Source: Pseudomonadota bacterium (lineage in GTDB: Bacteria; Pseudomonadota; Gammaproteobacteria; Burkholderiales; Burkholderiaceae_C). From it: 64,000 nucleotides of DNA. Positions within the stretch are counted from its first letter, which is position 1. The number at the start of each line of letters is the position of its first letter. The stretch covers positions 1-64,000 of the forward strand of contig CAUJHV010000045.1 of NCBI GenBank assembly GCA_963205115.1. The letters run 5' to 3'. The notes below the pieces were generated by a model. That model was not told where the DNA came from and did not search any database. It saw nothing but the letters and a program-made list of their open reading frames with translations. Position numbers and translations under genes: made by a program. This document shows positions 1 to 64,000 of the stretch, in pieces.

Positions 1-147
1 CGACACAAGCCCGCCTGTAGATGTGCAGTCTGTCCTTCCACGGTGCTGTCTTCGACCATCACGTCCCGCTGCCAGTCAGATAGAAAGTCAGCTATGCAGA
101 ACAGCCGCTGAGAACTGTTGACTCAATGCGAAGTCCCTGTAGAGTGG

Positions 148-1107
148 TTAGGCCTCGCCCGAGTTTGGCGGAATGTCGTCAATCTGAAGTACCCGGAACT
201 GCCGATAAGCTGCTTCAGACAGTCGGATTCCTGTTTCTGGGAATTCCTCCTTCACATCGAGCACGGGTTCGCGGTACAGCGGCAGACGCAGTAAGAGATC
301 CCAGTCCGCTGCCTTGAAGAAGCTTCGATACTGCGAGAGAGCTTCTGGTTTCTCCCCATTTGATGTGAAGAAGACGACCGAGAATGCAGCTTGCATCTGC
401 TTGGCTGTCAACTTCCTCGTCTTGATGAACTCTAGGTAGCAGGCGGCCACGTGCTCCCACCAAGCAATTTCAGTCTCAGGGTGCAGATCACGTCGAAAGC
501 CGTCGACCCAGACTTTCATCGAGTGTGTGTGCGCTCCCCAAAGAGCTGCCCTTAGCAGACGTATTCTTCCGACGAGTTCTTGAGGAAGTGTTTCATGAAC
601 GATCGGCCCAAATTTGACCTCTTGCGTATCGACGGACACTGTCTTCGCGTTTCGTAGCTGCTCTTCCCACTGTAGCTTCCTGTGAATCTGGCAAAATATG
701 TCAGGACGGACAATCTTGATTAAGTCAAACGCGACCTGTCGAACTTCTCGGCCCGATGATGTAACGGCAAACTTGTCGGCAAGTGGTGGGCTGAATTGGA
801 GAACCTGATCTTTGGTTATGTTGTGCCACACTGGCAATATGATTTTGCCCGTGTGCATCTCTCTTGCTGTTAGTCCGCGAAGCTCGTACTCGGGCCAGTT
901 CTTGCTGATGAAGGCCGGGGATAGGACGACAATTCCAAACCTGCTCTCTGCAAGGCCTTTGTCAATTGACCTGCTCAGACTGTCGCCAATAGTGAGCGAA
1001 AGTTCGTCATACCAAATAGCAAGGCCATACCCAGCAAGCAACTCCGCAAGGGGGCGAACGAAGTCGCTCTTGTCTTCGCTAGCGTGGCTAATGAACGCGT
1101 CCCACAC
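148..1107 (-). CDS. Stand-alone TIR-domain protein
   Basis: 319 aa. Residues 1-135 read as a TIR fold: an opening FISHASEDK strand, WYDE near residue 33, and VVLSPAFISKNWPEYEL, where E75 matches the catalytic glutamate of NAD-cleaving TIR domains. Residues 140-319 are mostly helical and I do not recognise them; they may sense a partner or trigger. The start is a GTG, supported by AAGGAG eight bases upstream. Bacterial TIR proteins usually hydrolyse NAD or make cyclic-ADP-ribose signals in anti-phage defence; that role is inferred here. No partner gene (STING, Sir2, Thoeris ThsA, argonaute) is adjacent, although the window starts just beyond its 3' end. Base composition is far less GC-rich than the core genes, which suggests horizontal transfer. 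The TIR assignment is firm; the function is open. Confidence 0.82.
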   Translation of the reverse strand: MWDAFISHASEDKSDFVRPLAELLAGYGLAIWYDELSLTIGDSLSRSIDKGLAESRFGIVVLSPAFISKNWPEYELRGLTAREMHTGKIILPVWHNITKDQVLQFSPPLADKFAVTSSGREVRQVAFDLIKIVRPDIFCQIHRKLQWEEQLRNAKTVSVDTQEVKFGPIVHETLPQELVGRIRLLRAALWGAHTHSMKVWVDGFRRDLHPETEIAWWEHVAACYLEFIKTRKLTAKQMQAAFSVVFFTSNGEKPEALSQYRSFFKAADWDLLLRLPLYREPVLDVKEEFPETGIRLSEAAYRQFRVLQIDDIPPNSGEA

Positions 1108-1851
1108 GGGGGAACTCCTTGGGGGTGGATGCGAGGCCTAACCAATCTTGGTAATCGGTAGATATCACCCATCGATAGGTATATGTGGTTACCGATATCC
1201 ACAATTGCCCATAGATTATGCAGAGCGAAGGCCTGCTGCCTGCCGCAGCGTTCCTCATGGCGTCACCTTCACGCGGTCATCGCGTATCTGGCGCAGCTTG
1301 AGCCCGTCTGGTGCGGCTCGGAGACCGCGCTTCTCCGACTCGCAGTCCTCCGGTTTGACGCGCACGAGGCCGCTGGGTGGCGACCCTTTCGCGTATGCCG
1401 CCGACACCAAGAACGATTCGCGTCGGCTGCAATAGCGCGATGCGGCAATGTCGATCGGGACCAAAGGCATGAGATGGGCGGGCTGCCGCGTCGTGTGACG
1501 CTGACCCATGTGTTTACGCTTCGTGAATTTCGTCACGCCCCGGCCCCTTCGGCTAGCCCCTAGCCCGATGCCGACCTGGTCTTTGTTGCATCGCGGCATC
1601 CGCACTTTTGTGGATGACACAGACGCCGAATTGCGCTGCCCGTTCGACCCAATCGCCTCGGCTGCCCTCGCGGCGACCACCCCGCTTCCGCCCGGCGGCA
1701 TCTGCGACCCGTCCCGAGTTCATCGCGCGGCGATCCTGAGCGCTTGGCCGCGCCCGTCGCCATCCCACCAACCCCACCACTCCAGCCCGTCTGCCCCATC
1801 GATCACGTACAGCGCAGAATCCCCAGCAATCCCCCCCTTTGGAGACCGCCC
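1108..1851. other. Non-coding stretch between TIR gene and HD gene
   Basis: About 740 bases with no open frame I trust. The first 130 bases are AT-rich and probably hold the promoter of the minus-strand TIR gene. The rest is GC-rich with short overlapping frames on both strands that lack a protein-like pattern. Around 1578-1600 the text CTTTGTTGCATC resembles the ends of some IS5-group elements, but I see no matching partner end or transposase, so I do not call an insertion sequence. Confidence 0.5.
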
Positions 1852-2445
1852 ATGACCGCCCGCGCCACCTTCACCCGCATGGAAGCCAGCACCCAGGCCG
1901 ACTGGGCCTTGATCGTCCCGGAGGTCATGAAGATGGCCAAGACGCTGCCGGACCGCGTCATGGATCACCTGCGCCTGCTGGACGGCGACTACGGCGGCTT
2001 TCCGGTGGATCGGCTGACGCATTGCCTGCAGACCGCCACGCTGGCCTTGAAGGATGGGCGTGACGAGGAGTACGTGGTCTGCGCGCTGCTGCACGACATC
2101 GGCGACACGCTGGGCACCTTCAACCACCCGGACATCGCCGCGGCCATCCTCAAGCCCTTCGTGAGCGAAGAGAACCTGTGGATGGTGCAGAACCACGGCA
2201 TCTTCCAGGGCTACAACTTCTTCCACCACATCGGGCTGGACCGCAACATGCGCGATGGTCTGCGCGGCCACCCGTGCTACGCGCGCACGGCGGAGTTCGT
2301 GGAGCGCTACGACAACCCCGCGTTCGATCCGGCGGCGCAGACGCTGCCGCTGTCGCACTTCGAGCCCATGCTGCGGCGCTTGATGGCCGCGCCCAAGCGC
2401 TCGGTCTATCAGGGGGCCATCGAGGCCGCGGCCAAGCGGGGCTGA
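1852..2445 (+). CDS. HD-domain metal-dependent protein, PhnZ/MIOX-like
   Basis: 197 aa. The ATG at 1852 is preceded by GGAG and is preferred over the upstream in-frame ATG at 1744. HD-superfamily metal ligands are visible: H58 (THCLQTA), H81-D82 (ALLHDIGD), H92, H115 (QNHG) and H125/H126, with an aspartate-containing tail (RYDNPAFDP, residues 152-160). This ligand order recalls the small diiron HD oxygenases (PhnZ, TmpB, myo-inositol oxygenase) as much as phosphohydrolases; that subfamily call is inference. It would be a soluble cytoplasmic enzyme. No phosphonate or inositol genes are nearby, so the substrate cannot be read from context. It stands alone, followed by a degraded gene. Confidence 0.75.
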   Translation: MTARATFTRMEASTQADWALIVPEVMKMAKTLPDRVMDHLRLLDGDYGGFPVDRLTHCLQTATLALKDGRDEEYVVCALLHDIGDTLGTFNHPDIAAAILKPFVSEENLWMVQNHGIFQGYNFFHHIGLDRNMRDGLRGHPCYARTAEFVERYDNPAFDPAAQTLPLSHFEPMLRRLMAAPKRSVYQGAIEAAAKRG

Positions 2446-2454
2446 GCCGCACGC

Positions 2455-2806
2455 GGCGGGGCGATTCGCGGTTCGTGGACCGCCTGTTGCCCAACATCCC
2501 ATCGCGCGCCACGCGGGCGGTTTCCGGCAACGTGCGCGATGTGGGCACGCAGACATGCGCGTGGCTGCTTGCCATCGGCGCGGGCAACGGCAAGTTGCTG
2601 TGGAAAACGCAGCTGGAATCGCCGGCCAACGTCCCCTTTGCCATCGGCGCGGCCGCGCCGGTGGTGGTGGGCGACATGCTCTTCACGGGCGTCGCGTCGC
2701 TGGAAGCAGGCATGGCGGCCTTCATCTCGGGCCATCCTGCTGCCGCGCATACAGCAGCGTGGCGGCGGTGAGCCTGCGCGGGCCGGCCACGGGCAGCATC
2801 GCCTGA
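2455..2806 (+). pseudogene. Remnant of a PQQ-repeat dehydrogenase (PVA dehydrogenase-like)
   Basis: In one frame about 70 residues look like a quinoprotein blade: GAGNGKLLWKTQLE followed by APVVVGDMLFTGVASLE. This is the pattern of PQQ-repeat dehydrogenases, closest by memory to polyvinyl-alcohol dehydrogenase, where the next element is a CC...GSVVALD strand. Near 2740 a similar short element (PSCCRAYSSVAAV) appears in a different frame, so at least one frameshift has occurred. There is no start, no full length and no cytochrome part. I read it as a decayed internal fragment of a periplasmic dehydrogenase. The exact edges are approximate. Confidence 0.45.
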
Positions 2807-3065
2807 CGGAGCTATAGCGTGCCGGTGGGCTATTCGGGCGGCGTTGCACGAGACCGCGCAAGGCCTGGCACAGCGCAAGGTGAGCAAACCATGTGCGTGG
2901 GTGTTCACGGCTGAATCGACCGGGCAGCGACCATACGCTGCGTTGTCCGCTCTTCGCAACCTTGACTTATTCGGTGCGGTTTCCAGCGCCCCAGGTGACT
3001 TGGACAGCAACTTATTGGTCGCGTCCTCCCGTCGATCGAACCCAGTTCCCCGACAAGCTGGTAGT

Positions 3066-3908
3066 TCAATGTGCCATTGAGCGCAGTTTCCGCCAACGCG
3101 ATGTAAAGGCTACCAAGAGCAGCCCGGAAATCACCATCGCCCACGTAGAGGGTTCTGGTATGGGTGCCGGGATGCGCGTGTCGTACTGAATGGCATTGAT
3201 GCTCAGGCTTTGGATTTCGAGCGCTGGGTGCAGATTTTCCCCGTATGCATAAGATTCCTCTGCGAAGCTTGTCCCATGTGCCCACTGCAACGGGATGCTT
3301 AGAGAATTGCCTACTTGCCCAGCGAAGCTGATATTGACCGGCGTATCCAGAGTCAGAAGACGTCCGCTGAGGAACTCTTCGAAGATGGCGTAGTTCACAG
3401 AGCGCGATTCGCCATAAAATCCTATGACTTCGCAACCGGAAGGGCATTCACTGCTGCGATCGAGGAGTGAAAAGTATATACCTATGGGATACGCTCTGAT
3501 TATTCGGGTAGCAACGATAAACCTGTGAGGATCTGCCGCCGCAGCCGTGATGTGACCAAGCCTGTCTTCTGTGATGCCATTTTGGTTGACGGACCTGAAC
3601 GGCGGGCCAACGGAGAAGTATGCGTCGCTTAGATAGTAATCATGAGAAATTAACAACGACTGAGGAGGGTACAGATCGATCGGTTCCCTTCTGACCGTAA
3701 ACCCAAGTTCCGGCGGCACAAACATCATTGTTACGGGTGTTGCCGCGGTAAGCCGCGCATTGTCGTGCTCTGCGTCGTTGACGAACCGACCAGTCATCGT
3801 GCCGTAGAGAATCAGATTGGTACTCGGGTGAGGAAAGTTCTGGGCTGTAGCCGAGACCATGCAAGAAACCAGAAATACAGCGAAACAGGTACGCAGTATG
3901 TGATGCAT
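3066..3908 (-). CDS. PEP-CTERM sorted secreted protein
   Basis: 280 aa. The ATG at 3908 is chosen because GGAGGA sits seven bases upstream; the open frame runs further upstream without support. Residues 1-23 form a signal peptide ending ATAQ. The C-terminus carries the PEP-CTERM tripartite signal: PIPEPSTW, a hydrophobic segment (MVISGLLLVAF) and a basic tail (RWRKLR). Such proteins are exported, cut and probably anchored by exosortase, and go with exopolysaccharide production. The middle is a beta-rich domain I do not recognise. The downstream-facing neighbour at 4015-5100 is a second PEP-CTERM gene in the same direction, 106 bases upstream, so the two are probably co-transcribed. GC is low compared with the core genes. 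Confidence 0.85.
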   Translation of the reverse strand: MHHILRTCFAVFLVSCMVSATAQNFPHPSTNLILYGTMTGRFVNDAEHDNARLTAATPVTMMFVPPELGFTVRREPIDLYPPQSLLISHDYYLSDAYFSVGPPFRSVNQNGITEDRLGHITAAAADPHRFIVATRIIRAYPIGIYFSLLDRSSECPSGCEVIGFYGESRSVNYAIFEEFLSGRLLTLDTPVNISFAGQVGNSLSIPLQWAHGTSFAEESYAYGENLHPALEIQSLSINAIQYDTRIPAPIPEPSTWAMVISGLLLVAFTSRWRKLRSMAH

Positions 3909-4014
3909 GATCAGTTCCTCCGGCAGTTGCGGATGGCACCTCTTCGATTCCAGAACGGGCCGCTGCAGGCTACCAGCCTGAATGGCTCTGCGAGTGCCCG
4001 GAGCATAGGCCAGC

Positions 4015-5100
4015 TCATGCGGCTGAGCCGCAATCGTGCGCGGGCCGGTCGGCACCCGTCACGCAAGGCCGCCTGCGCCGTACTTGCCACACAACAAGAA
4101 TCAATCCTACCGCCAAGAGGGCGTATGTCTCGGGCTCCGGAATCGGGCTGACGGGAGATGCGCGATAACCCAGGTCTGCCAGCATCGCGAGTTCGACATC
4201 TGTCCAGCCGTGGGCTGCTGAACCCGGCGCCACGCCCGCATCCATCAGCCAGGTAGACATATCTGGATTGCAGTTTCCGTCGACGTGGCTGGCGCCAACT
4301 CCGTTCGCCCACCGGGAAAACAATGGTACTGGTCCGCCGTAAGTGGCAACGGCATTAGGTCCTGCAAAATAGACGCCCTCCGAACCACCCGTGCTGGAAC
4401 AGCCGGTGTTGTGTGCCGGAAGCCATACATTCTGGTCCAACAAGAATGTCTGAGGATTGATGACAGGCAGGCCATTCTTGTCAGTGAGGTAGCTGTCAAA
4501 CACTGACCACTGATCGTTATTCCAATTGAACTGCCGAGTAGTTTCGTCAGAGACTATCGTTGTGTAGAACCCTAACCAATGCGTAAACTCGTGGAGAACA
4601 ACAGACCTGAAGTCATACTCAAGGTTGCTGACAGGGGCTGACGGATCGATCTCGAACGGTTGGCTAAAATTAATCTTGAGCGTCGCATCGGGAGCGGCGC
4701 CGTTTGCGTCGAAATCCAGCAGAAGCTTCGAAGCGAAGACGTTGGTCAAGTTGAATCCAGGCTGATAGGCCAGATAGTGGGACGGCGAACTTGCCTCGCC
4801 CAGAGTTCTATTCGTTGGATCGACCAGTTCGGAGACCTCAATTTGCATCAAGCGTGATCCGCCCGACTGCACGAAATTCCAACCGTACAGACGCTCGAAT
4901 TCCAAGGTCGCTGCCTCTAGGCCGAGCCTGCGCTGCGGCCCGTACTGCGGATCAAGAAAGCCCAAGCCGGGCGAATCGACGTAGTTGATTTCGAACTGGA
5001 TGGCCACGCTAGGGAGACCGACGAAAAGACCAACAAGGAGCAGCAAGCCCTTCACGACACCTCGCTGGACTCTGCAAATCCGGTGCTGCATTTGACTCAT
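4015..5100 (-). CDS. PEP-CTERM secreted putative zinc metalloprotease
   Basis: 361 aa. The ATG at 5100 has GAGGAG seven bases upstream. A signal peptide with a VKGLLLLVGLFVGL core is followed by a beta-rich domain and then HEFTHWLGF around residue 170, which fits the HExxHxxGF zinc-binding signature of metzincin-type proteases. The C-terminus ends in SPIPEPETYALLAVGLILVVWQ and a basic RRRR stretch, a PEP-CTERM sorting signal. The likely product is a surface-anchored or exosortase-processed protease. A short tail after the arginines (to SCGSAA-like residues) is longer than usual. It lies just upstream of another PEP-CTERM gene in the same orientation. Like that gene it is less GC-rich than the chromosomal core, suggesting transfer as a pair. 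Protease activity is inferred from the motif only. Confidence 0.83.
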   Translation of the reverse strand: MSQMQHRICRVQRGVVKGLLLLVGLFVGLPSVAIQFEINYVDSPGLGFLDPQYGPQRRLGLEAATLEFERLYGWNFVQSGGSRLMQIEVSELVDPTNRTLGEASSPSHYLAYQPGFNLTNVFASKLLLDFDANGAAPDATLKINFSQPFEIDPSAPVSNLEYDFRSVVLHEFTHWLGFYTTIVSDETTRQFNWNNDQWSVFDSYLTDKNGLPVINPQTFLLDQNVWLPAHNTGCSSTGGSEGVYFAGPNAVATYGGPVPLFSRWANGVGASHVDGNCNPDMSTWLMDAGVAPGSAAHGWTDVELAMLADLGYRASPVSPIPEPETYALLAVGLILVVWQVRRRRPCVTGADRPAHDCGSAA

Positions 5101-5384
5101 GAAATGACTCCTCGGAGATTGCCTGCTACGTCGACTCCAGTTGTTAGCCAACGCTTTCGACCAGTACAACTGGGAATGTCAGGCTAAGCTTCCGGGCCCG
5201 CGGGGCATTGACGCAACGCAATGGAATCCGATCGTCGAGACGCTCATGGCGGCTGAGCGCAGGAACAGGAGCGGGCGCATGCAGCCGGCTCAAAGGCTGC
5301 GGGCCGACCGCCGCCGGGGCGCGTCTGGTGACTGCTCGGGCGCGACCCAGCCTGAGCCATTGGCGCGGCGTGCGCCGCCGCGCC

Positions 5385-6356
5385 TCAGGCCACGCCGCGC
5401 CCTTGCTGGCTGACGAAGTACGCCACCTTGCGGGCGCGTTGCACCTCGCCCAGCGGGCGGTGCGCGGCCAGGGCCTGCCAGGGGTCGTAGACGCCGGCCT
5501 CGGCCTCGCGCTGCCAGGCTTCGTCGGCGGGCGGGGCCTGCACGGTCAGGCGGCCCATCGTGAGGAACGGGGCGTCGGCTTCCATCCACTCCACGCTGGC
5601 GTCTTCGATGGGTGTGCGGCGCTCGTCCTCGAAGAACTGGCCTTGCAGTTCGTAGACCAGCGGCGCGGCTTTGAGCTGGTTCACGAAGTCTTCGCCCCAG
5701 TCGGCCACGCCGGCTGCGGCCGGCTTGCCGTTGGTCGGCACCAGGCGCCACTTCACGGCGTGCGTGCCACAGGCCACCGGCAGCACGCTGCCAAAGGTCT
5801 GCGCCGCAAAGCCGGGGAAGGGCTTGGCAAAGGTCGCCTTCATGCGCTTGAGCATCTTCAGGCCTTCCCACAGGCCGAAGCTGCCGAACACCCATTTCAG
5901 CAGCGCCTTCGGGCCATCGGCCGCCGCGCCCACCAGGCCGAAGAAGGGCCCGCTGGTGGCGAAGGAAAACGCCGTCTGGTTGATGAGGCTGAAGTCCTGG
6001 TGGTCGGTCGTGCCGCCCAGTGCCGCGGGCTGTTTGGGCAGGCCCATCACGCGGAACGCGAAGCCGCGGATATCGGGCATGGCGTCGCGCTTCACATCGA
6101 CGCCGCCATTGGACAGGCGCACCTGCGCGTCGTGGCGCCCGGGCGCGGCAAACAAGCCCTGCGCCGCGTGCGCCGGCAAGCCGGGCAGCACCTCGAAGCG
6201 GGCCGGCGCGCAAATCAGGCCTTTGCGGTGCAGCGCGCGCCCGTTGCCGTAGCGCTGGCTCTTGCGGGTTTGCAGCTCGGCGATGCGCTGGGCGGACTGC
6301 TCGTGTGCAGCGGCTTCACCAGGGGCGACGACTTCTTTCCAATCGGTGCGGGGCAC
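5385..6356 (-). CDS. Catalase-fold heme protein (y4iL-like)
   Basis: 323 aa from a GTG at 6356, which has GGAGGAG six bases upstream. A TTG 84 bases further up would add 28 residues but has no ribosome site. The sequence reads as a catalase-related protein of the small y4iL-like type: RVMGLPKQPAALG, DFSLINQTAFSF and RGFAFRVMG segments, and a C-terminal PLTVYDPWQALAAHRPLGEVQRAR-type region typical of catalase-like domains (the visible text is GVYDPWQALAAHRPLGEVQR). It would bind heme and act on peroxide or organic substrates; the true substrate is unknown. It has no signal peptide. It is isolated between PEP-CTERM genes and a beta-lactamase-fold gene, with no obvious operon. Confidence 0.75.
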   Translation of the reverse strand: MPRTDWKEVVAPGEAAAHEQSAQRIAELQTRKSQRYGNGRALHRKGLICAPARFEVLPGLPAHAAQGLFAAPGRHDAQVRLSNGGVDVKRDAMPDIRGFAFRVMGLPKQPAALGGTTDHQDFSLINQTAFSFATSGPFFGLVGAAADGPKALLKWVFGSFGLWEGLKMLKRMKATFAKPFPGFAAQTFGSVLPVACGTHAVKWRLVPTNGKPAAAGVADWGEDFVNQLKAAPLVYELQGQFFEDERRTPIEDASVEWMEADAPFLTMGRLTVQAPPADEAWQREAEAGVYDPWQALAAHRPLGEVQRARKVAYFVSQQGRGVA

Positions 6357-6563
6357 GGCACTCCTCCAGTCTTGTGGTGTCGTGCCTCCTCGCACGCGGG
6401 CCAGACGGTGCGCCGTCTTGTGGGGCGCAGTGTGCCGCAAGGCCAGCGGTTTTGCGATGTCGCGCGGCTGGATGCCGGGCGTGATGCGAAGGGCCTTCCT
6501 TTGCGGGCCTCCACGCCTGGCGTGCTTGCGATCACTCGACCGCCGTATGTCTCACTTCGGCAA

Positions 6564-7673
6564 TTAAGGAATGGTCGGGACGAAGACCTGGGCAATCTTG
6601 CGGGCCATCTCGCCAGTCTGCGGCCCTGAGGGCTGATCTCGATTGGTGAGCACGATGACGGCGATGCCCGTTGTCGCGTCCTTGAGATAGTGGGTTCCGG
6701 TGAAGCCACTGTGTTCGATGATCCGGTGACCCTTCTCCGAAATCACCCACCAACCGTAGCCGTAGGCGAGCAGATCAGCGGTTTGCGCTTGGCCGCGAAA
6801 GACCCGCACAGGTGTCCACATCAGTTCTCTGACGGCAAGCGGCAGAACCTGCCCGGTCCAGAGCGATTGCTCCCATTTCGCCATGTCCTCGACAGTCGAG
6901 AGCACACCGAAGTGAGAGGTCAGCCCGAACTGCCAGGCGCGGCGGATGTTGACCGGGGCTCCATCCTTGATCGTGTATCCGGCAACCCGATGGGGCACGA
7001 TTCGCGACTGGTCTTGCACGCGCGTCTGGCTCATTCCCAGCGGCACGAAGAACCGGTCTGACAGGAACTCGGCAAAGGAGCGGCTTTGAACGCGCTCGAT
7101 GATGAGGCCCAGCAGAAAGTAGCCCTGATCGCTGTAGCGGAACCGCTGCCCTGGCGGCGCAAAGGTGGGCGTTGCCTTTGCACTGTCGAGCATGCTGGCC
7201 GTGCTGTAGTCCAGCAGGAGCGAGCCGTCGGTCGATTTCTCGAAACGGTGCTCGAGCCCCGCGGTGTGCGTCAGAAGATGACGCACCGTGATCCCTTGCC
7301 AACCCGGCGGTGCATGCTCGACGAACTGGGTCAGCGGGTCGTCCAGCTGAAGCTTTCCTTCGTGGGCCAGCAAGAGCACTGCAGCGGCCGTGAACTGCTT
7401 GGTCAGCGAGGCGAGCTCAAAGACCGAGTGGGTCTGTACAGGGACGGCCAACTCGAGGTTGGCAGTCCCGTAGGCTTTCATCGACAGGACGCGTCCGTTT
7501 TGCAGGACGGCAACCGCCGCGCCCGGGACTTGACCGCGCAGCATCTCGGCTCGCGCCACAGCGTCGACCTGCTCGTCGATTCGAGCGCCACCATGCCCCG
7601 GCAGCGGCAGGTGGCTGCACGAGATCAGAACGGGCGCCAGGAGTGCCAGGAGCGTCGATCGAAGTCGTGTCAC
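6564..7673 (-). CDS. Serine hydrolase lipoprotein, beta-lactamase (class C-like) family
   Basis: 369 aa from a GTG at 7673 with AAAGGA upstream; the frame extends up to 7853 without a better start. The N-terminus is a lipoprotein signal (LLALLAPVLISC, C19). The catalytic S89-x-x-K92 (SLTK) is in place. The second motif reads Y180-S-D rather than the usual YxN, and an HSG near the C-terminus stands for KTG. This is the family of penicillin-binding-protein-like esterases and peptidases (EstB, AmpC-like, D-aminopeptidase); true beta-lactamase activity cannot be assumed. It is probably periplasmic, anchored in a membrane. It lies downstream of the large TIR-STAND gene, 148 bases away in the same direction. 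Confidence 0.85.
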   Translation of the reverse strand: MTRLRSTLLALLAPVLISCSHLPLPGHGGARIDEQVDAVARAEMLRGQVPGAAVAVLQNGRVLSMKAYGTANLELAVPVQTHSVFELASLTKQFTAAAVLLLAHEGKLQLDDPLTQFVEHAPPGWQGITVRHLLTHTAGLEHRFEKSTDGSLLLDYSTASMLDSAKATPTFAPPGQRFRYSDQGYFLLGLIIERVQSRSFAEFLSDRFFVPLGMSQTRVQDQSRIVPHRVAGYTIKDGAPVNIRRAWQFGLTSHFGVLSTVEDMAKWEQSLWTGQVLPLAVRELMWTPVRVFRGQAQTADLLAYGYGWWVISEKGHRIIEHSGFTGTHYLKDATTGIAVIVLTNRDQPSGPQTGEMARKIAQVFVPTIP

Positions 7674-7821
7674 GTGGGGTCCTTTTGCCGTTTTCTGATG
7701 GTCGCGCCAGTGCCGCACTTTGGATTCGGGCAACCAGGAACGTTTGCCGTGGCGACGCCTGACGGATGCGTGTCGTTCCAAACCGGTGTGCCCGTGTACG
7801 GGCACGCTCGGTCCCGAGCGC

Positions 7822-10818
7822 TCATCGGCGGGATGAGCCCCTGGCGGTCGCACCTCGAATCAGTTCCGCCTCTTCGCGCCGCCGGGCCTGCAGTGCCGAT
7901 GCCACGCGCGGCATCGGCACGTGCTCGATCGCATCCGCCAGCGCCGCCCAATCGCGCGCCGCCAGCGGCCCTTGCAGCAAGGCCCAGACGCGCGGCCCTG
8001 GGCCCATGTTGACGGCCAGGGAGAGCAGGGCGGTGTGCACCTCGCCGGGCGTGTCGGCGCGCGCCAGGTCGGGTTGGCGGCGCAGGAGGCTGCGCCACCA
8101 GGGCTCCACCACGTCCGGCACCAACTGCGCCACGTCCGAGGCCGTCAGGCGGATGCGTTCGAGTGCCGGGTGCGCCGCGAAAACCTGCTGCGCGGCGTCA
8201 TCCTTCTGGCCGACGAGGGCCACCACGCCTTGCAGCTCGGCGGGGCTCAGCAGGAATTCGTAGCGCGCGCGGATGGCCTGCGCGTCGGCGTGGGCCAGGT
8301 CGGTGAGCGGATCGATGTAGGCCGAAGGCCCCAGCATCTTGACGGAGCCGGCCACGCCTTCCCAACGCATCAGGAAGTCGAAGTCGCCGCGAAAGCCGAT
8401 GGCGCGCGCCAAGGCGTCCTGGTGCGCGCGCTGGGCCGCGGCCAGGCGCTGGTCGATCTGGTGGATTTCGTCCTGCAGGCTGTCATTGCCGGCGCCGGTG
8501 CCGATGGCAGGTGCGGGTTCTGATGCGGATTCGACTGCTGCCGCGGCTTCCGAGGACTCCGCGCGGGTGCGGCTGGCGGCGGTCTTGGCTGCGGCGGTCC
8601 GCACGGCTCGGCCTTTGCCGGGCTTGGCGGCGGGCGCTTTAGCGTCGGTGGCCGCAGCCGGTGTTTCCGCGGTCGCAGCCTGAGGTGCCGGCGTGCCACC
8701 GGCCGCCTCGGTCATCGCCTGCATCCGGAATTTCAGCCCGCGCAGCTCGGCCACCTTCGCACGCACCATTTCGCGCTCGGCTCGGGCCAGCGCGTCGGCC
8801 AGTTGTTCGTTCTTCTGCTGCAGATCGGCCTGTTCCTGCTGGCGGCGCTGTCGGCTGAGGTCGACCGCTTGCTGTTCGGGCGCGCTTAGGCGGCGCATGC
8901 CGGTGCGGCCTTCGTCCAGTGTGCGCAGGTCGGTGAGGCTGAAATCCACCGCATCAGGCTGGCGGCGGATGTCGTCGGCTTTGCTGTCCAGCAGGCGGCT
9001 GGCGCGCTGGCCCGGCAGGGCGGATCGCGCATGCAGCACGCGCACGGCACGCGCCAGGGTGTCGTGCGGCAGCCGGCAGCGCTGGTCGTCGCCGCGCACC
9101 AGCAGGTAGCGGTCCACCAGCGCCTGCACCAAGCGCGTGGCGGCGGCCGGGTCGTCGTAGACGCCCGTCAACTCCGCCTGCGGCAGGCTCAGGCAGGTGT
9201 CCTGCTCGGAGACCAGGCGCTCCAGCAGATCCAGCGCCTGGCCGGACGCGACGGCCGCAGCCAGCGCGGATGCGGTGGCACCGGTGCCGGCCGCCGCAGG
9301 CGCTGTCGGTGTCGGTGTCGACGCGGTCGGGTTGGGGCCGGCGGCCACGGCCGCTGTCTGAGGCGACGTCGTCGCGTTGGGGCCAGCCGCCACAGCCGCC
9401 AGGCGCTCCTGCACCAGCTGCAGCAGGTCCGTGCTCTTGCAGGCCTCGTAGAGATCGCGCGTGAAGCGGCGCGGGTCGGCGCCGTCGGCGCTGGCGCGGT
9501 CCCACATGCGCCGCAGCAGCATCTGCAGCAGAGGGGTCACGCTCTCGGCGGCGCTGCGCTCCAGCAGTTCGGCCACGATCAGCGTTTCCAGCCCCGGTTC
9601 GATCTCCAGGTGGTATTCGGCCTGCAGGTCGTGGTCGCGCACGATGCCGGTGATGGCCTCGCGCATGCCGTCGGCGTCGAGGTTGCGCAGCCAGTATTCG
9701 CCGGAGCTCACGCCGGCCTCGCGCAGCGCGGCCTTGAGGTTGCCGTCGTATTCCTTGCGATAGGCCCACAGCAGCCGCACCGGCCGCGTGCGTGTGGCGT
9801 TCAGCGTGTCCAGCTTGGCCACGGCGGCGACGAGGTCCTGCAGCTCGGTCGGCGCGGCGGGGTTGGGCGCGGTGAGGATCTCTTCCACCTGGTCCAGGAT
9901 GACCAGCGCGTCCTCGTCGGGCCCGGCGTTCAAGGCCTGCAGGGCTCGTTCGAGTGTCGCGGCTGCCGGCTGCACGGGGTCGCGACGCTGATAGGACAAG
10001 CGCCAGCCGCGCCCTTCCAGCCGCGGCAGCAGGCCGGCGAACAACAGCGAGGACTTGCCCGTGCCCGTGGGCCCGTACAGGCGCAGGAAATTGCGGCCTT
10101 TCTTGAAGGCGTCGATGATCTCGGCGATCTCGCGGTGGCGGCCGAAGAAGATGGCCGCGTCGTCGCGCCCGAAGTGGCTCAGTCCCCTGAACGGCTGCGC
10201 CGGGCGACGCAGGCGAAGCGCCTCGGGCAGCGGGTAGCCGGCGATGTCGTAGGGGCTGGGCACCTGCTCGCGCTTGAAGGGCCGCGGCTGCAGATTCGCC
10301 AGCGGGCCTTCACGCGGCAGCGCACGCAGCGCGCCCGCGAGGAAGGCGTGGATGTTGGCCGCATGGTCCAGGTAGTCGCGCAGCTGGAACTGCAGGTCCG
10401 GCTCCCACTGGAACGAGGCCAGATCGGCCAGCGCATCGGGCAGCCAGTCGCGCGGGATGGGCGTGGCGCCATTGACCAGTACCGGGAACACACGCGTGCG
10501 CCCGGGCTGCTGCGCAAACACCGCCATCGCGGTGGCCACTTCGCGCCGCACCCAGTCTTCCGGGTCGTCGAGACGGCGCATGCCGGAGGGCGACTGCACC
10601 TTGAGCCAGGCCGGGCCGATCAGCACCAGCACCAGCCGCGCGGCGCGCACGGATTGCTCCAGCGTGTTGTCCCAGCGCGTGCCGGCGGTGATCTCGCGGC
10701 GGTCGATGAAGGCCACGCCGTCGCCGAAAAACGTGCTGATCAGCGCATGCAGCCACTCGGCCTCCAGCGAGAGATCGGCGCGGCGGTAGCTGATGAAGAT
10801 CGGGCAGTCGGTGGCCAT
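7822..10818 (-). CDS. TIR - STAND NTPase - lysozyme-like fusion protein
   Basis: 998 aa. Residues 1-150 are a TIR domain (FISYRRAD, VLVLIGPAWL, and E93 in DWVRREV as the likely catalytic glutamate). Residues 205-560 are a STAND-type NTPase: PFRGLSHFGRDDAAIFFGR entry, Walker A GPTGTGKSS at 249-257 (K255), Walker B LVILDQVEE with D309. Residues 460-520 are an Ala/Pro/Thr linker; about 650-690 is a charged coiled coil. The C-terminal 812-990 reads as a T4-lysozyme/pesticin-like fold: RWEG with E820 as the candidate acid, YIDP, then HTALLSLAVNMGPG and RRREEAELI. TIR-STAND proteins are known defence sensors; a lysozyme-like effector on the same chain is unusual. There is no signal peptide, so it acts inside the cell or after lysis. 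Domain calls for TIR and NTPase are firm; the lysozyme call is inference. Confidence 0.85.
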   Translation of the reverse strand: MATDCPIFISYRRADLSLEAEWLHALISTFFGDGVAFIDRREITAGTRWDNTLEQSVRAARLVLVLIGPAWLKVQSPSGMRRLDDPEDWVRREVATAMAVFAQQPGRTRVFPVLVNGATPIPRDWLPDALADLASFQWEPDLQFQLRDYLDHAANIHAFLAGALRALPREGPLANLQPRPFKREQVPSPYDIAGYPLPEALRLRRPAQPFRGLSHFGRDDAAIFFGRHREIAEIIDAFKKGRNFLRLYGPTGTGKSSLLFAGLLPRLEGRGWRLSYQRRDPVQPAAATLERALQALNAGPDEDALVILDQVEEILTAPNPAAPTELQDLVAAVAKLDTLNATRTRPVRLLWAYRKEYDGNLKAALREAGVSSGEYWLRNLDADGMREAITGIVRDHDLQAEYHLEIEPGLETLIVAELLERSAAESVTPLLQMLLRRMWDRASADGADPRRFTRDLYEACKSTDLLQLVQERLAAVAAGPNATTSPQTAAVAAGPNPTASTPTPTAPAAAGTGATASALAAAVASGQALDLLERLVSEQDTCLSLPQAELTGVYDDPAAATRLVQALVDRYLLVRGDDQRCRLPHDTLARAVRVLHARSALPGQRASRLLDSKADDIRRQPDAVDFSLTDLRTLDEGRTGMRRLSAPEQQAVDLSRQRRQQEQADLQQKNEQLADALARAEREMVRAKVAELRGLKFRMQAMTEAAGGTPAPQAATAETPAAATDAKAPAAKPGKGRAVRTAAAKTAASRTRAESSEAAAAVESASEPAPAIGTGAGNDSLQDEIHQIDQRLAAAQRAHQDALARAIGFRGDFDFLMRWEGVAGSVKMLGPSAYIDPLTDLAHADAQAIRARYEFLLSPAELQGVVALVGQKDDAAQQVFAAHPALERIRLTASDVAQLVPDVVEPWWRSLLRRQPDLARADTPGEVHTALLSLAVNMGPGPRVWALLQGPLAARDWAALADAIEHVPMPRVASALQARRREEAELIRGATARGSSRR

Positions 10819-10924
10819 GGTCGCCGGGCAGTGTAGGACCGGCGCGGGCGATGGCGCAGCGGTGCTTCACGCGGCGCGCGCCGGGTCCACGCGCAGCAGC
10901 GCCGGTCTCAGCCTTGCAGGCCGC

Positions 10925-10948
10925 GATCCGGGCTTGCAGGCCCGGATC
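10925..10948. terminator. Hairpin between yheS and the TIR-STAND gene
   Basis: A perfect 9-bp inverted repeat, GATCCGGGC and GCCCGGATC with a six-base loop, lies in the gap after yheS and before the TIR-STAND gene, both on the minus strand. There is no T-run on either side, so it may be a weak or factor-dependent terminator, or simply a repeat. CTTGCAGGCC also occurs twice here (10912 and 10933). Confidence 0.35.
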
Positions 10949-10996
10949 TCTTCGACAGGCGATGGCCAGGCCGCAGGGCCTGTCCCTCGTCCAGTC

Positions 10997-13027
10997 TCAG
11001 CCCGCGCTGGCCTGCATCGCCTCGAGCTTCTCGTGCAGCTCGAGCCAGCGCTCTTCGAGCATCGCCACTTCGGCCTGGATGTGGTTCAGGCGCCGGCCGA
11101 GATCGGCGATCTGGGCCGGGGCGGTCGTGCCGGCACTCAGTGCGGTCTCGGCGTCGAGCTTCTCGCGCTGCAGGTTTTCCAGGCGCTTGTCGAGGGCGCC
11201 GATTTCGTTGCGCAGCGGGCGCGTCAGATCGGCCAGCTTGCTGCGCGCCTGTGCGCGGGCCTTGCGGTCGTCGCGCACGGGGGCTTGCGACGCTGCGGTT
11301 GCCGCGGCGGGCGATGCGGCTGCGCCGCGTGTGGCGCCGGATGCCTGCGCGCGCGATGTGGCGGGCGGCTGCGCGGTTGCGGGGGGCTCGGCCACGACCG
11401 TGCTGCGCGGCGGCGGTGGCGGCTCGGTGCCGCGCGCCATGGCGCGGCTTTGTTCCAGCAGCCAGCGCTGGTAATCGTCCAGGTCGCCGTCGAAGGGCTC
11501 GACACCACCGCGCGTGACCAGCCAGAACTCGTCGCACACCTCGCGCAGCAGCGCGCGGTCGTGGCTGACGAGCATCACCGTGCCTTCGAATTCATTGAGC
11601 GCGATGGACAGCGCCTCGCGCGTGTTCAGGTCCAGGTGGTTGGTCGGTTCGTCCAGCAGCAGCAGGTTGGGGCGCTGCCAGACGATGGTGGCCATCACCA
11701 GCCGCGCGCGTTCGCCGCCCGACAAGGTGCCCACGCTCTGGTGCACCATGCTGCCTTCGAAGCGGAACTGGCCGAGGAAGTTGCGCAGTTCCTGCTCGCG
11801 CGCATTCGGCGAGACCTCGCGCGCCAGGCGCACCATCAGCTGCATGGGCGTGTCGTCGGGCACCAGCAGGTCCATCTCCTGCTGCGCGAAGTAGCCGATG
11901 CTCAGGCCCTTGCCCTCGGTGATCGTGCCGCCCAGCGCGGGCTGCGCGCGCGAGATGGTCTTCACCAGAGTCGACTTGCCCTGGCCGTTGGCGCCCAGGA
12001 TGCCGATGCGCTGCCCGGCCAGCACCGTGCGGTTGACGTTGCGCACGATGACGGTGTCGCCGTAGCCGGCTTCCACGTCGCGCAGGGCCAGCATCGGGTT
12101 GGGCAGGTTCGCGGGCTCGCGGAATTCGAAGCTGAAGTCGCTGGCCATCATCGCGGGCGCGAGCTTTTCCATGCGCGCCAGCGCCTTCACGCGGCTCTGC
12201 GCCTGCTTGGCCTTGGAGGCCTTGGCCTTGAAGCGGTCGATGAAGCGCTGCAGGTGGGCCACACGCTCCTGCTGCTTCTCGAAGGCCGCCTGGGCCTGCG
12301 TCAGGCGCTCGGCGCGCATGGCCTCGAAGGTGGTGTAGTTGCCGCCGTAGCGTGTCACGCGGGCATCGTCCAGGTGCAGCGTGACGTTGGTGATGGCGTC
12401 CAGGAATTCGCGGTCGTGGCTGATGATCAGCATCGTGCCGTCGAAGCGCTGCAGCCAGGCTTCCAGCCACACCAGCGCGTCCAGGTCCAGGTGGTTGGTG
12501 GGTTCGTCCAGCAGCAGCAGGTCGGCCGGGCACATCAGCGCACGCGCCAGCTGCAGCCGCATGCGCCAGCCGCCGGAAAAGCTGTTGACCGGCGCATCCA
12601 GCTGCGTCGTCTTGAACCCCAGGCCCAGCAGCAGCGCCTGCGCACGGGCACGCGCATCGAAGGCACCGGCCTCGTCCAGCGCCATGTGGGCGTCGGCCAT
12701 CGCGTGGCCGTCGTCGGCGGCTTCGGCGGCGGCCAGGGCTTCTTGCGCACGCTGCAGCGGCAGGTCGCCCTGCAGCACGAAGTCGGTTGCACCGTCTTCG
12801 GTCTCGGGCATGCTCTGCGAAACCTCGCCGAGCTGCCAGCGCGGCGGGATGTCGACATCGCCGGCATCGGCCTGCAGCCGGCCGGCCAGCAGCGAAAACA
12901 GGCTGGACTTGCCAGCGCCGTTGCGGCCGACCAGGCTGGCCTTCTCGCCGGGATTCAGCGTGAATTCGCCGTTTTCGAGCACGACCTTGACGCCGCGGCG
13001 CAGGGTCACATTCCTCAACTGGATCAT
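10997..13027 (-). CDS. yheS: ABC-F family ATPase YheS
   Basis: 676 aa with two ABC ATPase domains and no membrane segment. Walker A motifs are GRNGAGKSS near residue 35 and GANGQGKST in the second half; signatures are FSGGWRMRLQLA and LSGGERARL; both Walker B regions read LLLLDEPTNHLDL. The inter-domain arm and the sequence RVAHLQRFIDRFKAKA match E. coli YheS closely from memory, more so than Uup or EttA. A charged C-terminal extension (about 530-676) holds an Ala-rich linker and a coiled coil. ABC-F proteins act on ribosomes, relieving stalls on difficult nascent chains. It starts 39 bases after prmB, a ribosomal protein methyltransferase, so both could belong to one translation-linked unit. 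Confidence 0.92.
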   Translation of the reverse strand: MIQLRNVTLRRGVKVVLENGEFTLNPGEKASLVGRNGAGKSSLFSLLAGRLQADAGDVDIPPRWQLGEVSQSMPETEDGATDFVLQGDLPLQRAQEALAAAEAADDGHAMADAHMALDEAGAFDARARAQALLLGLGFKTTQLDAPVNSFSGGWRMRLQLARALMCPADLLLLDEPTNHLDLDALVWLEAWLQRFDGTMLIISHDREFLDAITNVTLHLDDARVTRYGGNYTTFEAMRAERLTQAQAAFEKQQERVAHLQRFIDRFKAKASKAKQAQSRVKALARMEKLAPAMMASDFSFEFREPANLPNPMLALRDVEAGYGDTVIVRNVNRTVLAGQRIGILGANGQGKSTLVKTISRAQPALGGTITEGKGLSIGYFAQQEMDLLVPDDTPMQLMVRLAREVSPNAREQELRNFLGQFRFEGSMVHQSVGTLSGGERARLVMATIVWQRPNLLLLDEPTNHLDLNTREALSIALNEFEGTVMLVSHDRALLREVCDEFWLVTRGGVEPFDGDLDDYQRWLLEQSRAMARGTEPPPPPRSTVVAEPPATAQPPATSRAQASGATRGAAASPAAATAASQAPVRDDRKARAQARSKLADLTRPLRNEIGALDKRLENLQREKLDAETALSAGTTAPAQIADLGRRLNHIQAEVAMLEERWLELHEKLEAMQASAG

Positions 13028-13066
13028 GGGGGGTACGGGTTCGGTAACAGGCGATTCTGGCTGGGT

Positions 13067-13942
13067 TCAGCCAGGGCCTTCGGCCAGGGCCTGGGCGCTG
13101 AGCAGCAGCACCTGGTCGTCGCCGGCGCTGGTGGGCAGCCAGATGGTTTCCAGGCGCGGGAAAGCGGCCTCGAAATGCGCGCGTTCGTGGCCGATTTCCA
13201 GCACGAGCACGCCGTCGTCGTTGAGATGCGCCGGGGCCTCGTGCAGCAACCGGCGCACGAAGTCCATGCCGTCGCTGCCTCCCGCCAGGGCCAGCTCGGG
13301 CTCGGCGCGGAATTCAGGCGGCAGCGCCGCCATCGAGCCGGCGTTGACATAGGGCGGGTTGCACAGGATCAGGTCGTAGCGCGCGGTGCCGACCGCCGCC
13401 AGCCCATCGCCCTGCAGCAACCGGATGCGCGCGGCCAGGCCGTGGCGATCGACATTCAGCCGCGCGACGGCCAGCGCATCGGCGCTGAGGTCGGCGGCGT
13501 CCACCGTGACCTCGGGCCAGGCCATCGCGGCCAGCACGGCCAGGCTGCCGTTGCCGGTGCACAGGTCCAGCACCGCCTGCGTGTGCGCCGAGAGCCATGA
13601 ATCCAGCGTGCCGTCGGCCAGCGGTTCGGCGATCAGCGAACGCGGCACGATGACACGTTCGTCCACCGTGAAGGGCACGCCCTGCAGCCAGGCCTCGCCG
13701 GTGAGGTAGGCCGCGGGCTTGCGTGTGGAGATGCGTTGCGTGACGAGGGCGTCGATGGCCTGTTGTTCGTCGGGCGTCAGCACGCGCGCGGCCACGCCGT
13801 CCAGGTCGTCCAGCGGCAGGCCCAGGCGCCACAGCACCAGCCAGACGGCTTCGTCGAAGGCGCAGCTCGTGCCGTGTCCAAACGAAACGCCCGCCTGTTC
13901 GAGGCGGGCGCTGCTGCGCTCGATGGCGTCGATGAGTGTCAT
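13067..13942 (-). CDS. prmB: Ribosomal protein L3 N5-glutamine methyltransferase
   Basis: 291 aa. The PrmB-specific N-terminal region GHGTSCAFDEA (22-32) is present, followed by an AdoMet-binding motif I (DLCTGNGSLA, 126-135) and the glutamine-recognition motif NPPY at 195-198. The product methylates a glutamine of ribosomal protein L3; HemK/PrmC, the release-factor enzyme, is the nearest relative but lacks the N-terminal signature. It is downstream of dapE (61-base gap) on the minus strand and leads into yheS. Length matches the family. The dapE-prmB neighbourhood is usual in Burkholderiales. Confidence 0.93.
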   Translation of the reverse strand: MTLIDAIERSSARLEQAGVSFGHGTSCAFDEAVWLVLWRLGLPLDDLDGVAARVLTPDEQQAIDALVTQRISTRKPAAYLTGEAWLQGVPFTVDERVIVPRSLIAEPLADGTLDSWLSAHTQAVLDLCTGNGSLAVLAAMAWPEVTVDAADLSADALAVARLNVDRHGLAARIRLLQGDGLAAVGTARYDLILCNPPYVNAGSMAALPPEFRAEPELALAGGSDGMDFVRRLLHEAPAHLNDDGVLVLEIGHERAHFEAAFPRLETIWLPTSAGDDQVLLLSAQALAEGPG

Positions 13943-14003
13943 GTCGGAAGATATGGGCGCGCCCTGTGGGCAGCCAGCGAACGCGGCGGGCAGGGGGCTT
14001 GAG

Positions 14004-16377
<2,374 letters not shown>

Positions 16378-16494
16378 CGCAGACTCCTGTTGCTCGCAAG
16401 GAGCGAAGCACCGATCCCGGGTCGATTCACGCCGCCCGGCAGGGCCGGGCGCGCGCGGGACGTGCCCGCCGGGGTCGCTCTTCGCGAGCAGACA

Positions 16495-17319
16495 TCATGA
16501 GCGCAGCAGTTCGTTGATACTGGTCTTGGAACGGGTCTGGGCATCCACTTTTTTGACGATCACCGCACAGTACAGGCTGTACTTTCCGTCTGCACTGGGC
16601 AGGTTGCCGCTGACGACCACCGAGCCCGCCGGGATGCGCCCGTAGCTCACCTCGCCGGTGGCGCGGTCGTAGATCTTGGTGCTCTGGCCGATGTAGACGC
16701 CCATGCTGATCACCGAGTTCTCCTCGACGATCACGCCTTCGACGACCTCGCTGCGCGCGCCGATGAAGCAGTTGTCTTCGATGATGGTCGGGTTGGCCTG
16801 CAGCGGCTCGAGCACGCCGCCGATGCCCACGCCGCCGGACAGGTGCACGTTCTTGCCGATCTGCGCGCACGAGCCCACGGTGGCCCAGGTGTCGACCATC
16901 GTGCCTTCGTCGACGTAGGCGCCGATGTTCACGTAGCTGGGCATCAGCACCACGCCCTTGGCGAGGTAGCTGCCGCGGCGAGCGACGGCCGGGGGCACGA
17001 CCCGCACGCCGGTCTCGCGCATCGCGCTTTCGCTGACGTGGGCAAACTTGGTGGGCACCTTGTCGAAGAAGGCGAGATCACCCGAATGCATCACGACGTT
17101 GTCGTTCAGCCGGAAGCTCAGCAGCACGGCCTTCTTGACCCACTGGTTGACCGTCCACTGGCCCACGCCCTGCTTGTCGGCCACGCGGATGCGCCCGGCA
17201 TTGAGTTCGCCGACGACGTGATCGACGGCCTCGCGGATCTTGGGGTCGGCGCTCGTGGGCGACAGGGCGGCGCGGCCTTCCCAGGCGAGGTCGATGAGGG
17301 TCTGGAGTTCTTGGCTCAT
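16495..17319 (-). CDS. dapD: Tetrahydrodipicolinate N-succinyltransferase
   Basis: 274 aa from the ATG at 17319, exactly the length of E. coli DapD; the longer frame to 17391 overlaps dapC and is not used. Left-handed beta-helix hexapeptide repeats dominate residues 110-230 (for example [36 protein letters not shown]). It moves a succinyl group from succinyl-CoA to tetrahydrodipicolinate, committing carbon to meso-diaminopimelate and lysine. It starts 11 bases after the dapC stop, so the two are one transcript with dapC first. The 117-base gap to pilU downstream may mark a processing or internal promoter site. Confidence 0.95.
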
Positions 17320-17330
17320 GAGGTGGAGGG

Positions 17331-18557
17331 TCAGCGGTTGGAGGTGAGGCCTTGGGTGTACGCAACGATGCGACGCGCGGCTTCGGCGCACTCGTCGGTC
17401 TGGGCGACCAGGGCCATGCGGATGCGGCCCTCGCCGGGATTGATGCCGTGCGCCGGGCGCGCCAGCAGGCTGCCGGGCAGTACGGTCACATTGTATTGAG
17501 CCAGCAATCCGCGGGCGAAGGCCACGTCATCCGTGTAGCCGTCGCTGCGGTCGGCTCGGGCAGGGACGGCGGCCCAGAGGTAGAAGCCCGCGTCGGGCAG
17601 CTTGACGTCCAGCACCGAGGCCAGCACCGGCGTGACCTGCGCAAACTTGCGGCGGTACTGCTCGCGGTTGTCGATGACATGCTGCTCGTCGTTCCAGGCG
17701 GCGATGCTGGCGCGCTGGACCATGCCGCTCATCGCGCTGCCGTGGTAGGTGCGGTAGAGCAGGAACTGCTTGATGAGGGCCGCGTCGCCGGCCACGAAGC
17801 CCGAGCGCATGCCCGGCACGTTGCTGCGCTTGGACAGGCTGGTCAGCAGGATCAGCCGTTCGAAGGACGTGCGGCCCAGCTGCTGCGCCGCCTGCAGGCC
17901 GCCCAGCGGTGCCTCGTCGCGGAAGTAGATCTCCGAATAACACTCGTCGCTGGCGATCACGAAGCCGTGACGGTCGCTCAGCTCGAACAGGCGCTTCCAT
18001 TCGTCCAGCGGCATCACGGCGCCGGTGGGGTTGCCCGGCGAGCAGACGTAGACCAGCTGCGTGCGCGCCCAGGTGGCCTCGTCGATGTCGTCCCAGCGCA
18101 CGGCGAAGTTGCGCGCCGGGTCGCTGTTGGCAAACACCGGCTGCGCGCCGCCCAGCAGGGCCGCGCCTTCGTAGATCTGGTAGAACGGATTGGGGCAGAC
18201 GACCGTGGCGCCGGGCTTCGTGGGGTCCAGGACCGTCTGCGCCAGCGCAAACAGCGCCTCGCGTGTGCCATTGACCGGCAGCACCTGCGTGGCCGGGTCC
18301 AGCGTCACGCCGTAGCGGCGCTGCAGCCAGCCGGCGCAGGCCGTGCGCAGGGCGGGTTCGCCGGCGGTGGCCGGGTAGCCCGACAAGGCGGGGAAGCCGG
18401 CGATCAGCTGCTCTTCGACGAAGCGCGGCGTCGGGTGCCGCGGCTCGCCGATGCCCAGGCTGATGGGCGTGAACTGCGGGTTCGGCACGATGTCGCGCGT
18501 GAGCTCGCGCAACCGCTCGAAGGGGTAGGGGTGCAGGCGCTGCAGGAGCGGGTTCAT
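17331..18557 (-). CDS. dapC: Succinyldiaminopimelate transaminase
   Basis: 408 aa, a fold-type I PLP aminotransferase. The substrate-binding region [15 protein letters not shown], the N of SPGNPTGAV, the [11 protein letters not shown] aspartate/tyrosine pair and the PLP lysine in [15 protein letters not shown] are all visible. The sequence and its place directly before dapD identify it as the DapC type used in Betaproteobacteria rather than ArgD. It transfers an amino group from glutamate to N-succinyl-2-amino-6-ketopimelate. As first gene of the minus-strand run (dapC, dapD, pilU, dapE, prmB, yheS) its promoter should lie in the 107-base gap above 18557. Confidence 0.93.
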
Positions 18558-18664
18558 GCGCGGATTATCCGGGCCCGCGCAAGGGTGGCGCGCGCGCAGG
18601 GCTGATGTGCCGCCCGCATCTGGGCGCAGGCCTGTCGCCGGCTGCGCCGGCGTGCCTGCGCATA

Positions 18665-19807
18665 TCAGCGCATCAAGGCCTGCACCGTGCGCACGCGGAT
18701 GCTGTGTTCGTCGAGCTTGCCCAGGTCGATCGGCAGGTCGGGGTACCAGGCCTGGTGGGGGCCGCGCAGCGGGTTTCGCCAGATCTTCAGCGGCACGACC
18801 AGCGTGTGGCCTGAAGGCAGCGGCAGATCGGTGGTGTCGACGTAGAGCGGGTGGGCGCGGGTGGTCTGGCCCGTGTGCACGCTGCCCGGGACGCGCTTGA
18901 CCGCGTCGACGAAGTCCAGGCAGGTGCCGGCGCAGTCACCGTCGGTCAGCACGGCCATGCGGCCCTTGAAACGGCGCAGATGCCCGCCGCGGCGCGTGAT
19001 CTCGTCGCGGTCCAGGCGCGGGCCTGCGTCCTGTTCGACCCAGGGCTCGCCGTCATGCAGCGCGGCTTGCAGCCGCTGTAGCAGTTCGCGCTGCTCGCGC
19101 GTGGCGGGGTGCGCCGGGCCGAACCGCTGCAGGCGGCGTTCGAGCACCTCCCCTGCGGCGGCCACGGCAGCGCCGGAGACACGCCAGGCGGCCGTGGTGC
19201 GCGGCAGGCGCTCCAGGCCCTGTGTATCGAAGACCAGCCCGCCGGTGGCCGCTTCGAAGAGTTCGCGCCCGAGTGCGCTGTCGCCGCCCGCATGGCCGCG
19301 CGTGTCGAAGACGATGAATTCCGCGTCGTCGATGGCCCGCAGCCGATTCAGCAATTGATGCCAGCCGTCCAGATCGCCTGGCCGCAGGTGGAAGACACCG
19401 ACGCGCACCCACAGCACGCCGTCGCGCAGCTCGAAGCCATTCATGCCTTGCATCCGGGGCTGCTCGTCGCGCACGGGGTCGGCATAGGCCAGCTGGCCGT
19501 CTGGGAAGCCGGCCACGTAGCGGCGCACGGTGGCCAGCGCCGCCTCTTGGCTGTCGACCTGCAGCACCCGCTCCAGCGACTGGTGGTAGCCGGTCTCGAC
19601 TTGTTCGCGGAAGCCCGGGTTCTGCGCATCGAGCGCGCCCGGATGCACGCTGACGAGGTGGTTGCGGATGGCGCGCAGGTCGTCGCGTGCGAGCGTCTGC
19701 CAGACGCTTGCCGGCGTGAAGGGTGACGCGCCTGCACCGGGGGCGGCGCAGCCGGCACAGGCGGCCAGACCCGCCAGCAAGGCCGCCAGGCCCCGCCAGG
19801 GGCGCAT
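18665..19807 (-). CDS. S41-peptidase-like lipoprotein, nucleophile uncertain
   Basis: 380 aa from the ATG at 19807; the frame runs up to 20317 but that part overlaps the SET gene and is a shadow. The signal (LAALLAGLAACAGC) has cysteines fitting a lipobox. The middle carries IVFDTRGHAGGDS, and later AVLTDGDCAGTCLDFVDAV, which align by eye with the S41 tail-specific protease core. At the expected catalytic serine (usual pattern C-x-S-x-C-L-D) the text reads C-A-G-T-C, so the serine seems missing. It may be a degraded or repurposed protease fold. Its ATG overlaps the TGA of the SET-domain gene (TGATG), so translation is probably coupled. Confidence 0.65.
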   Translation of the reverse strand: MRPWRGLAALLAGLAACAGCAAPGAGASPFTPASVWQTLARDDLRAIRNHLVSVHPGALDAQNPGFREQVETGYHQSLERVLQVDSQEAALATVRRYVAGFPDGQLAYADPVRDEQPRMQGMNGFELRDGVLWVRVGVFHLRPGDLDGWHQLLNRLRAIDDAEFIVFDTRGHAGGDSALGRELFEAATGGLVFDTQGLERLPRTTAAWRVSGAAVAAAGEVLERRLQRFGPAHPATREQRELLQRLQAALHDGEPWVEQDAGPRLDRDEITRRGGHLRRFKGRMAVLTDGDCAGTCLDFVDAVKRVPGSVHTGQTTRAHPLYVDTTDLPLPSGHTLVVPLKIWRNPLRGPHQAWYPDLPIDLGKLDEHSIRVRTVQALMR

Positions 19808-20232
19808 CAGATCGCCCCGATGCAGTTCGGCGCGCCGCAGCGGCAGGTGAGTCGGCCCTCGTGGTGCGTTTCGCCGTAGTTCACCGTGATCTCCTCGCCC
19901 GGGACGATGTCGCGCAGCGCATAGAACTCGACACGGCCGTTGCGGATGCACAGCCGCGCGTTGGGGCCGCAGGAGTGGTTGGTATAGCGCATCGGGTCTG
20001 AGGACTTGCTGAAGTCGATGGCGCGCTTGTCCGACAGCTCCACGATCATCACGCGCTCGGTACGTGTGGCGCGGATGCGGGCCTGCGCGACGCTGATCGA
20101 TTCGCCGCGGATCTCGCCGATCTTGCGGCGCCCGGGGATGGGCTCGGCCGCAAAGGCGCCTTGGCCGTCGATGGTGCTGGCGTGCACGTCGACGGCGTAC
20201 TTCTGGTAGGACGGGCGTGGCTCGGTGCTCAT
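19807..20232 (-). CDS. Bacterial SET-domain protein (putative lysine methyltransferase)
   Basis: 141 aa from the ATG at 20232; a start at 20265 would add 11 residues. The SET core is clear: GQGAFAAEPIPG, RYTNHSCGPNARL (the NHSCxPN cofactor and knot motif) and ALRDIVPGEEITVNYGE, followed by a post-SET-like CRCGAPNC cysteine cluster that would bind one zinc. SET proteins methylate lysines with AdoMet, mostly in eukaryotes; bacterial ones are known in pathogens and free-living species, with targets rarely known. It is short, catalytic domain only. It shares a TGATG junction with the S41-like lipoprotein gene. Confidence 0.88.
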   Translation of the reverse strand: MSTEPRPSYQKYAVDVHASTIDGQGAFAAEPIPGRRKIGEIRGESISVAQARIRATRTERVMIVELSDKRAIDFSKSSDPMRYTNHSCGPNARLCIRNGRVEFYALRDIVPGEEITVNYGETHHEGRLTCRCGAPNCIGAI

Positions 20233-20372
20233 GGCCGCATTGTGGCCTCGGCGTGCAGCTGCCACCCGGCTGGGCCGTTAGGTGACCCGGCGCGCATGGA
20301 TGATGCGTGGGCGACACGCCGCGCGCAGGCGGGCGGCTAGACTGCCCACGCCGGTCTTCGGGCCGGTAGCGT

Positions 20373-20518
20373 TCTCAGGGCGGGGCGGAATTCCCCACCG
20401 GCGGTATCTGCGCGCAAGTGCAGGAGCCCGCGAGCGCCCCGTGTCAGCCCTTGCCGGCACGGGGGTCAGCAGATCTGGTGCGATGCCAGAGCCGACGGTC
20501 ACAGTCCGGATGAAAGAG
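20373..20518 (+). ncRNA. FMN riboswitch (RFN element)
   Basis: The conserved RFN blocks are present in order: TTCTCAGGGCGGGGCG then AATTCCCCACCGGCGGT at 20389-20406, a variable stem around AGCCCGCGAGCGC (20427-20439), and the closing GACGGTCACAGTCCGGATG followed by AAAGAGA (20493-20517). It binds flavin mononucleotide and lowers expression of riboflavin genes. It lies about 90 bases upstream of a lumazine synthase gene on the same strand, which is a known target. The stretch 20519-20606 holds the expression platform; CCCGACGGGTGGGG-type pairing is possible but I cannot fold it here. Confidence 0.93.
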
Positions 20519-20606
20519 ACCGCTTGCACAGGCGTCGCACCCGACGGGTGGGGCGCCGCGCATGCGTTCGCCCTGATTCTGGAAACCACTCTTTGCGAGA
20601 GCAACC

Positions 20607-21116
20607 ATGAATCAGACCTCACCCCGTTTGTCCCCTTCGACGGCCAGCGCCTCGGCCGCCGTCCGGCCGCCCCGCGTGGCCGTCATCGCCGCCTCGTGGC
20701 ACGCCGACATCGTGACGGCCGGCACCGACGCCATCCGCGCCGAGTTTGCCCGGCGACGATGGCCGGCCGATGCCATCGACCTCTTCCACGTGCCTGGGGC
20801 TTTCGAGATCCCGCTGCACGCGATGCGCCTGGCGCGCGCCGGGCGCCATGACGCGGTCATCGCCTGCGCGCTGGTGGTCAACGGCGGCATCTACCGGCAC
20901 GAGTTTGTCGCCTCGGCCGTCATCGATGGGCTGATGCGCGTGCAGCTCGACACCGACGTGCCGGTCTTCTCGGCCGTGCTCACGCCGCGCGACTTCCACG
21001 CGCACGAGGAGCACCAGGACTTCTTCCGGCAGCACTTCGTCAAGAAGGGCGCAGAGGTGGCGCAGGCCTGTCTGGAGACGCTGGAGGCACTGACGGCGCT
21101 GCCGCAGGCCGCCTGA
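20607..21116 (+). CDS. ribH: 6,7-dimethyl-8-ribityllumazine synthase, RibH2 type
   Basis: 169 aa. The lumazine synthase pattern is complete: an aromatic/AxWH start (IAASWHADI), VPGAFEIPL, ACALVVNGGIYRHEF and SAVLTPRDFHAHEEHQDFF. The NGGIYRHEF and TPxxFH features match the type II (RibH2) group known from Brucella and Rhizobiales, which forms decamers rather than 60-mers. It joins 5-amino-6-ribitylamino-uracil with a dihydroxybutanone phosphate, the step before riboflavin. It is controlled by the FMN riboswitch just upstream. It is not linked to ribBA, ribC or nusB as the usual RibH is, so it may be a second, flavin-regulated copy. Confidence 0.93.
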   Translation: MNQTSPRLSPSTASASAAVRPPRVAVIAASWHADIVTAGTDAIRAEFARRRWPADAIDLFHVPGAFEIPLHAMRLARAGRHDAVIACALVVNGGIYRHEFVASAVIDGLMRVQLDTDVPVFSAVLTPRDFHAHEEHQDFFRQHFVKKGAEVAQACLETLEALTALPQAA

Positions 21117-21119
21117 GGC

Positions 21120-21140
21120 CAGCCGGCTTCAGGCCGGCTG
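21120..21140. terminator. Hairpin between convergent ribH and MFS genes
   Basis: CAGCCGGC and GCCGGCTG form a perfect 8-bp stem with a five-base loop, overlapping the stop codon of the minus-strand transporter gene four bases after ribH ends. Position between convergent genes suits a bidirectional terminator, but no T-run follows in either direction. Confidence 0.4.
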
Positions 21141-22385
21141 CATCACCAACTTGCGCTCGGCGCGCAGCGCGAGCAGCCCCAGCAACAGACCGATGGCGGC
21201 GGCCGGCAGCACCACGCGGCCGGCGCCGGCCATCCACGAGCCGGCCGATGCGACCAGGGCCGCGATCAGCGGCGTGCCGATGAACTGGCCCAGCTGCGTG
21301 GTCTGGATATACAGGCCCTGCAGCGTGCCGGTCTGCTGCGGGCTGCGCGCGAGCACGGTGGTCGATGACAGCACGGCCGAGGGGATCAGCCCGCCGATGA
21401 ACGAGACCCAGAAGGCGGCTGCCAGGCGCACCGCATCGGGCAGGCCGTCGGACGCATAGACCAGCGCGCCCAGGCCCGTGCCGATGTGGCCCAGCATCAG
21501 CTGCCAGCCGCGCGGCAGGCCGCGCTGGATGAGCGCGCCGCCCAGCAGGTTGCCGGGCACGTTGGCCACCAGCATGCCGGCGGTCCACAGCGACGCGGCC
21601 AGCGGCGCGACGGCACGTTGTTCGATCAAGTAGGTGGGCATCCAGACGATCAGCGCGAAGTGCTGCACCGCCCACAAGCCAAAACACGGCGCCAGCAGCC
21701 AGGGCAGCGGCTGCGCGAGTGCCTGCCGCACGGGGCCCAGGAAGGCGTGTGTCGTGGGTGCGGGCTGTGTGCCGGGGAAGCGGCGGCGTTGGTGCCAGAC
21801 GGCCGCGGCAGCCAGCAGCAAGCCGCCGGCCACGGCCCACCACAGGCTGCGCCAGCCGAAGGCCGGAATGAGCCAGGGCCCCGCGGCCATGCCGATGGCC
21901 GCACCGGCAGGCATGAAGGCGCTCCAGATGCTCAGCGCGAAGCGGCGGTCGCGGGGCTGCGCCGCGGCGACCACCAGGGCCGGGGCCGAGACCACGACCA
22001 TCATGAAACCCAGGCCTTCGACAAAGCGCCCGATCAGCAGGCCCGCCAGGCCCTGGTGCGTGAGCGCGGCGGCCACGGACGCGGCCGCGGTGAGCAGCAG
22101 GCCCGCCAGCACCAGGCGCAGCGCGCCGAGCCGGCCGACCCACATGCCCATGATGGCGGCCAGTACCACGGCCACCGCGGTGAGCATCGACGAGACCCAG
22201 CCGGCCTGGACCAGGCTCAACCCCAGCTCCTGGCGCAGGGTGGGCAGGGCGACCGGCACCTTGCCGATGTTCAGCGACACCGCCACGCCGGCGCCGAAGC
22301 CGGCCAGCACGGCAGGCCAGTGCGTCGCAGCGGCCACGCCGGCGGGCGCGGGCGGGCCGGCCGGCACCGGCGGGGCGTCGCTCAA
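21129..22385 (-). CDS. MFS transporter (CynX/NimT-like)
   Basis: 418 aa with about 12 hydrophobic segments in two groups of six, separated by a charged loop around residues 200-220 ([11 protein letters not shown]). The loop 2-3 motif ([11 protein letters not shown]) fits the major facilitator family; the general shape recalls CynX/NimT and related exporters. The substrate is unknown. Its ATG overlaps the TGA of queF by four bases (ATGA), so the two are translated together. That hints at a link to queuosine precursors or a related base, but many unrelated MFS genes sit in such positions, so this is only context. Confidence 0.85.
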
Positions 22386-22957
22386 AGCCGGGCCCAGCCC
22401 TCGCCCGCGGCGGCGGCGGGCAGATCGACCTTGGGCTCCGGCTTCCAGCCGCGCTTGCGGTGTTCGACCGTGACGTAGGTGCGGATGCCGCCACGCACGA
22501 ACCAGTCGGCGTGGATGCGCGCAAAGCGCGGGCGGATGGCCTTGACCAGGTCGTCCAGGATCGTGTTGGTCACACGTTCATGGAAGGCACCTTCGTTGCG
22601 GAAGCTCCAGAAGTACTGCTTGAGGCTCTTGGTTTCCACGCACAGCGCATCGGGCACGATCTCGATCCAGAAGTGCGCAAAGTCCGGCTGCCCGGTCAGC
22701 GGGCAGTGGCAGGTGAATTCCGGGACGTCGAAGCGGATGACGTAGTCGCGTGCCGGCTGCGGGTTGGGGAAGACCTGCAGGTCCTTGCTGGGTGCGCTGG
22801 GCGGTGTGACGGGGGCCTGGCGCTCGTTCAGCGGCTGTGAACGGGCGGGCGATGCGGCTTTGGCGGTGGCCTTGGTGGGCTTGCCGGCGGCGTTTGCGGG
22901 CTTGCCGGCGGCTGGGGCGGGCTTGCCTGCGCGGGCGGCGGGTGTGCGTTTGTTCAT
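22382..22957 (-). CDS. queF: 7-cyano-7-deazaguanine reductase
   Basis: 191 aa, the short unimodular QueF. The nucleophile C85 is in [16 protein letters not shown] with D92, and the substrate glutamate is in [22 protein letters not shown]. It reduces preQ0 to preQ1 with NADPH in queuosine tRNA modification. Residues 1-58 are a low-complexity Ala/Lys/Pro extension with AGKP repeats that the family does not need; it may be an unstructured tail. It is followed at once by an MFS gene (four-base overlap). A perfect 7-bp hairpin sits directly in front of its ATG where a ribosome site would be expected. Confidence 0.93.
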
Positions 22958-22960
22958 GCC

Positions 22961-22978
22961 CCGGATGCTATCATCCGG
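22961..22978. promoter_or_regulatory. Inverted repeat covering the queF ribosome-site region
   Basis: CCGGATG and CATCCGG form a perfect 7-bp dyad with a four-base loop, three bases upstream of the queF ATG on the minus strand. No Shine-Dalgarno sequence is visible apart from this element. It could be an operator or an RNA hairpin gating translation. It does not match the preQ1 riboswitch pattern that I know. Confidence 0.4.
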
Positions 22979-22992
22979 CCCCTCTGAAGCGT

Positions 22993-23021
22993 CGGTTCCT
23001 GGCGCTTTTCATCAATAAAAT
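22993..23021 (+). promoter_or_regulatory. smc: Possible smc promoter
   Basis: An AT-rich island in a GC-rich region holds TAAAAT (23016-23021) as a candidate -10, about 60 bases before the smc ATG. The -35 side is weak. It is the only promoter-like text between the divergent queF and smc genes. Confidence 0.35.
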
Positions 23022-23079
23022 CAAAGACTTACGGAGCTGCGAGTGGCCTGCGCCACCGGCTTCGTGACGAACCCTGCCC

Positions 23080-26000
23080 ATGCGACTGAATCAGATCAAG
23101 CTCGCCGGCTTCAAGAGCTTTGCCGAGCCCACGACTTTCCAGCTGCCCGGGCAGCGCGTGGGCGTCGTCGGCCCCAACGGCTGCGGCAAGTCCAACATCA
23201 TGGACGCCGTGCGCTGGGTGCTGGGCGAGAGCAAGGCCAGCGAGCTGCGTGGCGAGTCCATGCAGGACGTCATCTTCAACGGCTCGGGCAACCGCAAGCC
23301 GGCCAGTCGCGCCAGCGTGGAGCTGGTCTTCGACAACGCCGATTCGCGCGCCGGCGGCCAGTGGAACGTCTTTGCCGAGATCGCCGTCAAGCGCGTGCTC
23401 ACGCGTGACGGCACCAGCAGCTACTACATCAACAACCAGCCGGTGCGCCGCCGCGACGTGCAGGACGTATTCCTGGGCACCGGTCTGGGCCCGCGCGCCT
23501 ACGCCATCATCGGCCAGGGCACCATCAGCCGCATCATCGAATCGCGCCCCGAGGAACTGCGCCTGTTCCTGGAGGAAGCCGCAGGTGTCTCCAAATACAA
23601 GGAGCGCCGCCGCGAGACCGAGAACCGGCTGAAGGACACCCGCGAGAACCTCACGCGCGTGGAAGACATCCTGCGCGAGCTCAACGCCAATCTCGAGAAG
23701 CTGGAGAAGCAGGCCGAGGTCGCCAGCCAGTACCGCGGCCTGCAGGAGCAGGGGACGCTGAAGCTGCACCAGCTGTGGTTCCTGAAACACCGCGATGCCG
23801 CCAACGAGCAGGAACGCGTCCAGCGCACGATGGCCGAGGCCGTGAATGCGCTCGAAGCGCGCATGGCCGAACTGCGCCATGTCGAAGCGCAGATCGAAAC
23901 CGTGCGCCAGGCGCATTACGGCGTGGGCGACAAGCTGCATGTGGCGCAGGGCGAACTGGCGCAGGCCGCGCTGGAAGTCAGCCGTCTCGAAGAGCGCATC
24001 CGCTATGTGGTCGAAGGCCGCCAGCGTGTGGAGCAGCGCATGCAGGACCTGCGCGCGCAGAACGCCCAGTGGGCGCAGCGCAAGGACGAGGCGCACCTGG
24101 AGCTGGACCACATCGCCGAGCAGATCGCCGAAGCCGAAGAGCAGGGCGAGGTGCTGGCCGCGCAGGCCGAGGAACAGGGCCTGCAGCTGCCCGCTGCGGA
24201 AGATGCCGTGCGCGCCGCGCAGGGCCGCAGCAACGAGCAGCGCAACCTGGTCGTGCAGGTGCAGCAACAGATCCAGGTGCTGGCCGCCGAGAGCCGCAGC
24301 ATCGAAGAACAGAGCCGCGCCCTCACCACGCGCCGCGAACGCCTGGTGGGCGAGCAGAAGACGCTGGCCACGCCCGATCTGCAGCGGCTGGACGAACTCA
24401 AGCGCCAGACCACCGCGGCCGACGAGGCGCAGGCCACGGCCGAAGCCATCCTGCACGACCTGTCGACGCAGGTGCCGGCGCTGGACGAGCAGCGCCGCGA
24501 GCAGCAGGCCGCCACGAACCGCGAGACCACGCGCCACGCCGAGATCAGCGCCCGCCTGGACGCCTTGCGTGCGCTGCAGGACAAGGTGCAGACCGAGGGC
24601 AAGCTCAAGCCCTGGGTGGCCAAGCACGGCCTGGATGGCCTGCAGGGCTTGTGGAAGAAGGTCCACATCGAAAACGGCTGGGAAACCGCGCTGGAGGCCG
24701 CGCTGCGCGAACGCCTGAGCGCGCTGGAAGTCGGCCGCCTGGACACGGTGCGCGCCTTTGCGGGCGACCCGCCGCCGGCGCGGCTGGCCTTCTACACCAC
24801 GCCTTCGGCCAGCGTGCCCGACACGCACCGCACGCTGTCGCGGCTGTCCGACCTGCTGCGGCTGGGCGACGCGGGCCTCAAGGCCCTGCTGACCGACTGG
24901 CTGGAAGGTGTCTACACCGCCGCCAGCCTGGACGAGGCGCTGGCGCAGCGCGACAAGCTCGCGCACGGCGAGGTCATCATGACCCGCGACGGCCACGCGG
25001 TATCGAACCACGCGGTGAGCTTCTATGCGCCCGATTCCGAACAGGCCGGCATGCTGGCCCGCGCGCAGGAGATCGAGAACCTCGACCGCCAGCTGCGCGC
25101 GCAGGCACTGATCGCCGAAGACGCCAAGACCGCGCTGGTGCGGCTGGACGCGGCTTTCACGGAAGCCTCGCTGCGCCTGACCGGCGCGCGGCGCGAGGCG
25201 GCCGAGACGCAGACGCGTGCGCATGGCCTGCAGGTGGAATTCCTGCGGCTGTCGCAGCAGGCCGAGGCCACGCAGGCGCGCCGCACGCAGCTGCAGGACG
25301 AACTCGGCGAGATCGACGGCCAGCTCGACGAGCTGCAGGAACGCCGTGCCACGGGCGAGGCGCGCTTCGAAGAGCTGGACATGCAGCTGGCGACCACGCA
25401 GGAGCGCCACGCCGAGCTGGACGAAGACGTCATCACCGCCGATCGCAAGCTCGCCGGCGCACGCGAACAGCTGCGCACGCTGGAGCGCCAGGCGCAGGAG
25501 GCGCAGTTCCATGCCCGCGCGCTGGCCGCACGCCGCGGCGAACTGCAGCGCGCCATCGAAACCGCGCAGCAGCAGGTGCAGACCAACCAGCAGGCCGGCG
25601 AGCAGCTGGAGATGGAGCTGGGCTCGCTGAACGACGCCGCCGCGCAGGCGGGGCTGCAGGCCGCGCTGTCGATCAAGCTCGGCCGCGAGCAATCGCTGGG
25701 CGCCGTGCGCAGCGAGTACGACGACCTGACCGCACAGCTGCGCGCAGGCGACGAAAAGCGCCTGGAATTCGAGCGCAGCCTGGATCCGCTGCGCGAGCGC
25801 ATCACCAAGCTGCAGCTCGAGGAGCAGGCCGCGCAGCTGGGCGGCGCGCAATACCTGGAGCAGCTCACCGCGGCCGCCGTCGACCTGGAGGTGCTGGGCA
25901 AGGGCATCGAAGAAGGCGGCGTCAAGCTCTGGGGCCTGCAAGGCGAGATCGACCGCATCCAGCGCGAGATCAACGCCCTGGGCGCCGTCAACCTGGCCGC

Positions 26001-26598
26001 GCTGGACGAACTGACCGAATCGCGCGAGCGCAAGACCTTCCTCGATGCGCAGAACGCCGACCTGAACGAGGCCATCGACACGCTCGAAGACGCCATCGCC
26101 AAGATCGACCTGGAAACGCGCGACCTGCTGGGCCAGACCTTCAACCAGGTCAACGAGCACTTCGGCCGCCTGTTCCCCAGCCTCTTCGGCGGCGGCTCGG
26201 CCAAGCTGGTGATGACCGGCGACGAGATCCTGGACACGGGCGTGCAGGTCATGGCGCAGCCGCCGGGCAAGAAAAACAGCACCATCCACCTGCTGTCGGG
26301 CGGCGAGAAGGCGCTGACGGCCATCGCGCTGGTCTTTGCGATCTTCCTGCTGAACCCCGCGCCGTTCTGCCTGCTGGACGAGGTGGATGCGCCGCTGGAC
26401 GACGCCAACACCGAGCGCTACGCCAAGCTCGTGGCCGAGATGTCGTCCAAGGGCACGCAGTTCCTGTTCATCAGCCACAACAAGATCGCCATGGAGATGG
26501 CCGAGCAGCTCATCGGCGTGACCATGCAGGAGCAGGGCGTTTCGCGCATCGTGGCGGTGGACATGGAGTCCGCGCTGAGCATGGCCGAGACGGCCTGA
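23080..26598 (+). CDS. smc: Chromosome partition protein Smc
   Basis: 1172 aa, normal length. The N-terminal ATPase half has Walker A GPNGCGKSN at 31-39 and QGTISRIIESRPEELR, the Q-loop region. Two long coiled coils (about 165-500 and 650-1000) flank a hinge near 510-640, seen as a break in the heptad text with LDGLQGLWKKV and GLKALLTDWLEGVY. The C-terminal half has the ABC signature LLSGGEKALTAIAL near 1070 and Walker B FCLLDEVDAPLDD. The protein forms the Smc-ScpAB condensin that organises and separates chromosomes. The gene leads smc-zipA-ligA, a common order in Betaproteobacteria. Frames on the opposite strand here are shadows caused by biased codons. Confidence 0.96.
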   Translation: MRLNQIKLAGFKSFAEPTTFQLPGQRVGVVGPNGCGKSNIMDAVRWVLGESKASELRGESMQDVIFNGSGNRKPASRASVELVFDNADSRAGGQWNVFAEIAVKRVLTRDGTSSYYINNQPVRRRDVQDVFLGTGLGPRAYAIIGQGTISRIIESRPEELRLFLEEAAGVSKYKERRRETENRLKDTRENLTRVEDILRELNANLEKLEKQAEVASQYRGLQEQGTLKLHQLWFLKHRDAANEQERVQRTMAEAVNALEARMAELRHVEAQIETVRQAHYGVGDKLHVAQGELAQAALEVSRLEERIRYVVEGRQRVEQRMQDLRAQNAQWAQRKDEAHLELDHIAEQIAEAEEQGEVLAAQAEEQGLQLPAAEDAVRAAQGRSNEQRNLVVQVQQQIQVLAAESRSIEEQSRALTTRRERLVGEQKTLATPDLQRLDELKRQTTAADEAQATAEAILHDLSTQVPALDEQRREQQAATNRETTRHAEISARLDALRALQDKVQTEGKLKPWVAKHGLDGLQGLWKKVHIENGWETALEAALRERLSALEVGRLDTVRAFAGDPPPARLAFYTTPSASVPDTHRTLSRLSDLLRLGDAGLKALLTDWLEGVYTAASLDEALAQRDKLAHGEVIMTRDGHAVSNHAVSFYAPDSEQAGMLARAQEIENLDRQLRAQALIAEDAKTALVRLDAAFTEASLRLTGARREAAETQTRAHGLQVEFLRLSQQAEATQARRTQLQDELGEIDGQLDELQERRATGEARFEELDMQLATTQERHAELDEDVITADRKLAGAREQLRTLERQAQEAQFHARALAARRGELQRAIETAQQQVQTNQQAGEQLEMELGSLNDAAAQAGLQAALSIKLGREQSLGAVRSEYDDLTAQLRAGDEKRLEFERSLDPLRERITKLQLEEQAAQLGGAQYLEQLTAAAVDLEVLGKGIEEGGVKLWGLQGEIDRIQREINALGAVNLAALDELTESRERKTFLDAQNADLNEAIDTLEDAIAKIDLETRDLLGQTFNQVNEHFGRLFPSLFGGGSAKLVMTGDEILDTGVQVMAQPPGKKNSTIHLLSGGEKALTAIALVFAIFLLNPAPFCLLDEVDAPLDDANTERYAKLVAEMSSKGTQFLFISHNKIAMEMAEQLIGVTMQEQGVSRIVAVDMESALSMAETA

Positions 26599-26688
26599 GC
26601 ATCTTGCCGCCCCCCTCGAACGCATGCGGGTGACGTCGCAGGCCGACGTCGCCCCGGAACACCCCCCGCGACTGCGTAAACTGCCTGC

Positions 26689-29918
<3,230 letters not shown>

Positions 29919-30262
29919 TCGGCCAGGGGCCCCCGGGCACTTGCGCGGCTGGCGCCCGTCTGTCCCGCCGGCCGCGATGGCAGCCTGACCCCGCACTTCT
30001 GGGTCATCACCACCCGCGATTCACCCCTTGGCGGGGTGTCGCGCTGCGCGTGCGCGTCTGAAGATTCGCCTCACGCCTTCGCACATGCCTTTGCGGGCAG
30101 GTGGCGGGCGACGTTGGGACGCAAAAAAAACCAGGGTCACCACAGACGGACCGGGCGACGGATTCGCGCACAGGCGCGACCCGTGTGCCTGTTCGTCCCC
30201 GTGATCTGCAGGATGGGGACGTGGGCGGCGAGTGGGCGTGGGCCACTTGTCGACCACACGCG
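29919..30262 (+). other. Gap between ligA and the large oxidase gene
   Basis: About 340 bases. It holds a run of eight A residues at 30123-30130 and several C/G-rich blocks but no open frame with protein-like content and no clear terminator. An in-frame GTG at 30101 could extend the following gene, but that extension has no signal-peptide character. Nothing else is recognised. Confidence 0.4.
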
Positions 30263-33200
30263 ATGGCACAGAAAAACAGAGATGCGTGGGACGCGACCAC
30301 CGGTCGTGGGCGAGCAGGGCAGCCTCTTGAAGAAGCTGGCAGGCGGGCTATTCCGCTGCGGCGCACCGCCCGCCGGCTGGGCGTCGTGGCGGCGCTGGTC
30401 GCGCTGCTGGCCGCCTGTGGCGGCGGTGGCCCCGACAGTCCGGACAGGACAGACGCCGCATCCAACGCCAACCGCATGCGCGCGCTGGCCACCTTCCCGA
30501 ATGTCCCGATCCCGGCCGACGCCTACCAGCGGGGCATGTGGGGTCCCTTGTACGACTGGCCCCTGGTGGCGGTGCACACCGTGCTGCTGCCCGATGGCCG
30601 CGTGCTGACCTACGGCAGCCGCAACGACGGCACGCAGACCGCCAACTTCGAATTCGACATCTGGGACAACGCGAACACACCGGACACCGGTCACACGCAG
30701 TACGCCAACAACAGCGGCACTGACATCTTCTGCGGTTCGCAGCTGGTCTTGCCGCCGACCAGCACCACCAGCGCGCCGCGGGTTTTCCTCGCCGGGGGCG
30801 ACAACTGGACCGGCACGACCACCACCAACACCGGCAACAACAACAGCAACGTCATCGATCCGCAGGCCGGCACCATCTCGCGCGGCGGCAACATGTCGCG
30901 CGCCCGTTGGTATTCGTCGTCGATCACGCTCACCAATGGCGAGACGCTGGTGATGGGCGGCATGGGCGGCACCGACCGGCCCGAGGTGCGCGGCACGAAC
31001 GGCAGCTTCCGTTCGCTCACGTCGGCGGACACCTCGTCCAAGGACTATTTCTACCCGCGCAACTTCGTGATGCCGGACGGCCGCATCTTCGGCTTCGACA
31101 GCAACGGCGCGATGTATTTTGTCGGCACCGACGGCACCGGCAGCCTGGCCGACGCGGGCAACTTCGCGGGCCAGTACGCCAGCGCCGACGCCACGGCGGC
31201 GATGTTCCGGCCCGGGCGCATCCTGCAGATGGGCGGCAATTCGAACGGTGCGCTGGTCATCGATGTGACCGGCGGCCAGCCGGTGGTGACGCCCACGCAG
31301 TCGATGTCGGTGCCGCGTCGCCTGGCCACGGCCACGCTGCTGCCCGACGGCCACGTGCTGGCCACCGGCGGCTCGACCCACTGGAACGACCCCGGCACGG
31401 CGCACTACACGCTGGAGTTCTGGGATCCACAGACCGGGCAATGGACCACCGGGCCCGCCTCGGCGCGGCCGCGGCTGTACCACAGCAACGCGATCCTGCT
31501 GCCGGATGCCTCGGTGCTGGTCACCGGCGGTGGCTCGCTCAACCCCAACGATCCGGCGCTGAACCAGCTCAACGCGCAGGTCTACTACCCCAAGTACCTG
31601 TTCACCGCCAGCGGGCAGCGCGCGACGCGTCCCGTCATCAGCAGCGCCCCGCAGTGGCTGGACATCGGCACGACCTTCACGGTGCAGACGGCGGGGCAGG
31701 CGCCCTCGCGTGTGGTCCTGATCAAGACCGGGTCCAGCACGCACAACTTCAACATGGAGCAGCGCTTCATCGACCTGGCGTTCACGGCCAACGGCGGCAC
31801 GCTCAGCGTGCAGGCGCCCACGCGCGCCGGGGAAGCGCCTCCGGGCTTCTACATGCTCTTCGTCCTGGATGCCGCGGGCGTACCGTCCGAAGCCCGCATG
31901 CTGCGCATCGGCGTGGCCGCCAATCCCAACCCCGCCGTGGTGCCTGTGCTGACGGCACCGGGCAACCGCACGGCCACGGTCGGTACGGCGCTGAACCTGC
32001 AGCTGCAGGCCAGCGACCCCAATGGCGACGTGCTCGGATACTCGACCGCCGGCCTGCCGCCCGGACTGACCATCAATGGCGCCACAGGCCTGATTTCCGG
32101 CACGCCGACGCGGGCCGGCAGCTTCAATGTCGTGGTGGCCGTGAGCGACGGCGTCAACAGCGCCACCTCGGCCTTCACCTGGACGGTCGAGGCCGTCAAT
32201 GGTCTGACGCTCACGCAGGAGCCCGTGCCCACGAGCAGCATGGTCGGCGGCAACGTCAGCTTCAGCGCATCGGCCAGCGGCAACGGCCTGCAGTACCAAT
32301 GGAACTTCGGCGACGGCCGCGCCGACACGGCCTGGTCGACCGCATCGAACATCACCACCAGCTACGCCGCGGCAGGCACCTACATCGTGACGATGCGCGT
32401 GCGCGACAGCGCGGGCGCGCTGATCAGCCGCAGCTTCCTGCAGACGGTCTATCTGCCAGCCACGGCCAATGCGCCCACGGCGTCCACGCCGATCCTCGTC
32501 GAGCCGGTGGCTGGCGGCACGCCGCGCGTGTGGGTCGCCAACCCGGACAACGACAGCGTCACGGCGCTGGACGCGTCCACGGGCGCACGCATCGCCGAAG
32601 TGCCGGTCGGGCAGTCGCCGCGCACCCTGGCTCGCGCGGCCAGCGGTGCGCTGTGGGTGGTCAACAAGGGCGGCGCGTCGATCAGCGTGGTCGACCCGGG
32701 CACACGCACGGTCACCCGCACGATCGCGCTGCCGCGGGCGAGCCGGCCGCACGGCATCGCGATGTCACCCGTCGCGGCACAGGCCTTCGTGGCGCTGGAA
32801 GCCACCGGGCAGCTGCTGCGCTACGACACCGCCAGCTTCGCGCTCACCGGCACGGTGACGCTGGGCGCCCACGTGCGCCACGTGTCGGTGTCCGCCGACG
32901 GTGGCACCGTGTGGGTCTCGCGCTTCATCACGCCGCCGTTGCCGGGCGAAGCCACGGCCGTGGTCAGCACGCCGGATACGGCCGGTGGCGAACTGCTGCA
33001 GATCAACGCCTCCACCCTGGCGCTGGTGCGCACGGTGATCCTGAAGCACAGCGACCGACTGGACGGCGAAAACCAGGGCCGCGGCATCCCCAACTACCTG
33101 GGTGCGGCCGTGATCTCGCCGGACGGCAGCCAGGCCTATGTGCCGGGCAAGCTGGACAACATCAAGCGTGGCCAGCTGCGCGACGGCCTGCCGCTGAATT

Positions 33201-36200
33201 TCCAGAATACGGTGCGCGCGGCCAGTTCGCGCATCGCGCTGACGGGTGGCCAGGCCTTCACCGAAGACCTGGCGCGGCGTGTGGACCATGACAACGCCAG
33301 CCTGGCCAGCGCGGTGGCCTTCGACACCCGCGGCACGCTGATGTTCGTGGCGCTGGAAACCAGCCGCGAAGTGGCGGTGGTGGACGCGTTCTCCGGCGTG
33401 CAGTGGGTGCGTTTCGATGCCGGGCGCGCGCCGCAGGGCCTGGCGCTCTCGTCCGACGGTCGCACGCTGTACGTCAGCAACTTCATGGACCGCAGCGTCA
33501 CGGCGCACGACCTGCGTCCGCTGCTGGACCAGGGGCTGCTGAGCGTGCCGCTGCTGCGCACGTCCGCAGCCGTCGCCACCGAGCGGCTGTCCGCCCAGGT
33601 GCTGATCGGCAAGCAGTTCTTCTACGACGCGCGTGACACGCGCCTGGCACGCGACCGCTACATGAGCTGCGCGAGCTGCCACAACGACGGCGCGCATGAC
33701 GGCCGCGTCTGGGACCTCACACACGCCGGCGAAGGCCTGCGCAACACCATCGCGCTGCGCGGGCGTGCGGGTGCGCAGGGCAAGCTGCACTGGAGCGCCA
33801 ATTTCGACGAGGTGCAGGATTTCGAAGGCCAGATCCGCGCACTGGCCGGCGGCACCGGCCTGATGACCGACCCGCAGTTCGGCACCGGCACGCGCAGCCA
33901 GCCGCTGGGTGACCCGAAGGCCGGCGTGAGCGCCGACCTGGACGCGCTCGCGGCCTACGTGGCTTCGCTGAACAGCTTCGAGCTGTCGCCGCTGCGCAAT
34001 GCCGACGGCAGCCTCACGGCCACGGCCGCGACCGGCAAGACCATCTTCCAGGCGCAGTGCCTGGGCTGCCACGGCACGGGTGCGTTCACCGTCAGCAGCG
34101 CCACGAGCAGCCTGCAGAACATCGGCACGCTCAAGCCCTCCAGCGGGCAGCGCCTGGGCGGTGTCCTGACCGGCATCGATCCCCCCACGCTGCGTGATGT
34201 GTGGTCCACGGCGCCTTATCTGCACGACGGATCGGCCCCGACCCTGGGCGCGGCCATCACGGCGCACAACAACCTCAGCCTGAACGCGGACCAGGTCAAC
34301 CAGCTCACGGCCTACGTGGCGCAGATCGGCGGCGAAGAGGTCGATGCCGCACCGGTGAGCACGACCACCTACGAAGCCGAGAGGGGTACCTTCGGCGGCG
34401 GTGCTGCCGTCCAGAACGCCGCGGCGGCGTCGGGCGGTCAGGTGATCGGCGCGATCAACCTGGTCGGCGCCTACAGCCAGATCACGGTGAATGCGCCCGT
34501 TGCGGGCAACGCCTCGATGGTCGTGCGTTTCGCCAACGGCTATACCAGCAACCGCAGCCTGAGCCTGTACGTCAACGGCGTGTACCAGCAGCAGCTGGTC
34601 TTCGTGCCGACGGGCGGGTGGAACATCTTCGCCAACCAGCCAGCGGTGACTTTTGCGCTGAATGCCGGCGCCAACACCATCCGGCTGCAGCGTGACCTGG
34701 CCGACGTGGCGGCGGCGGACATCGACTCCTACGCCATCACGACCAGCACCGGCGGCACGGCCAACCGGCCACCGGTGGTCACGACGCCGGCGGCGCAGAG
34801 TTCGACGGTCGGTACGGTGCTGAGCCTGCAGGTCGCGGCCAGCGACCCCGACGGTGACGCGCTGACCTACAGCGCCACGGGCTTGCCGCCCGGACTGGCC
34901 ATCGCCCCGACCACCGGCCTGATCACGGGCACGCCGACCACGGCGGGCAGCTACAGCGTCGTGGTCACGGTGGCCGACGGCAAGGGCGGCAGCATCGGCG
35001 CGCCTGCCTTTGCGTGGACGGTGGTGGCGGCCGGCGGAGGCACGACCACGCGCTACGAAGCCGAGGCGGGCACCATCGGCGGCGGCTCGGCCATCCAGAA
35101 CGCGGCGGCCGCGTCGGGCGGGCAGGTGATCGGCGCGATCAACCTTGTCGGTGCCTACAGCCAGGTGGTCGTCAACGCCGCAGCGGCAGGCAATGCGACG
35201 CTGGTGATCCGTTATGCCAACGGCTACACCAGCAACCGCAGCCTGGGGCTGTACGTCAACGGCGTGTGGCGGCAGCAGGTGGTGTTCGTACCCACCGGCG
35301 GCTGGAACAACTTCGCCGACCAGCCCGCCATCACGGTGGCCCTGGCGGCGGGCAGCAACACGCTGCGGCTGCAGCGCGACCTGGCCGATGTGGCCTCGGC
35401 AGACATCGACTACTACGCCGTGACGACGCAAGCGGCCGCTGCGAACCGGCTGCCCACGGTGACGACGCCGGTGGCGCAGAGCTCGACCGTCGGCACGGCG
35501 CTGAGCCTGCCGGTGGCGGCCAGTGACCCGGATGGCGACGCACTGACTTTCAGCGCCACGGGCCTGCCCCCGGGCCTGGGCATCGGCACGGTCACGGGGC
35601 TGATCGTGGGCACGCCGACGACCGCGGGCACCTACGGCGTGATCGTGACCGTGAATGACGGCAAGGGCGGCGTGGCGAGTTCGCCGGCATTTGCCTGGAC
35701 GGTCAGCGCAGCGCCGCTCACCAACCGGCCGCCCGTTGTCACGACGCCGGCCGCGCAGGCCTCGACTGTCGGTACCGCGCTGAGCCTGGCGGTCACGGCC
35801 AGCGATCCCGATGGCGACGCACTGAGCTTCAGCGCGAGCGGCCTGCCGCCGGGCCTGGGCATCGGCGCGACGAACGGCGCGATCTCGGGCACACCCACGA
35901 CCTCGGGCAGCTACAGCGTGGTCGTGAGCGTCAGCGACGGCAGGGGCGGCGTGGCGAGCACAGCGGCCTTTGCCTGGACCGTGCAGGCGCTGTCCGGTGT
36001 GACCGTGGCGCGTGAGGCCGAGACCGGCACCTTCGGCAACGGCGCGCGTGTCCAAACCGCGAGCAGCGCATCGGGCGGGCGGCTGATCGGTACGCTCAAC
36101 CGCTCGGGTGCCTTCACGCAGGTCACCGTCCCGGCCACCACGGCCGGCCCGGCGGTGCTGGTGGTGCGCTATTCCAGCGGCTACGCCACCGCGCGCACGC

Positions 36201-36391
36201 TCAGCCTGTATGTCAACGGTGTGCGCCAGACGCAGCTCAGCTTCTCGCCCACTGGCGGCTGGAACACCTTTGCCAACCGCGCCGCCGTGACCGTGTCGCT
36301 GGCCGCCGGCAACAACACGATCCGGCTGCAGCGGGACAGCGCGGATTCCGGTGGCGCCGACATCGATCTGTTCACGCTGAACTTGCCTTAG
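30263..36391 (+). CDS. Secreted radical-copper oxidase / diheme cytochrome c / CBM fusion
   Basis: 2042 aa from the ATG at 30263 (start uncertain; no ribosome site seen). A long leader ends in LVALLAACGGGG, a lipobox with C52. Residues 90-545 are a galactose/glyoxal-oxidase Kelch propeller with its cap: C157 (FCGSQ) and Y217 (RWYSS) for the Cys-Tyr cofactor, Y406-H407 (RLYHSNAI) and H494 (THNFN) for copper. Then an Ig-like He_PIG repeat, a PKD domain (WNFGDG) and a YVTN-type propeller (about 750-1110). Two heme motifs follow, C1136-ASC-H1140 and C1266-LGC-H1270, in a MauG/peroxidase-like cytochrome region. The last 680 residues alternate three CBM6/35-like modules with three He_PIG repeats. 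It should sit on the outer surface and oxidise sugars or aldehydes. Motifs are seen; electron flow is inferred. Confidence 0.88.
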   Translation: MAQKNRDAWDATTGRGRAGQPLEEAGRRAIPLRRTARRLGVVAALVALLAACGGGGPDSPDRTDAASNANRMRALATFPNVPIPADAYQRGMWGPLYDWPLVAVHTVLLPDGRVLTYGSRNDGTQTANFEFDIWDNANTPDTGHTQYANNSGTDIFCGSQLVLPPTSTTSAPRVFLAGGDNWTGTTTTNTGNNNSNVIDPQAGTISRGGNMSRARWYSSSITLTNGETLVMGGMGGTDRPEVRGTNGSFRSLTSADTSSKDYFYPRNFVMPDGRIFGFDSNGAMYFVGTDGTGSLADAGNFAGQYASADATAAMFRPGRILQMGGNSNGALVIDVTGGQPVVTPTQSMSVPRRLATATLLPDGHVLATGGSTHWNDPGTAHYTLEFWDPQTGQWTTGPASARPRLYHSNAILLPDASVLVTGGGSLNPNDPALNQLNAQVYYPKYLFTASGQRATRPVISSAPQWLDIGTTFTVQTAGQAPSRVVLIKTGSSTHNFNMEQRFIDLAFTANGGTLSVQAPTRAGEAPPGFYMLFVLDAAGVPSEARMLRIGVAANPNPAVVPVLTAPGNRTATVGTALNLQLQASDPNGDVLGYSTAGLPPGLTINGATGLISGTPTRAGSFNVVVAVSDGVNSATSAFTWTVEAVNGLTLTQEPVPTSSMVGGNVSFSASASGNGLQYQWNFGDGRADTAWSTASNITTSYAAAGTYIVTMRVRDSAGALISRSFLQTVYLPATANAPTASTPILVEPVAGGTPRVWVANPDNDSVTALDASTGARIAEVPVGQSPRTLARAASGALWVVNKGGASISVVDPGTRTVTRTIALPRASRPHGIAMSPVAAQAFVALEATGQLLRYDTASFALTGTVTLGAHVRHVSVSADGGTVWVSRFITPPLPGEATAVVSTPDTAGGELLQINASTLALVRTVILKHSDRLDGENQGRGIPNYLGAAVISPDGSQAYVPGKLDNIKRGQLRDGLPLNFQNTVRAASSRIALTGGQAFTEDLARRVDHDNASLASAVAFDTRGTLMFVALETSREVAVVDAFSGVQWVRFDAGRAPQGLALSSDGRTLYVSNFMDRSVTAHDLRPLLDQGLLSVPLLRTSAAVATERLSAQVLIGKQFFYDARDTRLARDRYMSCASCHNDGAHDGRVWDLTHAGEGLRNTIALRGRAGAQGKLHWSANFDEVQDFEGQIRALAGGTGLMTDPQFGTGTRSQPLGDPKAGVSADLDALAAYVASLNSFELSPLRNADGSLTATAATGKTIFQAQCLGCHGTGAFTVSSATSSLQNIGTLKPSSGQRLGGVLTGIDPPTLRDVWSTAPYLHDGSAPTLGAAITAHNNLSLNADQVNQLTAYVAQIGGEEVDAAPVSTTTYEAERGTFGGGAAVQNAAAASGGQVIGAINLVGAYSQITVNAPVAGNASMVVRFANGYTSNRSLSLYVNGVYQQQLVFVPTGGWNIFANQPAVTFALNAGANTIRLQRDLADVAAADIDSYAITTSTGGTANRPPVVTTPAAQSSTVGTVLSLQVAASDPDGDALTYSATGLPPGLAIAPTTGLITGTPTTAGSYSVVVTVADGKGGSIGAPAFAWTVVAAGGGTTTRYEAEAGTIGGGSAIQNAAAASGGQVIGAINLVGAYSQVVVNAAAAGNATLVIRYANGYTSNRSLGLYVNGVWRQQVVFVPTGGWNNFADQPAITVALAAGSNTLRLQRDLADVASADIDYYAVTTQAAAANRLPTVTTPVAQSSTVGTALSLPVAASDPDGDALTFSATGLPPGLGIGTVTGLIVGTPTTAGTYGVIVTVNDGKGGVASSPAFAWTVSAAPLTNRPPVVTTPAAQASTVGTALSLAVTASDPDGDALSFSASGLPPGLGIGATNGAISGTPTTSGSYSVVVSVSDGRGGVASTAAFAWTVQALSGVTVAREAETGTFGNGARVQTASSASGGRLIGTLNRSGAFTQVTVPATTAGPAVLVVRYSSGYATARTLSLYVNGVRQTQLSFSPTGGWNTFANRAAVTVSLAAGNNTIRLQRDSADSGGADIDLFTLNLP
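34369..36388 (+). repeat. Internal CBM6/35-like and Ig-like module repeats
   Basis: Within the giant oxidase gene, a roughly 380-base unit encoding YEAE.GT.GGG to the LQRDLADV end occurs three times (about 34369-34740, 35053-35430, 36010-36388). The first two are nearly identical and the third has diverged. They are interleaved with He_PIG units of about 270 bases (near 34760, 35440 and 35730). The DNA similarity suggests recent duplication. Confidence 0.75.
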
Positions 36392-36446
36392 GCGCGTACG
36401 CGCCAAGTGCGGCAGACAGGCGCGTACGCGCCAAGTGCGGCAGACA
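36391..36446 (+). repeat. Perfect 28-bp tandem repeat with a palindrome
   Basis: Two identical 28-base copies, 36391-36418 and 36419-36446, start at the last base of the oxidase stop codon. Each contains the 14-base perfect palindrome GGCGCGTACGCGCC followed by AAGTGCGGCAGACA. The start of a third copy (GGCGCG) follows and then breaks. It could be a protein-binding site, a transcription end signal or slippage product. Confidence 0.8.
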
Positions 36447-36624
36447 GGCGCGGCCGGTCGATGCGTCCCGGCGCGCCTGGCCTGCGACCACGGGTGGCGG
36501 CCCTGGCTGTTGCGTGACTGGCGCAGCCCCTGTGGGTGTGCGCGCGCGCACGCGGGGCGGCGCACAATAACCCCATGGCGTCTGCAGTTGTCGCTGGCGC
36601 CGTTCACCGCGATGGGACCCTGCC

Positions 36625-37920
36625 ATGACACGCCGTTCCAGCTTTCACGCCCTCGTTCCGGTTCTCTGTACCGCCAGCGTCGTCGGTTTCTCGCCCGCCT
36701 GGGCGCAGACTGCCGCCAACCAGAAGGTCACCGGTCCTCAGGCGCGCTACTGGATAGGGGCCGAAACCGGCACCGGCTTCACGGCCGCGATGCAGCAGGG
36801 CGGCGGCGGCCTGGGCGCCATGATGGGCGCGCTGATGGGCGGCGGCGGGCCGACCAAGCGCCTGCGCCTGGAACTGGGCGGCATGCGCGACGGCAACCCC
36901 TCGGAAGCCGTGCACACGGTGCCGGCCGGGCTGGGTGTCGGCGCCTCGTTGACGCTGCTGGGCCCCGAGCGCACGACCGGCACGACCGAGCGCCCCGAGC
37001 GCGACGTCCCTGAAGCCCCCGCCGACAAACCCAAGGGGCGTTTGCTCTTCTTCTGGGGTTGTGGCGAGACGGCGGGCGCGGGCCAGCCCGTGGTCCTGGA
37101 TTTCGCGAAGATGGCTGACGGCGTGCTGCCGCCGAACATGCGCTCCATCGCCATCAACACCGGCCGCAACGGCCCGTGGCCCGGGCGCGACCGCGGTTAT
37201 GCCGATTGGCCGAACCGCAAGCACAGCGCCAACGTGCCGGCCCAGGCCTCGCTGCAGGGCGACCACCAGGTGCAGGGCAACTTCGTGCCCGACATCCGCT
37301 TTGCCGTGGGCCAGTCCCATGACTACATGGATGCGTTGACGCTCAACCGCGGCGCCGTGCCCAGCGGTGCGCAACGGCTGAAGTGGAACCGGCCGTCCAC
37401 GGCGCTGGGATATTTCGCCACCGGCATGGGCTTCAAGGAAGGCCCGGGCGGCGGCAACGACATGGTCATGTGGAACAGCAGCAGCGCACGGCTGCTGGGC
37501 GGCGATCAGCTGATCGGCTTCCTGCCGCCGGCCGAGACCGAACGCCTGATCAAGGCCAACGTCGTGCTGAATGCCGAGACCACCGAATGCCTGGTGCCCA
37601 AGGAGGTGCTGGCGGCCGCGGGCGGCGACCTGATGATGGTCAACCTCAACGCCTTCGGCCCCGAGCTCAACGTCGTGCATCCGCCGCGGCCGCAGGACCC
37701 CAAGGTCACCTGGGACCAGCAGTACCAGGTGAAGCTGCGGCTGCGCTCCTATACGGGCTCGATGGGCGGCATGGACGCGATGGGCGGCTCCGGCCGCGGG
37801 GCCGAGTCGCAGACCGCCGGCGACAAGCCCAAGGACGACAAGGCCGCCACGCCGACGAATCCGGCCGACGCCGCCACCGGCGCAATCAAAGGCCTGCTCA
37901 AGGGCATCCTGAACCGCTGA
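36625..37920 (+). CDS. Conserved exported protein of unknown function
   Basis: 431 aa. A signal peptide (residues 1-27, ending SPAWAQ) leads into a Gly-rich stretch (MQQGGGGLGAMMGALMGGGG) and a large domain with LLFFWGCGE, GPWPGRDRGYADWPN and FVPDIRFAVGQSHDYMD. I do not recognise the domain. WGCGE and the two distant cysteines (FFWGC and ATTECLVPKE-like text) could form a disulfide in the periplasm. The C-terminal 45 residues are Lys/Ala/Pro-rich with GMDAMGG repeats and AIKGLLKGILNR at the very end. No neighbour suggests a role; it stands alone on the plus strand. Confidence 0.75.
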   Translation: MTRRSSFHALVPVLCTASVVGFSPAWAQTAANQKVTGPQARYWIGAETGTGFTAAMQQGGGGLGAMMGALMGGGGPTKRLRLELGGMRDGNPSEAVHTVPAGLGVGASLTLLGPERTTGTTERPERDVPEAPADKPKGRLLFFWGCGETAGAGQPVVLDFAKMADGVLPPNMRSIAINTGRNGPWPGRDRGYADWPNRKHSANVPAQASLQGDHQVQGNFVPDIRFAVGQSHDYMDALTLNRGAVPSGAQRLKWNRPSTALGYFATGMGFKEGPGGGNDMVMWNSSSARLLGGDQLIGFLPPAETERLIKANVVLNAETTECLVPKEVLAAAGGDLMMVNLNAFGPELNVVHPPRPQDPKVTWDQQYQVKLRLRSYTGSMGGMDAMGGSGRGAESQTAGDKPKDDKAATPTNPADAATGAIKGLLKGILNR

Positions 37921-37941
37921 AGCCAGCGGCCCGGCAGGCCG

Positions 37942-38844
37942 TCAGCCGCCGGACGCCTGCGCTCGTGGCCGCACCAGCGCCAGGCTCAATCCGCCCACGC
38001 AGCAGACCACCGCGCCCCATTGCAGCAGGCCCAACGGCTCGCCATGCACGATGGCGCCGGAGATCACGGCCACCACGGGCACGAGGATGGACGACAAGCC
38101 CGCCACGTTGGCCGGCAGCATGCCCACGATCGCAAACCAGGCGGCATTGCCCAGGCTCATGGGCATCAGCGCGATGTAGCCGATGACCAGCACGCTGGTC
38201 CACGAGGGCCAGAACCACGGCCCCTGGCCCAGCAGCAGGGCGCCGATGACCGTGGGCACGGCCGCCAGCAGCACCTGCCAGCCGGTCAGCACGAGGGCCG
38301 GCACGGGAATCGGCCGGCGCTTGAGGATCAGCGTGCCGATGGCCCAGCCCAGCCCGCTGAGCAGGCCCAGCGCAAAACCCAGCGGCGCCTGTGCATAGGC
38401 CTTGGCGCCGCCCGCCGCCAGCAGGCCCACGGCCAGCGCGCCCAGCGCGATGGCCCAGCGCATGCGCGGTGACAGCGGTTCGCCCAGCACGGCCCAGCTG
38501 ATCAGCGCCATCCACAAGGGCATCGTGAAGCCGAGGATCGCGGCCTGGCCGGAAGGAATGAGGATGGCTGCATAGGTGACCGCGATGTTCCAGACCACCA
38601 GGTAGGAGAAGGTCGCGGCCAGCAGCGTGCCCCAGTGCGCGCGCGGAATCGCCAGCGACAGCCCGCGGGCGCGCGCCACCCCCAGCAACGTGGTGCCGGC
38701 CAGCGTCAGCGCGACGGCGCGGAAGGTCCACACCGAGACCTCGCGCGTGGCCAGCGGGAACAGCGGCCAGTTCGTGCCCCACACCAGCGTGAGGATCGCC
38801 AGCAGCACCAGGGCGCGGGCGGGGACGTGGGCGTGGGTGGGCAA
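37942..38844 (-). CDS. EamA/DMT-family membrane transporter
   Basis: 300 aa from a TTG at 38844; a TTG at 38889 would add 15 residues but leave only two bases to the divergent gene. About ten hydrophobic segments in two EamA halves: ILTLVWGTNWPLFPLA opens the first and LILKRRPIPVPALVLTGWQ the second. Drug/metabolite exporters of this family carry amino acids or other small compounds; the substrate is unknown. It is divergent from the plus-strand anion-permease-like gene, with which it must share the control region. Confidence 0.82.
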   Translation of the reverse strand: MPTHAHVPARALVLLAILTLVWGTNWPLFPLATREVSVWTFRAVALTLAGTTLLGVARARGLSLAIPRAHWGTLLAATFSYLVVWNIAVTYAAILIPSGQAAILGFTMPLWMALISWAVLGEPLSPRMRWAIALGALAVGLLAAGGAKAYAQAPLGFALGLLSGLGWAIGTLILKRRPIPVPALVLTGWQVLLAAVPTVIGALLLGQGPWFWPSWTSVLVIGYIALMPMSLGNAAWFAIVGMLPANVAGLSSILVPVVAVISGAIVHGEPLGLLQWGAVVCCVGGLSLALVRPRAQASGG

Positions 38845-38891
38845 GGCAGGGCAATCGCAGGGCGGAAGCGGCCAGTATCGCCGCCGCAATA

Positions 38892-40214
38892 ATGCCGCCC
38901 GTGCCCGACATCCCCGATCCCGTCCAAGCCCTGGTGGCGATCGTCTTCGCGCTCGTCTACCTGGGCATGATCCTGGGCGGCTTGCCGCGCCTGCACCTGG
39001 ACCGCACGGGTGTGGCGCTGCTAGGCGCCATCGCGCTGATCGGCGGGGGCGCGCTGACGGTGGAAGAGGCGGCGCAGTCGGTGCACCTGCCGACGATCCT
39101 GCTGCTGTTTTCGTTCATGGTGATCTCGGCGCAGATGCGCCTGGGCGGCTTCTACGACGAGCTCACGCGGCGCGTGGCCGCGATGCGTCTGCCGCCTGCC
39201 GCGCTGCTGGGCCTGATCGTCGCGCTGGCGGCGGCGCTGTCCGCGGTTTTCACCAACGACATCGTGTGCCTGGCCATGGCGCCGCTGCTGGCCGCCGTGT
39301 GCCTGCAGCGCGGCATGGATCCCGTGCCCTTCCTGCTGGCGCTGGCCTGCGCCAGCAACATCGGCTCGGCCGCCACCTTGATCGGCAACCCGCAGAACAT
39401 CCTCATCGGCGAGGTGCTGCGGCTGGACTTCGCGGGCTATCTGCACCACGCCATCGTCCCGGTGCTGCTGGGCTGCGTGGCGCTGTGGGCCTGGCTGGCC
39501 TGGGATCTGCGCCGGCGCGGCAGCACGGCTGCGGCCCCCGCGAGCGTGACGCCGTTGTCGGCTGCCACCGCGAGCCCCGCGTCACCCGCCGCAGCCCCCG
39601 TGACTGTGGCCGAGCCCGCGCCGCCCTTCGACCGCTGGCAGACCGCCAAGGGCCTGATCGTCGTGGGCTTGCTGCTGGTGGTCTTCCTGGCCACACCCTG
39701 GCCGCGTGACGTGGCCGCGCTGGTGGGCGCGGGTGTGCTGCTGCTGAGCCAGCGCTTTCACTCCTCGCGCGTGATGGGCCTGGTGGACTGGGAACTGCTG
39801 ATCTTGTTCATGGGTCTCTTCGTGGTGAACCATGCGCTGCAGAAGACGGGCATGAGCGCCCAGGCCGTGTCCGCGCTGCAGGCCCAGGGGCTGGATCTGC
39901 AGCGCCCGGGTGTGCTGTTCGGTGCGATCCTGGCGCTGAGCAACCTGGTGAGCAACGTGCCGGCCGTGATGCTGCTGCTGCCGGTGGCGCAACACAGCGC
40001 GGCGCCCGCGCAGGCCGGTGCCACGTTGGCCCTGGTCAGCACGCTGGCGGGCAACCTGCTGATCGTGGGCTCGATCGCCAACATCATCGTCGTCGACGCG
40101 GCCCGCCGCGCCGGCATCGTCATCGACTGGCGCCGCCATGCACGCACCGGCGTGCCGGTGACACTGTTGACCCTGTTCATTGCCGCGGTCTGGCTGGCCG
40201 CGGCGGCGCGCTGA
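38892..40214 (+). CDS. SLC13/ArsB-type anion permease
   Basis: 440 aa with about eleven hydrophobic segments. ACASNIGSAATLIGNPQNILIG in the first half and SNLVSNVPAVMLLLP in the second match the paired N-P-T/G-N-P signature of the ion transporter superfamily (ArsB, YbiR, SLC13). It probably carries an anion with H+ or Na+; arsenite is not implied, as no ars genes are near. A Pro/Ala-rich loop (about 212-240) splits the halves. A GTG at 38901 is an alternative start. It ends 30 bases before def; no clear operon link. Confidence 0.83.
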   Translation: MPPVPDIPDPVQALVAIVFALVYLGMILGGLPRLHLDRTGVALLGAIALIGGGALTVEEAAQSVHLPTILLLFSFMVISAQMRLGGFYDELTRRVAAMRLPPAALLGLIVALAAALSAVFTNDIVCLAMAPLLAAVCLQRGMDPVPFLLALACASNIGSAATLIGNPQNILIGEVLRLDFAGYLHHAIVPVLLGCVALWAWLAWDLRRRGSTAAAPASVTPLSAATASPASPAAAPVTVAEPAPPFDRWQTAKGLIVVGLLLVVFLATPWPRDVAALVGAGVLLLSQRFHSSRVMGLVDWELLILFMGLFVVNHALQKTGMSAQAVSALQAQGLDLQRPGVLFGAILALSNLVSNVPAVMLLLPVAQHSAAPAQAGATLALVSTLAGNLLIVGSIANIIVVDAARRAGIVIDWRRHARTGVPVTLLTLFIAAVWLAAAAR

Positions 40215-40244
40215 ACGCGCCGTACCTTTCCGCGAGGAGCACCC

Positions 40245-40778
40245 ATGGCCGTACGAGAGATCCTGAAGATGGGCGATGCGCGCCTGCTGCGCGTGGCACA
40301 GCCGGTGACGGCCTTCGACACACCCGAACTGCACGCCCTGGTGGCCGACATGTTCGAGACCATGGAGGCGGCCGACGGCGCCGGGCTGGCCGCGCCGCAG
40401 ATCGGCGTGGACCTGCAGCTGGTGATCTTCGGCTTCACGCACAACGTGCGCTACCCCGACGCGCCGGCCGTGCCGATGACGGTGCTGATCAACCCGGTCA
40501 TCGAGCCGCTGGGCGAGGCCCTGGAAACCGGCTGGGAGGGCTGCCTGTCGGTGCCCGGGCTGCGCGGCCAGGTGCCGCGCTACAGCCGCATCCGCTACCG
40601 CGGCCTGGACCCCAAGGGCCAGGCGATCGAGCGCGAAGCCGACGGCTTCCACGCCCGCGTGGTGCAGCACGAGTGCGACCACCTGATCGGCCGCCTGTAC
40701 CCCACGCGCATGACCGATCTGACGCAGCTGGGCTTCACCGAGGTGCTGTTTCCCGATCAGCCGCCGGGCGACGACTGA
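40245..40778 (+). CDS. def: Peptide deformylase
   Basis: 177 aa, preceded by GAGGAG six bases from the ATG. All three motifs are present: [10 protein letters not shown] (45-54), EGCLSVPG with metal ligand C100, and the H142-ECD-H146 zinc/iron site with the catalytic E143. It removes the formyl group from new proteins. The fmt gene usually follows def but is absent here, so this may be a second deformylase; it also has a diverged region between 60 and 80 ([18 protein letters not shown]). Cytoplasmic. Confidence 0.95.
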
Positions 40779-41058
40779 CCGGCGGCGGGCGGACGCAGGA
40801 CGCTTGCGGGCCGCGTCCCGCGTCCCGCGTCGTTTCCGCCGCTTCAGGGCGGGTTCCATGCCACTTTCCGGCTCCTTCCGGGCTTCTGCTCGGCTGCCTT
40901 CCGGCTGCTTCGCGGCTTTTCCCGTCCCCGCGTCTGCGCGTCGCACGGTTCTTTACACGGCCGCGGTGTCAGCGGTGCCCGCTGCCGGGCCGTTGTTCGC
41001 GCAGGGACCGCCCGAGCAGGTCAAGACGGCCGGCCGGCGCCCGCAGCCGAGAACCACC

Positions 41059-42864
41059 ATGACACCTGCCCCTCGCTCGCTGATCCGTGCTCTCGTGACC
41101 TGGGCCTTGTGCCTGGCCGGACTCCTCGCGCTGGCCTCGGCCGCGCGCGCACAGTCCGAGGACACGTTCCCCGGACGCGTCGGCCGCATCGCCGAGGTGC
41201 AAGGCAAAGCCTGGATCTACGACGACGAGCAATCGCGCTGGACCGAGGCCTGGCGCAACCGCACGCTGACCGCCGGCGACCGCCTCTCCACTGAGCGCGG
41301 CGGTCACCTGCAGGCCGGCATCGGATCCACCGAGCTGCGTCTGGACGGCAACACCGAGATCGAATTCGAACGCCTGGACGACGAGCGCATCGCCGTGCGC
41401 GTGCACAGCGGCAGCCTGGCCGTGCGCGTGCGCAGCCGCGACGTGGCGCGAGACTTCGAACTGCTGGCCGGCCCGGTGCGAGGATGGACCGACCGCGTGG
41501 GCCACTACCGGCTGGACCGTGAAGACGGCGTGTCGACCTGGACCGCCTGGCGCGGCGCGCTGCAGCTGGATACCCGCGACCAGCGCGTGACGGTCGACGC
41601 CGGACGCAGTGCCCAGCTCTTCCGCGAAGGTCGTGACGCGACCGTCGTCACCTGGGGCCAGGTCGAACGCGACGCGTTCTCCGACTGGGTGGCGCGCGAC
41701 GAGGACCGTGACGACCGCCGCGCCGACAGCAGCCGTTATGTCTCGCCCGAGATGACCGGCGCCGACGAGCTGGACCGCTACGGCCGCTGGGAGCGGCATC
41801 CCGAACTGGGCATGGTCTGGTACCCGCTGCAGGTGGCGCAAGACTGGGCGCCGTACCGCCAGGGCCGCTGGAACTGGCAGGCGCGCTGGGGCTGGACCTG
41901 GGTCGACGACGCGCCCTGGGGCTTTGCCGCCACGCACTACGGCCGCTGGCTCTCCTGGGGCGGGCGCTGGGTCTGGGCGCCGGGCGCCTATGTCGCGCGA
42001 CCGGTCTATGCGCCAGCGCTGGTGGCCTGGGTGGGCGGCGGTGGCCATGGCGTGGACGTCACTGTCTCGATCGGCGGCGGCACGGTGGGCTGGCTGCCGC
42101 TGTCGCCCTGGGACGTCTACGTGCCGTCGTTCCGCTACCCGCCGCGTTACTTCGACCGCGTGAACCAGCCGCACCGCCGCCCCGGCGTGCCGGCGCAGGT
42201 GCCCACCGGGCCAATCAGCTACGGCAACAACGGCGTGCCCAACGCGGTGACGGTGGTGCCGGCGCAGGTCATGCAGCAGCGCCAGCCGGTAGGCGGCGCG
42301 GTGCTGCGCGAGACCGATCTGCGTCCGCGCTCTCGTGAGCACTTCCAGGTGCAGGCGCCCGTGCCGGCGCCGGTGGCCGCACCGCGTGTGATGCCGGTGC
42401 CCGGCGGTGGCCAGCCCGCCGTGGCAGTGCCGCCCGCGCCGGGACGCGACGGCCCGCGCCAGCCGTCCGCCGAGGGCGAACGCCGCCGCATCACCGTGCC
42501 GGGCGTGCACGTGCCGCCGGTGGTGGCCGCCCCGGCGCAGGCCGCACCTCGCGCGCTTCCGCCCGCCACCGGCCTGCCGCCAGCGGCCGGATTGCCGGCT
42601 GCGACCGGTCTGCCGCCGGCAGCCGCGTTGCCGCCGGCCGTGGGGTTGCCGCCCGGCATGCGGGCACCCGGCGCCGCCGAGCCGCACGGTCGCGGTGGTT
42701 ACCCGGCCCAGGCGCCCGCGGCATCGCGTGAGCGGCCGGCGGTGGCCCCTGTGCGCGTGCCCGAGGCGCCGCGGGTGACCGAGGCACCTCGCGGCGCCGA
42801 TCGGCGGGATGGCCCGCGCGACCAGCCGCGCGACAATCCGCGCGAACGGCAGGAACGCCACTAG
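41059..42864 (+). CDS. DUF6600/FecR-type exported protein with Pro-rich tail
   Basis: 601 aa from the ATG at 41059, which gives a clean signal peptide (LCLAGLLALASAARAQ); the frame opens at 40804 but that part is not protein-like. Residues 40-190 read as a FecR-like beta domain (GRIAEVQGKAWIY, GDRLSTERGGHLQ, LDGNTEIEFERL). Residues 215-350 hold tryptophan-rich repeats (GRWNWQARWGWTWVDDAPWG, WLSWGGRWVWAPG) typical of DUF6600. The last 230 residues are a Pro/Ala/Arg-rich low-complexity tail with PPA repeats (PPATGLPPAAGLPAATGLP). Function unknown; probably periplasmic or surface. No partner gene is obvious. Confidence 0.83.
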   Translation: MTPAPRSLIRALVTWALCLAGLLALASAARAQSEDTFPGRVGRIAEVQGKAWIYDDEQSRWTEAWRNRTLTAGDRLSTERGGHLQAGIGSTELRLDGNTEIEFERLDDERIAVRVHSGSLAVRVRSRDVARDFELLAGPVRGWTDRVGHYRLDREDGVSTWTAWRGALQLDTRDQRVTVDAGRSAQLFREGRDATVVTWGQVERDAFSDWVARDEDRDDRRADSSRYVSPEMTGADELDRYGRWERHPELGMVWYPLQVAQDWAPYRQGRWNWQARWGWTWVDDAPWGFAATHYGRWLSWGGRWVWAPGAYVARPVYAPALVAWVGGGGHGVDVTVSIGGGTVGWLPLSPWDVYVPSFRYPPRYFDRVNQPHRRPGVPAQVPTGPISYGNNGVPNAVTVVPAQVMQQRQPVGGAVLRETDLRPRSREHFQVQAPVPAPVAAPRVMPVPGGGQPAVAVPPAPGRDGPRQPSAEGERRRITVPGVHVPPVVAAPAQAAPRALPPATGLPPAAGLPAATGLPPAAALPPAVGLPPGMRAPGAAEPHGRGGYPAQAPAASRERPAVAPVRVPEAPRVTEAPRGADRRDGPRDQPRDNPRERQERH

Positions 42865-43008
42865 ACGCTGCGCTCCTGCCGCTCGACCCCGATTGGAGGG
42901 TGCTTGATCCGGCGCCGACCCCGTGGTCCGGGTGCGCAGCCGGTCACGGCACTTTCTAACATCCAGCGCAGGAGAGGCCACGCGTTCCCCGAGGCCGATG
43001 ATCACCCC

Positions 43009-44424
43009 ATGACGACACCGATTGCTTCCGATACCCCGCTCATCCTGTTTCCGATCGGCCTGAGCGATCGGGTGCGCAGTGTGCTGCAGGCCTACCTGGA
43101 CGGTACCTCCGATGGCAGCGTGGACGTCGGCGACGAAGAAACCGCGCAAGTGGCTTTCTGCGAGTACGACAACCTGGCCGCCCACGAGGTGCTGCAGCGC
43201 TTCCAGACCTTGCGTCGCCGCCCGCTCATCCTGGTGGCCATGCGCGACCCGGCCGTCGGCGGCGCGATCTGGGTGCCCAAGCCGGTCTATCCGACCAGCC
43301 TGCCGGCGGCCGTCGATGCCGCGCGGCGCATGCTGCTGGCCGGCCAGGCCAGCGACTTCGTGCTGGGCGCAGGCTCGGTGACCCGCACCGTGCTGCAGTC
43401 GTTCATGCACGACACCGCACGGCTGCCGATGCCCGAAACGATCACGTCGCCCGGGGTGGTCATCCGCTCGCCGGCCCCGACCGAACGGGTGCCGCAGCCG
43501 GTGGCCGCGACGGCCGAGTCGCCAGCGGAAGCCGATCGCTCGTCCGAGCGCTACCAGCTCGTGCTGCAGCGCGCCTCTGAGGCGGTCAACGACGGCCGCA
43601 TGGACCACCAAGGCAGCCGACGCGGCCGCTGGGTGGCCGTGGGTGCGCTGGCCACCGTGGCCGCGGGCGTCGTCGCCTGGAACCTGATGGACAGCCGCGT
43701 GGGCCTGGACAACGTGGCGGCGATGCTGCCGCCGAACGCCAGCGAAAGCGCGCCGACCACCGCCGGGTCGACCGACGCGACGGCCGCCACGCTGGCCACG
43801 GCGCCTGCCACGAGCGCGGCCGCAGCCGCGACCGCGACAGCGGTGGCCGACGCACCGGCCGCGACGGCTGCGCAGGCCGCGGCGGCAATAGCACCCGCCG
43901 CGCCCGCGGTGGCCGCTTCGCCGGTCGAGGCGCCGGTGGTCGTGGCAGCCAAGCCGGATGCCCGCTCCCTGGATCTGATGCCGGCCACTTCCGCCGGTCC
44001 GCGCTCGGCCGAGTCGAAGGCAGACGTCAAGCCGGTGGCGGCTGGCAACGTCGAGAAGGCTCCGGCCAAGGTCGCGGCGGCAGCTGCCACCGTTCAGGCC
44101 GAGGCCAAGCCGGCAGCGGCCCCCGCCGAGACCCGCGTGGCGTCCGCCGCGCCGACCGCTGCCGTCGCCAAGGCCAGCGCCAAGTTGCAGGCCGAAGCGC
44201 CGCCGTCCACCGCGGCAGCGGCAGCCGCCCCCCCGGCCACGGCCGCCTCGGACAGCATCGTGGTCGCCCAGGGCGACACCTTGTCGTCCATCGCGGCCCG
44301 CACGATGGGCACCTCGAAGGCCTATCAGCGGCTGTTCCAGGCCAATTCGGGCGTGCTGCAGACGCCGCACCAGATCTACCCGGGCCAGGTGCTGCGGCTG
44401 CCGAAGGCACCCGGCGCAAACTGA
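43009..44424 (+). CDS. Receiver-like / transmembrane / LysM protein
   Basis: 471 aa from the ATG at 43009 (frame opens at 42904). The N-terminal 110 residues resemble a response-regulator-like fold without a clear phospho-aspartate: LILFPIGLSDRVRSVLQA start, LILVAMRDP strand, then IWVPKPV, where the K-P pair fits a receiver's last strand. Residues about 205-227 form one membrane helix (RWVAVGALATVAAGVVAW). A 180-residue Ala-rich linker leads to a C-terminal LysM domain (VVAQGDTLSSIAARTMG to QIYPGQVLRLP, about 420-466) that would bind peptidoglycan. It could link cytoplasmic signals to the wall. Subdomain calls other than LysM are inference. Confidence 0.78.
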   Translation: MTTPIASDTPLILFPIGLSDRVRSVLQAYLDGTSDGSVDVGDEETAQVAFCEYDNLAAHEVLQRFQTLRRRPLILVAMRDPAVGGAIWVPKPVYPTSLPAAVDAARRMLLAGQASDFVLGAGSVTRTVLQSFMHDTARLPMPETITSPGVVIRSPAPTERVPQPVAATAESPAEADRSSERYQLVLQRASEAVNDGRMDHQGSRRGRWVAVGALATVAAGVVAWNLMDSRVGLDNVAAMLPPNASESAPTTAGSTDATAATLATAPATSAAAAATATAVADAPAATAAQAAAAIAPAAPAVAASPVEAPVVVAAKPDARSLDLMPATSAGPRSAESKADVKPVAAGNVEKAPAKVAAAAATVQAEAKPAAAPAETRVASAAPTAAVAKASAKLQAEAPPSTAAAAAAPPATAASDSIVVAQGDTLSSIAARTMGTSKAYQRLFQANSGVLQTPHQIYPGQVLRLPKAPGAN

Positions 44425-44479
44425 GGCACGCCAGCCGCTCGCCGAGCGGCCGGGCGCCGACCGGGGCGCTTGGCGCCGC

Positions 44480-45199
44480 TCAGCGTCCTTTGCCCGTTGC
44501 GCTGCCCAGCAGCGGCTGAAGAACGGGCCAGACGTTGTCCAGGATGCGCGGATGCGCCTGCGCGGTGGGATGGATGCGATCGGACTGGAACAGGGCCTCG
44601 GCATTCGGCCCGTCGGCCACGCCGGCCAGCAGGAAGGGCACCAGCGCTGCGGATTCGGCCTTGGCCACCTCACCGAAGACCGCGGCAAAGGCTTCGGCCG
44701 TCTTGCGGCCGTAATTGGGCGGCATCTGCATGCCGGCGATCAGCACACGCGCCCCGGCTGCGCGTGCCGCCTGCGCCATGGCCATCAGGTTCTCGCGCGT
44801 GGCGTCCAGCGGCAGGCCGCGCAGCGCGTCGTTGCCGCCCAGTTCGATCACCACGACAGCCGGCTTGTCGCGCGCCAGCAGCGCCGGCAGCCGTGAGCGG
44901 CCGCCCGAGGTGGTGTCGCCGCTGACGCTGGCATTGACCACGCGCCAGTGCCGGCCCGACGCGGCCAGGCGCTTGTCGAGCAGGGCGACCCAGCCGCTGC
45001 CGCGCGCGATGCCGTATTCCGCCGACAGGCTGTCGCCGACGACCAGCAGCACGGGCTCGCGCGCAGGCGTGGCCGCGGCCGCTGTCTGGGCCTGAACAAA
45101 CCCGCCGGGCACGGCGGCCAGCAGCAGGGCGCTACAGTTCGCCGCCAGCCACCGTCGGCGCGATCGCGCCCAGCCGGGTCGGTGTCCAACGGAGCGCAT
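44480..45199 (-). CDS. tesA: SGNH arylesterase / thioesterase I family
   Basis: 239 aa from the ATG at 45199; ATGs at 45208 and 45220/45223 overlap the divergent gene. A signal peptide ends FVQAQ. Block I GDSLSAEYG carries the nucleophile serine, VIELGGNDAL carries the block III glycine-asparagine, and SDRIHPTAQAH carries the D-x-x-H. The product should be a periplasmic multifunctional esterase (TesA/EstA type) acting on acyl-CoA or aryl esters. It is divergent from a YbbA-like ATPase gene with only seven bases between the two chosen start codons, the same partner order as tesA/ybbA in E. coli. Confidence 0.9.
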   Translation of the reverse strand: MRSVGHRPGWARSRRRWLAANCSALLLAAVPGGFVQAQTAAAATPAREPVLLVVGDSLSAEYGIARGSGWVALLDKRLAASGRHWRVVNASVSGDTTSGGRSRLPALLARDKPAVVVIELGGNDALRGLPLDATRENLMAMAQAARAAGARVLIAGMQMPPNYGRKTAEAFAAVFGEVAKAESAALVPFLLAGVADGPNAEALFQSDRIHPTAQAHPRILDNVWPVLQPLLGSATGKGR

Positions 45200-45206
45200 A
45201 CGCCGC

Positions 45207-45878
45207 ATGAGCGATTCCATCATTGCTGTTCAACGTCTCACCAAGCAGGTGGTGGACTCTAGCGGCACGCTGACCATCCTTCAGGACATCGATTTTTCGC
45301 TGAAGCCGCGCGAATCGGCCGCCATCGTCGGCGCCTCGGGGTCGGGCAAGAGCACGCTGCTGTCCATCATGGCCGGTCTGGATACACCCACCACGGGTGC
45401 GGTGCTGCTCGACGGCCAGGATCTGTTCGCCCTGGACGAGGACGCACGTGCCGCCTTGCGCGCGCAGAAGCTGGGTTTTGTCTTCCAGAGCTTCCAGCTG
45501 CTGTCCAACCTCACGGCGCTGGAAAACGTGATGTTGCCGCTGGAACTGCAGGGGCGCCGCGATGCGCGCACGCAGGCCACGGCGCTGCTGCAGCGCGTGG
45601 GCCTGGGCGAGCGGCTGCGCCACTACCCGCGCGTGCTGTCTGGCGGCGAGCAGCAGCGCGTGGCGCTGGCGCGTGCCTTCGTCGTGCGGCCGGCCCTGCT
45701 GCTGGCTGACGAGCCCACCGGCAGCCTGGATTTCGCCACCGGCGAAAAGGTCATGGAGCTGATGTTCGAGCTCAACCGCGAGGCGGGCACGACCCTGGTG
45801 CTGGTGACACACGACAGCGGCATCGCCAGGCGCTGCGACCGGCAGCTGCACATCGAGGCCGGCCGCCTGCGCAGCTGA
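45207..45878 (+). CDS. ybbA: ABC transporter ATP-binding protein, YbbA-like
   Basis: 223 aa. Walker A GASGSGKST near residue 42, the Q-loop GFVFQSFQLLSNLTALENV, signature LSGGEQQRVALARAF, Walker B LLLADEPTGSLD, and the H-loop THDSGIARRC. This is the MacB/LolD-like clade, and its place divergent to tesA points to YbbA. The permease partner YbbP is expected next but is not present; the following genes are a DNA ligase and phoH. The ATPase may serve a permease elsewhere. GGAG lies 12 bases from the ATG, which is a little far. Confidence 0.9.
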   Translation: MSDSIIAVQRLTKQVVDSSGTLTILQDIDFSLKPRESAAIVGASGSGKSTLLSIMAGLDTPTTGAVLLDGQDLFALDEDARAALRAQKLGFVFQSFQLLSNLTALENVMLPLELQGRRDARTQATALLQRVGLGERLRHYPRVLSGGEQQRVALARAFVVRPALLLADEPTGSLDFATGEKVMELMFELNREAGTTLVLVTHDSGIARRCDRQLHIEAGRLRS

Positions 45879-45956
45879 GGCGGCGGCGCCCGAGCACAGC
45901 GCAGCGGCACGGCCGCAAGGCCTCCGAGCCGCATGGCCCCATGGCCGTGGGCGAGG

Positions 45957-45990
45957 GGTGCCCCCGGCCGGGTGCTCCCGCGGGGGGACC
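45957..45990 (+). terminator. GC-rich hairpin after ybbA
   Basis: GGTGCCCCC and GGGGGGACC form an almost perfect 9-bp stem (one mismatch) around a 16-base loop, 79 bases after the ybbA stop and before ligE. No T-run follows. The block of G and C runs resembles intergenic repeats of Burkholderiales. Confidence 0.35.
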
Positions 45991-46071
45991 GCCCCGTCCC
46001 GCCTGGCAGGGGATCGCGAGCGGCCGCGCCGGCTTGCAGACTGGCGTCCTGATCTGAACCCGAGGACCGCC

Positions 46072-46977
46072 ATGAACCGTCTGCCGATCTCCCACGATTC
46101 GTCCTTCACCACGTCATCGGGGCCGGCCTGGCGCCGCCGCGGCTTCCTGGCCGCCGCGCTCGCCTGGCCCGTGCTGGGCGCGCAAGCCGCGGCGCGCGCC
46201 GGTCTGCCGATCCCGCTGGCGGGGGCGGAAGCCGACCCCGGTGTCGATCCAACTGGTTACCTGGTCAGCGAGAAGTACGACGGCGCGCGCGCCGTGTGGG
46301 ACGGCCAGCAGCTGCGCTTTCGCAGCGGCGGCCTGGTGCACGCGCCGCAGTGGTTTCGCGCCGCCTTGCCGGCCGTGGCACTGGACGGCGAACTGTGGAT
46401 GGGCCGCGGCCGCTTCGAGGCCCTCAGCGCCGCGGTGCGCCGCCACGTCCCGCGTGACGAAGAGTGGCGCGCGATCCGCTACCAGGTGTTCGATCTGCCG
46501 GCCGCACCAGGCCCCTTGGCCGCACGTGTGCGGGCGTTGGGCGAGGCGCTGCGTGCGGTGCCACCCGGCGTGGCGGCGGCCGTCGAACAGCGCCGCTTCG
46601 CCGATCGCCCGGCCTTGCAGCGCTGGTTCGATCAGGTGGTGGGTGCCGGCGGCGAAGGGCTGGTGCTGCGCAAAGCCGACGGGCCGTACGCGGCTGGGCG
46701 CGATGCCGGCTACCTCAAGCTCAAGCCGCTGGCCGATGCCGAGGCCACGGTGGTCGCCACCGAGCCCGGCAAGGGCCGGCTGCAGGGGCGCGTGGGCGCA
46801 CTGCGCGTGCGCAACGAGGCGGGGCTGGAGTTCCGTGTCGGCACGGGCCTGGACGACGCGCTGCGCGCGCGCCCTCCGGCCGTCGGCGAGCGCATCACCT
46901 ACACCTACCGCGGCCTCACGGAAAACGGCGTGCCGCGTTTTGCGAGCTTTCTGCGCGTGCGGCCGCCCGGCGTGTGA
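46072..46977 (+). CDS. ATP-dependent DNA ligase, LigE type, exported
   Basis: 301 aa from the ATG at 46072, with CGAGGA upstream. Nucleotidyltransferase motif I SEKYDGAR gives the adenylated K68; LDGELWMGRGRFE is motif III-like, GGEGLVLRK is motif IV and YLKLKPL motif V. An OB-fold follows (residues 215-300). It is a minimal ligase with no DNA-binding or zinc domain. Residues 18-40 (AWRRRGFLAAALAWPVLGAQA) form an export signal with R21-R22-R23 and F25-L26, fitting a twin-arginine (Tat) leader. LigE enzymes in other proteobacteria are known to be periplasmic and linked with DNA uptake or biofilm DNA; that role is inferred here. Confidence 0.9.
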   Translation: MNRLPISHDSSFTTSSGPAWRRRGFLAAALAWPVLGAQAAARAGLPIPLAGAEADPGVDPTGYLVSEKYDGARAVWDGQQLRFRSGGLVHAPQWFRAALPAVALDGELWMGRGRFEALSAAVRRHVPRDEEWRAIRYQVFDLPAAPGPLAARVRALGEALRAVPPGVAAAVEQRRFADRPALQRWFDQVVGAGGEGLVLRKADGPYAAGRDAGYLKLKPLADAEATVVATEPGKGRLQGRVGALRVRNEAGLEFRVGTGLDDALRARPPAVGERITYTYRGLTENGVPRFASFLRVRPPGV

Positions 46978-47004
46978 ACCGGGCCGCGCGGCGCCTGCCG
47001 GTGC

Positions 47005-48681
47005 TTACAGGACGTCTGACGCAAAGTCCGCCAGCCGCGAGCGCTCGCCGCGTGCCAGCGTCACGTGGCCGGCGTGCGGCCAGCCCTTGAAGCGATCGAC
47101 CGCAAAGGTCAGGCCCGACGAGCCTTCGGTGAGGTAGGGCGTGTCGATCTGCGCGAGGTTGCCCAGGCACACGATCTTCGTGCCGGGGCCTGCTCGCGTG
47201 ATCAGCGTCTTCATCTGCTTGGGCGTGAGGTTCTGCGCCTCGTCGATCAGCACGAACTTGTTCAGGAAGGTGCGCCCGCGCATGAAGTTCAGGCTCTTGA
47301 TCTTGATCTTGCTGCGCACCAGGTCGTTGGTGGCCGCGCGGCCCCAGTCGCCGGCGCTGGCATCGCTGCGCGCCAGCACCTCGAGGTTGTCGTCCAGCGC
47401 GCCCATCCACGGGCCCATCTTCTCTTCCTCGTTGCCGGGCAGGAAGCCGATGTCCTCACCCACGGGCACGGTCACGCGCGTGACGATGATTTCCGTGTAG
47501 CGGCGGTCGTCCAGCACCTGGCTCAGACCCGCGGCCAGTGACATCAGCGTCTTGCCGGTACCGGCCGTGCCGGCCAGCGTCACGAAATCGCAGTCCGGGT
47601 CCATCAGCAGGTTCAGCGCGAAGTTCTGTTCGCGGTTGCGCGCGGTCACGCCCCACACGGCGTTCTTGGCGTGCGTGTAGTCGCGCAGGGTCTTGAGCAC
47701 CGCGGTCTTGCCGGTGATCTCGGCCACGCGGGCGTACAGCGGCGCCGCGCCGGGTGACTCGAGGTAGACAAACTGGTTGACCAGCAGCGAAGGCACCAGC
47801 GGACCGCTGATGCGGTAGAAGGTGTTGCCACCTTGCTGCCAGCTCTCCATGGTCTTGCCGTGGCGGTCCCAGAAGTCCGCGGGCAGGGCCAGCACACCCG
47901 TGTACAGCAGGTCGCCGTCTTCGAGCGTCTTGTCGTTGAAATAGTCTTCGGCGGGCAGGCCCAGCGCGCGCGCCTTGACGCGCATGTTGATGTCCTTGGA
48001 CACCAGCACGACGTCGCGCCCGGGCTGCTGCTCGCGCAGTGACTGCACCACGCCCAGGATCTGGTTGTCGGCCTTGCCCTGCGGCAGGCTCGCGGGCAGC
48101 TTGATGTCCAGCAGCGTGGTCTGGAAGAACAGCTTGCCGGTGGCCTCGCGGTGGCCGGTCTTGGCCAGCGGGATGCCTTCCTTGGGGTCGAGCGAGCCGT
48201 CGGTGGCCAGGCCGTCGAGATCGCGGCTGACCTGGCGCGCGTTGCGCGCGACCTCGCTCATGCCCTTCTTGTGGTCGTCGAGCTCTTCCAGCGTGATCAT
48301 CGGCAGGAAGATGTCGTGCTCCGCGAAGCGGAACAGGCTCATCGGGTCGTGCATCAGCACGTTGGTGTCCAGCACGAAGAGCTTGGCCGGGCCGGTGGAC
48401 TGCCGGGCCTGGCGCACCGCGCGCGTCTGCGGGGCGGCAGGCTTGGCGGCGGCGGGCGTGGATGCGGCGCGCACGAGCGCCGCGGTGGCGACCTCGGCAG
48501 CGGCCGGCGGAACCGCCACCGGCGCCGAGGGCGGCAGCGTCTCGCGCCGCAACTGCGGCGCGGCGGCTTCGCGCGGCGCGAGGTCCTGGCCGCGCTCCAG
48601 ACGCCGGGGCGCGGCGGCCGTGCCGTAGTTTGCCGGGTCGAGGATCGCGGCTTTCTGGGTGGGGGGCTTGGGCAGTGGCAT
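47005..48681 (-). CDS. PIN domain-PhoH family ATPase
   Basis: 558 aa. Residues 98-235 are a PIN nuclease fold (KLFVLDTNVLMHDP with D-T-N, LEELDD, and VVLVSKDINMRVKA). Residues 330-558 are a PhoH/RecA-like ATPase with Walker A LAGTAGTGKTLM and Walker B VLIDEAQNLTP, then TRAGPGTKIVCLGN. The pair is the PhoH2 type (RNA-unwinding and cutting), a housekeeping gene in many bacteria. The first 95 residues are an Ala/Pro-rich low-complexity leader. It lies on the minus strand between ligE and bcp with its own promoter expected above 48681. Its C-terminus points at ligE. Confidence 0.92.
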   Translation of the reverse strand: MPLPKPPTQKAAILDPANYGTAAAPRRLERGQDLAPREAAAPQLRRETLPPSAPVAVPPAAAEVATAALVRAASTPAAAKPAAPQTRAVRQARQSTGPAKLFVLDTNVLMHDPMSLFRFAEHDIFLPMITLEELDDHKKGMSEVARNARQVSRDLDGLATDGSLDPKEGIPLAKTGHREATGKLFFQTTLLDIKLPASLPQGKADNQILGVVQSLREQQPGRDVVLVSKDINMRVKARALGLPAEDYFNDKTLEDGDLLYTGVLALPADFWDRHGKTMESWQQGGNTFYRISGPLVPSLLVNQFVYLESPGAAPLYARVAEITGKTAVLKTLRDYTHAKNAVWGVTARNREQNFALNLLMDPDCDFVTLAGTAGTGKTLMSLAAGLSQVLDDRRYTEIIVTRVTVPVGEDIGFLPGNEEEKMGPWMGALDDNLEVLARSDASAGDWGRAATNDLVRSKIKIKSLNFMRGRTFLNKFVLIDEAQNLTPKQMKTLITRAGPGTKIVCLGNLAQIDTPYLTEGSSGLTFAVDRFKGWPHAGHVTLARGERSRLADFASDVL

Positions 48682-48796
48682 GGGGTGCGTGGCCGCGGGG
48701 ATGCCGCGGCTATCGAATGACCGTGCGGGTGGCGGTGCGGGTCGTCCTGAGCAGGGCCGTTCGAACCGTCGTTGGATTGGCCGCGCAGAAACGACA

Positions 48797-48825
48797 ACGG
48801 CCGTCCCGAAGCCTGGGACGGCCGT
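48797..48825 (-). terminator. Rho-independent terminator after bcp
   Basis: A perfect 11-bp inverted repeat (ACGGCCGTCCC and GGGACGGCCGT, seven-base loop) lies 30 bases past the bcp stop. Read on the minus strand it is followed by TTGTCGTTTCT, a T-rich tail, so it fits an intrinsic terminator for bcp. Confidence 0.75.
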
Positions 48826-48855
48826 CTGTGAGGGGCAGCAACAGGGTCGGCAAGC

Positions 48856-49332
48856 TCAAGCCGCCTTCTGAAGCTCCTTGACGGCTTTGAGGACCTCGTC
48901 GACGTGACCGGCCACCTTGATGCCGCGCCACTCGGCGATGAGGACGCCGCTGGGGTCGATCAGGAAGGTGCTGCGCTCGATGCCCTTGACCTTCTTGCCG
49001 TACATGATCTTGTTCTTGACCACGCCGAACATGTGGCAGAGCTTCTCTTCGGTGTCGGCGATGAGATCGAAGGGCAGCTCGAGGTTGGCCTTGAACTTGT
49101 CGTGCGAGGACATGTTGTCGCGCGAGACGCCGAAGATCACGGCGCCGGCCTTGACAAACTCTTTGTGCTTGTCGCGGAACTGCATGGCCTCGGTCGTGCA
49201 GCCGGGCGTGGCGTCCTTGGGGTAGAAATAGAGCACGATCGCCTTGCCGCTGAAGGCTTGCGGCGAAAACTTGACGCCGCCGGTGGCAGGCGCATCGAAA
49301 TCAGGTAGGGCTTTGTTGACGATGGGTGTCAT
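48856..49332 (-). CDS. bcp: Thioredoxin-dependent peroxiredoxin Bcp
   Basis: 158 aa, AhpC/TSA fold. The peroxidatic C45 lies in TPGCTTEAMQFRD. In E. coli Bcp a resolving cysteine comes five residues on (C50); here that position is methionine (M50), so it would work as a one-cysteine enzyme or use the only other cysteine (EEKLCHMFG, about 99). The catalytic PKDATPGCT context and the downstream arginine are intact. It reduces hydroperoxides in the cytoplasm. A clear terminator follows, and a TATAAT sits about 65 bases upstream of the ATG, so it is a single-gene unit. Confidence 0.92.
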   Translation of the reverse strand: MTPIVNKALPDFDAPATGGVKFSPQAFSGKAIVLYFYPKDATPGCTTEAMQFRDKHKEFVKAGAVIFGVSRDNMSSHDKFKANLELPFDLIADTEEKLCHMFGVVKNKIMYGKKVKGIERSTFLIDPSGVLIAEWRGIKVAGHVDEVLKAVKELQKAA

Positions 49333-49397
49333 GTGCGGGCTGGGTTCGAGGCGCCAGGCCCGTGGAGTGGGACCCTCGGGCTCGGCACAATTGTTAG

Positions 49398-49403
49398 ATT
49401 ATA
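49398..49403 (-). promoter_or_regulatory. bcp: Likely -10 box of the bcp promoter
   Basis: TATAAT on the minus strand at 49398-49403, in a rare AT-rich patch about 65 bases upstream of the bcp ATG. A -35 candidate (TTTCGA or GAAAGG) is only weak. Confidence 0.55.
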
Positions 49404-49475
49404 AGTGCGGGCTTCGAAACCCTTTCGGATGGGGCCACGCCCTAGGGCCCCACGCGCCGGGCTTGCCTTCAGTGC

Positions 49476-50927
<1,452 letters not shown>

Positions 50928-50969
50928 GGATGAAGGTCCTCGTCGATCGGTCTGTTCGTTCTCGGCCGC

Positions 50970-52328
50970 TCAGGCCGACTTCAGGTGCAGCTGCACCGTC
51001 GTGCCCTGGCCGGGTGTGCTGTCGATGTCCAGCCGCCCGCCGAAGCGCTCCAGCACGCGCCGCGCCAGCGACAGGCCCACGCCCAGGCCGCGCGGCTTGG
51101 TGGTGTGGAAGGGTTTGCCGGCGCGGGCGCGCTGCGCGTCGGTCATGCCGGGTCCGTTGTCGGCCACGCTCAGCGTGACAAGGTCGCTGGCGGGCTCCCA
51201 CTCGCCGCGCACGACGATCTCGCCCGGGCGGTCCAGCGCTTCCACGGCGTTGGCCACGACGCTGGCCAGCACCTGGCCCAGCAGCAGCGGATGCCCCTGC
51301 ACGGCCGGCAGGTTGCCGGCGAGCTGGCTGACGATGCGGATGTTGCGCCGCTGGGCCTCGCGCCCGAAGGATTCGAGGCATTGGCCCACCAGCGGCGCCA
51401 GCTGCACGGCGGTGGGGGCCTCCTGCAACGGCCGGGCATAGGCCAGCAGTTCGCGCACCCAGGCTTCCAGGCGGTCGGACTGCGAGACGATGTCGGCCGC
51501 CGAGGCTTCGGCCTCGGCCAGGCTGGCGCCGGGGATGAGCTCGGCCGAGCTGCGGATGGTGGCCAGCGGGTTGCGGATGCCGTGGGCCACGGCCGCGCTC
51601 ATCTCGCCGATCACCGCCAGCGTCTCGGACTCGACCAGCTGGCGCTGCTGGCGGCGGATGGTGTTGTCCGCGCGGCGCACCAGGCCATAGAGCGCCAGGA
51701 ACAGCAGCAGGCCCGCGGCCGCTGCGCCCAGGGCCAGGTAGCCGCGCAGGTCGGCCAGCGTGGCGCGCAGCGTGCGCGGGTTCTTGTAGAACTCGACCAC
51801 CGCCAGCACGCGCGGTTCGCCCTGGGCCATGATCGGCACGTAGATCTCGACGAAGGGGTCGCGCATGTGGACCAGGCCCTGGTGCTCGGGCTTGTCGTCA
51901 TGGCCGTGGCCGTGGGGATCGACGGCCTTGCTGACCACGCCGCCGGCCAGCGCATGGTCCAGCTCCGCGTTCGGGCCGAAGCTGCGGCCCATGATCTGGC
52001 CATCGCTGGACCAGATGATGCGGCGGCTGGGGTCGTAGATGTTGGCGCGCAGCATGTCGGGCAGCGCGGCGATGTGCTTGAAGGCGACCTGCGTCTCCGC
52101 GTCCAGGCCGCGCGACGGGTCGGCGAAGTAGGCTTGCAGCGAACGCTCCACCTGCACGAGGCTCTGCACGAACTCCTTGGTCAGCGCCGCCTCCTGCCAC
52201 AGCAGCCGCTGCGTGATGAAGCGGTTGAGCAGCATGCCGATGACCAGCGCCAGGATCGCGATCGACACCAGGGCCGTGAGCGCAAACCAGCGGCTGAGGT
52301 TGAAGGGGGCGGTGGTGGATCCGTTCAT
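50970..52328 (-). CDS. Sensor histidine kinase with a His-rich periplasmic sensor
   Basis: 452 aa from the ATG at 52328 (a GTG at 52355 would add nine residues; neither start has a good ribosome site). Helix 15-36 and a second near 197-217 bound a periplasmic sensor of about 160 residues. It contains a histidine cluster, PHGHGHDDKPEHQG (H139, H141, H143, H149) and H154, that could bind a metal. The kinase core has the H box AVAHGIRNPLATIRSS (H249), N box VVANAVEAL and G boxes VADNGPGM and GLGVGLSLARRV. It should phosphorylate the NtrC-type regulator downstream. The gene reads away from the sigma factor cassette on the other strand. Confidence 0.92.
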   Translation of the reverse strand: MNGSTTAPFNLSRWFALTALVSIAILALVIGMLLNRFITQRLLWQEAALTKEFVQSLVQVERSLQAYFADPSRGLDAETQVAFKHIAALPDMLRANIYDPSRRIIWSSDGQIMGRSFGPNAELDHALAGGVVSKAVDPHGHGHDDKPEHQGLVHMRDPFVEIYVPIMAQGEPRVLAVVEFYKNPRTLRATLADLRGYLALGAAAAGLLLFLALYGLVRRADNTIRRQQRQLVESETLAVIGEMSAAVAHGIRNPLATIRSSAELIPGASLAEAEASAADIVSQSDRLEAWVRELLAYARPLQEAPTAVQLAPLVGQCLESFGREAQRRNIRIVSQLAGNLPAVQGHPLLLGQVLASVVANAVEALDRPGEIVVRGEWEPASDLVTLSVADNGPGMTDAQRARAGKPFHTTKPRGLGVGLSLARRVLERFGGRLDIDSTPGQGTTVQLHLKSA

Positions 52329-52637
52329 GGGGCGGGACAGGCGATGGGCTGCCACCGGTCACAGCAAGATTCGTGACGGGGGTGCGGGTCGCGCCGCGTA
52401 ACGTCTGCCGCGTGTGGCTTTGCGGGGCGGACAGGGCGCTTTGGCCTCCCCGCCGCCCACGTTGGCGCCGGTGCGGGCGGGTGTCTGTGTGGAGATTCGG
52501 GGGATTTGACCCGGTGGATGGTGGGGCATTTGCCCCATTGTTCCCCCAATGGACCCCACCGGCGGCCCGCCGCCCGGGCTTCGGGTCCGGGCTTACCCGC
52601 ACACGCGGCGCGGCACGGCGCTTGCGACACCCGGGGC
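52329..52637. promoter_or_regulatory. Divergent control region with two overlapping dyads
   Basis: About 310 bases separate the kinase gene (minus) and the ECF sigma gene (plus), with no protein-coding text. TGGGGCA TT TGCCCCA at 52522-52537 is a perfect 7-bp inverted repeat, and CCATTG with CAATGG at 52535-52552 is a second, overlapping the first. Both lie about 85-115 bases ahead of the sigma gene and are good operator or hairpin candidates. I find no clear sigma-54 -24/-12 pair. Confidence 0.55.
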
Positions 52638-53243
52638 ATGGTGACGCAGCAACCCCCACTCGAAACCGAAGACAGCGACGCGCGGCTCGTGGCCCGCTGC
52701 CGTGCTGGCGACGGCGCGGCCTGGACCGCCCTCGTGAACCGCTACCAGCGCCTGGTCTACGCCATCGTGCGCCGGGTCGGGCTGGACGAACACACGGCCG
52801 GCGATGTCTTTCAGGCGGTCTTTGCGCGCCTGGTCCAGCACCTGCCGCGCCTGGTCGATCCCAGCCGGCTGCAGGCCTGGATCGTGACGACCGCCAAGCG
52901 CGAGGCGCTGCTGCAGCGCCGGCTGGCGATGCGCACCGTCTCGATGACGCGTGCCGACGCCGACGACGGCGCAGACCCCGGCGCCGCCGGGCCGGACTGG
53001 GAGCCGGCGGACGACGCGCCGATCGCCGAAGCGGCGCTCGAGCACCTGCAGCAGCTGCACGTCGTGCGCGAGGGGCTCGAGCGACTCGACGCACGCTGCC
53101 GCGATCTGCTGCTGATGCTGTTCCGCGACGAGGACGAGCTGCTGTCCTACCAGGAGGTCGCCGGCCGGCTGGCCATTCCGGTGGGCAGCATCGGCCCGAC
53201 GCGTTCGCGCTGCCTGGACAAGCTGCGGCGATCGGTGGTCTGA
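52638..53243 (+). CDS. ECF-type sigma-70 family factor
   Basis: 201 aa from the ATG at 52638. Region 2 is visible (WTALVNRYQRLVYAIVRRVG, EHTAGDVFQAVFARLV) and region 4 follows (LERLDARCRDLLLMLF, SYQEVAGRLAIPVGSIGPTR). The linker between them is acidic (ADADDGADPG). ECF factors replace the main sigma factor and are held inactive by anti-sigma partners. The next gene, 66 bases on, is a 200-aa protein with no membrane helix, which may be the soluble partner. The whole set sigma factor, unknown, CHAT protease, subtilase runs in one direction. There is no anti-sigma gene of the usual zinc/membrane type. Confidence 0.92.
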   Translation: MVTQQPPLETEDSDARLVARCRAGDGAAWTALVNRYQRLVYAIVRRVGLDEHTAGDVFQAVFARLVQHLPRLVDPSRLQAWIVTTAKREALLQRRLAMRTVSMTRADADDGADPGAAGPDWEPADDAPIAEAALEHLQQLHVVREGLERLDARCRDLLLMLFRDEDELLSYQEVAGRLAIPVGSIGPTRSRCLDKLRRSVV

Positions 53244-53309
53244 GCGACGCATGTATCTGCCGCCCCCGATCGCACTCTGTATGCCGTCCGACCACCGTTG
53301 CAGCACGCC

Positions 53310-53912
53310 ATGACACCCATCGACGACCTCAGCGACGACGAATTTGCCCACCTGGTGCAACGCGCGGCGCGTCTGCCCGACGCCCCGTCTGCGCTGGTGC
53401 GCGCCGCCATCGACCTGTGGCCGGCGGCCGGGCCCGCGGCCCAGCGGCTGCTCGCAGAACCTGCCCAGCGACGGCAGCCGGAGCCTGCTGCCGCACGGCC
53501 ACTGGCCGATCTGCTCGACCGCGTCCAGCGTGCCGCCTCGCGCGTGGTGACCGCGGTCCTCAGCGCCGACAGCTGGGCACTGCCGGCCGTGGCCCACGGC
53601 CTGCGCGCGGGCCGCGCCGATACGCGGCACCTGCTGTTCAGTGCGCAGGGCCGTGACATCGACCTGCGCATCAGCCCTTCGGCGGGGCGTTATGCCTTGA
53701 CCGGGCAGGTGCTGGGGCCGGATGAGGTCGGCACGGTCGAGCTGGCCTTTGGCGCGGCCGCACCGGCGGCGGCCATGCGCCACGCGACGCTGGACGACCT
53801 GGGCGCTTTCCGGCTGGACGGCGTCGACAGCGGCCCCGTGCGGCTGACGCTGCGCCTGGGCGGCGACGAGATCGTGCTGCCGCCCATCGACGTGGGCGGC
53901 GCGCCACCCTGA
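53310..53912 (+). CDS. Unknown protein between sigma factor and CHAT protease
   Basis: 200 aa, ATG at 53310. I do not recognise it. The first 75 residues are helical and acidic at the start (MTPIDDLSDDEFAHLVQRAA). The middle is an Ala/Arg helix with RVVTAVLSADSWALPAVAHG. Residues 110-200 are beta-rich and resemble a small Ig or carboxypeptidase-regulatory-like fold (RDIDLRISPSAGRYALTG, GAFRLDGVDSGPVRLTLRLG). No signal peptide or helix for a membrane. Its place, 66 bases after the sigma gene and 20 bases before the TPR-CHAT gene, suggests it is the sigma-factor partner or the CHAT substrate; that is inference. Confidence 0.72.
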   Translation: MTPIDDLSDDEFAHLVQRAARLPDAPSALVRAAIDLWPAAGPAAQRLLAEPAQRRQPEPAAARPLADLLDRVQRAASRVVTAVLSADSWALPAVAHGLRAGRADTRHLLFSAQGRDIDLRISPSAGRYALTGQVLGPDEVGTVELAFGAAAPAAAMRHATLDDLGAFRLDGVDSGPVRLTLRLGGDEIVLPPIDVGGAPP

Positions 53913-53932
53913 CACCCTGGTCGCCACACCCC

Positions 53933-56776
53933 GTGTCCGCCTTCACCGCCGAAGCGATGGCGCGGCTGGCCGGTACCCCCGGCGCCGCGTGGCTCGAACA
54001 CGCCTGGGCGCTGAAGAACGCCTGCTACGCCGCCTGGAGCTCGGCGCCGGACCAGGTCGCGCAGCACGCCCAGGCGCTGTCGGAATGGGCCGGGCAGGCC
54101 GCTGCCCAGACCGATCTGCCGGCGGCGGTGCACGAAGAATTGCAGGCGCTGGCCGACTGGACCGGCGCCATCGCGCACATCACCCGCGGGCGCATGCAGG
54201 ACGCGATCGACGGCCTGGACCGCGCGGCCCAGGCCCTGCGGCAGCTGGGCCAGGCCGCGCCGGCGGCGCAGACGCAGGTGCCCAAGATCATGGCCCTGTC
54301 GATGCTGGGCCAGTTCGACGGGGCCGCCCGCTGCGCCGAGGCGGCGCAGCGCGAGCTGGTGGCGCTGGGCGACAGCCGCACGGCCGCCAAGGTCGGCCTG
54401 AACCTGGGCGCGCTGCACGAGCGGCGCGGCGACTACGCGCAGGCCGCGCAGCACTCGCGCACGGCGGCCGTGCTCTTCGCCCGGGCGGGCGACACGGAGC
54501 ACTCGGTGATGGCCGACATCAACCTGGCCAATGCGCTGACTTCGCTGGGTGATGTCGACGAAGCCTTGCGCATCCATGCCCGTGCGCACATGCGTGCCGG
54601 CGCGCATGGACTGCCGGTGCTGCAGGCGCTGGTGGACGAGGCCGTGGCTTTGATCCAGCTGTCGCGCGGGCAGTACCGCCAGGCGCTGGCCGGCTTCGAG
54701 ACCGCGCGCCGCTCCTACGAACGCCTGGGCATGGCGCAGCACCTGGCGATTGCCGAGAAGCAGCTGGCCGATGCCTACCTGGAGCTGCGCCTGCTGCCCG
54801 AGGCGCTGGCGCTGTTCGACCAGTCGCTGGAGCGGCTGCGCCAGCTGGATGTGCCCGACGAACAGGCCTGGACCCTGGCGCAGCGCGGCAGGACCCTGGC
54901 GCTGGGCGGCGATTGGGCGGCGGCGGGGGCGGCGCTGGCGCAGGCGGACGGCTTGTTTGCCGCGCAGGAGATCGGCGTGGGCGAAGCGGCCGTGGCCCTG
55001 GCGCGTGCCGAGCTGGCGCTGGCGGCCGGACAGCCGGACGAGGCCCGGCACCTGGCGCGCCGGGCTGCGGCGGCCTTCGATGCGGCAGCGCTTCCCGACG
55101 GTCGTGTGCGCGCCGATCTCGTGCAGGCCTGGGCCTGCCTGCGTGCCGGGCGGCTCGACGAGGCCCGCGTGCTGTTCGAGGCCACGCGCGACGCGGCAGG
55201 GCGGCTGCAGTTGCTGGCCGTGGACGTGCGTTGCCGCGTCGGCCAGGGTGTGCTGGCGCGCCTGTCGGGCGATCTGCCGGCCGCGAAGTGGGCGTTCGAA
55301 GCGGCCATCGCGCAGTTCGAGGAACAGCGGCGTGCGCTGCCGGGCGACGACCTGCGCAGCGCCTTCCTGGCCGATCACCTGCAGCCCTACCAGGAGCTGC
55401 TGCAACTGGCGCTGGCGGCATGCGAACGCCAGCCCGACGAGGCGCGCGCCGCGGCCGTGCTGGTGCAGCTGGAGCGCGTGCGCGGCCGGGGCCTGCTCGA
55501 CGGCCTGCACGGCCCGCAGCAGACCGCGGCGCAGGACGCCAGGCAGGCCGCCGAGGACGCCGAGACGGAGAGCTTGCGCAACCGCCTGCACTGGCTGCAC
55601 CGCCGCATCCAGCGTCTGCAGGACGAGGGCGACAGCGCCCATGTGCTGGTCGACGAGCGCGGCCGCGCCGAGCGCGAATTGCTCGAGCGTGCCCGGCGCG
55701 AGCGGCTGTCGTGTGCCGCGGACCAGCCGGGCGACGGATCGCCGCGCCTGGCGCAGGCCTTCGAGCCGGCTCGGCTGCAGGCGGCGCTGGCGCCCGGCGA
55801 CGCCTTGCTCGAATACGGCGTCGCGGAAGGCGAACTCTTTGCCTGCGTGGTGACCCGCGAGGGGATCACGCTGCATCGCCACCTGGCGCGCTGGGACGCG
55901 GTGCTGGAATCCCTGCGTGCCGCGCGCTTCCAGATCGAGACCCTGCGACACGGCAGCGGCACGCTGCAGGCGCACCTGCCGGCACTCTCGGCGCGCGCGC
56001 AGCGGCGGCTGCAACAGCTGCACGCGCTGGTGATGGCGCCGCTGGCGGCTCGCCTGGCGCCGTGCCGGCGCCTGCTGATCGTGCCTTGCGGCCCGCTGGG
56101 CGTGCTGCCCTTTGCGGCGCTGCATGACGGCCAGCGCAGCCTGGGCGAACACATCGACCTGGCCCTGGCGCCCAGCGCGCGGCTGGCGCTGCACGGGCTG
56201 GCGCGCCGCGCCGCGCCTGCGCAGCGCGCGCTGGTGTTGGGCGAATCCAGCCGCCTGCCGCATGCCGCGCGTGAGGCGCAGACGGTGGCGGCGCTGTTCG
56301 CCGACGGGCAGGCCTTCGTGGGCGCGCAGGCGCAGCTGGCGGTGCTGGAGCGCGAGGCCGCGCAGGCCGACGTGATCCACCTGGCCTGCCACGCGCAGTT
56401 CCGCACCGACAACCCGATGTTCTCGGCGCTGGATCTGCACGACGGTGCGCTGAGCGTGGAGCGCATCGCGGGCCTGCGCCTGCGCCCGGGCACGGTGGTG
56501 CTCAGCGCCTGCGAGACGGGCCTGTCGGCCGTGGCCGGCGACGACGAGCAGGTCGGCCTGGTGCGGGCCTTCCTGGGCGCGGGCGCCGCGCGCGTCGTGG
56601 CCAGCCTGTGGCCGGTGGACGACGGCATCACGTCCGACTTCATGTCCCGGTTCTACGGTGAGCTGCGCGCCGGGCAGTCACCCGCCCATGCCCTGCGCAC
56701 CGCGCAGGCCGCCATCCGGCAACGCCACCCGCACCCTTTCCACTGGGCCGCCTTCGTGCTGCACGGCGGCTGGTGA
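53933..56776 (+). CDS. TPR-CHAT caspase-like protease
   Basis: 947 aa, GTG start 20 bases after the previous stop. Residues about 40-470 are TPR helical repeats (AQAAQHSRTAAVLFARAGDTEHS, GQYRQALAGFETARRSYERLG and more). Residues 640-947 are a CHAT domain, with catalytic H820 in HLACHAQF and C860 in VLSACETG, the dyad of caspase-like separase relatives. The protein ends QRHPHPFHWAAFVLHGGW, a typical CHAT terminus. TPR-CHAT proteins act as proteases in prokaryotic defence and regulation (for example the Craspase of type III-E CRISPR, and gasdermin-linked proteases). No gasdermin or gRAMP is here. Neighbours are the sigma factor pair upstream and a subtilase 47 bases downstream. Confidence 0.93.
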   Translation: MSAFTAEAMARLAGTPGAAWLEHAWALKNACYAAWSSAPDQVAQHAQALSEWAGQAAAQTDLPAAVHEELQALADWTGAIAHITRGRMQDAIDGLDRAAQALRQLGQAAPAAQTQVPKIMALSMLGQFDGAARCAEAAQRELVALGDSRTAAKVGLNLGALHERRGDYAQAAQHSRTAAVLFARAGDTEHSVMADINLANALTSLGDVDEALRIHARAHMRAGAHGLPVLQALVDEAVALIQLSRGQYRQALAGFETARRSYERLGMAQHLAIAEKQLADAYLELRLLPEALALFDQSLERLRQLDVPDEQAWTLAQRGRTLALGGDWAAAGAALAQADGLFAAQEIGVGEAAVALARAELALAAGQPDEARHLARRAAAAFDAAALPDGRVRADLVQAWACLRAGRLDEARVLFEATRDAAGRLQLLAVDVRCRVGQGVLARLSGDLPAAKWAFEAAIAQFEEQRRALPGDDLRSAFLADHLQPYQELLQLALAACERQPDEARAAAVLVQLERVRGRGLLDGLHGPQQTAAQDARQAAEDAETESLRNRLHWLHRRIQRLQDEGDSAHVLVDERGRAERELLERARRERLSCAADQPGDGSPRLAQAFEPARLQAALAPGDALLEYGVAEGELFACVVTREGITLHRHLARWDAVLESLRAARFQIETLRHGSGTLQAHLPALSARAQRRLQQLHALVMAPLAARLAPCRRLLIVPCGPLGVLPFAALHDGQRSLGEHIDLALAPSARLALHGLARRAAPAQRALVLGESSRLPHAAREAQTVAALFADGQAFVGAQAQLAVLEREAAQADVIHLACHAQFRTDNPMFSALDLHDGALSVERIAGLRLRPGTVVLSACETGLSAVAGDDEQVGLVRAFLGAGAARVVASLWPVDDGITSDFMSRFYGELRAGQSPAHALRTAQAAIRQRHPHPFHWAAFVLHGGW

Positions 56777-56823
56777 GCGTGGTGCGGCCGCCGGCATTTC
56801 CACCAACAACCAGGGAGCATTCC

Positions 56824-58167
56824 ATGCCTGTCACATCTTCTCTTCGTTGGACCCGGGCCGCGCGGCGCGGTCTGCTGGCGGCCGTGTCTGTCGCCGGTCT
56901 GTGGCTGACCGCCGCCGCACCCGCCAAGGCCGAAGCCGCCGCGCGACCGGCCGACGCCGCGGTGCCGGCGGAGATCCTCGTGCGGCTGCGGCGCACCGGC
57001 GCCCTGGGCCCGCTGCTGCAGCGCTACCCGCTGCGCCTGGTGGCGCAGTTCGGCGCGCGCCCGATCTACCGGCTGGGCCTCATCGGCACGGCCGACCTCG
57101 CCGCCACGCTGCTGGCCTTGCGGCTCGAGGCGGACGTCCTGATCGCCGAGCGCAACACGCTGCACCAGAGCCCCGAGGCGCGGCGCAACAACGCCTGGGC
57201 GATCGGCACGGCGTCGGCCTACCAGGCGCAATGGGCGCCCGGCGCGATGCGGCTGGGGTCCGCGCAGGCGCTGTCGCGCGGCGCCGGGATGCGTGTGGCG
57301 GTGCTCGACACCGGCGTCGATGCGGCGCACCCCGCGCTGGCGGGGCGACTGCTGCCGGGTGTGGACCTTGTCGACGGCGACAACGACCCGTCGGAGGTCG
57401 GCCACCCGCTCACGCATCCCGCCTTTGGTCACGGCACGCACGTGGCCGGCCTGGTGGCGCTGGTCGCGCCGGCCGCACGCATCCTGCCGCTGCGCGTGCT
57501 CGACGCGCAAGGCAGCGGCAACGCCTGGGTGCTGGCCGAGGCGCTGCTGCATGCCGCGGATCCAGACCGCAACCCCGCCACCGACGACGGCGCGCACGTC
57601 GTCAACATCAGCCTGGGCAGCTACGAGCGCACACGGCTGCTCGACACGGTGGGCCGTCTGGCCAGCTGCTCGATTCCCGCCGAGGTGCTGGAGCCCCAGG
57701 ACGATTTCACCGACCCGGGCTACAACGACGACAAGGCGCGCTGCGCCGCCTGGGGTGGGGCGGTGATAGTGGCCGCGGCCGGCAACGACGCGAGCGCGTC
57801 GATCCGGCAGTACCCGGCCGCCGAAGGTGTCTATGGCCTGATCGCCGTCACCGCGACCCGCAGCGACGGGCAGCTCGCGGCGTTTGCGAACAGCGGCAAC
57901 TGGATCCGGCTGGCCGCGCCCGGCGAGGGCATCACCAGCAGCGTGCCGGGCGGCCTCTACGGCACCTGGAGCGGCAGCTCGATGGCCGCGCCGCTGGTGT
58001 CGGGCGTGGCGGCGTTGCTGCGTGCGCGCGAACCGGGCCTGAGCCCGCGCGCCGCCGTGCGGCGCCTGACGCGCAGCGGCGTGGAGATCTGCGGCCAGAA
58101 GATGCCGCGCGTGGATGCCTGGGCGGCGCTGGACGGTGCGCAGCATCAGACCGCGAGCTGCCCTTGA
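56824..58167 (+). CDS. Exported S8 family serine protease (subtilase)
   Basis: 447 aa from the ATG at 56824 with GGGAG upstream. A signal peptide (LLAAVSVAGLWLTAAAPAKA) is followed by a short propeptide-like region to about 130. The triad is D162 (VAVLDTGVD), H203 (FGHGTHVAG) and S386 (GSSMAAPLVSG), with an oxyanion N in AAAGNDAS. It is likely a periplasmic or secreted subtilisin. It follows the TPR-CHAT gene by 47 bases and probably belongs to the same transcript; the two proteases would be in different compartments, so a direct cleavage of one by the other needs a route. Four cysteines near 285-318 and the tail may form disulfides. Confidence 0.93.
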   Translation: MPVTSSLRWTRAARRGLLAAVSVAGLWLTAAAPAKAEAAARPADAAVPAEILVRLRRTGALGPLLQRYPLRLVAQFGARPIYRLGLIGTADLAATLLALRLEADVLIAERNTLHQSPEARRNNAWAIGTASAYQAQWAPGAMRLGSAQALSRGAGMRVAVLDTGVDAAHPALAGRLLPGVDLVDGDNDPSEVGHPLTHPAFGHGTHVAGLVALVAPAARILPLRVLDAQGSGNAWVLAEALLHAADPDRNPATDDGAHVVNISLGSYERTRLLDTVGRLASCSIPAEVLEPQDDFTDPGYNDDKARCAAWGGAVIVAAAGNDASASIRQYPAAEGVYGLIAVTATRSDGQLAAFANSGNWIRLAAPGEGITSSVPGGLYGTWSGSSMAAPLVSGVAALLRAREPGLSPRAAVRRLTRSGVEICGQKMPRVDAWAALDGAQHQTASCP

Positions 58168-58274
58168 TCCGCGATGGATCAGGAAGCACGTCATGAGGCC
58201 GCGATGTATCAGGCCGCGATGTCAGGCCTCTGTGGAAGGTGTTCCTTGATGGACACGCCACACGAGACGCATCC

Positions 58275-59600
58275 ATGAAACGAGTGCTGGTCTATTCGCA
58301 CGACACCTTCGGCCTGGGCAACATCCGCCGCATGCTGGAGGTGGCGCGCCACCTGGTGGCGGCGTCGCCCGCGGTCTCGGTGTTGGTGGTCACGGGCAGC
58401 CCGATGCTGCATGCGATGCGCCTGCCCCCGCGGGTGGACACCGTCAAGCTGCCCTGCCTGTCGCGCACGGTGGACGGGCTCTACGGCGCGCGGCACCTGG
58501 ACCTCTCGCTGGCGCAGACCCTGAAGCTGCGCGCCAACCTGCTGCGCAGCACGGTGGCCGATTTCGCGCCCGATCTGATCCTGGTGGACAAGAAGCCCTT
58601 CGGCGTGGAGGACGAGCTGGCCGGCGCGCTGGCCGAACTGCCCACCGGTGCCAGCCGGCCGCGCCTGGTGCTGCTGCTGCGCGACATCCTGGACAGCCCG
58701 GCCGCCACGCGTCACGTGTGGCGCAAGAACGGCTGCTTCGAAGCCATCGAGGCCTATTACGACCAGGTGCTGGTGCTGGGCTCGCCGGCGGTCTTCGACA
58801 TGCGCCTGGAATACGCTTTTCCGCCGTTTGCCGCCGCCAAGCTGCTGTTCTGCGGCTATGTGGCGCGCGAGCCCGGACAGCGTGACCGCGCCAGCGTGCG
58901 CCGCGAGTGGGGTGTGGCGCCCGGCCAGCCGCTGGTGCTGGTCACACCGGGCGGCGGTGAAGACGGCCACGCCCTGGTCAAGGCCTACCTGGATGGCCTC
59001 GAGGCCCTGCCGGCCGAACGCCGGCCGCGATCGCACATCGTCTACGGGCCGGAGATGGCCGAACCCGCGCGCGCCGCCCTGCAGCGGCAGGCGCACACGC
59101 TGCCGTCGGTCAGCGACCAGGTCTTCTGCGACGACATGATGTCGCTGATGGCCGCCGCGGACGTCGCGGTCTGCATGGGCGGCTACAACACCGTGTGCGA
59201 GCTGCTGACGCTGCGCCGGCGCGCTGTCGTCGTGCCACGCACGCGGCCCGGGCTGGAGCAGTGCATCCGCGCCGAGCGGCTGTCGGCACTGGGCCTGTTG
59301 CGCATGCTGCACCCGGAGGCCTTGCAGCCCGGGCAGCTGCTGCAGGCCGTGGCCGAGGAACTGGCCCACGCAGCCGATACCGCCGCGCCACCGGCACGGA
59401 CGGCCGCGGCGCTGGACATGCATGGCCTGGCGCGCTGCTCCGCGCAGCTGCTGGGCCATCTGGGCCTGCATGCCGATGCGCAGGCCCTCGGGCGGCCCGC
59501 GGCCGGGCGCGAAGGCGCGCGGCCTGTCGATCACCACCACAGCCGGGGTCCCGCATGGAACCGTCACGCGCAGCCGACGCACGCCCCCTCGGCGTGTTAG
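58275..59600 (+). CDS. Predicted glycosyltransferase, MurG-like family
   Basis: 441 aa from the ATG at 58275. The opening MKRVLVYSHDTFGLGNIRR and the later VTPGGGEDGH, with FCDDMMSLMAAADVAVCMGGYNTVCELLTLRR, match the GT-B fold of the uncharacterised MurG-like family (COG4671 type). The tail after 380 is Ala/His-rich and low in content, and its last 46 bases overlap the next gene. It would transfer a sugar onto a polysaccharide or lipid carrier in the cytoplasm. It opens a cluster that continues with two GT4 enzymes and a lyase. A short imperfect repeat (AGGCCGCGATGT, near 58196 and 58211) lies in the gap before it. Confidence 0.82.
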   Translation: MKRVLVYSHDTFGLGNIRRMLEVARHLVAASPAVSVLVVTGSPMLHAMRLPPRVDTVKLPCLSRTVDGLYGARHLDLSLAQTLKLRANLLRSTVADFAPDLILVDKKPFGVEDELAGALAELPTGASRPRLVLLLRDILDSPAATRHVWRKNGCFEAIEAYYDQVLVLGSPAVFDMRLEYAFPPFAAAKLLFCGYVAREPGQRDRASVRREWGVAPGQPLVLVTPGGGEDGHALVKAYLDGLEALPAERRPRSHIVYGPEMAEPARAALQRQAHTLPSVSDQVFCDDMMSLMAAADVAVCMGGYNTVCELLTLRRRAVVVPRTRPGLEQCIRAERLSALGLLRMLHPEALQPGQLLQAVAEELAHAADTAAPPARTAAALDMHGLARCSAQLLGHLGLHADAQALGRPAAGREGARPVDHHHSRGPAWNRHAQPTHAPSAC

Positions 59601-60832
59601 TCCGCATCTTTCCGAAGCTCTCCGAGACCTTCATCCTGGAGGAGATCCTGGGCCTGGAACGCCAAGGGCTGCAGCTGCGCCTGTATGCGCTGGCGCCGCC
59701 CACCGACACCGTCGTGCACCCGGCCGTCGCCCGGGTGCAGGCACCGTTGCGCACCGCGCCGCCGTTGCGGCCGGCCAGCCTGGGCGCGTATGCCCGTGAC
59801 CACCTGCGCGCGTTCGCGGACGGGCCGGGGCGCTATCTCGCGTCCTTTGCCGAGGCCTTGCGCCGCGGTCGCCGCGGATTGGCCGATTTCGCACGCGCGG
59901 GCTGGCTTTCGGCGCGGCTGCGCGAAGACGGCGTGGGCCATCTGCACAGCCATTTCATCTCCACGCCGGCCGATGTGGCGCAGCTCGCGGCGCGGCTGGC
60001 GAGCCTGCCGTTTTCGATCTCTGCGCACGCCAAGGACATCTACCTGTCGCAGGCCTACGACCTGCGGCGCCGGCTGCAGGCGGCGGCCTTCACGGTGACC
60101 TGCACGCAAGCCAACCGCGCCACGCTGTCGGCCGTGGCGCCGCAGGCGCAGATCCACCGCCTGTACCACGGCGTCGACCACCAGGTCTTCCATCCCGCGC
60201 GCCGGGTGCTGGTCGATGCCGTGCCGCTGATCGTCAGCGTGGGGCGCCTGCGTGCGAAGAAGGGGCTGGACGTGCTGATCGACGCCTGCGCGCGGCTGCG
60301 CGACCAGTCGCGGGAATTTGCCTGCGAGATCGTCGGCTACGGCCCCGAGCACGACCGGCTGCAGGCCCAGATCGAGGACCTGGGGCTGGAGGGCCAGGTG
60401 CGGCTGGTGGGCGCGCTGTCGCGCGAGCAGGTGATCGAGCGTTATGCACGTGCGGCCGTCTACGTGCAGCCGGCGCGCATTGCGGCCGACGGCGACCGCG
60501 ACGGCATCCCGAACGTGCTGCTCGAGGCCATGGCCATGGGGTTGCCGGTGGTCGCCACGCGTGTATCCGGCATCCCGGAACTGGTTGATGAAGAAGTCAA
60601 CGGCGTGCTCGTCGAACCCGACGATGCGCCCGCCCTGGCTGCCGCCATCGAGGGCCTGCTGCGGCAACCCGCGCGCGGTGTCGCCATGGCCTGCCGCGCG
60701 CGCGCCACGGTCGTCGACGGCTTCGACAACGACCGCAACCTGCGCCTGCTGTGCGAGCTGCTGGAGCAGGCGCGTCAGCGTGCGCCGGGACCGCTGGCCA
60801 CGCGCGAAGCACCCGCCTGGAGTCTGAAATGA
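59555..60832 (+). CDS. Glycosyltransferase family 4 protein
   Basis: 425 aa from the ATG at 59555, which overlaps the end of the previous gene; the frame opens further upstream but without protein-like text. FPKLSETFILEEILGLER near the start, HSHFISTPADVAQLAA, VSVGRLRAKKGLDVLIDA and GIPNVLLEAMAMGLPVVATR show a GT-B enzyme of the GT4 (exopolysaccharide) type. The E-x7-E of the donor site is seen in LEAMAMGLP. It is a close paralogue of the enzyme encoded at 60908, both with the LSETFI start, so the two probably act one after the other in one polysaccharide. Membrane-associated cytoplasmic enzyme. Confidence 0.93.
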   Translation: MEPSRAADARPLGVLVRIFPKLSETFILEEILGLERQGLQLRLYALAPPTDTVVHPAVARVQAPLRTAPPLRPASLGAYARDHLRAFADGPGRYLASFAEALRRGRRGLADFARAGWLSARLREDGVGHLHSHFISTPADVAQLAARLASLPFSISAHAKDIYLSQAYDLRRRLQAAAFTVTCTQANRATLSAVAPQAQIHRLYHGVDHQVFHPARRVLVDAVPLIVSVGRLRAKKGLDVLIDACARLRDQSREFACEIVGYGPEHDRLQAQIEDLGLEGQVRLVGALSREQVIERYARAAVYVQPARIAADGDRDGIPNVLLEAMAMGLPVVATRVSGIPELVDEEVNGVLVEPDDAPALAAAIEGLLRQPARGVAMACRARATVVDGFDNDRNLRLLCELLEQARQRAPGPLATREAPAWSLK

Positions 60833-60905
60833 AGCCCCCACGCTCACTTCGTTCGCTGCCCCCCAAGGGGGCGCTCAGTACCTTCGGAACGGCCGGGCGG
60901 TACTG
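60833..60905 (+). repeat. Burkholderiales-type intergenic repeat
   Basis: The gap holds GCCCCCACGCTCACTTCG and CTGCCCCCCAAGGGGGCGC, a motif I know scattered through genomes of this family, with a GC hairpin (CCCCC/GGGGG). A second dyad, CAGTACC (60876) and GGTACTG (60899), spans the end. Function unknown; may be a mobile repeat or a processing site within the operon. Confidence 0.6.
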
Positions 60906-60907
60906 AT

Positions 60908-62308
60908 ATGAAGGCCGGCACACATCCGCTGCTGTCTCCGCGTACGCCGGACCACGCGCCCGCGACCGCCGCCCCGACCGCGACCGATCCCGAGGCCTGC
61001 GTGGCCTACGTGATGAACGGCTTTCCGCGGCTGTCGGAGACCTTCATCGCGCACGAGATCCACCAGCTGGAGCGGGCGGGGCAGCGCCTGCTGCTGTTTG
61101 TCGTCAAGCGCGAGAACGAGCCGCACGAACACCCGGTGGTGGCCGCGATCCGCGCGCCGCGGCGTTACCTGCCGCCGGTGGGATCCCTGTCGGGCTCGAC
61201 GCTGTGGCAATGGCTGCGGCGTCACGCCCCGCGGTTTTCCACCGCCCACCGCGCGCTGTTGGTCCGCCACCCGCTGCGCTACGCCGCGACGCTGGCCGCC
61301 ACGATCGGGCTGACGGTGCGCCACTGGCCGCGCAAGGTCTTCGTCAAGGAGTTTTTGCAGGCCGGCGAGATCGCCGCGGCGGCGCTGGCCGATGGCCAGG
61401 TGCAGCACCTGCATGGCCACTTCTGCCACGGTGTGGCGACGATCACCTGGATGGCCAGCCGGCTCAGCGGCATCCCCTTCAGCTTCACCGCACACGCCAA
61501 GGACATCTACCAGGCCGAGCTGAACCCCGGCCGGCTGCTGGAGCGCAAGCTGGGCGCCGCGCGTTTCGTCGCCACCTGCACCTGCGCCAATGCCCAGGTC
61601 CTGCGCGCGCGCCACCCGCGGCCCGACGAGGTGCACACGATCTACCACGGGCTCGACACGGGCTTCTTTGCGCCGTCGCCCGCGCAACTGTCCGCGGACG
61701 CGTCGGCGGGACGGCCGCTGATCCTGTCGGTGGGGCGCCTGGTGGAAAAGAAGGGCTTCGACCAGCTCGTGGCGGCCTGCGCCGAGCTGCAGCGCCAGGG
61801 CCTGGACTTCGAGTGCCGCATCGTGGGCGAGGACGGGCCGGCGGCAGCTGCGCTGCGCGAACAGATCGCCGCGCACGGTCTGCAGGACCGCGTGCGTCTG
61901 GTGGGCGCACTCACGCAGGACCGGCTGCGCGAGGTCTACCGAGAGGCCGCGGTCTTCGCGCTGCCCTGCCAGGTCATGGCCGATGGCGACCGCGACGGTT
62001 TCCCCAACGTGCTGGCCGAGGCCATGGCCTCGGGCGTGCCGGTGGTGTCGACCGCGATCTCCGGCATTCCCGAGATGATCGACGACGGCGAGCACGGCCT
62101 GCTGGTGCCGCCGCGCGACGCGCAGGCGCTCGCGCAGGCGCTGCAGCGTGTGCTGACGCAGCCGGCCCTGCACGCGCACCTGGCGGCCGCAGGCCGCCAG
62201 CGCATCTGCGAGCGCTTCGACTCCAGCCGCACCACGCTGGCCTTGCGCGAGCTGTTCCTGGCCCAGCTGCGGCTGCGGCAGCAGGCACGCGAAGGTGCTG
62301 CGGCATGA
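60908..62308 (+). CDS. Glycosyltransferase family 4 protein
   Basis: 466 aa. AYVMNGFPRLSETFIAHEIH opens the GT-B fold; HGHFCHGVATITWMAS, LSVGRLVEKKGFDQLVAAC and FPNVLAEAMASGVPVVST complete the GT4 pattern, with the donor-site glutamates in AEAMASGVP. Residues 1-30 are an Ala/Pro-rich leader, so the true start may be the first ATG or a later one. It is a diverged copy of the upstream GT4 gene. The TGA overlaps the ATG of the heparinase-like gene (ATGA), so both are translated together. Confidence 0.92.
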   Translation: MKAGTHPLLSPRTPDHAPATAAPTATDPEACVAYVMNGFPRLSETFIAHEIHQLERAGQRLLLFVVKRENEPHEHPVVAAIRAPRRYLPPVGSLSGSTLWQWLRRHAPRFSTAHRALLVRHPLRYAATLAATIGLTVRHWPRKVFVKEFLQAGEIAAAALADGQVQHLHGHFCHGVATITWMASRLSGIPFSFTAHAKDIYQAELNPGRLLERKLGAARFVATCTCANAQVLRARHPRPDEVHTIYHGLDTGFFAPSPAQLSADASAGRPLILSVGRLVEKKGFDQLVAACAELQRQGLDFECRIVGEDGPAAAALREQIAAHGLQDRVRLVGALTQDRLREVYREAAVFALPCQVMADGDRDGFPNVLAEAMASGVPVVSTAISGIPEMIDDGEHGLLVPPRDAQALAQALQRVLTQPALHAHLAAAGRQRICERFDSSRTTLALRELFLAQLRLRQQAREGAAA

Positions 62309-64000
62309 CGGCCGACGCACGCGGTCACGGCGGCAGCATCTTCGCGCCGCCCTGGGACGCGCTGGACGATGCGGCCTTGCTGCGCCACTTCCGCGGGCCG
62401 CGCGCGGTGCGCTACTACCCGGTGGCCGACGCCGAAGAAACGCGCCCCGAGAAGATCGAGGCGCTGATGCAGGGCGACTTTGTCTTCAACGGCGAAAGCC
62501 ACCGGCTGGCCGATCCGGTCGACTGGCTGCACAACCCCAGCCGCGACATCGAGTGGCACATCCTGCTGCACAAGTTCTATTACGCGGTGGGCCTGGGCCT
62601 GGCCTTCCAGCGCACGGGTGACACGCGCTACGTGCGCCGCTGGGCCGCACTGATCGATGGCTGGATCGGCCAGACGCCGGCCGGCTTCATCGCCGCGGAT
62701 GTCACGGGCCGCCGCGTGCAGAACTGGATCTACAGCCTGCACCTGATCGTCGGCCATCCGGCGCACGAGCCGGGCGACGCGCTGGACGCGGCTTTCCACC
62801 GCCGGCTGCTGGTCTCGCTGCACGAACAGGTCGATTACCTGTGCTCGCACCTCACGCCCAAACGCAACCACCGCACGCTGGAGCTTTACGCCATCTTCCT
62901 GGCCGGCGTGGTCTTTCCGGAGATGCGCGACGCGCCACTGTGGCGCGAGTTTGCGCTGGAGCAGACGGTGGCCAACCTGCAGGACGACCTGCTGCCCGAC
63001 GGCGTGCACTGCGAGCTGTCCACCGATTACCACCACCTGGTGCTGAAGAACGCGCTGCATTTCCGGCAGCTGGCGGCGCTCAATGGCGTGTCGGTGTCTC
63101 CAGGCTTCGATGCGCAGCTCGAGCGCGGACTCGAATTCAGCCTGCATGTGCACCGGCCCGACGGCATCGTGCCGGCCTTCTCGGACGGGGACGCACGCAG
63201 CTACCTGGAGCTGCTGCGCCAGGGCGCGGCGCTGTTCCATCGCCCGGACATGCTGTATGTCGCCACGCAGGGCCGCGAAGGCGAGCCGCCGCGCCAGCGC
63301 GTGGCGCACTTCGAACACGGCGGCTACCACGTGCTGCGCAGCCACTGGGGCGAGGACGGGCGTGATTTCACTTCCGCGCAGCACCTGGTCTTCGATTGCG
63401 GCCCGGTGGGCGAGGGCAACCACGGGCACTTCGATGGCCTGAGCGTCGAACTCTTTGCACACGGGCGGCCGCTGCTCGTCGACCCCGGCCGCTACACCTA
63501 CAGCGAAGCCGTGGATCCGGCCGACGGCATCAACTGGCGGGTGTACTTTCGCGGCACGGCCGCGCACAACACGGTCTGCGTCGACGACAGCCAGCAGACG
63601 CGCTACGAGCCGCGCCCCATCAAACCGGGCACACGCCACGCGGCGGGCAGCGTGCGCCACCGCATCGCCGGCCCGGCGCCGGATGCGCGGCTGGTGGCGC
63701 GTGCGCAGCTGCAGGGCCTGGATCTCTTGCATGGGCAGTTGCGCAGCCACGCCTACGACGCCGTGCACGAACGCTGCATCGTGTGCATCGACGGCCGCTA
63801 CTGGATCGTGAGCGACTGGCTGCGCGCGCCCACGCCGCACCGCTACCGTCTGAATTTTCAGCTCGCGCCGCAAGCCGAAGACCATGTTGCGCTCGACCGG
63901 AAGGCGGACGTCTGGCAGGTGCGCAGCCCCGGCCTGCTGATGCTGCAGCCGGCCAGCCCCGGTGACGAGGTCCGGCTGGATGCGGGTTGGGTGTCACCTG
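62305..64000 (+). CDS. Heparinase II/III-type polysaccharide lyase, cut by window end
   Basis: About 565 aa visible; the frame stays open to the last base. It starts on the ATG overlapping the previous stop. The N-terminal half is an alpha/alpha barrel (residues 50-320; RTGDTRYVRRWAALIDGW, LSTDYHHLVLKNALHF, with the conserved N-H-R in KRNHRTLELYAIF). The C-terminal half is the Heparinase_II_III beta domain (GHFDGLSVELFAHGRPLLVDPG, RGTAAHNTVCVDD). No signal peptide is visible, unusual for an extracellular lyase, but polysaccharide operons often keep such enzymes to trim or clear chains. It probably acts on the uronic-acid-containing polymer made by the upstream enzymes. Confidence 0.9.
   Translation, partial: MTADARGHGGSIFAPPWDALDDAALLRHFRGPRAVRYYPVADAEETRPEKIEALMQGDFVFNGESHRLADPVDWLHNPSRDIEWHILLHKFYYAVGLGLAFQRTGDTRYVRRWAALIDGWIGQTPAGFIAADVTGRRVQNWIYSLHLIVGHPAHEPGDALDAAFHRRLLVSLHEQVDYLCSHLTPKRNHRTLELYAIFLAGVVFPEMRDAPLWREFALEQTVANLQDDLLPDGVHCELSTDYHHLVLKNALHFRQLAALNGVSVSPGFDAQLERGLEFSLHVHRPDGIVPAFSDGDARSYLELLRQGAALFHRPDMLYVATQGREGEPPRQRVAHFEHGGYHVLRSHWGEDGRDFTSAQHLVFDCGPVGEGNHGHFDGLSVELFAHGRPLLVDPGRYTYSEAVDPADGINWRVYFRGTAAHNTVCVDDSQQTRYEPRPIKPGTRHAAGSVRHRIAGPAPDARLVARAQLQGLDLLHGQLRSHAYDAVHERCIVCIDGRYWIVSDWLRAPTPHRYRLNFQLAPQAEDHVALDRKADVWQVRSPGLLMLQPASPGDEVRLDAGWVSP

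Follow-up and report, generated by a model that had tools for sequence, protein, structure and literature searches.

A putative anti-sigma factor with zinc-type relatives is encoded between an ECF sigma factor and a TPR-CHAT protease in a conserved four-gene set

The protein encoded between an ECF sigma factor and a TPR-CHAT protease in the 64,000-nucleotide stretch of DNA analysed here (the window) belongs to a family that, by homology, shares common descent with known anti-sigma factors. For the window's own protein, termed mid, this relationship runs only via its homologues, most of which are, as judged from their sequences, zinc-type anti-sigma proteins. The relationship is the main new point of the analysis and seems to have been overlooked in the published description of the gene set. 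We tentatively favour, at a little short of an even chance, the view that the operon is a proteolysis-controlled ECF sigma switch, in which mid holds the sigma factor and the CHAT protease cuts or dismantles mid, freeing sigma.

The four genes lie on the forward strand in the order sigma factor, mid, TPR-CHAT protease and subtilase, as the preliminary description of the locus had claimed. The ECF sigma factor (201 aa; 52638..53243, ATG at 52638) matches Sigma70_r2 (PF04542, E=3.3e-12) and the NCBIfam sigma70-ECF model TIGR02937 (69.1 bits against a cut-off of 42.9), while 17 of its 19 solved-structure matches (E<=0.1) bear sigma-factor names. The gene for mid, a putative soluble anti-sigma factor of 200 aa, is in the same reading frame (53310..53912, ATG at 53310); residue numbers of mid run from the GCC codon at 53307, one codon before the ATG, and are thus higher by one than numbers counted from the ATG. 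The TPR-CHAT protease (947 aa; 53933..56776) displays a CHAT domain at residues 690-945 (PF12770, E=6.2e-65, 219.9 bits against a cut-off of 24) and a match to TPR_12. The intact H820/C860 pair previously assigned to this protein was located and is conserved in an alignment of 50 rows, His820 in 47/47 and Cys860 in 48/49 of the rows with a letter at the position. (The CHAT tree comprises 49 of these 50 rows, L104, with a CHAT protein of <600 aa, being excluded.) The S8 subtilase (56773..58167, 464 aa counted from the GTG at 56773) matches PF00082 (E=5e-39) and contains the catalytic triad D179/H220/S403, present in 13/13 aligned sequences. Its GTG start lies within the end of the CHAT gene; further on, an ATG in the same frame (56824) opens an N-terminus that, judged by eye, resembles a signal peptide, consistent with the export of the subtilase proposed earlier.

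The preliminary description had let its proposal hang on co-conservation, and the four genes are co-conserved in the window's own family and in 36 further loci. Within the family the set is conserved but sparse, mid being matched in 9 of 200 genomes; nine of the ten own-family loci (window included) contain all four genes, and the remaining locus is cut by a contig end. The 36 further loci, mainly from Acidobacteriota, derive from a mid-profile search in which the partners were not selected for, and within 5 kb of mid they contain sigma in 32/36, CHAT in 34/36 and S8 in 26/36; sigma and CHAT, where found near mid, are always on its strand. Because the set recurs in relatives, it is more than a chance arrangement. 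These loci comprise 31 of 39 listed mid places (one other is L028, and seven weak ones, with E from 4.9e-9 upwards, were left out) and five from another search. L100 and L104 are counted although their mid matches sit in frames without a convincing start; the 48-row alignment of mid omits both and retains the doubtful row L029. A search of 398 Pseudomonadota genomes, with about seven candidates scored per genome, returned a single full-length mid match, the window's own locus, the 45 other rows covering only the N-terminal (37) or only the C-terminal (8) part of the model. In the flanks at hand of 14 Burkholderiales-type loci, no flanking gene cluster is common to more than two (blastp E<=1e-25), and the larger extra clusters are antisense frames of the four cassette genes. 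The set also occurs in Nonomuraea gerenzanensis (L147), where the genes for CHAT, S8, sigma and a relative of mid are neighbours. Among five plasmid-collection records with a sigma relative, one (Nonomuraea) contains mid and CHAT, and that from Miltoncostaea contains only sigma and S8. In L025 CHAT and subtilase are present, with sigma and mid absent from the 4.8 kb upstream. No shared promoter motif was seen in 12 regions upstream of sigma: the best two-box word pairs, found in 6/12 regions against maxima of 4-5 in 20 single-base shuffles, are plain G+C-rich words, and a conserved sigma promoter was rejected.

The evidence for the ancestry of mid lies in its homologues. An HX3-4CX2C zinc motif occurs upstream of the shared region in 25 of the 36 mid homologues, compared with a mean of 0.18 and a maximum of 3 in 2000 shuffles, the search profile itself having included one motif-bearing row (L028). 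The mid of L028 has the motif and no Pfam match; zf-HC2 scored above cut-off in three of ten mids scanned (L071, L077 and L078) and was absent at E<=1 from four of nine motif-bearing mids scanned. Against solved structures, the mid family profile matched RsiW (E=7.6e-6), and a profile of the zinc part matched 3hug_B, which we take to be RslA (7.7e-6), DdvA (1.1e-3), RsiW (3.8e-3) and ChrR (5e-3). Given the zinc signature and these structural matches, those loci very likely encode an anti-sigma factor. This bears directly on the published account of the gene set, which is already in print as the context of ECF54: section 3.3 of a review (PMC8999054, which draws on Casas-Pastor 2021 and Huang 2015) describes ECF sigma factors of Actinobacteria whose conserved context comprises CHAT, subtilase and 'carboxypeptidase' proteins, and from this context proposes regulation by proteolysis without an anti-sigma factor. 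Applied here, the proteases would keep the system off by degrading sigma itself. Two loci fit such a scheme, as L107 (a second Nonomuraea locus) shows CHAT, S8 and sigma matches, and L108 (Gemmatirosa) CHAT, S8 and a weak sigma match, both without mid. Set against the zinc signature and the matches to solved anti-sigma factors, however, sigma degradation is improbable as the explanation.

The window's branch of the family departs from this pattern. Its mid has no zinc ligands, indeed no Cys at all, and matches no family at E<=0.01; the motif is absent from all 12 Burkholderiales mids tested (window included), which are without the N-terminal stretch that carries it elsewhere. Relocation of the motif into CHAT was ruled out, as 0/50 CHAT proteins carry it. 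Mid in this lineage could have lost sigma binding together with the zinc helices, acting now only as an adaptor or substrate of CHAT while sigma is controlled otherwise. Such a loss would agree with the missing stretch and with the location of the most conserved residues, since, of the six positions common to at least 46 of the 48 rows, five belong to the linker or the beta domain. We nevertheless consider it quite unlikely, as the part following the zinc stretch is kept (its Pro is the same in 47/48 rows, and the post-zinc helix pairs, in L071, with the end of RsiW's domain) and the sigma gene adjoins mid in the window, L015-L022, L024, L026, L027 and L103. Prediction of a sigma-mid complex, as a single chain read in frame through the sigma stop codon, gave no usable complex (mean pLDDT 49.6, most of the sigma part <50); two other sigma-mid alignments were unusable for modelling, mid rows having been aligned into sigma. 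The earlier suggestion that mid inhibits sigma has thus moved beyond a guess because its homologues are mostly zinc-type anti-sigma proteins, but it is less secure for the window's lineage, where the zinc ligands are missing and the fused model failed.

The claim that mid is a soluble protein of 200 aa with a beta-rich C-terminal half holds. No part of it is strongly hydrophobic, the highest mean over 19 residues being 1.13, and its predicted layout comprises helices at about 10-85, a linker at about 83-106 and beta strands at 107-196. Confidence in the structural model is low for the N-terminal half, with block means of 35-61, and for the linker. A Foldseek search against the PDB yielded nothing at E<=0.001, the best 50 rows listed being mostly generic beta sandwiches. 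CarboxypepD_reg (PF13620) scored 12.4 bits in the window's mid against a cut-off of 32.3; it is weak in other mids and above cut-off in that of L076. The 'carboxypeptidase' of the ECF54 context is probably the beta domain of mid. An Arg in the linker (residue 100, or 99 from the ATG; codon 53604..53606, plus strand) is invariant in 48/48 aligned homologues, or 47/47 without L029. It is also kept in L086, where sigma and CHAT are absent within 15 kb, and in L093, which is without CHAT, its contig beginning 1.6 kb away. That CHAT might cleave at this residue is only an idea drawn from its conservation. The alignment speaks against a role as P1 residue: the position of the separase Asp that binds the P1 Arg, described in PMC9729208, aligns to CHAT Ser901, in a column without a conserved Asp. 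Csx30 cut sites are not conserved, according to PMC11106740.

In the proposed switch, mid would be a soluble cytoplasmic anti-sigma factor whose N-terminal helices, a remnant of the zinc anti-sigma domain, hold sigma, with the beta domain serving in sensing or docking. Through its TPR part the CHAT protein would sense a trigger and so activate the His-Cys protease, which, by analogy with Csx29/Csx30 and with the proteolysis of RseA and RsiW, may then cut or dismantle mid, probably in the helix-beta linker. Freed sigma would transcribe its targets, the exported subtilase being either an output or an envelope-side partner, and an RNA guide would play no part. A direct response to a signal is known from soluble zinc anti-sigma factors, ChrR being an example. 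As an anti-sigma factor of this sort, mid may release sigma on meeting a ligand or metal, with no proteolysis involved; CHAT and subtilase would then be sigma outputs, for example a suicide or defence arm, that do not act on mid. The position of CHAT and subtilase downstream of sigma and mid (window, L015-L022, L024, L026 and L027) would suit such outputs, as would matches of PADLOC models to the subtilase (E 2.5e-25) and, weakly, to CHAT (25.8 bits). This alternative is rather unlikely, since CHAT is as tightly linked to mid as sigma is (34 vs 32 of 36), beyond what one regulon output among many would show, and the 12 Burkholderiales mids tested carry no zinc motif. If the proteolytic switch is right, caspase-like proteases release sigma factors in bacteria outside CRISPR, and a published ECF class said to be without an anti-sigma factor has one. 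Such a switch would also supply a concrete anti-sigma/protease pair, and the sigma arm of Craspase would have a plausible origin outside CRISPR.

The locus had also been described as having the same parts, and Craspase-like wiring, as type III-E CRISPR systems. In Craspase a small protein binds and inhibits sigma and is cut, as stated in PMC10028731 and PMC9729208, the former providing the precedent of a TPR-CHAT protease that cuts a sigma inhibitor. The observation that gRAMP and a CRISPR array are missing was upheld in the DNA searched. The window's genome (assembly 89.74% complete, 80 contigs) has no RAMP family match (PF03787, E<=0.001), and positions 44000-64000 contain no array, only two-copy direct repeats whose second copies are 72-90% alike. 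The special tie to type III-E did not survive. The Csx29 model NF041237 scored 39.7 bits on the window's CHAT against a cut-off of 300; it matched 10/10 cassette CHATs (best E 1.1e-19) and also 4/5 control CHATs, the best of which (E 1.5e-16, 60.4 bits) is a Nostoc plasmid protein around which no sigma match was found. The similarity is thus generic to CHAT proteins, and no chain named Csx30 is among the solved-structure matches of two mid profiles. 'Same parts' was likewise an overstatement, as no gRAMP was found and the relatives of mid are of the RsiW/RslA/ChrR type. Despite the parallel of sigma, small protein and TPR-CHAT, descent of the cassette from a type III-E locus that lost gRAMP and array is, given the Csx29 scores, the relatives of mid and, for the window's genome, the lack of a RAMP match, extremely unlikely. 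The reverse relationship, a widespread CRISPR-free module in which TPR-CHAT, with TPR as sensor, switches on an ECF sigma factor by itself cutting a descendant of zinc anti-sigma factors, Craspase being the CRISPR-captured version of this wiring, is somewhat doubtful. It would explain the 'proteolysis without anti-sigma' ECF class by an overlooked anti-sigma factor.

In comparison with known systems, the cassette resembles Craspase (Csx29, Csx30, Csx31 and CASP-sigma/RpoE) in that a single locus encodes a TPR-CHAT protein and a small protein together with an ECF sigma factor. It differs in that no gRAMP was found and no guide RNA parts were seen, the four cassette genes include none recognised as Csx31-like, and the small protein is a 200-aa mid with zinc-anti-sigma relatives. 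The likeness to ECF54 is one of gene context, CHAT (PF12770) and subtilase (PF00082) domains scoring above cut-off beside the window's sigma. Whereas the ECF54 review excludes an anti-sigma factor, mid is a relative of such factors, and the part of it that resembles, weakly in the window, a carboxypeptidase regulatory domain is predicted to be a beta domain rather than a peptidase. Most mid homologues share with the ZAS factors RsiW, RslA, DdvA and ChrR the N-terminal HX3CX2C motif, and the family profiles match their structures. In contrast to these factors, the window's branch is missing the zinc ligands, and the mid family has a soluble C-terminal beta domain and linkage to a CHAT protease.

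The four ORFs proposed as a cassette are real, lying head to tail on the forward strand and encoding an ECF sigma factor (52638-53243), a soluble middle protein (53310-53912), a TPR-CHAT protease (53933-56776) and an S8 subtilase (56773-58167). Pfam and NCBIfam searches identified both ECF domains in the sigma factor, which is without a C-terminal extension, and the catalytic triad of the subtilase was located by alignment. The TPR-CHAT protein (947 aa) was confirmed by domain search and alignment to retain its reported catalytic pair, H820 and C860. The middle protein, of 200 aa from the ATG at 53310 (+), displayed no Pfam or NCBIfam match above threshold, the sole Pfam hint being PF13620 (carboxypeptidase-regulatory-like) at E=0.21. 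Its predicted structure, for which, as for each prediction, 4-5 sequences were the input, is consistent with the beta-rich C-terminal half ascribed to it in the preliminary description, with strands at residues 107-196 and block means of 66-85; these residues are counted from codon 53307 and are one too high with respect to the ATG. Divergent from the sigma gene are an AtoS/AtoC-like histidine kinase and sigma-54 response regulator (49476-52355, reverse strand), which score below the model cut-offs; a frame similar to the AtoC-like regulator was seen in only one of the compared loci, L024. Downstream of the cassette are two adjoining GT4 glycosyltransferases (59402-62308), nearest to EpsE and under the EpsE cut-off.

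Searching with the middle protein by itself produced matches in 9 of 200 genomes of Burkholderiaceae_C, showing that the cassette is sparse in the family; two other genomes of the same genus comprised one with a match and one with none. The order sigma factor, middle protein, CHAT, subtilase is complete in nine of the ten family loci (window included), and in the tenth, L023, a contig edge cuts the middle gene, the fragment of which contains a stop codon. A separate CHAT-based search of named genomes yielded six loci. Three of these (L024, L026 and L027) are complete cassettes; L025 has the CHAT and subtilase genes, with no sigma factor or middle protein found in the 4.8 kb upstream; L028, from an Acidobacteria MAG, has a sigma factor, a CHAT and a middle-type gene, and its 10.5-kb stretch gave no match for a subtilase; and L029 contains sigma factor, CHAT and S8 genes plus a small protein between the first two that is doubtful as a middle protein. 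When the window and 13 Burkholderiales-type loci were compared, the largest common clusters were the four cassette genes (14, 14, 13 and 12 loci), the remaining clusters of more than two loci were antisense frames of these genes, and no flanking gene in the available flanks was common to more than two of the 14 loci (blastp E<=1e-25). The four genes seem to travel as one unit. Divergent copies of the whole cassette occur twice in one genome (L017 and L022), and likewise in Ideonella (L024 and L103).

Beyond the family, a profile of nine middle proteins, including that of L028, matched 26 of 297 genomes of the phylum of the L028 organism. From 31 of the 39 places found in this phylum, and five from another search, 36 loci were assembled. 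Within 5 kb of the middle gene, a sigma factor was present in 32, a CHAT in 34 and an S8 in 26 of the 36 loci, bearing out the proposed co-conservation; sigma factor and CHAT were on the strand of the middle gene in all such cases and S8 in 23 of 26. As the loci were chosen by the middle protein alone, its linkage to the three partners was not built in. These counts derive from scripted gene calls of stop-to-stop frames, many loci being contigs, and in large genome searches the first candidates per genome were scored. In L075, L093 and L100 some partner genes were missed and contig ends are close by; in L086 both sigma factor and CHAT are absent within 15 kb. One genome, G335, holds seven middle-protein loci, one without sigma factor or CHAT.

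Among 50 aligned CHAT rows, the catalytic His is present in 47/47 and the Cys in 48/49 rows with a letter at the position, the exception, L095, being cut by a contig end. This conservation indicates that an active protease is maintained. Linkage to a sigma factor is not universal among TPR-CHATs, as illustrated by plasmid and Paraburkholderia controls. No sigma gene adjoins the CHAT gene in the incomplete gene tables of the Azospirillum, Nostoc and Streptomyces plasmid records, the Streptomyces record having one ∼6 kb away, and the sigma-factor profile found no match in these records or in the Paraburkholderia stretch. A second CHAT protein in the window's source genome (L106:7337-8296, reverse strand, inside a 1925-aa frame) is a weak match to an EACC1-associated caspase; the four cassette profiles had no match in the surrounding 16 kb.

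The likely descent of the middle protein emerged from its relatives. The L028 protein, which has no Pfam match, contains HX3CX2C close to its N-terminus, the remainder aligning with the middle protein of the window. HX3CX2C or HX4CX2C occurs in 25 of the 36 middle proteins, at most 75 residues before the match or in its first few residues; 2000 shuffles of the same stretches averaged 0.18 such proteins and never gave more than 3. In a Pfam scan of ten middle proteins, nine of which carry the motif, zf-HC2 was above cut-off in L071, L077 and L078, reached sub-threshold scores in L076 and L098, and was absent from the match list for the other four motif-bearing proteins; PF13620 exceeded its cut-off in L076. 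Against the PDB, a profile of 19 middle proteins matched a NOMO2 beta domain first, followed by the anti-sigma factor RsiW (E=7.6e-6), with DdvA and ChrR at about 0.02, while a profile of the zinc part matched 3hug_B, which we take to be RslA (7.7e-6), DdvA (1.1e-3), RsiW (3.8e-3) and ChrR (5e-3). These motif counts and profile matches identify the family as, by prediction, largely zinc-type anti-sigma proteins extended at the C-terminus by a beta domain. An Arg preceding this domain (codon 53604-53606) is identical in 48/48 aligned middle proteins, more constant than the zinc ligands; the CHAT S1 position gives no sign of Arg specificity. The N-terminus of a 991-aa 'CHAT domain-containing protein' (PDB 8rot_B / 8rw5) matches the zinc anti-sigma profile at E=0.019, hinting that such domains may be fused to CHAT elsewhere; a search of open-licence literature by entry code found no paper on these structures.

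The zinc motif is absent from all 12 Burkholderiales middle proteins tested (window, L015-L022, L024, L026 and L027) and from that of L103. In the CHAT tree (49 rows, many of odd composition, quick method without bootstrap) the 15 Burkholderiales-type rows form a single starred group. The group next to it, which has support 89 and no star, includes loci with the motif (L070, L071, L073 and L098) and without it (L079-L082 and L084); across the tree, at least four changes of motif state are required. The simplest reading is that the motif was lost in the window's branch, the change counts themselves being unable to separate gain from loss. The N-terminal remnant in this branch is a helix that contains a nearly invariant Pro (47/48 aligned middle proteins) and whose counterpart in L071 pairs with the final part of the RsiW domain.

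The gene context reported for the sigma group ECF54 in a review (PMC8999054), where a table names a Geodermatophilus sigma factor, is that of this cassette: conserved CHAT, subtilase and 'carboxypeptidase' proteins, with control by proteolysis proposed and no anti-sigma factor said to take part. In Nonomuraea gerenzanensis (L147), S8 (PF00082, 68.1 bits), sigma factor (PF04542, 50.8 bits) and a motif-less relative of the middle protein (E=1.5e-13 against the middle-protein profile, without a Pfam match) stand in a row after an oppositely oriented CHAT gene, a set that fits the shared context. The TPR and CHAT parts of that gene (L147:3670-6502, reverse strand) are in two overlapping frames, the result either of gene disruption or of a sequencing error. 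A second stretch of the Nonomuraea record (L107) and Gemmatirosa (L108) gave CHAT, S8 and sigma-factor matches with no middle protein found, and do not fit its being part of the ECF54 context. The 'carboxypeptidase' reported for ECF54 is probably the carboxypeptidase-regulatory-like domain of the middle protein, and an anti-sigma factor was probably overlooked. No paper on a CHAT-linked anti-sigma factor outside type III-E was found in open-licence literature, judged by title and abstract.

The conserved genes, intact protease and relatives of the middle protein, all directly observed, are best read as a switch. The middle protein would bind and hold the sigma factor, the CHAT protease would be activated via its TPR region, and active CHAT would cut or dismantle the middle protein, releasing the sigma factor; the subtilase may also play a part. 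The Csx29 model of Craspase, the type III-E CRISPR system, matched CHATs of the cassettes and of the controls alike, at best E values of 1.1e-19 and 1.5e-16, respectively. In contrast to Craspase, no gRAMP was found in the cassette's own genome (0 matches to the RAMP family PF03787 at E<=0.001, assembly 89.74% complete), and array-like repeats were not found within 44000-64000, in agreement with the absences first noted. The cassette does not qualify as a Craspase, given the missing gRAMP and the Csx29 score (39.7 bits for the window's CHAT, cut-off 300). Binding, inhibition and cleavage have been demonstrated in Craspase (PMC10028731; PMC9729208), making it plausible, by analogy, that the cassette works like that system.
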